NCBI GenBank assembly: GCA_946699065.1 | Contig: CAMPDV010000539.1 | Location: 177,893-241,892, forward strand | Length of the DNA stretch: 64,000 bases | Direction: 5' to 3' | From: Loxodes magnus | Taxonomy: Eukaryota; Ciliophora; Karyorelictea; Loxodida; Loxodidae | Shown: in pieces, positions 1-64,000 of the stretch | How positions within the stretch are numbered: the stretch's first letter is position 1 | Layout of the letters: each line of letters opens with the position of its first letter | Notes under the pieces: model-generated | What the model was told of the DNA's origin: nothing | Database searches by the model: none | Seen by the model: only the letters and a program-made list of their open reading frames with translations | Program-made: the position numbers and the translations under genes

Positions 1-1388
1 TAATATACCGTATCATTAGGCTTATTTTCATAGAAATAAGCACTATCTTCATCAAATCATAACATTTATGATCCCGTAGTATATAAGTTAGCTATTGTGA
101 TCTTATCAAAAAAACTAGATTATTAGTCGTTTAATCAACCGCTTCAGTTACCTCCTCTATAATTATTTACAATTGAAATTATACTAATAGCACTCATAAC
201 TAAAAAAGTTATGCAGATAAATTTCAAGAAGTCAAAATAAAGATCTATCTAAAAAGTATTTTCGTCTTCATTTGTAAATCCTAAAACAAAGATTCTCCTT
301 CAAGACCATTTAGGTTTTTAAGTATAATTTTAAAAGATTTGATTAGAATTTTCCATTTGAGAGGAATTATTTAATCTTTACTGTTTTATTCATTTCTTTC
401 AAATACTTTTTTTACCAGATTTTTTTCAAACTAAGTAGATAACTATTATTGAAGAGATGGTAATTGAAGATAATATTAGACATAAAATACCATTAAGAGG
501 AATTTTTCTTCGTGTATTATATACATTTTAATTATACCCTTTTTCCAGCTCTAAGATTTAAATGTATTTCTGTGTCAAATAGATATTAAAATAGCCACAA
601 TCTCCATAATCTCAATTGCATGCAGGAGTGAAGCATCCTCATTGGCAAAAAGAATCATTCATAAAAGGAAAGGGACAAAAGCATGTATCTAAGCAGTCAC
701 CATCATCTCAGTTACATTGAATATTGTTACACTCGATATTACAATATCCATCTTACAACAAAAAGGCTGCTTTATAAGTTTCACAATTACATTCAACACC
801 TCAGCATTCGTCACTATCCATGCCACAAGATGGAGTGTTGCATAATGTTTCACAATGTCCGTTATTAGCTAAAAGAGAGCAAGCTGTCATATCCCAACAA
901 TTTGATTACTCAGTTCCATTACAATCTCCTTAGTCATAATTACATTCTGCATAATTACACTAAGGCTAACAAGCACCGTTTCCTAAATAATAGTTTTCAC
1001 ATTGAGGCATACATTTTTGACAGTCTAAACCATCAAAATTGCATGCTTCAACTTAGCAAGGGATCTAGCAAAAGCTGTCATTAATTCAGGATGAAGAGCA
1101 TCCTTCACTACATAAATCTTAACAATCTCCACCATCAAATTAGCACTCAGTCGAGTTACATTAAATATCGCAATATCCATTACCAATGCTTTAAAAAAAA
1201 CACAAATCATTGCAAATTCTACAATCACCTCCATCCATCAAACAATCATAGTTAGAACATTACAACTAGCAAATCTAATCTTAAAGAAATGAATTATTGC
1301 AACCACTTCTGCACTATGACTCTACTTCCAAACTTAGCATGAAAAGCAATATTGGTATGAAAATCTATACTTGGTTTATAATTTTCAT
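1..1388 (-). CDS. LNR-repeat OSCA/TMEM63-like membrane protein, copy 1 (partial, runs off window)
   Basis: Reverse complement of the 5' part of the genes at 19372 and 49452, closely similar along its length. The start ATG (1386-1388) opens a hydrophobic signal peptide (MKIINQVQIFIPILLS), followed by Cys-rich Lin-12/Notch-type (LNR) repeats of the form C-x3-C-x-[FY]-D-G-G-D-C, then the first transmembrane segment. TAA/TAG are read as Gln and TGA as Trp. Only about the first 460 codons lie in the window; the channel-like core is beyond base 1. It faces away from copy 2 as part of a large inverted repeat. The A-rich tract that is one base short in copy 3 has the longer form here, so the visible part looks intact. 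Confidence 0.7.
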
Positions 1389-2265
1389 ATTTATTAAGAA
1401 AATAAAATCTATTAAAAATTAATATCATAGCTATATTTACATCTTAACTAATAAATAAACTTTTATATTTCTTTCAGCTTTATAACTATAAAAAATATAG
1501 CTATTTATGTTTACCTATTTTTTCCTGGATTTTATAATTTTATTTAAGTAGTTAACTTTAAAAATGTATAATTGCAAAAAAATAATTAAAATTCCTAAAC
1601 TAATAAAAAAATTAACTAGGTATCCATAGCAATTACTATTAACAAGGAATTATAAGAGAAAAATATAGTTGGAAATAATATAATAGAAGCATCAAAAAGA
1701 TAGATAAAAGTATAAAATTTAATAATATCTTACACTCTAAATTCCAATTTATATGATTATTCTAATTTTATCTTGGCTACTCTTTAAGAAAATTACCTTC
1801 AATTAATTTAAAAATAAAATGTATGATTATATGTTTTAAGCTTTTTAGAATAAAATTTGCAGAAGAACCGAGAGAATAAATTATATGATATATGAACTTG
1901 GAAATTTAAATTTAGTTGAAATTTTCTATCTAATAAATAAATGACAAGTGTTAAGACCTTATAAATCCAAATGTAAGAAGAAAGACCAAATAATATAAAT
2001 AAGAAGGAAAATATTTCTCGTTTTTGTTTAAAAGCCTATCTAATAAATAAATTAAATAAAAACTAATGTAAAACTTAACTAAAGATAGTAAATTTAGAAT
2101 TTATACTTTTAATAACTAAGTATATGAAATGATTTATTTTAAGAATTATTATTTAGTTTATATTTAGTTATTATTTTAATTATAAGGGCTATTATATAAT
2201 AAATATCTTAAATTAAAACTTAAGTCTAAATTATTTCCATTCTATTCATTATTTTATAAGAAAAA

Positions 2266-3116
2266 ATGGAAAAAAACCCGGGAATCTAAACCTTAAATTC
2301 TAACCTTAAAGATCAATCTTAAGTCTCAGTTAACTAACAAGAACCGAGAATTCAAAAAAGATAAATCTACTCCTGTTAAGGATTGGGAAATACGGAATTT
2401 CCTAGCAAACTAAAAAAGCTTGAGAAACCCCACGAGCAAGACATTATTTAGCTTTATTCATTAATTGAGAAAATGAATACCGAAATATAGATCCTGAAGG
2501 CGGAAAACTTGAATCTTCGGCTTCTTTTTTAAGATAGAAAAAAGGAAGATCAAGATTTGGTAAATAAAATTTAGTTTTAAATTGAAGTCTTAACTTCCTA
2601 ATTTGAACTATTAGAAAAAAACCTAGAAGCAAATCAATAAAAAATTAAAGAAGAAATTCGATTACCAATAAAAAAAAACTAACTTCAATCAGAAAAGATG
2701 GAAATTGAAAAAATGTAAACAGAATAAAAATTTTAATTCAAGTCCTTAATAAAACGTTGCTATTGTTGTCAAAAGGCTGGACATTTTTGGAGGTAATGTT
2801 CAAAGTGAAGAAGAGTGCTTGAGTAGCACCGTAAAGAATTTGGAACATCGAGGAGGCTATATTGTAACTACTCTGGAGGTATTTACAAAAAGAAGCTGAT
2901 ATTAAATGATTCAAGTGTAACACTAATCAAACAGGATCTTGATATTTAATAGTAAAAGAATTAATAGCTTTAAAGGACAACAATGACCTTAGAATTTGTT
3001 TAGAGAAGCTGGAGAAAAATTACAAGAAGATGGAAGAACAATTCTATGAGCTTATTGAAGAGAAAGAAGAATTATCTCAGTTTGAAATTGATTCAGACGA
3101 AGACATGTACAGTTGA
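2266..3116 (+). CDS. CCHC zinc-knuckle coiled-coil protein
   Basis: Predicted 276 aa after removal of a 20-nt intron at 2915-2934 (GTGTAA..ACAG); only with this intron does the frame reach the acidic end DSDEDMYS and a TGA. Residues about 60-155 are Lys/Glu/Gln-rich and look like coiled coil. A perfect C-x2-C-x4-H-x4-C knuckle (CYCCQKAGHFWRQC) starts at codon 165 (2758), followed by the family motif GIYKKKL. The family resembles ORF1/Gag-like nucleic-acid binding proteins in layout (coil then knuckle), but no reverse transcriptase or transposase is seen. A paralogue is at 9290-10101. The gene sits inside an insertion with a target duplication, so it is probably a mobile-element gene. Confidence 0.7.
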
Positions 3117-3151
3117 GTATATAATATAAAAACTTTTATTGTCTTTAATTT

Positions 3152-3167
3152 GAGGAAACATTTCCTC
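3152..3167. terminator. short perfect hairpin after the zinc-knuckle gene
   Basis: GAGGAAA and TTTCCTC form a 7-bp stem with only CA between them, about 35 bases past the TGA and inside the inserted block. It could be a 3' processing or termination signal, or an element end structure. Position is the only support. Confidence 0.25.
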
Positions 3168-3439
3168 TAATTAAAGATGACCCTAACCCTTATAGTTAAA
3201 ATTAATTCATGAATTCATTATTTTAATATAATTATTTTTCTTAAAATATAAATCAAGCCAATGTTTATGTATAATTCATAAACTAAGGAATTTAAATTCT
3301 AATATTATAGTTAAATTTTATATTTTAAGAAAAAATAATTATATTAAAATATATATGCACTGCTTAATTATTATGCTTATATCATTCCCCAACTATTTAT
3401 ATGTTTAATTCTAGTATTTTCTATTTTAATATACTTCCT

Positions 3440-4450
3440 CTAAAAATATTTCTTATAATTATATATCTTAAATCTTCTTCCTTTAATAAAATAAAAACTA
3501 TCCTAGCTTTGCTTTAGAAAAATAATTGAAGCATTTGCTTTAATAGTTATAAGCTATATATCTATTTTATTTTTTTGCTAGTACTAGATCATTTATTTAA
3601 AAGCAGATTGCTATTTGATTTGGAAATTAACTTTATTTTAAATATGTTTTAAAATTTTTAATTCTTAAAGAAAAGGCAGATTAAAATATATTTATTTATG
3701 ATATAATTTTAGTTGTTTTAAGTTATTTTTCTAAGGTTTTTATTAGACTATACTTATAACTTATTTTCTTCGTTTTTTAATTTATTTTATTTCTTCCTTT
3801 AAATCACTAAATTTATCTAATCATATGTGTATATAATACCTTCTAAGTTTAAAGTTCTAATAGATGAATATTTATTTTATTTAATCTAGAAGGTTCAAAA
3901 TGAATATTAAAATACCTAAAATATTAATACTAGTATTAATAGAATACTTATAATTGTTTAACTTTATTTATTTTACTATTATTAGATTCTTACATCTACT
4001 TTTGCTCTTTTCTACCAATTATAAAGCAACTATTTTCTTCATTTTTTTATCTTTTTGCAGATAGTTAACCCAGTATTTTATAAGCTTTATTTATTCTATT
4101 CAGTCAATTGATCTAATTAAATTATTGATATCTTTTATATTTGTTCCTTATACTTTTCATCTTACTTGTAATTTTTTAAGCTCTTCATAAGTTTATTTTT
4201 TTAGAATAATTGCTCGTTTTGAAATTTGGAAATTAGTTATAAGATTTTATAGCTTTTTAAAAACTATCATCAATTTTATCTTAATGTCAAAAATTTTCTG
4301 GTTTTACACTAAAAATAAGATAAAAGTCTCTTTTAATAGTAGTTTCTATAAATTTAAATCTTAAGAGTATTTTATGTTTTCTTCTTCTTTTTCTTAAGAT
4401 TGTTGAAAGGGGAAACTTGTTTTATGATAAACCTTAAATAAAAAATAAAA
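3440..4450 (-). pseudogene. decayed copy of the membrane-protein gene at 47390-48327
   Basis: Reverse complement of the plus-strand coding stretch in the third duplicate. Pieces such as IFSVKPE are kept, but the A-tract in the YSKNK region has seven A against six in copy 3, which breaks the frame, and other indels follow. The segment is missing altogether from the second duplicate (near 18060). Calling it a pseudogene is an inference from the comparison. Confidence 0.4.
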
Positions 4451-7175
4451 ATTATGGCTTATCACACTTAAATATTCAACTAGGTTGATTCTTACAGCCA
4501 AAGTGTCTTTGTATTAAATATAATAAAATTATATTAAACATTCATTGAAGAAAAAATTGTTTGATGCTGCTAATTTAATTTTGAAATACTTAAGCCATTT
4601 AATTTATCTCTTTTATGATTTACCAAGGTTAGCAGATCTATTTAAAATATTGCTAATTTATTATTATTTAAACATTATGTAAAAGTATTGCTTTATTTAT
4701 AAATTTCTATTTTAGATTATTTTAGCTGTGCTTTTTACTTACTTACATTCATTTTTCTTATGAAATTTAAATTTTTCCTAGATACTTTAGAACTTTATCT
4801 TCTATTATAAAAGCTCTGCTTTATTTTAAATCTTACAATTTTAGATTTTTATATACTTTAAATCTCAATTTTTTAGATTCAATCTGATTACTTAACTCTT
4901 GATAGAAACATATAACCTTGATTGCTAGAATAATTCTATTATTTTCCTATTCTTTCTTTTTAATCTAAAATATATTAATATTTATAAAGCTTAATTAAAT
5001 ACTTTATAATGGATTTAAATTATTTCACAAATAGCTCTGAATTAAGCTAATAAAAATACAGTGAGATATAAGTTCTTAGCTAATTATTAAAAGAGGCTTA
5101 ATTTGAATCATTTTTAGTGGATTAATAGCATACTTTAAATTTAATTTATATAGCTTATATCAATTAATTAAAGCTTAATTTTAATATCCTTATTACTTAG
5201 TTAAATTAATTTACTTAGAAGAATATTTAATTTTAAACTATCTGATAAAAGTTAGAATTTTATATTTTAGATATCTTAAAAGTTTTCATAATACAATACA
5301 TAATGAAACAGATTTAGTCTGGTCTAATTGATATAAGCTAGAATAGATAAATTTAGTTTATACATTATATACTTATTAATATAATAACTTAATCAATAAT
5401 AAAGCTATCATACTGTCTAACCACGACTATTATGACTAATAAAAAATAATCTTCTCTAAAAGCCAAATATTTTATACAAATTAAGTAAGTTCTAAGTGAT
5501 TTAAGAATATAATAGAAATTATTTTAATTTAATATGTATAGACTAAAGCATCTTAAATAAAAATAAAAATTAAGGCATTTCTGAAATTTTTAAAAAGGTT
5601 ATTAATTATAAAACAACTAAATAAAAACAAAACTTTATAATATTAAACTTTTAAAATAAAATTGCTAATTAAAATGTGAAAAACATAGTAAAAAGGAGAA
5701 ATTTAATAAATTAAGAAAATTTTAGTTTTCCTTTTTATTTAATAATTATATCTTCTACCTTTCTTTTTCTTTATAGATGTTATGATATATTAAATTAATA
5801 TTTAAATTGTATAAACTAAATTAATAATCTATCTATCCACATTTAAACTGAGATTGTTTTAGTTTATTAATAGCTACTTACTTCATTTAATACTTTATCT
5901 TTTTTATTTAAAATAATGATAGTTATTATTTTATAAGCTTGATTAATTATTAAATACCTTATCATTTATTACTTACTAATATACTTAAATTACAATTAAT
6001 AATCCTAGTCTAAATAAGCTAAACATTCAATTACATTCATAGTTAAGTTGTTTAGTTAAAAGGACTAAGAAAAGCATTTTTCATTTAATTAGATTTAATT
6101 TATTTTATTTTTCATAAAGTTTAAGGAAATAAATTTAAAATAACTCTAAAGCTAAAGGAATTTTAATTACTTATGTTGAGACAAAATAAAGTTGCTCTTG
6201 AGCTAATAAACTATAAAGACTAAAGATAAAATTAAGAAGCAGGTGTTTCTTAAAGGTAATCTATATTAATGCTAGAACGGGTAAAAGAAAAATTTATGCA
6301 ATATATAACTTTATAAATAAGATAAAATAGGCCAAGCTTTATAAATTTTTTCATAATTGAAAGATTTTCTACAAATTACTCTATACAAATTGATTTAGTA
6401 TTTAAGATTTTATAAGAAGGTTGTAGTAAAAATAACTAACTCTAAGTTAATTTATTCTCAAATAAAAAACTCAAAGAAAAATAATTAATTTAAATTGAAG
6501 ATTTTGCTTTAATAGAACTAAGTTAAATTTATTTTTCATCAGGATTATTAAATACCTTTTCTACCAACCTTCCAAAATTGGAATAAATATTTATTTTCTC
6601 TGATCTTTTTTACAATGAAAGTTAGTTTTCTTAGCGTGTATAATCCCTTTTATAAATTTTTTATGCTTTAGCCTATAAATTCATCCTTAAAATTAACTTT
6701 TCTTGTTTCCTTTTTACATTTATTTAGTAATTTATGGTTTATAGGCAAATTTTAATTTTCTTACTATAGATTCTTGAGCATTTCATGTAAATTTAATAAA
6801 AATTTGAGCGCTTTAGTTTTTGAACTTAGCAAATTTATTAAAAAATAGCTACCTAAGCTTATATTTAGTTATAATATTAAGAATTAAACTAGCTGGTTTA
6901 TAATTGAATAAAGTAAATAGCTAGTGTAAGTTTATTTAGCTAATTTGCATTTGTTAGTATAATTATGCTTTACTAATTAAATAAGATATTAAGAATTTAC
7001 ATCTTTGCTAATACTTTGCTAATACATTCTTAGATTTATAATATTTGCCTTGCTGGGCCTCCAAGCAGCATCCGAAGGAGAGGGCTTTCCACCCTATTTA
7101 AATTAAATTATAATAGTTGCTTTATTTTAGATTCAAATCAAATCATTTCTTTTATGTTAAATATTATACAAAAAG

Positions 7176-7237
7176 CGACTCAACAGGGATTTGAACCCCA
7201 ATTTTGGGCTCATGTGCTACCCTTACACCATAAAGCC
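7176..7237 (-). pseudogene. tRNA-Arg-like relic lacking the anticodon arm
   Basis: Related to the full tRNA-Arg(ACG) at 38334 but only 62 nt: D-arm, T-arm (GGGGTTCAAATCCC) and acceptor regions are kept, while the anticodon stem-loop is missing. The acceptor is weaker here (GGCTTTA against TTGAGTC). The same deletion is present in the copies at 42241 and 62988. Confidence 0.6.
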
Positions 7238-7298
7238 TCTTATCATTTAACTATTTCCAATACTCTTAAATTAATTAGAAAATATATTAGATATAAAA

Positions 7299-7382
7299 TG
7301 GCAGCTGTGGGATTCGAACCCACGCGCACTAGTGTGCAACAGATCTTAAGTCTGTCTCCTTAACCGACTCGGACAAACTGCC
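7299..7382 (-). tRNA. tRNA-Leu(UAA)
   Basis: 84-nt class II tRNA. Acceptor GGCAGTT pairs with AGCTGCC (one G-U), discriminator A. Anticodon stem ACAGA/TCTGT encloses loop CTTAAGA with anticodon TAA, and there is a long variable arm (TGCACACTAGTGCG) and T-arm GTGGGTTCGAATCCCAC. Identical copies lie at 42364 (-) and 62844 (+). Confidence 0.92.
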
Positions 7383-8613
7383 TTAAGATTATTTTTATAA
7401 ATTACTTATTAACTATATTTTAATAATATATCATCAAAAATAGATAAACATTCAACTGGATATTTTAATTAATATTTTTCTTATCTTAAGATATTAGGAT
7501 TGTATTGATTGTGGAATTGTAGTTAAGAATTAAGAAGCTTTTGAAAGCTATTTTGTAAAATATAAAATTAAATTTAGTTTATATAAAAGTATTAATTTTT
7601 ACTTTTTAATTATTTTACTTAAAGCTAAATTGCTACAACTAATTTTATATAATTCTATTAATTTATTCCATGTAGATAATTGACGTTATAAATAATAATT
7701 CTTCTAAATTCTACATTTTGCTCTTCTAGTTTTCTTTATTTATCCTTACATCTTATTGAATATTACTTTCCTTTCTTTATTCTAAATTTAATACTTTTTT
7801 CTTTTCTCTCCTCTATTCTTTCTTATTCTTTTGTAATTTTCCTTAATTTAATTTTTAGTATATTAATACCCTTTCAATATCTTTTAGTAATATAAATCCT
7901 TTATATTTCTAGTTATTATATATTTAAGCTTCATATTTGCTATAAAAAGCTAGTGATTACTATTAATTTACTTATTGTACTATAGATTGATACTAATTTA
8001 CTTGTTATGCTATCCTATTATTTAGAACAATAATTTCCTTACTAATATTTATAAGTTTGGTTTGCTCTTTTATTCTTAAGCTTACTAATCTATTTATATT
8101 TATTTAATAATAAGTATCTTACATACTTATTAACCTTAAATGGCTTGCTTTCTTAATAATTCTTAGAATGTACTACAAGCTATTTTAATACTTATGTTGA
8201 ACTATTTGCTTCAATTAAGACACTAAATAGCTTGCTGCATTATATATTTTAGGTAATTCTCTTTTAAACTAGAATTAGAGTTTAAGAATATTGATTAAAA
8301 ATAGAAATAAAGGAAATAGGATTTATAGGTAATTAAAGGGTTAGTTATAAGCACTTATTATATATTAAAAAGATAATGTTTAAGAGGACTAGATTAGTTT
8401 TGGTATGGCATAAAGGCTATTTTAATAAGTTAATAAGTAATAATAGTTTTAATTAAATTAACTAAAAGCTAAACTTAAGAGCTTAAATTATTATAGTCTT
8501 TAACTTTATTTTAGATATGAGAATAATAACATCATTCTACTATCTATAATATCAGATACTCTTTATCATCTACCATTCTTTTTATTTATTCTACTTTTCA
8601 AATCCCAATATAA
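7383..8613. other. AT-rich stretch, no supported gene
   Basis: Very AT-rich, with T-runs on the plus strand. I found no domain, no conserved frame and no structured RNA. A small gene cannot be excluded because TAA and TAG do not interrupt frames here. Confidence 0.4.
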
Positions 8614-8686
8614 ACATGTGTGGTCTGAGCTAGACTCAATTTCTAGTCGCAGAAATCATGCGCGAGTTCAAATCTCACCGCATGCA
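8614..8686 (+). pseudogene. tRNA-Leu(CAA) relic
   Basis: 73 nt, matching the 84-nt tRNA-Leu(CAA) genes at 27342, 42017 and 63190 at both ends, but with the second half of the D-arm deleted and the anticodon-arm pairing disturbed (loop CTCAATT). The first acceptor base is A instead of G. Confidence 0.7.
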
Positions 8687-9289
8687 TTTTTAAAAATAAT
8701 ATTTAGGTTTAATAACATCATAAAAGCCTATTTTATTTTAAGGAAATAATTTAGAATGATGATTTATGCTTTTATATTTTAATCTTTTTATAATAAGGAA
8801 AATCTACTCTACAGGACTCCTTAATTCCATATGAGATACTTAAATCATAGAACATTTAATTGTAATTATTTTGAATATTCTTAAATTATTATTTAGATAG
8901 AAAATGGAACTTAAATCTATGCTCACTAATGTGCGATAAATCTTAAGTTTATATCATTAAAGCAACTAAGAAAATTTCCTTTATATTTATTCCTTTTTTT
9001 GATTTTATCATATTTGCATAATATAAACTTTTTGATAAACTAATGCAATTAAAAAATTTGATATAAATCTATTAATAGACAAATGATTTACGAATCTATC
9101 CTTTTTTCTGCAATTAAATTTAAATATATGGAATAGAGTTTGACATATCTTAAATTTAAATTACTTTTATCTAAATAATTTCTAAATCTCTTACTTTAGC
9201 ATCTTATTAATAGTAATTCTCTTACATTCTTAATCTTTAATAAATAAGTGAGCAAACATAAATCAATACATTCATAATAATAATAATAT

Positions 9290-10101
9290 ACTTAAAGTTA
9301 GTAGAGTTTTGCATTCTCTGGAATTGCAACCAGTTCCTGCGGACAGTTTTTTTAACGTGGGTGTGATCCACGACCTTTTTATTAAGTGGAAGGTTGCCAC
9401 TGTAACCGTTCAAGTGGTCTTGCAAAAAGCTTTTATTTGTAGATCCCTGTTGGAGTTATTCATAGTTTATTGAGTTGCCTCCATGTTCTTTTCTGCTCTT
9501 ATTCGTTTATTTTCTTTCATTATCAACAGTTTTTTAAAATATGTTGATTTGATTTGCAACATCAACAAAATTTGTATTATTGTCTTTATTTCGTTTTTTT
9601 TTATGATAATTTATTTTCTATATTTTCTAATATTTTAATGAAACTTGTAGCAATCATTTCTTTTTCTGGATTCAATTCTGTTTTTAATTCTATTGGTATT
9701 TTTTCTATTTCCATTTTTGTGTCGTATTTAAAGTTTTATTGTGACTAAGTTCAGAGTTGTTCTTCCGTTATCAAATTGCTTTGAATGAGCTGTCTTCTGA
9801 GTATTAATAATTCGTTGTTTTAATCCTCTATGCTATTCATTAATTCCCTTATTTTTTCTCCTTAGTTATAAGCTATTTCTTCATACTTTGAAATTAATTT
9901 TTACATTTGATCTAGTTAAATTTAAAGTTTTTGATTAGTTTCGTTTTTAGGTTAACTTATCTCTATTTATCCTACCATAACTTTACCTTCTGAAGAAGAG
10001 CTTGACTCCTCCTATTGTTATTATTTTTTCTAAATTTCTTTTGTCACTTTTCTCTTTAGGTTTTTAAGTTAATTCTTTGAGAGTCGAAGAGATTAATCCA
10101 T
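9290..10101 (-). CDS. CCHC zinc-knuckle coiled-coil protein, second family member
   Basis: Start ATG at 10099-10101. The frame runs through a basic N-terminus, a Ser/Glu patch, a coiled-coil-like stretch, and a C-x2-C-x4-H-x4-C knuckle written CWCCKSNQHILKNC, where W is TGA, then the family signature GIYKQKL. It matches the gene at 2266 in order and motifs. The 3' end is uncertain: the family's acidic C-terminus was not found and no convincing TGA closes the frame before the AT-rich run near 9290. Either a small intron is missed or the gene is truncated. Confidence 0.6.
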
Positions 10102-10829
10102 TTTTTTTTTAAATCAATACATTCATATTTTATGATATATACCTACAATAACTTAATAAAATATCTATCTTTAGCCCCTTTCGTTAAATTAGTGTTAATT
10201 AGGTATCACATATTTCTTTAATAATTTAGGCTTTTCTTAATTATATTTTAGTATTTTTGTATAATTCGTAGATATTTTCTTTTTTAGCCTTTATAAAATT
10301 ATAAATATAACAGCCTAAACTAAATAAGTGTAGGATTTTACCTTTTTATAGGTTTTTATTGATTCCTTAGCATTATTATCAAATTTTTTATTATCTAAAC
10401 CAATTTTATTTATAACTAAACCTTTTTATTTCTGTATAAATTGGGCAAAACCACTATTAATAATTTTAATGTTTAGATATGCATTAATGAATTAAATTGA
10501 TGGTATAATAGCAAATTATTATGTTTATGATTAGAAAGTAAAATAAATAATCTTAAACATTGTACAGTTAGGAGTATTTCAAAGAGATGATTCATACAAT
10601 ATAGAAGAGTTTGGTTCACTAAAATAGAAACTACTTAATTAGAAAAGTATAAATAATTTTATAGTCTTGAGAATATCAGTGAGGATTAAACTAAAAATTA
10701 TATTTATAAGCATAATTAGAAGATAATAGCCTTTATTATTTGTTTAAGAAATAATTAGTTATATTTATACATAACAATACCAAAATAATATAACTTATAT
10801 AAGTAAAATTTAAATTAGCTAAAGGATTT

Positions 10830-11190
10830 AGAAAAGTTATAGCACTAATTAATAAGAAGAAAATAACTAACATTTAGATTTATAAAGAAAAAACATTTTA
10901 TATTTGGAGTTTAGCCTCAGAATATGCTAAAGGAATCCAATCATTACAACTAACTAGCACTTTACTTTAAAATAGCAATACAAAAATATAAAAAATATAA
11001 AGATGTAGCAAATTAAACTACTTTATTAAATATAAAAACAGGATTCTTAGTAATTAACAATTATGTTCTAGAGGTATAATAGTTATAGTAATAGAGATAA
11101 ACATTTTTTGTTAAATCTAGCAAATGAATAGCGTTAATTATAAGTATGATTGAAAGAAATAAACTATGATAATTTAAAATATTTTATACA
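10830..11190 (+). pseudogene. decayed C-terminal fragment of AIG1-type GTPase gene
   Basis: Similar, with many indels, to the 3' third of the GTPase genes at 43004 and 61193 (for example the stretches equivalent to QQSYSTNSQEE and the final NYEW region). No GTPase core motifs precede it. It is a relic on the plus strand. Confidence 0.5.
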
Positions 11191-11706
11191 ATAAGAGCTC
11201 TTATTAATTAAATACATTATTAGAATATAAAAAATCTTATTTTTATTTCTATAAGTGAGATATATAATTTCAGACTGAAGATCGAGCAAAAGAAATTAAG
11301 TCTACTATAATATAATCTAGATTATCATCAAAAATATTAATTTGAATATACTGAGTTTGTTCTATTTAGCTTTAGCAAAAGTAAAATATCAGGTATATAT
11401 TAAAATTAAGATATTCACTTTAGCTCTTTTACAAGCAACTACATTATCTTATTAATTTTAAGGTTTTAAATATTTATCTAAATTTGAATTGAACTAGTCT
11501 GAAATTAAATTAAATTACACTAATTTAAATAAAAATAAATTGGAACTACAAGTTTGTTAAAATTGCAGGAAATAAATAATAAATATAATAAAAATATTTT
11601 TAAAGATTCTTTTAATACTATAAAATAAAAGATAAATTAGATTCTTATTTAAAGTGAATATTATAATCTTAACTTTATCACATTTATATAAATTTTAATT
11701 ATAATC

Positions 11707-12361
11707 TCATTTTTTTTATTTCTTGCTTAGGTAAATATCTTAATTATATCTTACAGTTTCAAACTTTTATTTCATTCTTTCAAATCTCTTACTGTAAAGC
11801 CTCTTTTTATTGTAAAACTGATCATAATCATAAAAGTCTAGCAAAAATTTCCATAAATCATAAATTTTATAAGTTATTTCCTCTAATATCTAACTTTAGA
11901 ACTACTAATAATGCATATGCCAAGACACTTGCAAGTCCTACTAGGTTTTTATTATAATGCTTACGTTCTTATATATTAAACTTGTCTAACAATCTAATTT
12001 TATATGAGAAAATTAAAGATATCCCACATTCTATATAAATATTTAAATATCTTACCAATTGATATATATATTTAAAAATTATACTATCTGATTAATTTAA
12101 AAACATCTTACCTTCTAGATAATTTAAGATCTTACCTTCTTTATGTATATATTTAAAAATAATTACAGACTAGATGTTTTAAATATTTATATACTAGACA
12201 AATATCTCAATACCTTGTACTATATATATTTTATTAATATCATATCAGAAGATAACTATTTAAGATGTATAGCCATCTAGATATTCATCTAATTATCTTA
12301 CTAACTATTTGTCTTTTTATAATATATACTATCTTTATATATTATTAAATGCTCTTACCAT
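11707..12361 (-). CDS. hypothetical protein encoded by single-codon exons
   Basis: A 116-aa reading is obtained only by splicing about eleven GT..AG introns of 20-54 nt. The exons, in order, are ATG (12359-12361), ATA, TTA, a 63-nt exon (12214-12276), a 27-nt exon (12167-12193), then AAG, AAG, ATA, AAT, ATT and AAC as separate 3-nt exons, and a 234-nt last exon (11707-11940) ending in TGA. Every exon length is a multiple of three, so all introns are phase 0. The last exon reads as an ordinary charged protein (KIYDLWKFLLDFYDYDQF). No known domain was recognised. This is an independent second example of the construction in the gene at 28150. It is divergent from the gene at 12378. Confidence 0.5.
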
Positions 12362-12377
12362 TATATATTAATGTAAA

Positions 12378-13084
12378 ATGCTATCTAATGGATAACAGAC
12401 CTTTCCAACTAAATTTAATAACTAGTAATAGGATGCTGCCAATGCTCTCTACCTTATTTTGATGGAGGATCATAATTTAGCAAAGACTATTAATGAGCTC
12501 TTTCAACGAAACTGAAATTTGATCAACACAATGAAATTTTTTTAATCTGAAAGTCCTAAACTACGATAGGAATTAGTTATAAGTCCTCCTCTGTAGTAAA
12601 TTTAAGGAAGAATCTCATATACAGTATATATCTTAAAAGAAATTTAAAACTATAGAAACTCTAAGCAAGAACAATTCTAATAACTCAACGACGCAATGGA
12701 TATGGGAATATAACATCCAAAATAAGAGATTTCCTATCGGAAAATAATTATATGCTGGTATTACAAGCGGCCAATGAATAAAATACTGTTTTGCTATCAA
12801 GTTAAATAAAAAAATAATAATAGAAAATTAGGTAAGATATATTTAAAATATACTGTAAGATTTAAGGTTAATTTTATACAAAAACTCCAAATGAACAAAG
12901 AAATTCCCTATATAATAAGCAGTTAATGAAATAAATATAAAATTATTGGATTTTATCTATTGGAAAAAATAAAGATAATAGCTTAAAATCATCAAGCCTC
13001 ATTACAGTGAAGATCCAAGTAAATTCGAGGTAAAAATTTTATCTAGCATTAAATTCTCTGATTCGTAGCAAACTAAAAAAATGA
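12378..13084 (+). CDS. hypothetical protein with one 17-nt intron
   Basis: Predicted 229 aa. It starts MLSNGQQTF and continues with a good protein composition (NALYLILMEDHNLAKTINE). A 17-nt intron at 13030-13046 (GTAAAAATTTTATCTAG) puts the last exon in frame to a TGA at 13082-13084, and the total is exactly 230 codons. No domain recognised. It converges on the gene ending at 13173. The true start could be another ATG, since its ATG lies only 16 bp from that of the divergent gene. Confidence 0.55.
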
Positions 13085-13172
13085 CGACACATTAATCTAT
13101 TAAGTTATGTTTTTAGTTAATGCTATATTTTGATACATATTTTTAGTTTGCTAAGCTAAAACCCTTTTTCTC

Positions 13173-14832
13173 TCAATCGTATATATCTTCTTAAAATTTA
13201 TCAAAATACCCTCCTCTTCATTTTCGCTTTCATCTATTCCAAGTAATAATTTGTAATGATTTAACTCTTTTTGTACATCTTTTTTTAAAGCATCTTGGTA
13301 GCCAAGATTTTTACTGATGAGTTTTTTTATTTCTTGCTATAATTTCGTCATTTTTTATACCTCATGAAATCACGACTGTAAATCTAATAAAGCATAAATT
13401 ATAAATTACTTTTTGATTTGAAATTGCGTATATATCATTTTTATAAATTTTTTAATTTTGGCTGTATTAGAAGTAGTGACATATGCTTGAGTAGCAATAG
13501 CATTATCTTATTCTTCTTATATCTTTATAGAGAATAGCTATTTTGGAAGCTTCATATTTTTTTCTTCAATGTCCATATAATATTTATTCCGTTATTCTTA
13601 CGTTTCTCTTTTATTTTCATTCATTCATTTTATTTAGTTTGATTCTCTAATTCTAAATTTTTTTTGTCAATTCTGCAAAGCTTTAATTTTTTCCAAAGGC
13701 ATTTAGCAGCTATTCTCTTATTTTTTGTAAACTTGTATCTTGATACTAATTAGAATTTTGTATTTTATCATGCATGTTTAAAAGCCAGGTTTTATAGATC
13801 TATACCCTTTCCTTTTTTATCAAATCTTATTCTCCATTTAGGAATCTCAGACATCTTTTTCTATTAATATTTTATTATTTCAATGACTTAATTATAATAA
13901 AAGGCCTTAATGTTTGATAATTTATCCCTTACTAGTAAGTTTAAATTGCAATAGTCTTCATTCTATGCTTTAAACGGTCTTTATTTTTTGATTTTATAAA
14001 ATTTTTATTTCCTAATATTTATTTCTTCGATCTATCCAGAAGAGTGTTAGTGTTGGCTTCCGAGAAGGGGTTAATAAGTAAGAAGCTTCCTTTCTTCTCA
14101 TTTTCTCCTTCGAAACAGAAAATCCTATTAGGGACCTGCCATTATATTTAATAGTTGATTCATTTTTGATATATGACACTTTACTACACTATTAGAATTA
14201 ACTATAATTAAGTTAAATTCTATTAATTGCTATTATGCTAGTTTTAATTTTAATTATTTCTTCATCTAATTACTAAAGTAATTTTTTGCTATTTGATTCT
14301 TTTCTTTCTTATTATTTAACTAAATTTTTCTTTCTCTAATAAAAGAAATAGGCTTTATTTTTTGTCTTTTCTATTTCAAAGAATATCTGTTTCTTAATAA
14401 TTAAATAAAAGAAAATTATAGTTGATTATTTATGATATTCTTAGCAATGTTTGTTAGAATATATTATGTTTTTCTTATTTAATTAAATGTGAGTCTTTAT
14501 AGGATTGTTTTGACTTTATTTTTCTTATTTGATTCTAAACTTGATAATTCCATAAATGAGTTTTCGAGATATCTCTAAAACTCTTAATTTTTTTTGATAA
14601 GCTTTGATAAAACTTAATTTATTTCTTTTTGGATTTCGTCTTCATTTATATACATTCTTTTGGAAGGCTCAAAAAGTTTTAACCAATCCTGGCTTTTTAC
14701 ATTATCTGTATTATAGTATAAATAGTTTATGCTTTTTTATCATGCATTTGATGTTATAAATTTTAGATAATCTAGTTTCTAAATTTTAGAAAATGCTGAC
14801 ACTATGCCAAAAAATGTTAGTAAATTAAACAT
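13173..14832 (-). CDS. large hypothetical coiled-coil protein (3' part)
   Basis: A single frame of 541 codons results after removing two introns: 17 nt (GTTAAATAATAAGAAAG, about 14305-14321) and a 20-nt intron near the end (GTATTTTGATAAATTTTAAG) that leads to an acidic tail SENEEEDIYD and TGA at 13173-13175. That tail resembles the end of the zinc-knuckle protein at 2266. Most of the chain is Lys/Gln/Glu/Asn-rich and probably helical. The ATG at 14830-14832 starts MFNLLTFFGIVSAFS, which is signal-like, but the frame stays open upstream, so this Met may be internal (see 14833-15500). Function unknown. Confidence 0.6.
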
Positions 14833-15500
14833 TTTATTTATATTATGCTTTATTAAGAAATTTTAATCTCAATAGGAAATATAGTTAGGAGACTTCACTG
14901 CTTAATCGTAAGTTGCATTAACATATACTTCGTAAGTAACATTATTTATAATTTGAGATCTTATCAAATAAAACAACTTCTATAGTTTGAAATTTCAGAT
15001 ATTACTCTAACTCTTATATATTTGTTTGCTCTTAAATTGGAGAAATAAAGCGAATTTTTCATTTAAATCTGGAGTTGTCAATAATATCGTTAAATATTTT
15101 TCAAGACTGTAAGAAATAAAAGACTTCTTGATTTTATTTTAAATATTTTAACTTATTTGTTATGATTAACAACGTTTTCAAGACTTGATTGTTGCTAAAA
15201 ATTAATTAAGTTTTTCTAAAGTTAATTTAAAACCAAGATAGGATAGGAGGTTTGCTAAATGTTATACAGTTATTAAATTTAGATTTTAATAAATTAAAGT
15301 GAGGGTTCAATAAATTTATTAGACTGGATTCGTTCTTGAAATTGCTTACCGATATAGGTATTTGCTTGGACCTTGTCTGTCCAGGCTTGTTAATTTTCTA
15401 AGAATCGATCTAATTTGTGCATTTCTTTGGTAAATAACTCATATTCAACCCCACAGGGTGTTGCAAACTAGATATAGGTTAGAACCTAAGATATACCCTG
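14833..15500 (-). CDS. probable upstream exons of the gene ending at 13173
   Basis: Protein-like frames continue upstream: immediately before the Met at 14832 the same frame reads VTYEVYVNATYDQAVK, and at about 15250-15490 a clearly coding stretch reads VEYELFTKEMHKLDRFLEN. Frame changes between them imply small introns, for example GTAAGCAATTTCAAG near 15340, but I could not fix all junctions. No start was identified. No domain recognised. Confidence 0.4.
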
Positions 15501-18168
15501 CAATTTTTTATAGTCTAAAACATAAAAATACAATAGAAGAGTTTATAAACGCCAAGAGAACTAACCAAAAATTGAAAAGCAAAGATGAAAACTATAATTT
15601 TTTGTTAATTTTTTAACTATCTGAAGATTGGTGGAAAAGTGATTTAAGAGTCCTAAAGAAAAATAAATTAATTTAGTTCTATTATATTCATCAGCTTAAA
15701 ATTAATTATTTTTATTTTCTTTTTTATTTGAGAATAACTTAATCCAGAGTTAGTTATTTTTACTACTACTGCCTTCTTATAAATCTTAAATATGAATAAT
15801 TTTGTATAGGTTAATTAATAGAAAATCTTACAAATAAGAAAAATTTACTAAGCTTAACTTATTTCATCTAAATTATAAGATAATATACTCTAATAATTCG
15901 TCATTACCTTTTCAATCTTAAAATTTTGATTACCTTAAAAAAAGGAATTTCTTAATTTTAGCTTTTATTTTTTTCGAATAACAGCACAAGAGCAAACTTA
16001 TTTTGTTTCAATAAAATGATTAAAGTTACTCTAATTTTAGAGTTATTTTAAAGTAATTTCCTTAGACTTTAAGCAAAAATAAAAGAATTAAAAGTAACTA
16101 AATGAAAAATACTTTTCTTAGTCCTTTTAACTAAACAACTTAATTATGAATGTAATTGAATATTTAGCTTATTTAGACTAGGATTATTAATTGTAATTAA
16201 AGTATATTAGTAAGTAATAAATGATAAGGTATTTAATAATAATTAATCAAGTTTATAAAATAATAACTATCATTATTTTAAATAAAAAGTATTAAGTAAT
16301 TAAATGAGTAAATAGCTATTAATAAACTAAAAAATCTCAGTTTAAATGTGGATAGATAGATTAATAATTTAGTTTATACAATTTATATACCAATTTGATA
16401 TAGTATAACATCTTTAAAGAAAAAAAGAGGAAGAAGATATAATTATTAAACAAAAAGAAAAGCTAAAAGTTTCTTAGTTTATTAAATTTCTCCTTTTTAC
16501 TATATTTTCACATTATAATAGGTATTTTTATAGTAAAAGCTTGATATTATAAAGTTTTGCTTTTATTTAGTTATTTTATAAATAATAACCTTTTTAAAAA
16601 TATAATACATGCTTTAATTTTTATTTCTATTTAAGATTTTTTAGTTTATGCTATAAGACTTAATGTAAAATTATCTATTTTTATCTTATAATTGAAAGCT
16701 TTAAACTATAAGGAGATAAAGATGTAAATAATAAACCAATCTTATATATCTAGTTGCTAATATTCCTAATGTCTAAATGAGTAAAATACCTAAATGATAT
16801 ACTATAGAAAAGTAATTTTAGTAAAATAATTTCTATTTTATTCTTAAATAACTTAGAACTTATTTAGTTTGTATAAAATATTTGGCTTTTATAGCAGATT
16901 ATTTTTATTAGTTATAATAGTTGTAGATAGACAGTATGATAGCTTTATTATTGATTAAGTTATTATATTGTAATAAGTATATAATCTATAAACTTTAATA
17001 TTTAGTATCAGCTATATTTATATATTCATGCTTACACCAATTAGACCAAACTAAATCTGATTCATTGTGTATTTTATTATGAAAGCTTTTAAATTATTTA
17101 AATATAAAGTAATAACCTTATAAAATAGCTTAAAGTTAAATATACTTCTATATAAATTTAAGTTAACTAAGTAATAAGGATATTACAACTAAGCTTTAAT
17201 TAATTGATATAGCTATATAAATTAAATTTAAAGTATGCTATTAATCCACTAAAAATCATTAAATTAAACCTCTTTTATTAAGTAGCTAAGAACTTATATC
17301 TCACTGTATTTTTATTAGCTTAATTCAGAGCTATTTGTGAAATAATTTAAATCCATTATAAAGAATTGGATTAAGCTTTATAAACATAATAATATATTAG
17401 ATTAAAGAGAAAAATAGGAAAATAATAATATTATTCTAGTAATCAAGGCTATATGTTTCAATCAAGAGTTAAGTAATCAGATTGAATCTAAAAAATTGAG
17501 ATTTAAAGTATATAAAAATCTAAAATTGTAAGATTTAAAATAAAGCAGAGCTTTTATAATAGAAGATAAAGTTCTAAAATATATAGAAGAAATTTAAATT
17601 TCATAAGTAAAAATGTATGTAAGATAAACAAAAAACACAGCTAAAATAATCTAAAATAGAAATTTTTAAATAGAGCAATACTTTTACATAATGCTTAAAT
17701 AATAATAAATTAGTAATATTTTAAATAGATAAGCTTATATTGGCAAGATATAAAAGGAATAAATTAAATGATTTAAGCATTTAAAATTTTAAAAGCAGCA
17801 TCAAACAATGTTTTACTTCATGTTCTCTAAGAAAAAATTTAATTAAGTTAAAAAAGCATTTAGTAAAGAGCTTTGGTTATAGTCTAATTATCTATTGAAT
17901 TTTCTATGAGAGTAATAACGTAAAAAGTAGAAATTTTTAATAGTTTTTTAATGATTTTTAATATCATACAATGATATTAAATATACCTTTATTATATTTA
18001 ATGCAAAGACACTTTGACTGTAAGATTAAGAATCAACTAGTAAATATTTAAGTGTGATTAGCAAAAAATGTTGTTTTTTCTTAAAGATATATAATTATAA
18101 GAAATATTTTTAGAGGAAGTATATTAAAATAGAAAATACTAGAATTAAACATATAAATAGTTGGGGAA

Positions 18169-18355
18169 GCAGTGAGAATATTTATAGGAAGAAAAGCAAT
18201 ATTCGGAGCAATCCACTGCGAAGACTTAAAAGTGACTGGAGGAACAGACCACCAAGAGTTCAAGTAACTATTAGTTGGATAGGGAGTAGGAAACTATTAA
18301 GAAAACAATCACTTCTCTGAATAACTTAAATTTAATTTAATAAATAGTTGGGGAA
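18169..18355. mobile_element. 171-bp insertion with 16-bp target duplication
   Basis: ATAAATAGTTGGGGAA occurs at 18153-18168 and 18340-18355. The first duplicate (near 3385, reverse complement) and the third (near 48405) have the site once and uninterrupted. The inserted 171 bp is markedly less AT-rich than its surroundings and is open in a protein-like frame (IFGAIHCEDLKVTGG, TDHQEFK), so it may be a captured exon fragment. No inverted terminal repeats or tail seen. Confidence 0.65.
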
Positions 18356-19371
18356 TTATATAAGCATAATAATTAACTAAAGCTTATATAATTTTAAATA
18401 AAAATTTTTCTTAAAATATAAAATTTAACTATAATATTAAAAGCTAATTTCCTTAGTTTATGAGATGAACATAAACATTGGCCTGATTTATATTTTAATT
18501 TAAAGAAAATTAAAATAATGAATAGAATGAAAAGCAATTTAGCCAATGTTTAATTTAAGATATCTGTTATATAATAGCCCTTATAATTAAAATAATAACT
18601 AAATATAAACTAAATAATAATTCTTAAAATAAATCATTTCATATACTTAGTTATTAAAAGTATAAATTCTAAATTTACTATCTTTAGTTAAGTTTTACAT
18701 TAGTTTTTATTTAATTTATTTGTTAGATAAACTTTTAAACAAAAGCAAGAAATATTTTCCTTCTCATTTATATTATTTGGTCTTTCTTCTTACATTTAGA
18801 TTTATAAATTTTTAACACTTGTCATTCTCTTATAGTAGGAAGATTTCGACTAAATTTAAATTTCCAAGTTCATATTATCAAATAATTTATTTTTTCGGTT
18901 CTTTTATAAATTTTATTCAAAAAGCTAAAAACATATAATCCTACATTTTATTTGAATCTAATATAAGGTATTTTTCTAAAGAGTAGCTAATATAAACTTA
19001 AAATAATCAAACAAATAAGAATTTAGAGTGTAAGATATAATTAAATTTTATGCTTTTATTTATCTTTTTGATGCTTCTATTATATTATTTCCAACTATTT
19101 TGCTCTTAATTATCCTTGTTAATAGTGATTGTTATGGATACCTAGTTAATTTCTTTATTAGTTTAGGAATTTTAGTTATTTTTCTACAACTATACATTTC
19201 TAAAGCCTAACTAATTAAATTAAATAAAAAAATCCAAGAAAAAATAGGTAAACATAAATTCTCTATTGTTTATAGTTATAAAACTGAAAGAAATATAAAA
19301 GTTTATTATTAGCTAAGATTTAAATATAGCTATGATATTAACTTTTAATAGACTTTATTTTCTTAATAAAT

Positions 19372-22300
19372 ATGAAAATTATAAACCAAGTATAGATTTT
19401 TATACCAATATTGCTTTCCATGCTAAGTTTGAAAGTAGAGTCATAGTGCAGAAGCGGTTGCAATAATTCATTTCTTGAAGATCAGACTTGTTAGTTGTAA
19501 TGTTCTAATTATGAATGCTTGGTGGATGGAGGGGATTGTAGAACATGCAATTATTCGTGCCTTTTTTTAAATATTGGTAATGGATATTGCGATATTTAAT
19601 GCAACTCGACTGAGTGCTAATTTGATGGTGGAGATTGTTAAGATTTATGTAGTGAAGGATGCTCTTCATCCTGAATTAATGACAGCTTTTGCTAGATCCC
19701 TTGCTAAGTTGAAGCATGCAATTTTGATGGTTTAGACTGTCAAAAATGTATGCCTCAATGTGAAAACTATTATTTAGGAAACGGTGCTTGTTAGCCTTAG
19801 TGTAATTATGCAGAATGTAATTATGACTAAGGAGATTGTAATGGAAATGAGTAATCAAATTGTTTAGATATGACAGCTTGCTTTCTTTTAGCTAATAATG
19901 GACATTGTGAAACAATATGCAACAATCCATCTTGTGGCATGGATAGTGACGAATGCTGAGGTGTTGAATGTAATTGTGAAACTTATAAAATAGCCTTTTT
20001 GTTGTAAGATGGATACTGTAATATCGAGTGTAACAATATTCAATGCAACTGAGATGATGGTGACTGCTTAGATACATGCTATTGTCCCATTCCTTTTATA
20101 AATGATTCTTTTTGCCAATGAGGATGCTACGCTCCTGCATGTAATTGAGATTATGGAGATTGCGGCTCCTTTGATACTTATTTATAGCAAAAATTCGTTC
20201 AAATTTTAAATTTAAAATAAGGGTATAATTAAAATGTATATAATACACGAAGAAAAATTCCTTTAAATGGTATTTTATGTCTAATATTGTCTTCAATTAC
20301 CATCTCTTCAGCAATAGTTATCTACTTAGTTTGGAAAAAATCTGCCAAAAAAAGTATTTAAAAGAAATGAATGAAACAGTAAAGATTAAATAATTCCTCT
20401 CAAATGGAAAATTCTAATCAAATCTTTTAAAATTATGCCTAAAAACCTAAATGGTCTTGAAGGAAAATCTTTGTTTTGGGATTTAAAAATGAAGACGAAA
20501 ATACTTTTTAGATAGATCTTTATTTTGACTTCTTGAAGTTTATCTGTTTAACTTTTTTAATTATGAGTGCTATTAGCATAGTTTCTATTGCAAATAACTA
20601 TAGAGGGGGAGAATGAAGCGGTTGATTAAACGACTATCAATCTAGTTTTTTTGATAAGATCACAATAACTAACTTATATACTACAGGATCATCAATATTA
20701 TGATTGGATGAAGATAGTGTTTACTTCTATGAAAATAAGCTTAATGATACAGAATATTATTAATATAAAGCAAGTCATTAGCAAGAGAAATTAGAAGAAG
20801 GATATATTGACTATAATAATCAATTCAAGAAAGATATCATTATAGTAGATATCATCAATCAGCTAATTCTTCTACTTTCAATTATCTTTTATAAAATCAG
20901 ATTTAAGTTACTCATTTAGAATTGAAACTAGAGAAGAAAGTTAGCTTCTAACTTTACTGTGCAATTGAAACTAAAGAAAGAATAAAGAATTGACATTGAA
21001 AACCTCAAACAAATAATGTAAAATCGATTTGGAAAAGTAAAGCAAATAATTGTTTTAAAGAAAACGAATAACTTAATATGGCTTTATTAAAAGCAACATA
21101 ATATAAACGAAAGAATTCAGACTCTTGAAGCAAATTAAAAAAATATTCAGTTCCAAAATTATAAAACCGATTTAGTAGGAAGAAAAATACTTTCAATCAT
21201 CATAAGAACAAATTTATACGATGAGTTGAATGACAATGTAGTGTTCGTAGTTTTTGAACATGAACATAGTAAAAATCTTTTTAAATAATATTAGAGATAT
21301 AAGAAATGTTAAATAAAGGATTAACAATTCTAAAGTTTTATAGACAAATTTCATGTTTAAAATAATGACTGGGTAGAACCTCAAGATATCAAATTTGAAA
21401 ATCTTGAAATAAAAAGAAGAAAAAAGATGTTGGTATCTTTATTTATGTTTTCAGTATCTATTGTTGCAATGATTTCCTTGTGCATATTTTAGGTGCTAAG
21501 CTATTAATAATATTACGAACTTCCGAGTCTATCAGATTGCTAAAATATGTGGACAAGTAGAGAGTTTAGCTACTTTTATACCTTTGAGGAAGCTTAAAAA
21601 AATTATGAAAAGGAATCGAATGCTTATTTTTGCTGATGTTCTTATTAAAAAGATGCATTTGAAAATAACGAAATAGGGAGATGATGCTAGCATTATGCAG
21701 ATCGTTATATGACTAAATAGAATTTGATATATCTTTCTTCGATACTCATCATAATAGTAAATTTCATTTCCTTTAAAATTATAAAATTTATTTCCAAATA
21801 TTTTCAAATTTAGGAGAGTATTTAGGAAGCACATAATTTCTTATCGATTGTGTTTTTCATTGAATTTTTTAATGTTGGGTTGATGAAAACTATTGTAAAT
21901 GCCTAATTACCTTATTGAATAAACAAAGATACAAATAGCAAATCTTTACGTAATAATTATGACGACTTTGAGCGTATGTGGTACATTGACATTGGACGCT
22001 AGATTACTTTAACACTATTTTTTTTGATATTTTATCCAGCTTTATGAAATTTATTAGTGCAATGACCTCTAAGTAAGTTAATTTAAAGTATACAAAGAAG
22101 ACAAAATAGATTAAGTAAATGATTCAACAAAATAAAAATAAATCCTAAGATTATAATTTCGTTTAATTATGCTAAGATTCTAAGTATTATATTTGCTGTT
22201 TAGCTTTACTCGACAGGAATTCCTATCCTTAACTTTTGTGTTTTTGCCGCTTCTCTTTTAAGACTGCTATCAGATAAATTTTTATTAAAGAGGTATTTTA

Positions 22301-23061
22301 AATGGGAAACATTCACTTAAATAAATATCCACTAAAAAGCCTTAAATATGCTTCCCAGCTGTTTATTTTTGCATGGGTTAATAAGCATTTATATGCTTGG
22401 CTGTGAAGATTTATTTCCTGAAAGTTTTGAAAACTGCATTCAAAATACGAAACTAGACATAGACTATAGATATAGATGTGATAAAGAAAATTATATCAGC
22501 TAAAGATTTTAATCAATACAAGGCACGGCTTATGGAGTATTTCTTCTAATCTGTTTATTATGCTTCGTTATATTAGCTTTAATGCTAAGTTTATTAGACA
22601 CATAATATAGATAAAATTATAGCAGCTAATTAAGCTAAATATCTAGAGTAAGATTTTTATATAGCAATCGTTAAGAAAGGTTATTCAAAATTACGACATA
22701 GAGAGTAACCCTAAGTACAAGCAAACCATTAAGAAAATAAAATAGGATTTAGTTTAGAAAAATTTGCTTAATTAGTAAAAATGTGGAAAAGAACGAAGCT
22801 AAAATTATTTAAATTCTTTTAATGAAGATACTCTTGTCGAAAATTAAAACATTAAAAGAAATGATATCACTTTTAACGACCCTAATTAAGAATTATCTTG
22901 TGAAAAAATAATTATTTGGGAAAAAAATAAGGAAATTATAGAAAAATTTAGTTCTGAGATAGATTAGAAACTCAGCATAAAAGAAGTAAGTATTTATATA
23001 GAGTGAAGGATAATCTTTCTAAGACTTGAAGATTAGTGAGAGCAAAGAAGAAAACTCTTGA
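19372..23061 (+). CDS. LNR-repeat OSCA/TMEM63-like membrane protein, copy 2 (complete)
   Basis: Predicted 1218 aa: 1219 codons after removal of introns 22648-22664 (17 nt, GTAAGATTTTTATATAG) and 22986-23001 (16 nt, GTAAGTATTTATATAG), ending with TGA at 23059. Order: signal peptide (1-24), about seven LNR-type Cys repeats (VDGGDC, FDGGDC, NYDQGDC, WDDGDC, WDYGDC), a transmembrane segment, more membrane segments, and a cytosolic stretch with the OSCA/TMEM63-like elements EPQDIKFENL and NVVFVVFEHEHSK. A multi-pass C-terminal half follows, including VGLMKTIVNAQLP and STGIPILNF, then a charged tail. It is probably a surface ion channel or scramblase with a Notch-like ectodomain. The LNR call is firm; the channel family is inferred from motif order. 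Confidence 0.75.
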
Positions 23062-24774
23062 AATGCTATAGGCGGTTTCTTTATATAAAACAATAACTAT
23101 TTTTAAATATATTAAGTAATAAGTGGTATTGTCTTATATATGAAAAGATTAATAACTCAAAAGTTCTCTAGTAAAAAGAGAAAAGCTACCTTAATCTTAA
23201 AATGATCTAGGATAATTATCCTTAGTTTTTAGATCTTAAAAGAGAAAAATTGAAACAAGCCAAACATAAATAAAAATAATAAATTATAAGGGTTTATATA
23301 AAATAGTTAGATAAAGATATATCTAAAATATAATTAAACCAAAATAAATAGGCAAAAGGTTGTATAACAGATCTTAAACCCTATTTAGTGTATTTTATAG
23401 ATAATAAGGTAAGGCTAATATAAATAAAAGATCTATTTTAGTGTTATAAAGGGTATAATAAGAGATCTTATTATCTAGCTGATTCTTTTATTCTAATAGA
23501 TAATAATTCTTAAATTGTAATATTTCTTTTTATTCACTTATGCTTAATGCTGGAAATATCTACCTATAATTACAACTAATTCCTAAGATTTATTAAGTTT
23601 TCTTAATCTAAATAAATGAGAGATCTGCCTCTCTTAACTTTCAAATTTTAGTGTAAATTCATGAAATTAAACTTACATAGAATATTTAAAAAGCTCAGCT
23701 TCCAAGCTTTTTTCTTTAATCAATGCTTATTAATATGTTTGAAGAAAATAAATTCTAAAGAATAAATAGAAAGCATACATTTAAGTAATAATTAAGGTTA
23801 ATAGCATATAAAGGAGATATATCATAGATAGAGGCTATTTAAATAATTATATTTCTAATTTAACACAAACTAAAATCTATTATATCAAAATATAAAGCCT
23901 TTACTTTAATTATCACTAAGAACAAATAAAATTGCTTTACATAGTAACTTTCATTTATGTCTTACGGAAAATAGTTAGCAATGAAATTACTATGAAGATT
24001 GTATCATAATTCCTTTAATAAAGCATTTAGATATCTAAATAAATAATTCCTTTTATTAGTCTCTAATTTATATTAATTAAGAATTTAAATATTTTGATAA
24101 AAGTAAATAAATATCTTTATTTTATATTCTAGCACTATTTAAACATTTATCCATTAATACTTATCTAGTATTTTTTTATTTTTAAAGCAAAATCTAAATT
24201 ATAACCTTCAAATTAAATACCCCTATTTCACTTATATTACCTTCTCTTTATTCTAACTTACATTTTCTAAATATCATTCCTTTAATTAAAGTCTAAGCTC
24301 TTTTAAAATTAACTAAAATGTAGAGAAATTTTAAGAAATTGGAATAAAATGATAAATGAAGCAATTTTCCTAAATACAATTTTCTTTTATAATTATCTAG
24401 CATTTAATTTACTAGAATAGTAGCTTATAATACATTTTCTGTTTCCTTCCAAGAGTTTGGATCAGAAATTATTCTAAGAAAATTATACATGAAATGCTAA
24501 ATAAAACTTGAAATTGGTACTAATTAAAAGAAAGAAATAAGATGAACATCAGAAAATCTTAATTCTACATTCAATTATTTCTAATTTATTTATGTGAAAT
24601 GATTGCTTTTAAATGATTACGAAATTAAGTATAGCTATTTACTATAAAATTATCACTGATTCTAAAATAAATTCTAGATTAGATTTGGCTTTTCTTGCTA
24701 GTAAGCAAGAAAAATTAACTTAGATACTTTAAAGTTTTAAGAAAATTCCTTAGCATTTTGTATAGATCTATAAA
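23062..24774. other. 3' flank of channel gene, duplicated, no supported gene
   Basis: Homologous to 53141-54870 with many small differences. No conserved frame could be defended between the two copies, and no RNA gene was seen. Confidence 0.4.
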
Positions 24775-25375
24775 ATGATAGTAATATCAAGGAATAACTA
24801 AGCAGATTTAAATAAAATATAGTAGGATATTTTTAAGATTGATTAAGTAGAAAATCTGTATTAGAATCTTCAAATCTTTGATTAGAAGGTTTAGAAACAA
24901 AAGTCAAAAATTTTAGAACTTTTTTAAGTATTAAAGAGGATTTTTATAAAACTTCTCTATAAGTTAAATTAGATTAGTTAGAAAATATCATTAGGGAAAT
25001 CAACACTTTTAGGTGAAAGTTCAGAGATTGTTTTTGTAAAATACCCAAATTAAATAACCGCTAAAATGCGAGGTATTGCAATTTGATTCATCTTTAAGAT
25101 TTAAGGGATTATGTCTTAAAAATCATTTAATTTCTATCTAAAGCTACTTTAAAATAAGGCTTCGACTTAAGACGGCTTTAATTATTATTTCCCATTCAAA
25201 CATATACAAAGACTTGAAGACTAAATCTTCGATGTTTGGTTTTTATAAAAGAATAATTGAAATTAAAATTTGACTAAAGCAGTATGGGATATATTTAGTA
25301 AGGTCGTTTAATATCTAAAATAAATCAAAATATCTTAATTTGTTTTTTTTCTTTCAGTCGTAATAATTGCTAGCC
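24775..25375 (+). CDS. hypothetical protein, 3' end cut by a GTPase relic
   Basis: The frame from ATG 24775 begins MIVISRNNQADLNKIQQD and continues through LGKSTLLGESSEIVFVKYPN, AIWFIFKIQG and QRLEDQIFDVWFLQKNN, a convincing protein composition. No TGA closes it before sequence homologous to the antisense GTPase gene begins near 25375, so its end is lost or spliced. The third duplicate has a frameshifted version at 54873-55240. No domain recognised; LGKSTLL only weakly recalls a P-loop. Confidence 0.5.
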
Positions 25376-25379
25376 TTGT

Positions 25380-26400
25380 TCGTTATATAAGATTTAGAAA
25401 TGTATTTAATTTACTTTTCTAGCTATATATAGAATTACAATTCTCATTCCTATAAATTTTCATACCTCTAAACTCATCTTCTAATTATCAAGAACCCTCA
25501 TTTTGGATTTCTCAATCAGTTTACCTGTTACACCTCAATTTATTAGTTTTCTTGTTAAAACTTTTCTACTCTTTATTGAATCTATTCCAAAGTAATAGTT
25601 AGTGGAGACTATTAGATTTCTTTAACATAGTCTGTTTTACTCTATATATCAAATAATTCTTTCATTTATGCTTTCAAATCTAAATATTCTTTACTTTTTT
25701 CTTACTTATTAGCGTTATAATTTTATTAAAACTTCTTTGTCTAATTTTATTTCTACTTTTATAATTCGAATATTATGAGTAAATATAAACATTTTTAATA
25801 TGGCTTAACTCTGTTCATAGAAGCTTATCATTTCTTATAGCAATTAATCTAGTCCATCATCTTCTAATTTATGCTTATAAAATATTATTTTTTAGCTAAC
25901 TTTTACACTCATAATTTACTAAATAGTTGTGAACATTTATTAGACAAGAGTCTAAAAAATGTTATAGCTTTCTTATTAAGAAAGCATGTCCATTTTAGTG
26001 AAGCATACTTTTACATATTTGATGTTACATCTATTTAAAACTTCTTCTAACTGTATCATGTTTCAACTAAAGTTTTAAGGTATATTTTCTCTCTCTGCTG
26101 AAATACATAAAAGTACGATGCTTATTCCCTCATTAAGTTAGCTTAAGCAATTACTAATTTAAGTTATTACTTCTTTATCATTTTCTTCAATACCACTAAA
26201 TCCAGGAGTATCAATAAACTAAATTAAAGGAGCTTCTTTTCTTCTTTTTCAGTTGCTTATTACATTAGATAAACCACTTGCTTTACTGTCAAATCCTTCG
26301 TTTTCTATAAATTTTTGAGTATCTAAATGAGATGCTAACTAAAAACAGTTGATAGTAATATTTAATCTGATCTATTATGATTAATAGCTATAATTCTATT
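25380..26400 (-). pseudogene. AIG1-type GTPase, P-loop lost
   Basis: Minus-strand copy of the genes at 43004 and 61193. The region from the FIENEGFDSKA motif through DTPG and TKMD is almost unchanged, but upstream of NC(F)QLASHL the sequence diverges completely, so the G1 motif GYHGSAKS is absent. The C-terminal third has indels relative to the intact copies. Without the phosphate-binding loop a working GTPase is unlikely. Confidence 0.65.
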
Positions 26401-26754
26401 TTATTTATATTATTTTAGTTATTTATTTTCCTCTTATAGCTATATAATATTCTATCTTGAAAGAAACGATATCTATAAATAAAGGTTTATAGAAATATCA
26501 ATTCAAACAACAGAAATAAAATAAAACTAAATGTTTATAAAATAGGAATAAATTAAGTAATAATAAAAGGAATATATCAAAGCTAAATTATTTTAGGTAA
26601 GATATAAAAATTAAATTAATAATCAAATTAAAAAATTACTCCTAGCTTATAAAAAACTAAGATAATAATAACAAATTTTAAAGAATTTTTCTAATTTTAA
26701 TTACCACTAATTTTAAGAAAAAATAGCTATTTCGCTTTATTTAAGGACTAATAT

Positions 26755-27213
26755 ATGAAATATATTTTGATTAGTAATTTAAGAGCTTTATTAGTAATAA
26801 TATGGTTAAATAATTAGATTAAGAATATCCCAGATAAAATTAATTTAAGTATATAATATAAAAAGATATATTTGTTTAATTTAAATGTAGTTGGAATAAA
26901 AGATAATTGATTTTGTTCAATTAAGAGACATATATCAAACTTTTATAATTCATTAGCAATCAAAAATTTATTTTATAAAAAAGGTTAAAAATAAGAGGGA
27001 ATAGAAGAAGTTTATCTGAGTCGCTTCAGGAGAATAATTTAAGAATTTTTGCATTCTAAAGTGCTTTAGTTTGAAATAAACAACTCTTCTTCAAATCAAT
27101 TATGTTTAAAAAAAGATAAAAAATATATAAATAATAAAATTTAGATACTTTGAGATTTAAATAAAGCATATAGAAACGAGAAACTATGAAGAGTAATTTT
27201 TAATAAGCCTTGA
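26755..27213 (+). CDS. hypothetical 152-aa protein
   Basis: Single frame from ATG 26755 to TGA 27211-27213. It starts with a hydrophobic stretch (MKYILISNLRALLVIIW) that could be a signal anchor, then SIKRHISNFYNSLAIKN, EEVYLSRFRRIIQEFLHSK and ILWDLNKAYRNEKLWRV. Several in-frame TGA are read as Trp. No family recognised. It lies just upstream of a tRNA gene on the other strand. Confidence 0.55.
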
Positions 27214-27341
27214 TATAAAAATATTAAGATATGAATCAAAAAATCATAATTCTAAAATTTGCCTTTTACATCATATATGTTTATTGTAATAAAGCATAAT
27301 TATTATAAGCTTTAAATTTAATTTTAATAATATGTATAAAA

Positions 27342-27425
27342 TGCATGCGGTGAGATTTGAACTCACGCGGGATTTCTCCCACTAGAACTTGAGTCTAGCG
27401 CCTTGGACCGCTCGGCCACACATGC
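27342..27425 (-). tRNA. tRNA-Leu(CAA)
   Basis: 84-nt class II tRNA. Acceptor GCATGTG pairs with CGCATGC, discriminator A. Anticodon stem CTAGA/TCTAG with loop CTCAAGT gives anticodon CAA. The variable arm (GGGAGAAATCCC) and T-arm (TGAGTTCAAATCTCA) are well formed. Confidence 0.92.
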
Positions 27426-28104
27426 TTATAAACATTGCTTACAACTACTTTTATACCTATTAATATCTTTTCACTAAGTATACAGATACTTTCAATAGAG
27501 AAAACCTCATAATATTAATAAGACTCTAGAATTATTTAAATTACTACCCTCATTTCGAAACTTTATCTAGCATGAAAATTAGAAGCCTACAATTATTTAA
27601 GCAGCTTAAAAATTTAAAATCAGCATCCATCTAATTAATACTTAGTTAACTTCTTTCTATCTTAAAAAATTATGAGCTTTATCGGCTATCCTTAAGTAGC
27701 AGTGATTATCGTTTTGACTATAAGTTATTTTAAAGAGATTTCCCAGATTTATCTTTCTTATATTTGTCTTAAAGAATAATTTTTATTTGTATAATTTAAC
27801 TATCAATTTATTTTAATTAACTATGTAATAGATTAAACTTATTAAAGTCTATAAACTTCAAGCTCTATATGAAATGAACTATTACTTAAAGTTAGAAGAT
27901 AAGCAAGTTGCTAGCTTAGTAATGAGAATACATGACTTGCAGAATTTATTTGAAAATGATTTTAAAGGGAAGGAGAAATTTTTGCTCTAAATGGTTTTCT
28001 TTTAAAGTTATAATATAAAAGTACTTTTAGCTTAGATTTGGTCTAATAAGCTATAAATCCTATTTCTTTATTCATTTTTATTATTTTATAATTTTCCTTA
28101 AACC

Positions 28105-28131
28105 TTAGGGAGTTTAAGTTAAACTCCCTAA
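28105..28131. promoter_or_regulatory. perfect palindrome upstream of RING/B-box gene
   Basis: Arms TTAGGGAGTTTAA and TTAAACTCCCTAA flank a single G, ending 18 bases before the first in-frame ATG (28150). It is unusually G/C-containing for this flank. It could be an operator, a transcript hairpin or a terminator of an unseen upstream unit. Confidence 0.35.
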
Positions 28132-28149
28132 TTATGCTTAAAAGAGAGT

Positions 28150-31100
28150 ATGCTAAAATAATAAATGCAGCAAATGAATTCTTGCTTTAATTGTAGCAAA
28201 GAGTTCAATAAAGGAAGAAACTTGCCTAAGAAACTAAACTGTGAGCATATAATGTGCTTTGAATGCACTCTATAGCTAGAATAGTAGAAGAATTAGATAA
28301 TTTGTCCTTGATGCTAATAAATTACTAAGCAAAGTCCTTATGATCTAGAACTAGCATTTATTCCAGGATAGCAATCCAATTAAAGCGATATTTGCTAGAT
28401 GCATAATTATCCTAAAAGTTTATTATGCAAAAGTGAGTTTTAACTAATATGTCATTTATGTGCTTTTTCATAATAGCATAAAAGTCATAATATAGTAATA
28501 GCAGAAGAAGCAATAGATTAGATTAAGTAAAATCAGTTCAAAAAAGCGCAAGAATAGCAAGTTACTTTAGATGAATCTCTATCGGAAAGCTTAAAAAAGC
28601 TTAACGAAGAATACTAAAAGGCTTTGTATGAAATTTAGAGATATAAGTATGAAATAAATGATAGCTACTAGGCTATGATAAACTTGATCTAGCAGATTTA
28701 GCAATAAAGACTCTGACAAATAGAAAAAGATGAATAAGAAATCCATTAAAAGTTTACTGAATAAAGATAGCATTTAGAAACTCTAAAAAGCATACTAAGT
28801 TAGTATGATTCTTAGAACTACTAGATAATAAGAGAGTTTATTGAATTTGTTAAAAATATATCTGATCTATATTAAAAGAACAAATACTAGAAGTAAATGT
28901 TTTAAGTATTCCACTACAATAATTAAGCAGAAACTATTAAAGAGCATATAAGAAACTTTATGATGTATTAGTTATAAATAAAAGAAATCAAAGACATAGA
29001 TATTAGCACAAAAAATGGAGAAACAATTAAAATATAAATAGATCTGAGTAGCACAATAGAACAAACTAAGAAAAAAATAGAAGAATAATATGAAATCTAG
29101 CAGGAATTTTAAAAGTTGAATCTTAACGGAAAAGAATTGTAAAACTTATAGATCTTCAACTAATTTGAAAAAGAGGAGAATAATAATATCAGTCTTGAAT
29201 TTAAGAGTCTAATTTTTAAATGCAGCAAGTAAAAGAATTGAAATAAAGTATGTAAGAGATATTTAATCTAATAAAGGCGGTAATTATTTAAATATAAAGG
29301 TGGTAAAAAATTTCAAGATTAGCATGTAAGATCTATCAAAATGAGCAAGGCAGTAAATTGAATTACAACAGCATGTGCATAATTAAAATATAGAGAGTAA
29401 GCAGATAAAAAAAGAATGTTAAATCTTAGATATAGATTGTATTAAACTAAGTAAAGAGTGTAAAATATTAAAAAGCAAAGGTCGTAAGAATAATAATAAA
29501 GATCCTTGTAATCTAATTAAACTGTAGGTGGTAGATAAATTAACTTATAAAATAGAAGGTAAAAAAGCAAGCAAAATAGCTTGTACACTAAACTTACTAT
29601 AGGTGGTAAAATTATAATATAAGGTGGTAAGAAATTTAATTATTTTAAATAAAATAGGAAGTAAATAAATACGTATATAGGTAGTAATGTTTAAGCATAG
29701 GAAGTAAGAAATAAAATAGATCGTAACTAGATCATGAAATATAAAGATAGTAACTGTAATAAAGTCATTTAGTATGTTAGATATTTTTAATTTATACAAG
29801 TCTGTATAGCGTTTAATGTATTTCAAGAACGTAATATATTATTATATAAAAAAGCCTGTAAGACAGCTTAAATATATAAGTGGAATGAAAGAATCAGAAT
29901 TAAGTCTAATGTAAGTCATTTTAATTATATTAACAGACTGAAAAATATTTTCAATATAAAGAGGATTGTATGATAATCAATATGCTAAGAAGCTTGTAAT
30001 AAATCTTTTATTATTTAGGAAGTAAATCATTATAAAACACACAAGATTGTACATTATATAACTCATTTTTTAGAACGTAAGTCACTTAAATAAAAATAGC
30101 CTGTAAACAATTTTAAATTATAACTAGCCCGTATGATATTTAAGATAAAAAGCAGCTCGTATAACATTTAAACTCCTAAAAGATCGTAAGAAATTTAGAA
30201 GTAAAAGAAGCATGTAGAGCATTTTAGTGCAAAAATAGATTGTAATATTTGAGCAATATTTAGAAAGTAAAAACCTTCTATTATACATAGATCGTAAGAC
30301 TCTTTATTATTATAGGATGTAAGCCTATTAAAGAATAAAATTAGGTTGTAAGAAATTGAAATATTAGTCCGTAACAAACTTTAAATAAATAAAGAGTGTA
30401 ACTATTTTAAAGAAATAAACTAGGCTGTAAGTAATATAAATAGCTATAGCATGTAAAATATATAAAATTATTTCAAGAGAGTAATTAATTTAAAAAGCAC
30501 AGACTTTGGTAATTTTTTATTACTCTCTAGTCTGTAAGAAAGCTTAAAAGAAATCAGAACGTAAAATTCTTTATTGTTAATTTAGAAAGTAAGCTTCAAT
30601 AAATAAATTTAAGATAGTAATAAAATTTAAAAGTAATGCAAGATTGTATGCCATTTAATATAAATCCAGAATGTACTAATAATATATAACATCCAGGTAG
30701 TAAGAAATTTAAATTTCAAGCTTGTAAGATACACTATCTGCTAAAGGTGGTAACTTTGTTTGATATAGTAGATGGTAAGTAAATACGACATATCAAGAAT
30801 ATAAGATATAATAAAATGATGTGAAAAGTAAGAATTAAAATAATAATAAGATAGTAAGATGCTATAATTACTATTAGAATGTAGGATATTTTTATATTTT
30901 ATAGAAGGCATCTATTTTAAGTCTTATATAGTGGGTAAGATTCTTAATTTTATTTTTAGGAAGTGGGATATTTTCATCATTAAAAAGTAAGATATTCAAT
31001 TAAAAAAATAGATAGTAATGCTTTTTAAATAATAGATATAGAAAAACATTAAAATATCTAAGTGGGATGTAGAGCTTTAATTAAATAAAGAATGTAAGAT

Positions 31101-31960
31101 GATTTAAAAAATGTCTAGATAGTATAATATTTTAAAATAAATTAAGACTGTAAGACAATTTAAATAAACGACTAGATAGTAAAATAATTAAGTAATTTAT
31201 ATAGGTAATTTATAAAAGCTTATAAGATCGTAAGCCTTTAATTATTAAAAGAAAGTAAGATAATTTACTAAATAGATAGTAATATAATAAGTATAAGAAA
31301 GTAAGATTATACCTAAAAAGGTTGTAAGGGTATAAGATCTAGAATGCATTATATTATTTTCAGAGTGTAAGTTATTTAATCTTAGGGAGTGCGTTATTAA
31401 TTTATCAGAAAGTAACTTATTTTATGAAAATAGAATGTAAAGTTTAAACAGAGAATGTAATAAGTTAAAAAGTTAGATGGTAAATATTTAAAATCCAATA
31501 AGAAAGTAAGAAATGTAAAAAAGCTTGTATGTCTATTTTTATTTTAGGGGGTGAGAATATAAAATTCCAGAATGTAAGATCTTAGAAATCTTAAGGTTGT
31601 AAAATAAATCTATCTAAATATAAAGGCAGTATATTTGTCTATGAAAGAATGTAATGTAAGCTAAATATAGGTTGTATTTATTTTTCAAAATAGCTGCAAA
31701 TTGAGAAGTTTGAAAGTGACGTAGAAATTTTATTATTTTACTCTTATTTTACTAATATCATAAAATAACTATGTTTCAATTATAATTTTGAAAACGATTA
31801 CATTAACATAAATTTATTATAAAAATACAATGAAATTTTCAATAAGTTAGTCCAGGATTCTAGATATATATCAAAAATTAAAGTGAAATAATTTTATTTT
31901 TCTCTTTGGGTTTTAAAATTCGATGAAGAATCTTATTATTATATAGTTGTTCGAAGGTGA
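28150..31960 (+). CDS. RING / B-box / coiled-coil / ubiquitin-like protein with single-codon exon array
   Basis: Exon 1 (start 28150 or 28165, to 29247) encodes a C3HC4 RING (CFNC, CEHIMCFEC, CPWC with W = TGA) and a B-box (C-x2-H then CHLCAFSQQHKSH). A long Gln/Glu coiled coil follows, then a ubiquitin-like domain (KNGETIKIQIDLSSTIEQTKKKIEE, split here as KNGETIKIQIDL and IEQTKKKIEE; LNGKELQNL). It is thus a TRIM-like ubiquitin-ligase layout. From 29248 the gene becomes about 88 GT..AG introns separated by exons that are nearly all 3 nt. The last exon (31694-31960) reads QIEKFESDVEILLFYSYF and ends in TGA. Exon 1 is certain; joining it to the last exon through the array is inference supported by constant phase 0. 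Confidence 0.75.
29248..31693 (+). repeat. array of miniature introns separated by 3-nt exons
   Basis: The unit is NNN|GTAAG...(10-25 nt)...AG|NNN, repeated with little sequence identity between units. Examples: GCG at 29277-29279 after intron 29248-29276; GAA 29701-29703, intron 29704-29719, ATC 29720-29722; GCA 31626-31628, AAT 31648-31650, GTT 31671-31673. By eye there are about 87 internal exons, about 79 of exactly 3 nt. The others are 6, 24, 27, 30 or 33 nt, all multiples of three, with one exception (31 nt, 29937-29967). No 3-nt exon is TAA, TAG or TGA. Two introns are fused without an exon (near 31183-31225). Confidence 0.7.
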
Positions 31961-32300
31961 ACAACAAGGTCATCTTCATCAGAGGTTGGGGAAGTTAAGT
32001 ACCCATAATCGACTTTATGTCTTCCTCTGCTTTGGTGATGCAATGAGACACAATCCTGCCGAGTCCTTGGACCTCCAACAAGTAGAAAATATTACGAATA
32101 TTCTTAAATTATATCAGTATTGAACATTTTTATCAGTACTGAATAATTATACCAGTATTGAACAAGGTCTACCAGTATCTGATAATTTTATCAGTAACAA
32201 ACATTCTTGTCAGTATGAAACATTTTTTTAAAGAGCTGCGTACCAACGAGAGTGCTACGCGCTCTATAATCAAATTTATTTATTATTTATTTATTTATTT
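31943..32300 (+). mobile_element. SINE-like element, copy 1
   Basis: Begins ATAGTTGTTCGAAGG, then a hairpin module (CAGAGG...CCTCTG), the phrase CTTGGACCTCCAACAAG, several degenerate TATCAGTATTGAAC-like tandem units, and a terminal hairpin (AGAGCTGCG...CGCGCTCT) followed by a (TTTA)n tail. Related copies lie at 36133, 44201 and 45813. Compared with copies 2 and 3 it has one hairpin module instead of two. It is inserted at the 3' end of the RING gene and supplies that gene's TGA. Confidence 0.65.
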
Positions 32301-35009
32301 AAAAACATTATCTAACTAAGTTATTAATTACTTGATGAAATAATTTAAGTTAGCTATGTTTTATTTAATTTTAAATTTATTAAAGAAATGCTTCCTTTAT
32401 TGTATGATGCTTTGAAAATTTTATATTAAGTAGATGAGAAATTTTACAAAAGAGATTAGATATACGAATTTCCTACAACATACAAAAATTCTCTCAAAAT
32501 AATTGAAATTAATTAATCAAAATTTGTAAATTTTTTTAAGTAGTTCCTTTATCTCGCTTTTGGTAACTAAATTTCAAGTTGATTCTTCTAATTTGAAATT
32601 TTTATTTTTAAACCTAGTTATTTTTATTTTTTAGAATTTAATTATTATTTAGTTGCAATTGAATTGAAATTTATCTTTACTATTTTCAGTTTAATATAGT
32701 TAAAGATTAATTATTAAGCACTTAATTTCATAAGAAAGCTAATTTTCTAAGCCTTAAAAAGTTTCATAATTATATTATTTAGCCCAAGTTTATTAATTTC
32801 TTTTAGATTTTTTCTTCCTTTTAGATTCATAAAAATCAGTTGTCTAGCTATATAGGTCTTATTAATAGTTTTCTTTTGTTTATTTAGTTTTAGTTTATTT
32901 ATTTTATTTAAAGTTTTTATGATTCTAAAGCAAGCTAGCTCATTCTAAATCTCTTTAGATATCCTTAAGACTGCTCTATAAATTCTATTTTTCATCCTTA
33001 TTAGTAATTTTCAATCTTTAATATCTCTTTCTTTTCTCTTCTCTAGATAACCATGTTCTATTATATAAAGAATGTATCAAAGATAAAAATATAATTGAAG
33101 TTTTAGGACATATCAGCATGTAATAATAATAACTATATTAAAGCACTAATTTTTATATTTGGCGAATAAAAGTTTTACTATAGCGTTAATTCATAAAGGA
33201 AAGAAATTCATCAAGAACATAAGTTTACTAAATCATATAAGAACTGGTTATAATTAATTATAAAGGCTTAGTAAGTTATATTTATTTAGTTAAGCTTTAA
33301 TAAATTTATTAGCTATTATTAACTATTTAATCTAAAATCTCTCATTATATCTTTTTGGGTTTTATTTTAATAAATTAGATCAAAAAGTCTTTAATTAACA
33401 AATTTATGAAGAATAAAATCCAGAAAAACTCTGCATTTATTTTACTTTTTACCCTTAACTTTTAATGCTTAAATTAAAATTAAAAAGTACTAAGAAATTG
33501 TTTAAGATTTATTAGATAATTTTCATATTTGATTTTGATAATTTTAAAAATAATGACTATTTAAATCTATTTTATGAGTTATCTGACATGCTAAATAATT
33601 TTATAACTAAGGAATTATTTTAATAAAGTATATATATTAGCTATGATTTTTATTCTGCTTGGGATTATTCTTCCTTCTAATATTTTATTTTGAAATTTAA
33701 TAAAGCTAAACTTAGGTATGAACTACTAACTTTTAAAATTTTTATTTATTTGTGGCTTTATTAAAGAAGACTCTTTTGCAAATAAAGACTAATTTCTTAA
33801 TTAATGTATTTCTTAAGAAATATATAAATTTCTTTTTAAAGAATAAAAGGTTAAAATACATCACTATTAAAATTAAATATCTCCTTTAATATTTTTAATT
33901 TTATTATCTTTAAAAAACTAAAATTACCTATTAAATCAAATCCATCTAGTTATCAAATTAGCTGCTTTATTCTTTTTAATTTTATCTCTTTAGTAATTTC
34001 TTTTTTAGTCTTCAACAAGTTTTGACTAACACATTTTTCAAATTTATCTTATTCTAGTAAACTAAAATTAATTTGATGCCTTGTAAAGCTGTTTTCTTTA
34101 ATGATATTTTAATATCAAATCTAAAAAAAGTTCTAAAACTTAAATTGTCTTAACAATAGTTTTAAAAAAAAGCAAATGATTAATAATCTATAATATTTAT
34201 AAAAGAAGATTTAACTAAGCTTTAAATCTATTTTTTTGCATCTGGAATTTAAATAAAAAGCTATTAGATTTCTATTTATTTTCTAGACTTAATTATTGTT
34301 AAATTATATAGGAAACTCTTCTTATTCAATTTTCCATCCTAATAATTTATTATTTTTTATGAATATAATATTGATCAATTCTATTAGGAGCTTGCTTTTT
34401 ATTATTTTAATAGTTCGCTATTGATAAACTTTAATCTGCTCCGAGTTTTAATATATACTTATTAAATCTAGCATTAAAGGTTTTGTGGTTATAGCTAAAG
34501 TAAATAAACAACTTTGATTTTTTAGTAATATGGATAATTAGAAGGGATTGAAATAAAAGAGTGGACTAGATTATAAATTGTGGGATCTTAAGTATAGTTA
34601 TATTAGCTAAGTACATTTGAAATAGATTGAAAAGAGAATAGATGTAGCTAATAATATCAAATAAAAGGATTAAATGAGAATTCAATTAAAAGCTCTTAAA
34701 ATATACTTAAAGTTTATTATCAAAAAATTTCTCTTTATAGAGATAAAAAGCTTTATTTTCTAAAATTTAAATAGTTTTTATTTGAAAGTAAAAAGAAAAC
34801 AAAATAAAAAGCTCTTAATGCAATATTAATATTAAATGAGCTGTTCATTTATTTAGTTGGTTTTAAATTAGGGAAACAATTTATGAAGTCCATAAGAGAA
34901 ATAAATCTAGTTCCTTATAAATTAATTAGCTTTAAAATATTTCTAAGCATCTAATTAAACTTTTAACCTATTTTTCTAGTTAAATAAGATTGGATTCTAA
35001 TTTTATAAA
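32301..35009. other. AT-rich stretch, mostly unassigned
   Basis: Apart from a possible small ORF at 33053-33409 I could not support genes here. Long T/A-rich runs dominate and no structured RNA is visible before the tRNA at 35010. Confidence 0.35.
33053..33409 (+). CDS. possible small hypothetical protein
   Basis: 118 codons from ATG 33053 to TGA 33407-33409, reading MFYYIKNVSKIKIQLK and QEHKFTKSYKNWLQLI in the first half. The second half is more A/T-driven. No homologue in the window and no domain. Weak call. Confidence 0.3.
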
Positions 35010-35082
35010 GCGGTTTTAGCGCAGTCGGTAGCGCGTCAGTCTCATAATCTGAAGGTCGTGAGTTCGATCCTCACAAACCGCA
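35010..35082 (+). tRNA. tRNA-Met(CAU), elongator type
   Basis: 73 nt. Acceptor GCGGTTT pairs with AAACCGC, discriminator A. D-arm AGCGCAGTCGGTAGCGCG, anticodon stem TCAGT with loop CTCATAA (anticodon CAT), T-arm GTGAGTTCGATCCTCAC, and a T-run downstream. The D-arm and anticodon arm match eukaryotic elongator tRNA-Met rather than the initiator. Confidence 0.93.
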
Positions 35083-35253
35083 TTTTTAATATAAATTTTT
35101 ATTTAATTTTAAGATTTTAAAGAATAGAGAAAATCGTTAGAGTTAACTTGACTTTATTTATTAAACTAGTAATTATTCTTTTAGTTGATATGTAAATTAC
35201 ATTAACCAGATAAAAAAGAGAAGATAGATAGTTAGTAACTTCTCTTGTAAGTA

Positions 35254-35574
35254 TCAATAAGTTATTAATCTTAATACTTATTTATCTTTTTCTTCAAGCA
35301 TGAACTAGCAGAGAGCTTTTATCTTACTTGGTATATCACGCTTTTTAGTTCCATTAAATAAGAAAAATTAGATAATTTGTTCTTCTTTTTTATCTTCAAA
35401 TGATTGAATTATATAAAAAATATCTTAATTACCTTGTAATAAAATAGTTCTAAAGAGATAACTTAACTTTGTATTTATTTGACTTAGCTATTCAAATAAT
35501 TTTTTCTTCAAAAAATAACTAAAATCCTTTCAATTATTTCTACCTTTTAAGCATAAAATACCAACCTTTAACAT
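35254..35574 (-). CDS. hypothetical 106-aa protein
   Basis: One uninterrupted frame, ATG 35572-35574 to TGA 35254-35256. It reads MLKVGILCLKGRNNWKDF, then IIQSFEDKKEEQIIQFF and IPSKIKALCQFMLEEKDK, a well balanced protein composition with one TGA read as Trp. No family recognised. It lies downstream of the tRNA-Met on the opposite strand. Confidence 0.55.
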
Positions 35575-36132
35575 TGATACTTGGAGGCTACTAGGTTTTA
35601 TAAAAAATTTATTTTATCTAAAGCTTTACTTAGTTAAGTAGGGTATATAATTAGAAGGCAATTAAGAGGAGGAAATTTTTATTCTCTTGCTTAACTTTGA
35701 AACTATAAAAAGAAAGTAAATTATCTAATGTAATTGAGAATCTATTTCTCATTATAAGTCTATTGAGCTATAAATCTGAGTATTTATTTCAGTTTAATAT
35801 GCAATGGTTTTAAAGATAAGATTAGATAGGATTGGGTAATTTCCTTAATCTATCGGATTCTTCCTTTAAATTCTTCGACTTTTTCATTAAATAAAAATCA
35901 CACATGTTTTTATAAATTATCCTCACAGTCTATATTCTAATATTATAACTATATAGAGAAATTAATCAAATGAAGATACAAAAGCTAAGCTAAGAATCGA
36001 GATTTATATCTTTAAAAAAAGGGATAAGTGAGATGATAAAGGAGAAATGATAATAAATAGATAATTAGAATGGTAATTAATACAACGAATTTAGATTCTG
36101 ATTATTATATATTTTTTTTTTTTTAAGCCGCC

Positions 36133-36632
36133 ATAGTTGTTCGAAGGTGAACAAAAAGGTCATCTTCATCAGAGGTTGGGGAAGTTAAGTACCCATAATC
36201 AACTTTATGTCTTCCTCTGCTTTGGTTTGGTCTCGAGACATAAGATTCTTAGACCTTCGACACTGGCTTGGCTTGGCTTAGTTTAGTTTTAATTCTGGAA
36301 CAAAAAAGAAATAATATTGCGAGCTTCATCAGAGGTGGGGAATTTAAGTACCCATAATTGACACATGTCGTCCTCTGCTTTGGTGGGGCAATGAGACACA
36401 ATCCTGCCGAGTCCTTGGACCTCCAACAAGTAGAAAATATTACGAATATTCTTAAATTATATCAGTATTGAACATTTTTATCAGTACTGAATAATTATAC
36501 CAGTATTGAACAAGGTCTATCAGTATCTGATAATTTTATCAGTAACAAACATTCTTGTCAGTATGAAACATTTTTTTTAAAGAGCTGCGCATCAATGAGA
36601 GTGCTACGCGCTCTATAATCAAATTTATTTCT
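36133..36632 (+). mobile_element. SINE-like element, copy 2 (two hairpin modules)
   Basis: Longest plus-strand copy: starts ATAGTTGTTCGAAGG, first CAGAGG/CCTCTG module, a spacer with GGCTTGGCTTGG repeats, a second module (36326-36378), then the shared 3' half with tandem CAGTATTGAAC units and the AGAGCTGCGC...GCGCTCT hairpin. The tail is short. Confidence 0.65.
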
Positions 36633-36879
36633 TTATTATCAAATAAAAAGGCTACCATCTAATGGATAATTTAAACTAATTCATAACTTTAAAATAATGA
36701 TATATCAATATTTAAGCTGAACTCTACAACTAAGGAATTTGGCTTAAAATATTAAAGATAGTGTATATAACCTAAGAAAAATAGTTATTTTTATTAAAAT
36801 TATATATGATGCTTATATATTAATCTTATTATATTTACATCTAATTGAGTGTGTAAGTCTCTATTTTTTCTATTTTAAA

Positions 36880-37411
36880 AGTTTTAAGCTTGATAATTGA
36901 AGCCTCATAGGATAAATTTAAAGCTTAGATAAAATATGAGTAGATATAGTTAAATTTACCTCTTAGGGGATTAATAAAAGGAACTAGTTATAGTTCTAAA
37001 AAACTTAAAATAAGCAAACAGAAGGAACTATTTGGTGCTAAAACTAATTAAAAAAATAAGGGTAAAATTTAATATCATGCTGATTATGAAGATATCAACT
37101 AAGTTGAATTAAGAAGGAGTTAATTCTATTTAAATTTCCTTTCTGAAAGATTTTAAAACTAAGAAATTTTCTTTCGTATCCTAATTTTTAAGTTTTAGTA
37201 CAAACAAAGACAAAAGTATAAATTTAGTTGAACTTAAGCAATTGCATTTAGGAAGAAAAGTAGGGAGATTAATTAAAAGAATGATATTTTAGTCATTGAA
37301 GAATATAAAAGAAGACAAATATTAAAGTTAACAGAGGTAGTCATAAAAAATCAGAAAAGGAAGTGTAAATCATAGAAAATGTAGTCTGAAGTTTAGAAGA
37401 AAAAAGAATGA
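36880..37411 (+). CDS. hypothetical basic protein (5' end uncertain)
   Basis: Convincing frame reading KVLSLIIEASQDKFKAQ, LRGLIKGTSYSSKKLK, ADYEDINQVELRRSQFYL and EEYKRRQILKLTEVVIK, closed by TGA at 37409-37411. The start was not identified; a GTAAG-type intron near 36853-36881 may precede this exon. Lys/Arg-rich, possibly nucleic-acid associated, with no recognised domain. Confidence 0.5.
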
Positions 37412-38333
37412 TGCTAACATGCTAATTAAATAAATTAAATATAAATAACTTAAATAAACTTTATTAATTATAACTAAAAATTGTTAATACATTTAAACTA
37501 ATAAATATTTAATATTCTAAATGAAATTAAAGAAAGAGGATATATTCATTTAATTAGAACATTTAATTTGAGATTTAATTTATTTAGTTACTAAAAATCT
37601 TATTTTTCAGAAGTGGAAACTTAGCTATTTAATAATCTCAATTTTAGTACAGAGAAGAGACAACATTCATTTGAGAATTGATGAACTTTAATAAATCTAA
37701 AGAAATAGAGTAAGTGATCAAAATATCAAAAAGCAGAAGTTATAAATTATATATAATTTAGTAAAAAGCTTTAAATAAAAAACTAGAAATAAGAAAGTGG
37801 AAACTAGTCCTTTCTTTTAAAATTAAAGACTTTAAAAAATTTTAAAATAAAAGCCAAGTCACAATAAAAGTATATATGTTTCTAAAATAAAATAATAAAG
37901 GCTTAATCAAAAATATATATATAATGAATATTCAGTTTTATCCTATTAAATAAAGATTTTAAGATTACTATTGTTATCTTAAAGCAAAGCTATGGATTGC
38001 TTTCTTTTATTAAAGCAGGGAGTATAAATTATCTAATTTTAAGAAAAATTGCATTAGAGAAAAGTTAATTTAAATCTAGCTTATTTAAGGGCTATATATT
38101 AAGTAAGTCATGGTAAAATAACTATTTGATTGCATTTATCTATTTATTTCACTTAAGATTACCTTTATAACATTACTATTAACCATTTATTAAATATTCT
38201 AAAATTATTCTAAGGAGGAATAATGATGATCTGTTATATTCTAGTGCCCTATGATTCGAATTTCATAACTTTAATTTAATAACTCACTGCTTAGAAACAA
38301 TTTAAGAGTATTGGAAGTATTTAAATAATAAGA

Positions 38334-38404
38334 GGCTCTATGGTGTAAGGGTAGCACGTGGGCCTACGGAGCCCAAAATTGGGGTTCAAATCCCTGTAAA
38401 GTCG
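38334..38404 (+). tRNA. tRNA-Arg(ACG), acceptor with one mismatch
   Basis: 71 nt. Anticodon stem TGGGC/GCCCA encloses loop CTACGGA with anticodon ACG (38366-38368). T-arm GGGGTTCAAATCCC, and a T-run follows. The acceptor GGCTCTA against TAAAGTC contains one C-A mismatch, whereas the anticodon-armless relatives at 42241 and 62988 pair perfectly there. Either functional with a mismatch or a decaying copy. Confidence 0.75.
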
Positions 38405-38988
38405 CTTTTTTAACATTTTAATAGAGTAATTTTATTTTCTATAGCATAGAGCGTTTATAATAAATATGAAGCTTTTTTAAATTAATTTTAGCACTAAATT
38501 AACGTAAACTTTATAGAATCATGCATCAAATAATAAAGTTCATCTGATTTCATAAATAGCAGTTTATTAAGCGTAAAAATATTCTCGCTGATACCATAAA
38601 TCTATTTTTATAATTAAGGCGACTTAAAGCATTATCATTTCTAAAACTTGGATTGTGACATATAGGAGCGAAGTTTCCACTGAATAATAACTAATTTAAT
38701 ATTTTTACAATTTAGTTTAAAGAAATTTGCAATGAGATTTTTCTGAATTCTTTATAGCAAAATGATCCTAGAAAATTAAATACACTTCTTAACTTCGAAA
38801 TTGCTTTAATAAAGCTTTCTATTACTTTCATAAAAAACATTCTAGAATAAAAAGAATGTGAGAAATATTTTTAGTTAGAAATACTTATTGACTTAATGTC
38901 CTTAGGACAAAGAAGTACGACTCTCTTTTTATTTAAATGAGTACTCTGGTATTTAAGCTAACCTCTTCTAGTGCTTCTCATATAATTT

Positions 38989-39327
38989 ATGTAATATGAC
39001 ATTTCTAATATCTTTGATTTGTTTAATGATCTTTACTTTAATTTTTAAAAGCTAATCCAATTAAAGTCTTTGATTGTAAAATATGATGATAATTATAGTT
39101 ATGAGTTAGAAGCTTTTACTGCAATTTAATTATTGTAGCTAGTTAGGTAGGAAGAGGATTGAAGGCTTTACTTAAAGAAATTCCCTATTATTTAATTTTA
39201 TAAAACTATAGATCATTAGAATTTCATTGATCTTCATAAGAAGTTAAAGTACTTAAGCAATATTATTAATGTTTAATCACAAGCTTAAATCTAGACACTT
39301 TCTTAGAATATAAGTTTTAAGAAATGA
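38989..39327 (+). CDS. hypothetical 112-aa protein
   Basis: Frame from ATG 38989 to TGA 39325-39327, reading MQYDISNIFDLFNDLYF, LIVKYDDNYSYELEAF and FIDLHKKLKYLSNIINV. Good composition, no domain recognised. It is followed 160 bp downstream, in the same direction, by the membrane-protein gene at 39487. The two could also be exons of one gene. Confidence 0.5.
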
Positions 39328-39486
39328 TTTTACCTTTTGCTTATACCTTGGGAAGTAATGAGACTATTAAAAATAATATATAAACTTACCTTTTAAAGTT
39401 ATGCTTGATAAGCATTGCTTTAGTCTGCTTATATAAAGAGGGGAATTTCTATTTTATTTAAATTTCTTTACTTTTAAATTTTAAAA

Positions 39487-39891
39487 ATGAATAAGCTAAA
39501 TGAGTCTGAAGAAAAGTCAGATAAAAATTCATAATCTAATATATCTTAAGAAAGAAAAGACGCTATAAAGCCTTAGTGCTTATAGATGGAGACAGATCCT
39601 TATATGTCTGCTAGGCAAGAAAAATTATAGAAGGTGTGAAATAGTTTACATACTGAAAATAAAAATCTAGATATAGAAATTGCTAAAATAATGGAATAGA
39701 CCAAACTTGAATTAGGAGATTAGAAAATATTAGATGAAGAGTAAGAGCAAGAGCAAGATATTCCTTTAATTGTGAAACTTTGCTGATTGATCTTCATCAC
39801 ATTCTGCCTTTTAGGACTTTGTGTGGGATTTTATTTTTGGATTTCTCAAGATGATGAAAATAAAGAAGTGGAGATAGACAAAGATAACTGA
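39487..39891 (+). CDS. small single-pass membrane protein
   Basis: 134 aa, ATG 39487 to TGA 39889-39891. The acidic, Gln/Glu-rich N-terminal part (KLNESEEKSDKNSQ; EEQEQEQDIPLIVK) is followed by one strong hydrophobic segment (LIFITFCLLGLCVGFYFW) and an acidic tail. This topology resembles a tail-anchored or type II membrane protein. Family unknown. The final TGA could be read as Trp, but sequence beyond it loses protein character. Confidence 0.6.
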
Positions 39892-40158
39892 GATATTCTT
39901 AGGTAAATGTATAATGTTAATTAATTTCTCTTTAATGCTTTATATCAAAACTATTTGTATATCACACTTAATAAAATAAAAAAGATTAATTTTAATTTTA
40001 AAACCTTACTATAAAAACTTCTAAGGAAACTTTTAGTTAAAAATAAATCTAACTATTGATATATAAGAAATTAAAGGCCTCATAAATATGAAATGCATAA
40101 AATGTGCTGACTTTTATACCGGTATAAGTTATTAAATCTACAAAGTTCTTAAAATAAA

Positions 40159-40803
40159 TCAAAAGTTGAATTTAGCACTTTAAATAACTTCTTTATTTTA
40201 AGAAGATTTAGCTTTCTAGGTAAATATAAAAGAGTATTAATAGAGTTTTAAAAGAGATTGAAGAACACTTGGAATTAAAGAATAAATGTTTGATACTGTA
40301 AGATTAACTTATTAAATAAAAGTATCTCCTTATTTATTTTACTTGAAAGATTCAGATTCATTAAAATTATTTTTAGTCGCAAATATTTGTATTGTGAACT
40401 TGATTTCATCAACTTTGATATTTTCAAAGTTAGAAAATCTTTTTCATAGTAACTTTAATACTAAAATACTTAATAACTTTTTAATATCTAGCAAAGTTTA
40501 ATCTCTACTTTTATTGATTAATTTCGATTTTTATTTTGCTTAGTTAGAAAAAATCTGATTTTTATCTAATTTTAAATTTATGTCTTTATAGTAGATCTAG
40601 GTTCATATTTGTGATATATAATATTAAATATATCTTTAAAATTGCTTTATCCAGTATATTGTAAAAGCCTGCTTTTCAACTTTCTAATTATCTAATTTTT
40701 TTAATATTCTATCATTATCAAATCCCTATTCTTATCATTCTTTTATAGGATTTCTAAAAATTAATGCTTTAATTGTTGTCTAAAGCAATGAATAATCTGA
40801 CAT
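40159..40803 (-). CDS. hypothetical 214-aa protein
   Basis: Uninterrupted 215-codon frame from ATG 40801-40803 to TGA 40159-40161. It reads MSDYSLLQTTIKALIF, LKKLDNQKVEKQAFTIYW, TLLDIKKLLSILVLKLLW and NIYSLIPSVLQSLLKLY. Four in-frame TGA are read as Trp. No domain recognised; amphipathic helices are likely. Confidence 0.6.
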
Positions 40804-41208
40804 AATTTTATCTTTATCTTAGCGAAATTATTTTGATTTAATCTAATATCTAAACGAATGCATGCAAGCATAGAATAAAATTATTTATAATTGACTTCGA
40901 AATTTATTTTTTATGTTTTAATTCTAATTTCTTTAGACTTCATTAGTCTTTTCCTTCTCTTTTATTTCATAAAATTCTTTCTATTTTAATTAATAATTGT
41001 ATTATTAAGTATTTAATTGGCATCATTTATTTAGATAGAAGGATTATTATACTTTTATTAGAAAATTAGCTATTATATTTAAGAACTTATTGATAATAAA
41101 ATAATTATCGAATTTATACTCTAAAAAATACGCTTTTTTCTAATTCCAATTTCCCTATATGTAGCTTTCTTAAATCTTTTTAGCAAAATAAAAGTAAAAT
41201 CTAAAAAT

Positions 41209-41688
41209 ATGAAAAACTATTATATCTCACTTATTTTGTATTGCTTTGATTCTCTCAAATATCATAATTTTAAAGTTGTAATATTTTAGAATTAAAAAAT
41301 TACTAAAATCTCTTATTTACCCAATAAACTAAACTCAAGAATGCTTTTCTATTTTGAAAATTATAATACCAAAACTATTTTAACTCTATGCATTACTATA
41401 TATATGTTTTAATATCATAATTATTAGACAATATAGTTTCTTTATTAATAGTTTAAAAATCATGAAAGCTATTAAATAATTATATTGTAGCAGCTAAAAA
41501 ATAAATGGATATGAATGATCAAGTTGCAAATATAGTATTTGAAGGCTGAAATAGTCCAATAGCTTATTATTTTTTCCAGGATAAAACTTCTAAAACTATC
41601 TTAAATGATAAATAAGTTTCATTATTGTCATGAAAGGCTTTATTTATCTTGTAATGATTTAAATATTAGGCTTCAATTATTAAAATGA
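41209..41688 (+). CDS. possible small protein gene, frame ambiguous
   Basis: One frame (ATG 41209 to TGA 41686) is open for 159 codons, but within it an alternative frame from the ATG at 41508 reads MDMNDQVANIVFEGWN and YYFFQDKT, and this stretch of about 85 nt is identical in the inverted copy near 63780. The local conservation suggests that the shorter frame is the coding one. I cannot decide between the two. Confidence 0.3.
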
Positions 41689-42016
41689 AATAGCACTAAT
41701 AAATTAATTTTAAAGGATAAAAGTTGATTATTAAGATTCACATAATGAGGTATGTATTTTAAAGCTAGAAACTTAATAAATTTTTTCAATAATATAAGCT
41801 TAAAATAAATATTTTCAAAAAGATTTATTTTTTATATGAAATTGGCTAGAACAAAAGTTTCTTTATCATGATGTGAAAAAATAAAGCAAATATTAAATTT
41901 TTTAATTTGATCATACTAATAAATAAAAATATACTCTTTACCATATTTTTTGAATATACTTATTATATTCAATTTATTCATTTAACTATAAAAACTATTC
42001 TACCCAATACTTGTAA

Positions 42017-42100
42017 GCATGTGTGGCCGAGCGGTCCAAGGCGCTAGACTCAAGTTCTAGTGGGAGAAATCCCGCGTGAGTTCAAATCTCACCGCATGCA
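42017..42100 (+). tRNA. tRNA-Leu(CAA)
   Basis: 84 nt. Acceptor GCATGTG/CGCATGC, anticodon loop CTCAAGT (anticodon CAA), long variable arm, T-arm TGAGTTCAAATCTCA, T-run after the 3' end. Same sequence as the copy at 27342. Confidence 0.93.
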
Positions 42101-42240
42101 TTTTTAAATAATTTTTAATTTAAATTAAAATATTTAGACCTAATAGCATTATATTAGACTATTTTATGCTAATAAACTAACGAAAACATTTTTATAAGTT
42201 TATAATCTAAAAATTTATTTTTCAAACTTACAAAAAAAAG

Positions 42241-42302
42241 CGACTCTACAGGGATTTGAACCCCAATTTTGGGCTCAACTGCTACCCTTACACCATAGAG
42301 CC
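42241..42302 (-). pseudogene. tRNA-Arg-like relic lacking the anticodon arm
   Basis: 62 nt with a perfectly paired 7-bp acceptor (GGCTCTA/TAGAGTC, one G-U), intact T-arm and downstream T-run, but no anticodon stem-loop: the D-arm half GTAGCA is followed directly by GTTGAGCCC. Shares the deletion with 7176 and 62988. Confidence 0.65.
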
Positions 42303-42363
42303 TCTTATTATTTATCTACTTAATATACTCTTAACTTATTTAGAAAATACATTAGATATAAAA

Positions 42364-42447
42364 TGGCAGCTGTGGGATTCGAACCCACGCGCACTAGTGT
42401 GCAACAGATCTTAAGTCTGTCTCCTTAACCGACTCGGACAAACTGCC
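42364..42447 (-). tRNA. tRNA-Leu(UAA)
   Basis: 84 nt, identical to the gene at 7299. Anticodon loop CTTAAGA, long variable arm, paired acceptor GGCAGTT/AGCTGCC. Confidence 0.93.
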
Positions 42448-43003
42448 TTAGATTTACTCTTACTGACTTATTATAAACAACTATAACCTTTAGTTTAATT
42501 ATTATAAATAGACTAAATAGCTTTGTTCCTTATTTCTAAATAAGCAAGGACTTTTAAAATAAAATAGGTTTTATCTATTTTAGTTATAAACTTAATAAAC
42601 TAAATGTTTATATTTTTAAATATCTTCTATTTATTAATAGGAATAACTATAACTGTTAATCTTAACTAAATATTGAATTAATATAAGTTTCTAACTAACT
42701 ACTTGATAAATAATAATTTCTAGGTTTATCTTTTTAAATAATAGTGAATGATATTTGTTTAGTTGATTTAATCTAATTGTTCATATTCTTTCAAAATAAA
42801 TGATTATATATTAGTTTGATTATTAGCTAAATTATCTAAACCATTGTATTAAAGCTAAATAATTTCTATATACTCTTTTTATTCCTTGTATTACTGCAAA
42901 GCTTAGTTGTAAGCATTATAGTAATATATTTAATTATCTCTTTTAACTTGATATTTCATTAATTCTTTTATTTCTACATAAGGATTCTAAAATTTATTAT
43001 TAA

Positions 43004-44098
43004 ATGCAGATTAATTACTAGTAGTACCCTTCCTTTTCAATTATTACCATTGGATATCATGGATCTGCCAAAAGTACTCTTCTCAACTGCTTATCCTTAG
43101 GATCTCATTAAGATCACGAAAAACTCTTTATAGAAAACGAAGGATTTGACAGTAAAGCAAGTGGTTTATCTAATGTAATAAGCAACTGAAAAAGAAGAAA
43201 AGAAGCTCCTTTAATTTAGTTTATTGATACTCCTGGATTTAGTGGTATTGAAGAAAATGATAAAGAAGTAATAACTTAAATTAGTAATTGCTTAAGCTAA
43301 CTTAATGAGGGAATAAGCATCGTACTTTTATGTATTTCAGCAGAGAGAGAAAATATACCTTAAAACTTTAGTTGAAACATGATACAGTTAGAAGAAGTTT
43401 TAAATAGATGTAACATCAAATATGTAAAAGTATGCTTCACTAAAATGGACATGCTTTCTTAATAAGAAAGCTATAACATTTTTTAGACTCTTGTCTAATA
43501 AATGTTCACAACTATTTAGTAAATTATGAGTGTAAAAGTTAGCTAAAAAATAATATTTTATAAGCATAAATTAGAAGATGATGGACTAGATTAATTGCTA
43601 TAAGAAATGCTAGGATATTAGGAACAAAACTAAGTCATTACAAGCGTTAACATCTAAACATAGCAAGCATCATAATTGTCTAACTTATATGAGTAAAACT
43701 AAAATTAGACAGTGGAGTTACAACAAAGTTATAGCACTAATTCGTAAGAAGAAAGTAAAGAATATTTAGATTTGAAAGCATAAATGAAAGAACTATTTGA
43801 TATGTAGAGTAAATTGACAGCAGACTATGTTAAAGAAATACAATAATTGCCACTAACTATTACTTAGGAATAATTTAAATAAAGAGTAGAAAAGTTTTAG
43901 CAAGAAAACTAATAAATTAAGATGTAGCAAATTAGACTGATTGAGAAAATACAAAATGAGGATTCTTAGTAATTAGAAGATATGTTTTAGAGGTATAAAT
44001 GATTATAGGAATAAGAAATGCAACTTTACAAATAGCTAGAAGAGTAAAGTAAAGAATTTTCTTAAATCTAGCATACAAATAGTGGTAATTATGAGTGA
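43004..44098 (+). CDS. AIG1/GIMAP-type GTPase, copy A
   Basis: 364 aa, TGA at 44096-44098. The N-terminal G domain has G1 GYHGSAKST (17-25), G3 DTPG (75-78) and G4 TKMD (146-149), with the AIG1-like spacing and the phrase FIDTPGFSG. The C-terminal 170 residues are Gln/Glu-rich and probably coiled coil (LDLKAQMKELFDMQSKL). TAA and TAG supply many Gln codons. AIG1/GIMAP proteins are septin-like GTPases, often membrane linked; no membrane segment is seen here. An almost identical gene of equal length lies at 61193 on the other strand, and a P-loop-less copy at 25380. Confidence 0.85.
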
Positions 44099-44200
44099 GA
44101 TTAAAAGAAATAAACATAGATACTCTAAATTATTTTAAGTGATTTTAATAAAAATAAAGCTAATACTTTATGAATTAAATTTAATTATTTTAAAGTTATA

Positions 44201-44697
44201 AATAAATAAATAAATTTGATTATAGAGCGCGTAACACTCTCATTGATGCGCAGCTCTTTAAAAAAAATGTTTCATACTGACAAGAATGTTTGTTACTGAT
44301 AAAATTATCAGATACTGATAAATCTTGTTCAATACTGGTATAATTATTCAGTACCGATAAAAATGTTCAATACTGATATAATTTTAGAATACTCGTAATC
44401 TTTAATACTTGTTGGAGGTCCAATGACATGGCAGGATTTTGTCTCATTGCATCACCAAAGCAGAGGACAACATGTATCAATTATGGCACTTAAATTCCCC
44501 ACCTCTGATGAAGCTCGCAAAAATAATTTCCTTTTATTTCCAGAATTACAAACTGAAATAAGCAAGTGCCGAAGGTCAAATTAACAGATGTCTCGAGGCC
44601 AAGCCAAAGCAGAGGAAGACATAAAATCGATTATGGGTACTTAATTTTCCCAACCTCTTATGAAGATGTCCCTTGTTATTCACCTTCAAACAACTAT
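44201..44697 (-). mobile_element. SINE-like element, copy 3
   Basis: Reverse-oriented full copy with a (TTTA)n tail at the left (44201-44215), terminal hairpin AGAGCGCGT, tandem units and two CAGAGG modules. The right arm of the inverted repeat shows the empty site (AGTTATAATAATTATT near 61090), so insertion followed the duplication. A short target duplication around TTATAA is likely. Confidence 0.7.
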
Positions 44698-45812
44698 GGG
44701 GGTTTTTAAAAATATATAATAATTATTCTATTTTTTAATTGATAAACTAGTTAAATTAAAATTAATCTCATTCTTTCATAAATGTAAGCTAATAGTTAAA
44801 ATTAAATAAAGAAAGAAATTAATAAAAAGCTTAATACTTACAAATTTATAATATTAAGCAAAAACTGGCAACTTTGCTATAAAAAATTTTAAAAACAAAC
44901 CTAGAAGATGATCCACTGATTTCCATATACTGTAACTCCTTTTAATTAAATTTTTTTTATTTTAGAATATAATAATTTGTAATTTAACTCACTTATTTAA
45001 TATATTAATAAATAAAATAAATTAAGCATATTTAATGGTAATAAAATAATTTTTGATTAATGAGAAATAAACTAAAGAGATTTATAGCTAAAAGCTATTT
45101 TACTTTTTCAGTAAACTTTAACTTTAGCTATTGAATTTTAATTAAGAAATAGAGTATATAACTTGTAATAAGTATTAGTAAAATGAAAATATAAGAATAT
45201 TTAGTAAATTTTATATCAAGCATAACCTAAAAATATCTAATAGGAATATTAAAAACATTAAAATTATTCATCAGCTATACAATTATTAAACTAATTTTAA
45301 AAAAATAGATATATATCAGCATCTTTTTATAAAACTAATTAAATTTAAAATCTAAAATTTTTGCTAAATCTTTACTAAATTTTAAATATTTTTAACATTT
45401 TCTCTAAATATCAAATCTAAAAGGTAAATTTAGAATATTATGAAATAAATTTTTGAGTGTTATTTCAGAAAAAAATAATAAAAAATATTTATAAGCAAAC
45501 TATTTTCAATTTATTAATATTAACTACTAGATCATTTTTATAAGTTAATTAATAGAAAATCTTAAAATTATAAAAAATTAATTAAGTTTTAACTATTTTA
45601 TCTAAATTATAAAATAATTTATTTAATAATTTATTTTTACCTTTAAAGTACAAATTTAGATCATCTTTAAAAAAATAAAGAAAAATAAAAATAAAAAGAG
45701 ACATTTGTTTAATCTTAACGAAAAACTAAAAATTATATAATTTATTAAATTTCTCCTTTTTACTATATTTTAACTTTTTAATTGATTTTTTATAGTAAAA
45801 ATTTAATATAAT

Positions 45813-46033
45813 CTTGGACCTCCAACAAGTATTAAAGATACGAGTATTCTGAAATTATATCAATATTGAACATTTTTATCAGTACTGAATAATTATACCA
45901 GTACTGAATAAGGTTTATCAGTATCTGATAATTTTATCAGTAAAAAACATTCTTGTCAATATGAAACATTTTTTTAAAGAGCTGCGCACCAATGAGAGTG
46001 TTACGCGCTCTATAATCAAATTTATTTATTTAT
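45813..46033 (+). mobile_element. SINE-like element, copy 4, 5'-truncated
   Basis: Starts at the internal phrase CTTGGACCTCC and keeps the tandem units, the AGAGCTGCGC...GCGCTCT hairpin and a TTTA tail. Copy 2 of the duplication near 16535-16560 preserves the uninterrupted site. 5' truncation with an intact tail is typical of target-primed reverse transcription. Confidence 0.7.
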
Positions 46034-47389
46034 AAATTTTTGCTTTTATTTAGTTATTTTATAAATAATAATCTTTTTAAAAATTTCAAATGCATTAATT
46101 TTTATTTCTATTTAAAATGTTTTAGTTTTTGCATATTTAATGAAACAATTTCTATTTTATTCTTAAATCACTTAGAACTTATTTAATTTGTATAAAACAT
46201 TTGGGTTTTTAAAGCAAATAAATATTTTTTATTTATCATATTGGTCTTCACTAGACAGTATGATAGCTTTATTATTATTAAGCTATTATATTAGTAATAA
46301 GTATATAATGTATAAGCAAGGTTTATATAATCAGCTTTATTCTTATATTAAATTATTTAAAACTAAGTATGTTTCATTATTGTATTATGAAAGCTTTTAA
46401 ATTAAATAATTACCTTCATAAATAGCTTAAAGTTAAATATACTTCTATATAAATTTAAGTTAACTAAGTAATAAGGATATTACAACTAAGCTTTAATTAA
46501 ATGATATAGCTATATAAATTAAATTTAAAGTATGCTATTAATCCACTAAAAATCATTAAATTAAGCCTCTTTTATTAAGTAGCTAAGAACTTATATCTCA
46601 CAGTATTTTTATTAGCTTAATTCAGAGCTATTTGTGAAATAATTTAATTCCATTATAAAATATTGGATACAGCTTTATAATAATTAATTACATTTAGATT
46701 TAAAAGAAAGAGTAGGAAAATAATAGAATTATTCTAGCAACAAAAGTTATATGCTTCTATCAAGAACTAAGTAATCAGATTGAATCTACAAACAAATTTG
46801 AGATTTAAAGTAAATAAAAATATAAAATTATAAGATTTAAAATAAAGCAGAGCTTTTATAATAGGAGATATAATTCTAAAATATCTAGGAAAAACTTAAA
46901 TTTCATAAGAAAAATGAATGTAAATAAATAAAAAGCACAGCTAAAATAATCTAAAATAGAAATTTATAAATAAAGCAATACTTTTACATAATGTTTAAAT
47001 AATAATAAATTAGTAATATTTTAAATAGATAAGCTTACCTTGGTAAATCATAAAAGAGATAAATTAAATGGCTTAAGTATTTCAAAATTAAATTACCAGC
47101 ATCAAACAATGTTTCACTTCCCACTCTAAGTAAAAATTTAATTAATTAATTAAAAATCATTTATAAAAGAGCATTTATTTCTTGTCTAATTATCTATTGA
47201 ATTTTCTATAAGAGTAAAAACGTAAAAAATTTATCTTTTTAAAAGTTTTTTAATTTGTTAATATCATAAAATGTATATTTAATATACTTTTATTATATTT
47301 AATACAAAGACGATTTGAGTGTAAGATTAAGAATCAACCTAGTAAATATTTAAGTGAGATCAACTAAAATTATATTTTTTTTAAAGGTT

Positions 47390-48327
47390 TATCAAAGAAC
47401 AAGTATACGCTTTTAATAATTTAAAAAGAGAAAAAGAAGAAAGCATAAAATAATCTTAAGATTTAAATTTATGGAAATTATTCTAATAAATATTTTTATT
47501 TTATTTTTAGTGTTAAACCAGAAAAATTTCGGAATGAAGATAAACCTGGTGATAGTTTTTAAAAATCTTTGAAATTTTATAGATAATTTCTGAATTTCAG
47601 AACAAGAATTTATTCAAAAAATAAACTTATGATGAGCTTTAAAGATTGTGAATAAGATAGAAAATTTAAGGAATAAATATAAAAGATTTAATAAGATCAA
47701 TTGACTGAACGAGGCAAATAAAGCTCATAAAATACTGGGTTAGATATCTCCACAAAGATAAAAAATGAAGAAAACAATTACCTAATAATTGGTAGAAAAG
47801 AGCAAAATTAGCTGTATGAATTTAATAATTAATAAATAAAGCTAAACAATTATGAGTATTCTAATAGTACTAGTTATTGTATTTTAGGAATTTGAATATT
47901 AATTTTAAATATTCTAATCTAAATAAAATTAACATTCATCTATTAGAACTTTAAACTTAGAAGGGATTATATACACATATGAATTGATAAATTTAGTGAT
48001 TTAAAGGAAGAAGCAAAATGAATTAAAAAACGAAGAAAATAAGTTATAAGCATAATCTAATAAAAATCTTAAATAAATAACTTAGATAAACTAGATTTAT
48101 TCACTAAAAAGTTTATTTTAATCAACCTTTTCTTTAAGAGTTTATAAATTTAAAACAAATTTAAAATTAAATTAAGTTCAAAATCAAATAACAATTAGTT
48201 TCTAAAATAAATGATCTAGTAATAGCAAGAAAATATAATAGATATAAAGCTTATCATTATTAAAGTAAATGATTCTATTATTATTTTAAATCAAAGCTAG
48301 GATAGTTTTTATTTCATTAAAACTTGA
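47390..48327 (+). CDS. hypothetical single-pass membrane protein
   Basis: One frame from about 47440 reads FYFIFSVKPEKFRNEDKPG, FKDCEQDRKFKEQIQKIQ, NEENNYLIIGRKEQNQLYEF, then a hydrophobic segment (YCILGIWILILNILIQIKL) and a basic tail, staying open to TGA 48325-48327. The 5' end is unclear; an intron near 47400-47425 may join it to upstream sequence. Copy 1 (3440-4450) is frameshifted and copy 2 lacks the segment. Function unknown. Confidence 0.5.
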
Positions 48328-49451
48328 AGATTTAAGATATATAATTATAAGAAATTGCTTTAGAGGAAGTATATTAAAATAGAAAATACTAGAATTAAAC
48401 ATATAAATAATTTTTGAATGATATAAGCATAATAATTAAGCAGTGCATATATAATTTAATCAAATAATTATTTTTCTTAAAATATAAAATTTAACTATAA
48501 TATTAGAAGCTAAATTCCTTAGTTATTAGTTGAACATAAACATTGGACTGATTTATATTTTAATTTAAGGAAGCTAAAATTAAAATAATAAAAAGAATGA
48601 AAAGTAATTTAGCCAAAGTTTTAATTTAAGATATTTATTATATAATAGTCCTTATAATTAAAATAATAACTAAATATAAACTAACTAATTATTCTTAAAA
48701 TAAATCATTTCATATACTTAGTTATTAAAAGTATAAATCCTAAATTTACTATCTTTAGTTAAGTTTTACATTAATTTAATTTAATTATTAGACAGACTTT
48801 TTAACAATAACGAGAAATCTTTTCTTTTTCATTTATTTTATTTGGACTTTCTTCTTACATTTTCCTTAAAAGTGTTTAGCACTTGTAATTTACTTATAGT
48901 AGGAAGATTTTAGCTAAATTTAAGTTTTCAAGATTATATTATCATATAATTTATTTTTTCGGATCTTCTATAAATTTTATTCTAAAAAGCTAAAAACATA
49001 TAATCATACACTTTATTTTTAAATTAATTGAAGGTAATTTTTTTAAAGAGTAGCCAAGATAAAATTAGAACAATTATATAAATAAGAATTTAGAATGTAG
49101 AATATTATTAAATGTTATGCTTTTATCTATCTTTTTGATGTTTCTATTCTATTATTTCTAACTCTATTTTTCTTATAATTCCTTGTTAATAGTGATTGAT
49201 ATGAATACCTAGTTAATTTCTTTATTTCTTTCTTTATTAATTTAGGAATTTTAATTATTTTTCTACAATTATACATTTTTAAATCTAACTACTTAAATAG
49301 AATTATCAAATCCAAGTAAAAAATAGGTAAGCATAAACAGCTCTATTGCTTATAGTTATAAAGCTGAAAGAATATAAAAGTTTATTTATTAGTTAAGATG
49401 TAAATTTAGCTATGATATTAACTTTTAATATATTTTATTTTCTTAATAAAT

Positions 49452-52400
49452 ATGAAAATTATAAGCCAAGCATAGATTTTCATACCAATATTACTTTCCA
49501 TGCTAAGTTTGGAAGTAGAGTTATAGTGCAGAAGTGGTTGCAATAATTTGTTTCTTTAAGATCAGACTTGCTAATTGTAATGTTCTAACTATGATTGTTT
49601 GATGGATGGAGGTGATTGTAGAGTTTGCAATGATTTGTGCTTTTTTTTAAATATTGGTAATGGATATTACGATATTTAATGTAACTCAACTGAGTGCTAA
49701 TTTGATGGTGGAGATTGTTAAGATTTATGTAGCGAAGGATGTTCTTCAACTTGAATAAATGACAGCTTTTGCTAGATCCCTTGCTAAGTCGAAGCATGCA
49801 ATTTTGATGGTTTAGACTGTCAAAAATGTATGCCTCAATGTGAAAACTATTTTTTAGGAAACGGCGCTTGTTAGCCTGAGTGTAATTATGCAGAATGTAA
49901 TTATGACTAAGGAGATTGTAATGGAACTGAGTAATCAAATTGTTGGGATATGACAGCTTGCTTTCTTTTAGCTAATAATGGACATTGTGAAACATTATGC
50001 AACAATCCATCTTGTGGCATGGATAGTGACGAATGCTGAGGTGTTGAATGTAATTGCGAAACTTATAAAGTAGCCTTTTTGTTGTAAGATGGACATTGTA
50101 ATATCGAGTGTAACAATATTCAATGTAATTGAGATGATGGTGACTGCTTAGATACATGCTTTTGTCCCACTTCATTTATGAATGATTCTTTTTGCTAATG
50201 AGGATGCTTCACTCCTGCATGTAATTGAGATTATGGAGATTGCGGCTCCTTTGATACTTATTTATAGCAAAAATTCGTTCAAATTTTAAATTTAAAATAA
50301 GGGTATAATTAAAATGTATATAACACACGAAAAAAATTCCTCTTAATGGTATTTTATGTCTAATATTGTCTTCAATTACCATCTCTTCAGCAATAGTTAT
50401 CTACTTAGTTTGGAAAAAATCTGGCAAAAAAAGTATTTGAAAGAAATGAATGAAACAGTAAAGATTAAATAATTCCTCTCAAATGGAAAATTCTAATCAA
50501 ATCTTTTAAAATTATGCCTAAAAACCTAAATGATCTTGAAGGAAAATCTTTGTTTTAGGATTTAAAAATGAAGACGAAAATACTTTTTAGATAGATCTTT
50601 ATTTTGACTTCTTGAAGTTTATCTGTTTAACTTTTCTAGTTATGAGTGCTATTAGTATAACTTCAATTGTAAATAACTATAGAGGAGGTAACTGAAGCGG
50701 TTGATTAAACGATTAATAATCTAGTTTTTTTGATAAGATCACAATAGCAAATTTATATACTACAGGATCATAAATGTTATGATTTGATGAAGATAGTGTT
50801 TATTTCTATGAAAATAAGCCAAATGATACGGTATATTATTAGTATAAAGCAAGCCATTAGCAAGAGAAGTTAGAAGAAGGATATATTGACTATAATAATC
50901 AATTCAAGAAAGATATCATTATAGTAGATATCATCAATCAGCTGGTTCTTCTACTTTCAATTATCTTTTATAAAATAAGATTTAAGTTACTTATTTAGAA
51001 TTGAAACTAGAGAAGAAAGTTAGCTTCTAACTTTACTGTGCAATTGAAACTAAAGAAAGAATAAAAGATAGACATTGAAAATCTCAAACAAATGATACAA
51101 AATAGATTTGGAAAAGTTAATCAAATAATTGTTTTAAAGAAAACGAATAACTTAATATGGCTTTATTAAAAGCAACATAATATAAACGAAAGAATTCAGA
51201 CTCTTGAAGCAAATTAAAATAAAGTTTAGTTTCTAAGTTTCAAAAATGATTTAATAGGAAGAAAAATATTTTCTATCATCATAAAAACAAATTTATATGA
51301 TGAGTTGAATGACAATGTAGTTTTCGTAGTTTTTGAACATGAACATAGTAAAAATCTGTTTAAAGAATATTAGAAATGTAAAAAATGTTAAATAAAGGAT
51401 TAACAATTCCAAAGTTTTATAGATCAATTTCATGTTTAAAATAATGACTGGGTAGAACCTTAAGATATCAAATTTGAAAATCTTGAAATCTAAAAAAGAA
51501 AAAAAATTTTGGTGTCTTTATTTATGTTTTTAGTATCCATTGTAGCTATGATTTCCTTGTGCATATTTTAGGCGGTGAGCTAATAATAATATTATGATCT
51601 TCCAAATCTATCAGAATGTTAGTAGCTGTGGACAAGTAGAGAGTTTAGCTATTTTTATACCTTAGAGGAAGCTTAAAAAAATTATGAAAAGGGGTCGGAT
51701 GTTTATTTTTGCTGATGTTCTTTCTAGAAAAATGCCTTTGAAAATAACAAAATAGGGAGATGATGTGATAATTATGTAGATCATTATATGACTAAATAGA
51801 CTTTGATGTATTTTTCTTCTATACTAATCTTAGTAGCCAACTTAATTTCATTTAAAATTATAAAGTTTATTTCCTAGTATTTTCAAATTTAGGAGAGTAT
51901 TTAGGAAGCACATGATTTCTTATCAATTGTGTTTTTTATTGAATTTTTTGATGTTGGATTGATGGAAACTATTGTAAATGCCTAATTACCTTATTGAATA
52001 GACAAAGATACAAATAGCAAATCTCTACGAAATAATTATGACGACTTTGAGCGAATGTGGTATTTAGACATTGGAAGCTAGATTACTTTAACACTATTTT
52101 TTTTGATATTTTATCCAGCTTTATGAAATTTATTAGTGCAATGACCTCTAAGTAAGTTAATTTAAAGTATACAAAGAAGATAAAATAGATTAAGTAAATG
52201 ACTCAGCTGAATAAAAATAAATCCCAAGATTATAGTTTCGCATAATTATGCTAAGATTCTAAGTATTATATTTGCTGTTTAGCTTTATTCGACAGGAATT
52301 CCTATCCTTAACTTTTGTGTTTTTGGCGCTTCTTTATTAATGCTGATATCAGATAAATTTTTATTAAAGAGGTATTTTAAATGGGAAACATTCGCTTAAA

Positions 52401-53140
52401 TAAAAATTCGCTAAAAAGCCTTAAATATGCTACCCAGCTGTTTATTTTTGCATGGGTTAATAAGCATTTATATGCTAGGCTGTGAAGACTTATTTCCTGA
52501 AAATTTTGAAAACTGTACTCAGAATACGAAACTAGACATAGACTATAGATATAGATGTGATAAAGAAAATTATATCAGCTAAAGATTTTAATAAATGCAA
52601 GGCACGGCTTACGGAGTATTTCTTCTAATCTGTCTATTATGCTTCGCAGTATTAGCTTTAATACTAAAATTATTAGACTCGTCATACAAAAGGAATTATA
52701 GCAGCTAATTAAGCTAAATATCTAAAGTAAGATTTTTATATAGCAATAATTAAGCAAAGTTATTAAAAACTACGACATAGAGAGTAACCCTAAGTACAAA
52801 CAAACCATTAAGAAAATAAAGTAGGATTTAGTTTAGAAAAATTTGCTTAATTAGTAAAAATGTGGAAAAGAACGAAGCTAAGATTATTTAAGTACTTTTA
52901 ATGAAGAAACTCTTATCGAAGATTAAAATTTTGAAAGAAATGACATCACTTTTAACGACCCTAATTAAGTATTAACTTTGGTAGATACAAATATTTAGCA
53001 AAAAAATTAGGAAAGCATAGAAAAACTTAGCTCAGAAATAGATTAAAAATGCAGCATAAAAGAAGTAAGTATTTATATAGGGTGAAGAATAATATTTCTA
53101 AGATTTAAAGATTAGTGAGAGAAAAGAAGAAAATACTTGA
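49452..53140 (+). pseudogene. LNR-repeat OSCA/TMEM63-like gene, copy 3, one-base deletion
   Basis: Same architecture, introns (52727-52743 and 53065-53080) and TGA (53138-53140) as copy 2, and closely similar along its length. After introns it is one base short of a multiple of three. The loss lies in the A-run at 50330-50336, between the LNR region and the first transmembrane segment, where copies 1 and 2 have one base more. Unless this is a sequencing error, the channel half is out of frame. The rest of the frame is well kept, so the mutation would be recent. Confidence 0.65.
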
Positions 53141-54872
53141 AATGCTATAGGCAGTTTCTTTTATAAAACAGTAACTATTCTTAAATATATTAAATTATAA
53201 GCTTTATTATCTTATATATATTAAGATTAAAAACTCTAAAGTTCTCTAGTAAAAAGATAAAAATTTATTTAATTGTTAAAAGATCGAAGATAATTATTCT
53301 TTGTATTTATATCTTAAAAGAGAGAAATTAAAATAATCAAACATAAATAAAAATAATAAGTTATAAGGGTTTATATAAAAAAGTAAGACAAATAATTATA
53401 TAAGATATAATTAAAAAAAGTGAAGAGGAAAAAGGTTGTATAATACATCTTAATCCTTATTTAGTGTATTTTATAGATAACTAGGCTAGGCTAATATAAA
53501 ATGTCTATTTAAGAAATTATAAAGAGTATTATGAAAAGTTGATTATCAAGCCGATTCTTTTATTATAATAAAGATAACAATTTGCAAATAATTAGATTTC
53601 TTTTATTTACTTTCCTTATTCACCTGCGTTAGGATAATTTTATATATAAAGCTTCTACCTAAAATTACTATTAATTCTTAAATTTTATTAAGTTTTCTTT
53701 ATATAAATAAATAAGAGCTCAACCTCTCTTAACCTCTAAATTTTAGTGTAAATTCATGAAATTAATTTAGCAATATTTTTAAATAACAAATCTTCAAAGC
53801 TTTTTCCTTTAGTAATGCTTATTAATAATTCTTGAAAAATATAAACTCTAAAGAATATAAAGAAAATATACATTTGTAATATTTAAGAGTTAATAGCATA
53901 CAAAGGAAACATAGATAGAGGCTATTTAGATTAATTATATTTCTAAATTAATATAACTCAAATGTATGATCTTACAACAATAAATTTAAATATCAAATAG
54001 AACTAATAAAAATACTTTTTATTTACATAGCCACTTTCATTTATATCTTACGAAGAATCTTAGCAATAAAATAGTTACGAAGACTGTAGCATATTTTCTT
54101 GTATAAAGCATTTAGTTATCTAATTTAAATAAGTACTTTATTTGTCTCTAATTTATATTACTTACAAATCTAAATATTTTGATTAAAGTAATTTAATATC
54201 TTTATTTTATATTCTAGCACTATTTAAGCATTTGTACATTATACTTGCCTAATATGCTTGTATTTTTAAAGTAAAATCTAAATTATATCCTATAAATATA
54301 ATACCTTTAGCTTTATTTATATTACATTCTCTATTATACTAACTTACATTTTTTAAATATAATTCCTTTAATTAAAATCTAAGTTCTTTTAATATTACTA
54401 AAATACAAATAAATCTAAGAAATTGAAATAAAATGAAAAAGATAAGATTTAGATTAAAATGAAAAATGAAGCCAATTTCCTAAATTTATATTTCTTTTAT
54501 AATTAGCTAGCATTAAATTTACTAACTTAATAAGCTAAAAATACATTTTCTTCCAAGAGTATGAATCACAAGTTATTCTAAGAAAAATTATACACTAAGC
54601 ACTAAAATAAAGTTTGAAATGGGTAATAATTATAGAAGGAAGTTAGATGATCATCGGAGAATCACAAGTTTACATTCATTTATTTCGGATTTATTTATAT
54701 AAAATTTGTTTTTAGGTGATATATGAAAAGAAATATATCAATTTACTCATAAAATTATCCCTGAATCTTAAATATATTCTAGATCAGATGTGATTTTGCT
54801 TTTTAGTAAGTAAGAAAAACTAACTAAGATATTTTAAATTGTAAGAAAATAACTTAGTATTTTATATAGATC

Positions 54873-55240
54873 TATAAATGATAGTAATATCAAGGAATAG
54901 CTTAATGAGACTTAAATAAAATTTAGCAGGATATTTTTAAAATTATTTAAGTAAAAAATCTTAAATTAGTCTCAGTAAATCTTTAAATTAAAAGATTTAG
55001 ATTCAAATATTAAAAATTGTAGAACCATGCATATATATGATAAACAAGGCTTTCACTCTAGAAATAGCTTTTTCATCCATTAAATTAGTTTAATTTAATT
55101 ACAAATTATCATAATTGAAATAAATATTTTTAAATAAACACCCAGAGATTGGTGGAGTTCACAGATTTATTCTTACTCGGAAATAAGAGTATTGTAATAT
55201 GATTCATATTTAAAGATAAAAGGAATTATATCTTGCTAAT
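54873..55240 (+). pseudogene. frameshifted copy of the gene at 24775
   Basis: Starts with the same MIVISRN codons, then a one-base insertion breaks the frame within about ten codons. A later stretch near 55180-55240 still resembles the AIWFIFKIQG region. An unrelated segment separates the two parts. Confidence 0.4.
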
Positions 55241-57240
55241 ATTTGATTTATTTCTTAAGCTTCTTTAATCATAGATTTCATCTTAAAAATTACTTTAATT
55301 AATATTTAAAAATCAAAAATGTTCAAAGAATGAATTAAGTTGTTGAAAAATAGCAAATAACTTAAAAATATATCAAGAAAGATTTATTAGGAAGAAAAAA
55401 TAAAAAAGATAAATGAAACAAAATTAGTTTTTACTAAATTTCTTAAATACTTAAAGCTAATATGAAAATATAGTTAAATATATTAAATTTTTATCTTTTT
55501 CATCATAAATATATTGTAGTAGTTGATACCTATTTTTTTAATTTTCATCTAATATTTAAAACTATTATACTAACTTTTTTATAGTGGTAAGTTTTTAGAG
55601 AATATTATCCAGCACGATATCTATAAATATTTTCTTAAAAATAAAACTTTAAAATTCAGATATATCATGAATATGCATTTATATTTTAGCTTATTAAATT
55701 AAGTATATCCAAATATAACAAAAAATAGCTACATTATTAGCAAAAAATATTGTCTAATGAAAAGAAAAGAATTAAATAGAGAAAAATACTAAAAAATTAA
55801 AAAAATTAGATAAAATAAATTTAAAAAATTAAGAGAAATAGCTATACCAATATCTTTTGTTTATTTTAAGAAACTATATGAAAAAATCAAAAAAGCACAA
55901 AATTAATATTAAGATATAACTAATACCATTAAGAATTATATATAGCCTATTTATGTATATAGATTATTTATGATAATATTTTTATTTATATTTCTTCACT
56001 AAAACTTAATTTAAAAATTGAATCAAAATCCATCATTGATTTAATTATTACTTCTAAGTATTCCTTTTTTTATTGCTTTTTATATATAATGAGCGAAATT
56101 TAATTAATCATCCTTATAGCATTATATAGAATCTAATATTTAAATTTATCTTATATAGTTAATTTATATAAACTAAAGAACTGATTCCTCTGAAGAAAAT
56201 ATTATACCTATTAAATTAATTTATATATGAAGTAATAAATTATATTATAATTGGTATATCAAATGGATTTTAAGTTAATAACTTAAGAAAAGCTAAATTA
56301 TTTATACTCATTATATTTAGCATCTTTAATATCTTTCTTCTTTATTTATTTTAGTAATGTTTAGATCCACATTGCTATTCTTTGGTTTTAATTCTTTAAA
56401 GTCTATCTAAATAACTAAATTAAGATATCTTTTTGAAGTTAAGTTTATAAATAAGCAAGCCATCAGCAAAATTTTACCATCTACAGAAAGAATAGCTAGT
56501 ATCTTTATAACGAATAATAATAACTCTGTTTAATAAAGTACTACCAGCTTAGAATTTTACCTTTAGATATTTAATTTAGACTAAATATGAAAACAAAAAA
56601 TAAAACTTAATAATCTTATTTAAAGTCAAAGCTTAGAAAGTCTTCTCTTTTTTGATATTTTGTCTAATCAACCAAACTTATGTGTGACTTAATTTCCAAG
56701 CAATAAAAGAAAAATTTCGTTAAATTATCTAATTTAGCTAAAATTAATCCTATATAATAGTTTATCTTAATTTTTACTAAATTAATATTTTCCTTAATAT
56801 TTAGCTCTATTAACAAGAATTCCTATTCTTAGATATGGCATTTCATTGCTGTCTTATAAAGATGCTAGAAAAATGTTTATTAAGGTGATATTTATAGGGA
56901 AATATTAACTTAAATTTGAATATAGTAATATCTTAAATTTCTCCGAAAGTTGTTAAGCTTTGGAATAATTGAGGATTTTAATGACTTCTTGTTAAATATT
57001 TTAAAAAAGTTATATAACTGTATATGAAATACATAATTGAAGAATAACTTTAGCTAAGAAACTTTGTTTCTATATTACCATACCAATAATATACAGTTAA
57101 ACTTAAAACTCTTGTAAAATATAAACAAAATTAAAGAGTTCATTCTTGTTAAAAATAGAGATAGACTTATCTTATAAATAAAAATGTTGCTATGAAGGCT
57201 TTTTTATTTTATTTTATTTTATGTAACTAGAATATTAAAA
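55241..57240. other. AT-rich region with a faint channel-gene relic
   Basis: Extremely AT-rich. Only the 56790-56960 stretch was recognised (separate entry). No RNA genes seen. Confidence 0.35.
56790..56960 (+). pseudogene. relic of OSCA/TMEM63-like C-terminal region
   Basis: Reads IPILRYGISLLSYKDARKMF and onward, matching the IPILNF, DKFLLKRYFKW region of the channel genes with many substitutions and broken frames on either side. Too short and decayed to function. Confidence 0.4.
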
Positions 57241-57255
57241 TTAAACAAAAGTTGT

Positions 57256-58200
57256 TCATAAAAATTATTAGATTTTCTATTTCTTTCTGGTTTTCTCGGG
57301 CTGCTCTTGAAATTCTTTAATCCAATTCTTTTTACAATTTTAGGCAATAATCTCAAATACACCTTTAATAAATTAATCTTAGTTCTACTCCTCGTATCTT
57401 TGTAAACTTTTCAGAACTTCATAAAATCCAAAACTAGCATAAAATTCACTGCCATAAACAATAAAAGCGAGTAAATAATCATTTAATCTTACTTTTTTAT
57501 TTGTATTGTCCCTTTCTTCTTTAAGTTATTATAGAATTTATTCATTATTCTATCCTTCTTTTCTTAATTTTAAAGTTTATAAGTACATACGTTTCACGTG
57601 CTCACGTCTTAGGCTATCCCAAGATCTGGAGTATAAAATTGTTCCTAATTTAAAATAGCTAAGAAGAGACTTAAAAACGTGAATTTTATTTGTTGGTTCC
57701 CAATCTTTTTCTTTTTCTTTATTATAAAAGACTACAGATTAACTAATGCTATATTTACCTTCTTTTTTCTACTTTTTTATTTTATCTTCCGAAATACCTT
57801 CAGCAAATTTTTTTGTAAAGAAGTATATTTTCTTTAATTGTTCATTTTTTTCTAATTTCTCGGCATACATTGCCTTGAAGAGTTAGTACTCTTTATCTTC
57901 TTCAACCAATATTTCCTATAAATTTATTTTTAATTCTTCAGAAAGTTTTATAAAATGAGTGTCGAAATTAGGTTGGTTTCATGTTTCTTCTAACACATCT
58001 AGATTGGAATTTCTTTTTTAGCGTCCAAGATATTTGCTTGTTTAACGTTCCTAATAAATTTATTAATCCGAATAAATCTCGACAACAGGACTACCTTGAT
58101 TTAGTGTATTACTATAAAGCCAAGAAATTTCTTCAGCTTATTTATATGGGTTTGTGAGCAATTCATCGAGCCAACTTGTATTACTTTCCTCAAAACTCAT
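57256..58200 (-). CDS. hypothetical 314-aa protein
   Basis: Uninterrupted 315-codon frame, ATG 58198-58200 to TGA 57256-57258, with clear protein composition: MSFEESNTSWLDELLTNPYK, VVEIYSDQQIYQERQ, LFKAMYAEKLEKNEQLKK and SRSWDSLRREHVKRMYLQ. One in-frame TGA is read as Trp. Its G+C content is higher than that of the surroundings. Probably soluble and helical; no domain recognised. Divergent from the gene at 58394, with 193 bp between the starts. Confidence 0.7.
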
Positions 58201-58393
58201 TTTTATACGTTAATACCCAGAATCTTTAAATATTGCTTTTATATTGTAAAAAGAAATCATTTAGAAATAAAGAAATAAATGTAAATTAAAAGTTCTTAAA
58301 AGTGAATTAAATAAATAGTCATATGATCATTCAAAGATATTAAACAATAGTTATCATCTCTCTTATATTTGCAAAATAAGTCTATAATTAATA

Positions 58394-59561
58394 ATGCTAA
58401 GACGAGATTTAGTAAGCTCTCATTAAAATGCTAAAATAAATTACTAATTTAGTTCTCTAGGTATCCTAATTAATAAAACTTCTCTTCTTTAGCACCCATT
58501 CAATTATTCACAAATAAATTCAGCTTTTTATCATGTAGATTATGAATTCTAAATCTCCTTAGATTTATGAAAAGAAAATCTTAATATCTCCACATGACAC
58601 TGAAGCATATATACCATATACTTTACTAAGAAAAACTCTAACAAACCCATACTTTTAATTGATTTCTTATATATTTACTAAATGTAAATATATTTAATAA
58701 ATTGCTAGACATTTTAGTCTAAATATCTCCATCAGCAGAATAATTTCTTACTACACAAATATTTTTATAAAATCGAGCAAATAAACTTTGTAGTGTTGAT
58801 TTCAAGTTCTTTTACTAACTCATCTCTAAATATCAAATTTATAAATAAAACCTTTTACGATTATGACTCTTATTTCTATCTTAAAGTAGCAAGCTTAATA
58901 ATAGAAACTATAGACATTATTAAGAGAATTAGTATAATTTGCATAATTATTTATTTTTGGAATTGAAGGTAAATCTGTTCGAAATGTATGTAAGCAATTT
59001 TCTCTTTATTTTACTATAGAAGTAGTTAATTACTTAATAGCATTATATTTATTTTCAAATGAAGTAATCTAATTTGAAAATGAGTAAGGAGTAAATAACC
59101 ATTTAAGTTAAATAAAATTAAAGAAAATCTCTAGTGATAAGATTTTACTTTTAGATATATTAAAAACTAAAAATAAGGATAAATTTATATCAATAGAAGT
59201 ATAAATTTAGACTTTATTAGCTAATGTAATTTTTATAGAGTCGAAACTAAATAGTCCTTAATTAATAAGGACAGAATTACTAAAGAAAAAATAGAATAAT
59301 CAAATAAAAACTAATCTAATGAAATTCAAACCTTCTCTAGCAATTTAGTTTATCTTTAAATAAATAGTTTAAATCAATTTTGATTTGCTTAGAAGAAAAA
59401 ATTAGCTGAAAAGGGAAAATCTTAATATTTATGAATATATTCTAAAGAACTTAGATTAATACTTGGCTTAAATAAGATGATATTTTAAGATTAAATACCA
59501 TTGCTTTGATAAGTATCGATATTTTTTTAAACGCAAAAATCAAAATATCATGCTAAACTGA
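58394..59561 (+). CDS. hypothetical protein with one intron
   Basis: 376 aa if a 37-nt intron starting near 58932 (GTATAATTTG...TTGAAG) is removed; the total is then exactly 377 codons to TGA 59559-59561. The first part reads MLRRDLVSSHQNAKINY and DYEFQISLDLWKENLNIST, and the second KSVRNVCKQFSLYFTIEVV, ISSDKILLLDILKTKNKDKF and NIYEYILKNLDQYLAQIRW. The second part is the stronger coding signal. Alternatively the first ORF ends at the TGA at 58964. Converges on the gene at 59611. Confidence 0.5.
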
Positions 59562-59610
59562 TAATAGGAGAAACTTTAAAATAGTTTTAGTGTTCTGAAC
59601 AGCAGATTTA

Positions 59611-60200
59611 TCAAAAGGAAAATATGTGTTAAAAAGTTTATTACTTTCTATTGACTAATTGTATAATTTCTTTAATTTTATCTTGTTTGTTTATACTTAC
59701 ATTAGGATTATTAAAGCAACAATCTTCATGGCCACTTTCCAACTAACATTTTTTAATGCATTGAAAGGCTTAATTTGTGTCTAATTAATTTAAATCTTAT
59801 TCTTCTTGCTCTTTTATAAAATTTTATATAGCTTATCTACTTATTTTATTATATTTTGCTAAAAAAGCTATTTTTTATTAGCCATGCTTCTCAAAGTCAA
59901 AATTCAAATTTTTTCCTTCTTCAATTTATTTTTCATAATAATAAAATGTTGACAGACCCATGGAAAATTCTTCACATAGCAGCTTTAAAATTTAAATTTT
60001 TTGCTTATGATTCTAATTTAGCATGGAAAACATTTCCTATATTTGCCTGATTATCTTTATATTTTTATTCTACTTTACTGGTTTTTTTATTATTTAGGTT
60101 AGATATATTAGTTAGTTAATATCTGAATAACTTCATCTTTACTTCTCTATCTTTTTTCCTTTTTTATTTCACTACTCTAATCTTCCATCTCGTTCATCAT
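59611..60200 (-). CDS. Cys-rich hypothetical protein
   Basis: ATG 60198-60200 to TGA 59611-59613. Removal of a 32-nt intron (59809-59840, GTAGATAAGC...AAAAGAG) gives exactly 186 codons. Cys/His clusters (KCFPCQ, SCYVKNFPWVCQH, CIKKCQLESGHEDCC) suggest metal binding, but the spacing fits no family I know with confidence. A second frame over 59860-60050 also looks protein-like, so this is tentative. Confidence 0.4.
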
Positions 60201-61192
60201 TTATGAACAAAATCTATATTATCTATTTAAATTTGTTTTCTAAGATAAACATTAGCCATTTTATTATTTATGATGATATTAAAAAATTGAAAATAGTTTG
60301 CTTATAAATATTTTTTATTATTTTTTTCTGAAATAACACTCAAAAATTTATTTCATAATACTCTAAATTTACCTTTTAGATTTGATATTTAGTGAAAATG
60401 TTAAAAATATTTAAAATTTAGTAAAGATTTATCAAAATTTTAGTTTTTAAATTTGTTTAGTTTTATAAAAAGCTGCTATTATATATTTATTTTTGTTTTG
60501 TTTTTTTTGCTAGTTAAATAATTGTATAGCTGATGAATAATTTTAATGTTTTTAATATTCTTACTAGATATTTTTAGGTTATGCTTGATATAAAATTTAC
60601 TAAATATTCTTATATTTTCATTTTACTAATATTTATTACAAGTTATATACTCTATTTCTTAATTAAAATTCAATAACTAAAGTTGAAGTTTACTAAAAAG
60701 TAAAATAGCTTTTAGCTATAAATCTCTTTAGTTTATTTCTCATTAATCAAAAATTATTTTGTTACCATAACTATGCTTAATTTATTTTTATTTATTAATT
60801 TATTAAATAAGTGAGTCCAATTACAAATTATTATATTCTAAAATTAAATTTTTTTTTATTTGGTAAGTTCTATAGTATATGGTAATCAGTAGATCATATT
60901 CTAAGTTTGTTTATTTTTTTAATTTTTAGTAACAAAGTTACCAATTTTTGCTTAGTATTATAAATTTTTAAGTATTAAGCTTTTTATTAATTTCTTTCTT
61001 TATTTAATTTTAACTATTAGCTTACATTTATGAAAGAATGATATAAATTTTAATTTAACAAGTTTATCAATTAAAAAATAGAATAATTATTATAACTTTA
61101 AAATAATTAAATTTAATTCATAAAGTATTAGCTTTATTTTTATTAAGATCACTTAAAATAATTTAGAGTATTTATGTTTATTTCTTTTAATC

Positions 61193-62287
61193 TCACTCAT
61201 AATTGCCACTATTTGTATGCTAGATTTAAGTAAATTGTTTACTTTACTCTTCTAGCTATTTGTAAAGTTACACTTCTTATTCCTATAATCATTTATACCT
61301 CTAAAACATATCTTCTAATTACTAAGAATCCTCATTTTGTATTTTCTCAATCAATCTAACTTGCTACATCTTAATTTATTAGTTTTCTTGCTAAAACTTT
61401 TCTACTCTTTATTGGAATTACTCCAAAGTAATAGTTAGTGGCAATTATTGTATTTCTTTAACATAGTCTGCTGTCAGTTTACTCTATATATCAAATAGTT
61501 CTTTCATTTATGCTTTCAAATCTAAATATTCTTTACTTTCTTCTTACGAATTAGTGCTATAACTTTGTTGTAACTCCACTGTCTAATTTTAGTTTTACTC
61601 ATATAAGTTAGACAATTATGTTGCTTGATATGTTTAGATGTTAACGCTTGCAATGACTTAGTTTTGTTGTTAATATCCTAGCATTTCTTATAGCAATTAA
61701 TCTAGTCCATCATCTTCTAATTTATGCTTATAAAATATTATTTTTTAGCTAACTTTTACACTCATAATTTACTAAATAGTTGTGAACATTTATTAGACAA
61801 GAGTCTAAAAAATGTTATAGCTTTCTTATTAAGAAAGCATGTCCATTTTAGTGAAGCATACTTTTACATATTTGATGTTACATCTATTTAAAACTTCTTC
61901 TAACTGTATCATGTTTCAACTAAAGTTTTAAGGTATATTTTCTCTCTCTGCTGAAATACATAAAAGTACGATGCTTATTCCCTCATTAAGTTAGCTTAAG
62001 CAATTACTAATTTAAGTTATTACTTCTTTATCATTTTCTTCAATACCACTAAATCCAGGAGTATCAATAAACTAAATTAAAGGAGCTTCTTTTCTTCTTT
62101 TTCAGTTGCTTATTACATTAGATAAACCACTTGCTTTACTGTCAAATCCTTCGTTTTCTATAAAGAGTTTTTCGTGATCTTAATGAGATCCTAAGGATAA
62201 GCAGTTGAGAAGAGTACTTTTGGCAGATCCATGATATCCAATGGTAATAATTGAAAAGGAAGGGTACTACTAGTAATTAATCTGCAT
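61193..62287 (-). CDS. AIG1/GIMAP-type GTPase, copy B
   Basis: Mirror copy of the gene at 43004 with the same length (364 aa), start (62285-62287) and TGA (61193-61195). G1 GYHGSAKST, G3 DTPG and G4 TKMD are unchanged, and the C-terminal Gln-rich coil is kept. Differences are few (for example a changed codon pair near the LGYQ motif). Near identity over the coding region, against visible divergence in the flanks, suggests selection or gene conversion. Confidence 0.85.
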
Positions 62288-62843
62288 TTAATAATAAATT
62301 TTAGAATCCTTATGTAGAAATAAAAGAATTAATGAAATATCAAGTTAAAAGAGATAATTAAATATATTACTATAATGCTTACAACTAAGCTTTGCAGTAA
62401 TACAAGGAATAAAAAGAGTATATAGAAATTATTTAGCTTTAATACAATGGTTTAGATAATTTAGCTAATAATCAAACTAATATATAATCATTTATTTTGA
62501 AAGAATATGAACAATTAGATTAAATCAACTAAACAAATATCATTCACTATTATTTAAAAAGATAAACCTAGAAATTATTATTTATCAAGTAGTTAGTTAG
62601 AAACTTATATTAATTCAATATTTAGTTAAGATTAACAGTTATAGTTATTCCTATTAATAAATAGAAGATATTTAAAAATATAAACATTTAGTTTATTAAG
62701 TTTATAACTAAAATAGATAGAACCTATTTTATTTTAAAAGTGTTTGCTTATTTAGAAATAAGAAACAAAGCTATTTAGTCTATTTATAACAATTAAACTA
62801 AAGGTTATAGTTGTTTATAATAAGTCAGTAAGAGTAAATCTAA

Positions 62844-62927
62844 GGCAGTTTGTCCGAGTCGGTTAAGGAGACAGACTTAAGATCTGTTGCACACTAGTGC
62901 GCGTGGGTTCGAATCCCACAGCTGCCA
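62844..62927 (+). tRNA. tRNA-Leu(UAA)
   Basis: 84 nt, identical to the genes at 7299 and 42364: acceptor GGCAGTT/AGCTGCC, anticodon loop CTTAAGA, long variable arm. Confidence 0.93.
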
Positions 62928-62987
62928 TTTATATCAAATGTATTTTCTAAATAAGTTAAGAGTATATTAAGTAGACAAATAATAAGA

Positions 62988-63049
62988 GGCTCTATGGTGT
63001 AAGGGTAGCAGTTGAGCCAAAAATGGGGGTTCAAATCCCTGTAGAGTCG
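62988..63049 (+). pseudogene. tRNA-Arg-like relic lacking the anticodon arm
   Basis: 62 nt. Perfect acceptor GGCTCTA/TAGAGTC, T-arm and an eight-T run downstream, but no anticodon stem-loop. Small changes against 42241 (AAAAATGGGGG). Confidence 0.65.
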
Positions 63050-63189
63050 CTTTTTTTTGCAAGTTTGAAAAATAAATATTTAAATTATAAACTTATAAAA
63101 ATGTTTTAGTTAGTTTATTAGCATAAAATAGTCTAATATAATGCTATTAGGTCTAAATATTTTAATTTAAATTAAAAATTATTTAAAAA

Positions 63190-63273
63190 TGCATGCGGTG
63201 AGATTTGAACTCATGCGGGATTTCTCCCACTAGAACTTGAGTCTAGCGCCTTGGACCGCTCGGCCACACATGC
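63190..63273 (-). tRNA. tRNA-Leu(CAA)
   Basis: 84 nt, as at 42017, with one base change in the variable/T region (CATGCGGG instead of CACGCGGG on the plus strand). Anticodon loop CTCAAGT. Confidence 0.92.
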
Positions 63274-64000
63274 TTACAAGTATTGGGTAGAATAGTTTTT
63301 ATAGTTAAATGAATAAATTTAATATAATAAGTATATTCAAAAAATATGGTAAAGAGTATATTTTTATTTATTAGTATGATCAAAATAAAAAATTTAATAT
63401 TTGCTTTATTTTTTCACATCATAATAAAGAAACTTTTGTTCTAGCTAATTTCATATAAAAAATGAATCTTTTTGAAAATATTTATTTTAAGCTTATAAAT
63501 TTGAAAAAAATTTAGTAAGTTTCTAGCTTTAAAATACATACCTCATTATGTGAATCTTAATAATCAACTTCTATTCTTTAAAATTGATTTATTAGTGTTA
63601 TTTCATTTTAACAATTGAAGCCTAAATTTAAACCATTAAAAGATAAATAAAACCTTTCACAACACTAATGAAATTTATATACCATTAGATATTTTTATAA
63701 GTTTTATCCTGGAAAAAATAATAAGCTATTGGACTATTTCAGCCTTCAAATACTATATTTGCAACTTGATCATTCATATCCATTTAATTTTTAGCTGCTA
63801 CTATATATTATTTAATAGCTTTTATGATTTTTTAACTATTAATAAAGAAACTATATTGTCTAATAATTATGATATTAAAGCATATATATGGTAATGTATA
63901 GAGCTAAAATAGTTTTGGCATTATAATTTTCAAAAATAGAAAAGCATTCTTGAGTTTAGTTTATTGGGCAAATAAGAGATTTTAGTAATTTTTTAATTCT

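Follow-up and report, generated by a model that had tools for sequence, protein, structure and literature searches.

The micro-exon genes (MEGs) of Schistosoma mansoni, as described in PMC10526429, contain runs of very short exons, which are mostly multiples of three in length and hard to annotate. Isolated exons of 1 or 3 nt have been described in Arabidopsis APC11, in Drosophila homothorax (micro-Ex8) and among plant microexons, and according to these descriptions spliceosomes can use exons of 1–3 nt (PMC4674806, PMC7392893, PMC8831610). Among the tiny introns of heterotrich and karyorelict ciliates, those of Loxodes are reported to have a mean length of 19.3 nt, with 93% of them up to 25 nt long and lengths divisible by three depleted (PMC11441545). 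The passages on introns in this L. magnus genome paper describe no arrays of 3-nt exons. The legend of its figure 3 leaves "orphan introns" out of the length plot, a term that these passages do not explain, so its authors may have seen the arrays described here. Among the open-access papers listed by our searches, judged by title and abstract, we found no report of arrays of 3-nt exons.

Here we describe such an array in a 64-kb stretch of DNA (the window) from the macronuclear assembly of the freshwater karyorelict ciliate Loxodes magnus, which comprises 706 Mbp and uses genetic code table 27 (PMC11441545). The window carries a gene for a RING/B-box/ubiquitin-like (UBL) protein. Its 3′ part, about 145 codons, is probably written in mostly 3-nt exons between about 89 tiny spliceosomal introns, which would be removed sequentially by intron definition, with tolerance for errors as regards the frame. 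The features are listed in Table 1.

Table 1. Features of the UBL gene, in positions of the window
Feature	Position	Strand	Remarks
Exon 1, RING / B-box / ubiquitin-like protein	28165..29251	+	Pfam; last base opens a codon that exon 1 does not complete (phase 1)
Ubiquitin-like domain	28999..29184	+	Residues 279–340, Pfam E 6.4e-8
Putative intron/exon array	29252..31693	+	About 89 tiny introns and 88 internal exons, of which 77 measure 3 nt; from the parse with a penalty for non-multiples of three, with shuffles as control
First array part	29277..29857	+	Phase-1 reading CGACTQKYQCHPCEACGGSRNHIFQP
Damaged stretch	30960..31068	+	Lacks two whole units (54 nt) that paralog L042 has
Last exon	31694..31704	+	TGA stop 31702–31704, phase-1 end SAN-TGA

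The array is a chain of GT…AG intron-like units in which the spacer is nearly always exactly 3 nt. The motif AG-N3-GT occurs 82 times in 29248–31693, where its frequency elsewhere in the window would predict about 5.5, and other AG-Nx-GT spacers there are mostly near or moderately above the window background. In 200 dinucleotide shuffles of 29252–31693, the same motif averaged 12.4 occurrences (SD 3.4) and never exceeded 27. In the real sequence, 2-, 4- and 5-nt spacers fell below chance (1, 3 and 4 vs about 12.7). A parser without any preference for three divided the array into 85 introns with 84 spacers between them, and 71 of these spacers were exactly 3 nt long; in the 200 shuffled sequences no best chain contained more than two such spacers. 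These results bear out the preliminary description, which had reported a chain of about 88 mini-introns. It had placed the start of the array at 29248, and this has to be moved, as the first intron begins at 29252.

A second parser, which penalised non-multiples of three and had to run from where exon 1 ends through to the final acceptor, gave 89 introns (2007 nt) and 88 internal exons (435 nt). Besides the 3-nt exons there were four of 6 nt, three of 30, two of 27, one of 12 and one of 24. Longer spacers of 6, 24, 27 and 30 nt had been noted before as phase-keeping multiples; these are indeed present, together with the one of 12 nt, and the 31-nt exception claimed alongside them is not needed. 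The introns measure 14–51 nt (median 23, mean 22.6), with 86 of 89 in the range of 16–27 nt. The donor is GTA in 84/89 introns and the acceptor TAG or AAG in 81/89; the GT and AG ends themselves are a requirement of the parser. Thus, the introns of the window share their GT…AG ends and size range with the tiny introns reported for Loxodes and are slightly longer (mean 22.6 vs 19.3 nt), but they do not follow the reported species-wide depletion of lengths divisible by three, since 27 of the 89 are so (PMC11441545).

The lengths of the introns are nearly evenly distributed over the three classes modulo 3 (27/34/28), as are those of whole units (33/28/27). This means that the spacer is fixed and the unit is not, as had been claimed from the letters alone. 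Additionally, TRF calls only 31239–31318 of the array as a tandem repeat. A near-identical unit core is absent from the window array, and so are the conserved unit length and sequence of a tandem minisatellite. The 77 triplets are richer in GC than the intron interiors (30.3% vs 14.5%) and none of them equals TAA, TAG or TGA, both as first described. The missing stops are no sign of coding, because TGA and TAA do occur as 3-nt exons in other arrays.

Exon 1 comprises 362 codons and 1 nt. When it was searched with Q at three TGA codons, the ubiquitin and B-box matches were above the Pfam cut-off and the RING match was below it. One in-frame TGA, at 28309, lies inside the RING zinc motif (ICP-TGA-C), and we read TGA as Trp; the 1627 coding-like codons of the window include 17 TGA and no TGG. 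The boundary of exon 1 is the sole part that we retained from a codon-driven gene finder, the rest of whose parse was incoherent because codon scores overruled splice sites.

As the upstream frame enters the array after one base, codons would be split across introns. On this evidence the introns are phase 1, and the exons are codon-sized yet not codons. The phase-0 reading proposed at first, with one codon per exon, is excluded by the end of exon 1 and by the cluster of TGA codons in which phase 1 ends: the stop is followed by two further in-frame TGAs, at 31711 and 31717, within 18 nt. For the same reason the peptide AVHAHRNISVILVK, suggested earlier for mass spectrometry, is out of frame. 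The phase-1 tail begins CGACTQKYQCHPCEACGGSRNH instead, and YQCHPCEACGGSR is an example of a peptide from this reading.

The predicted tail contains 13 cysteines and 5 CxxC motifs, more than when the order of the 3-nt exons is permuted (p 0.006 and 6e-4, respectively), and there are no CxxC motifs in phases 0 and 2 of the tail. This dependence on exon order suggests that adjacent triplets are read together across introns. Counter to this, the log-odds score for codon use in the joined tail is below zero whatever the phase (−20.0 for phase 1, −36.2 and −80.1 for the other two), and the phase-1 score exceeds that of permuted exon order only at p 0.077. Neither Pfam nor the protein database nor PDB yielded a relative of the spliced tail; one 26-aa piece gave a sub-threshold zf-CXXC match (E 0.19).

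The conservation of the terminal triplets is the strongest sign that the triplets may reach a protein. We compared five diverged UBL genes whose array end is clear (in one of them, L019, the last introns were re-parsed by hand); their last six triplets are 67.8% identical (permutation p 5e-5). The introns between these triplets are 57.0% identical, vs 55.1% for shuffled introns. In phase 1 the genes end in YREWGLRS-stop, YREWGLINK-stop and LREWGLL-stop and, when read by hand, in LCEWGLL-stop and YRVWGLMI-stop. The same Arg is coded by CGC, CGT or AGA, and Gly and Leu are also specified by differing codons. Intronless or retrocopied tails were looked for among 150 scored genomic copies of the L019 UBL gene, in which the array-coded tail starts at residue 80: most matches stop at query residues 82–87, a few end at 90–94 and one at 102.

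Searched against the genome, the exon-1 protein of the window gave 114 matches at E ≤ 1e-5, and ten relatives besides the window's own are 75–85% identical to it over at least 324 of 355 residues. For one relative (L042) the downstream array was compared. It aligns with that of the window from end to end, intron interiors differing by about 3%, and holds 93 exons, 84 of them 3 nt long. The two additional units of L042 lie near 30980–31010. Some of the longer "exons" of the window represent decayed units whose counterparts in a paralog are canonical; at 29941 and 31347, where the window reads GA and GC, respectively, L042 has GT. GT/AG bases changed at 1/356 positions vs 51/1648 in the interior when labels were taken from the window, and at 5/368 vs 48/1699 when they were taken from L042. 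The six triplet differences between the two arrays comprise three synonymous and three non-synonymous changes in phase 1, and one and five, respectively, in phase 0; they are too few to prove a phase.

An alternative is that the array lies inside transcripts and is removed as one large intron (29252–31693) or mostly skipped, so that the 3-nt spacing would serve only to prevent harm when a piece is included now and then. A direct junction of 29251 with 31694 likewise keeps the frame and reaches the TGA, and between the window and L042 the triplets change at the pace of introns (6/231 vs 51/1648), with no triplet excess. Against this stand the terminal triplets, which diverged genes conserve at the protein level, the dependence of the CxxC motifs on exon order and the reported size of Loxodes introns, mostly up to 25 nt (PMC11441545). 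We therefore regard removal in one piece as unlikely and prefer the splicing of many tiny introns.

The same spacing recurs throughout the assembly. Chains of three AG-N3-GTAAG units gave 37,955 matches in 705,730,643 bases (706 Mb), vs 677 for a reversed-pattern control, and the same pattern gave 38 matches with a spacer of 2 and 69 with a spacer of 4. The matches overlap and cluster, so the figure is one of matches and not of arrays. No arrays were seen in 20 stretches of 10 kb that were spread by hand over contigs. We compared thirteen regions among the first matches listed, plus the window and one paralog. The exon before the array is ubiquitin-like in several of these regions: the Pfam match passes the family cut-off in L010, L013, L016 and L019 and falls short of it in L009, L012 and L015, and L014 and L011 show resemblance only. 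L020 has a weak kinase match upstream of the array, and L021 is a near-identical copy of L020.

The upstream phase is 1 in 8/8 UBL loci scored (L011 is not among these) and 2 in the kinase pair L020/L021. One phase is thus kept per gene and differs between genes, which indicates that the unit is the 3-nt exon and not the codon. Among the six genes with a clear array end (the window, L010, L011, L013, L016 and L019, the phase of L011 being assigned by analogy), all have a TGA in the phase-1 frame at most four whole codons after that end; in the other frames this holds for 2/6 (frame 0) and 0/6 (frame 1). A stop directly after the parsed array end was missing in 8 of the 14 arrays examined. Thus, what is supported of the single-codon exons first proposed is the 3-nt exon, by conservation in the paralog, by the frame that leads into the stop and by the genome-wide spacers; the single codon is not, since codons are split and the kinase pair is in phase 2.

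Introns and triplets have different histories in some of these arrays. A homogeneous core is present in 4 of the 11 arrays tested (L009, L012, L010 and L019), where introns are 95.4, 91.6, 97.5 and 99.1% identical and triplets 43.8, 44.1, 49.1 and 42.2%, respectively. In L019, for instance, the 28-nt introns of sixteen units are nearly the same, and the triplets in front of them include CGA, AAT, TGA and CCT. Intron and exon therefore evolve separately, and alike introns beside unlike triplets rule out simple tandem duplication of an intron together with its triplet. Intron copies may have been placed between pre-existing coding bases, a process that leaves three bases untouched may have homogenised the introns, or strong diversifying pressure may act on the triplets. 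The kinase pair agrees with this separation: its triplets differ at 13/240 positions and its intron interiors at 17/2073 (p 3e-6), and the upstream 900 nt differ at 9. The L017/L018 pair shows no triplet change, but over 7 matched exons only, and the L009/L012 pair contains a misaligned core and was excluded as evidence. Between the window and L042 triplets change as fast as introns, and in the kinase pair faster, which is not the pattern of purifying selection on the exons and counts against the preferred reading.

The near-identical units of four arrays might suggest a non-coding satellite, that is, a tandem repeat with an intron-like unit and no role in a protein, and low-complexity tandem repeats do make up 231 Mbp of the macronuclear assembly according to the genome paper (PMC11441545). 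We consider this very unlikely. It is the spacer that is fixed and not the unit length, and in those same four arrays introns are 92–99% alike but triplets only 42–49%. Moreover, the coding exons ahead of the arrays lead into them in one constant phase, and at the array ends the triplets show a conservation that the introns lack.

Translation without splicing would yield a short-repeat protein, for example with nine residues per 27-nt unit, TAA and TAG being read as glutamine and TGA possibly as tryptophan. A unit of 27 nt with a conserved part of 24 nt is indeed common in L009 and L012, but the units of the window are spread over all classes modulo 3 and unit lengths of 31, 32 or 35 nt occur in other arrays, so that the unspliced frame would be lost; we rejected the nine-codon repeat on this ground and find unspliced translation scarcely credible. 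Ciliates precisely excise internal eliminated sequences, which are present in germline DNA and absent from somatic DNA. That the units are tiny sequences of this kind, cut from DNA and not from RNA, would fit such precise removal and can still be dismissed almost entirely, because the assembly has the size expected of somatic DNA, from which such units would already have been cut out, and canonical IESs were not found in L. magnus in the cited account (PMC11441545).

For the preferred reading, the splicing of many tiny introns, we infer the splicing and its order from the spacing, the continuity of the frame and the conservation in the DNA. The GTAAG…AG ends of each intron would suffice for its recognition as one unit (intron definition), probably the natural mode for introns this small. 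The introns would be removed one after another, probably from 5′ to 3′, and in this way each splice would supply the next with an upstream exon of normal length. As the exons are multiples of three, the frame would be kept if any donor were joined to any later acceptor, an exon were skipped or introns were merged. The donor at 29940–29941, for example, has been lost, and the parse there merges two introns into one of 51 nt; this would skip one triplet and leave the frame intact. Such tolerance would lower the cost of a splicing error. Additionally, it would let arrays grow or shrink by whole units, which would explain the strict spacing. Arrays would expand in linkers, and the triplets of the conserved end would be held.

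More tentatively, the arrays may represent a genome-wide class of genes in which tails of 3-nt exons are made by sequential, intron-defined splicing, and introns are copied or homogenised by a process that spares the triplets, so that the tails would be frame-proof, expandable linkers. If so, the tails of ubiquitin-pathway proteins and kinases could diversify quickly. Because mis-splicing would remove only whole residues, one gene could also make a family of tail lengths.

If spliced, the array would be an extreme of gene fragmentation, with some 90 consecutive introns mostly 3 nt apart. Exons of 3 nt leave no room for exon definition or exon-bound factors, and the array would offer a natural system in which to study intron definition, the order of splicing and its fidelity at the physical limit. 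In addition, the arrays set the evolution of introns apart from that of exons base by base, which bears on how spliceosomal introns multiply. Exons of 3 nt are hard to map. The pipeline of the genome paper, which cites public L. magnus RNA-seq under PRJEB55324, derived its introns from mapped RNA-seq reads (PMC11441545), and in this way gene finding can miss a whole class of coding sequence.

Among known systems, introners and introner-like elements place near-identical introns at many positions, at independent loci and with target-site duplication. Near-identical introns were also seen within 4 of the 11 Loxodes arrays, but there they are in tandem, 3 nt apart and within one gene. The isolated microexons of 1 or 3 nt are single in the cases described, not dozens in tandem (PMC4674806, PMC7392893, PMC8831610). 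The MEGs resemble the present array in their runs of very short exons; however, those exons are reported to be mostly 15 bp long (range 3–81 in the abstract and 6–81 in the text of that paper), with 10–20 per gene and introns of 0.1–5 kbp (PMC10526429). In the window array, 77 of the 88 predicted exons measure 3 nt and the introns about 23 nt, far from the intron size of MEGs.

Between L020 and L021, two near-identical kinase-type genes with arrays elsewhere in the genome (contig G000:C16), the intron interiors differ at 17 of 2073 sites, and the putative 3-nt exons at 13 of 240. Divergence in the 3-nt exons is approximately 6.6 times that in the intron interiors.

In one of the 150 scored copies of a ubiquitin-like (UBL) gene, L019 (copy at G000:C378:192017-192304, + strand), the match continues beyond the usual array start, as far as query residue 102. 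It is possible that the tail of this copy is intron-poor or retrocopied.

The window also holds a second, decayed cluster of the array signature AG-N3-GTA, on the strand opposite to the array gene. On the minus strand, its 500-nt bin contains 6 such motifs, and other bins contain at most 2. Inspection by eye recognised no coding exon ahead of this cluster.

Other features recur across the window (see table). The three copies of an LNR (Lin-12/Notch) gene, with 4–5 repeats, lie inside large duplicated blocks, exemplified by 18340-25212 and 48403-55329 (86% identity). There are three AIG1-type GTPase genes, and 41288-44201 has an inverted copy at 61090-64000 (97%). A dispersed repeat, one copy of which lies immediately downstream of the array gene, contains an internal 19-bp tandem repeat (TATCAGTATTGAACATTTT).

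Features located in the window
Feature	Position	Strand
AG-N3-GTA cluster	11960-12460	-
LNR gene	906-1340	-
LNR gene	19420-19968	+
LNR gene	49500-49934	+
AIG1-type GTPase gene	25519-26341	-
AIG1-type GTPase gene	43100-44119	+
AIG1-type GTPase gene	61220-62191	-
Dispersed repeat	31943-32310	
Dispersed repeat	36101-36639	
Dispersed repeat	44182-44723	
Dispersed repeat	45813-46033	

Among the 1627 codons of the window coding segments used as a training set, TGA occurs 17 times and TGG never; TGA thus seems to be their sole tryptophan codon. Unlike these segments, predicted array-coded tails do contain TGG, in REWG.
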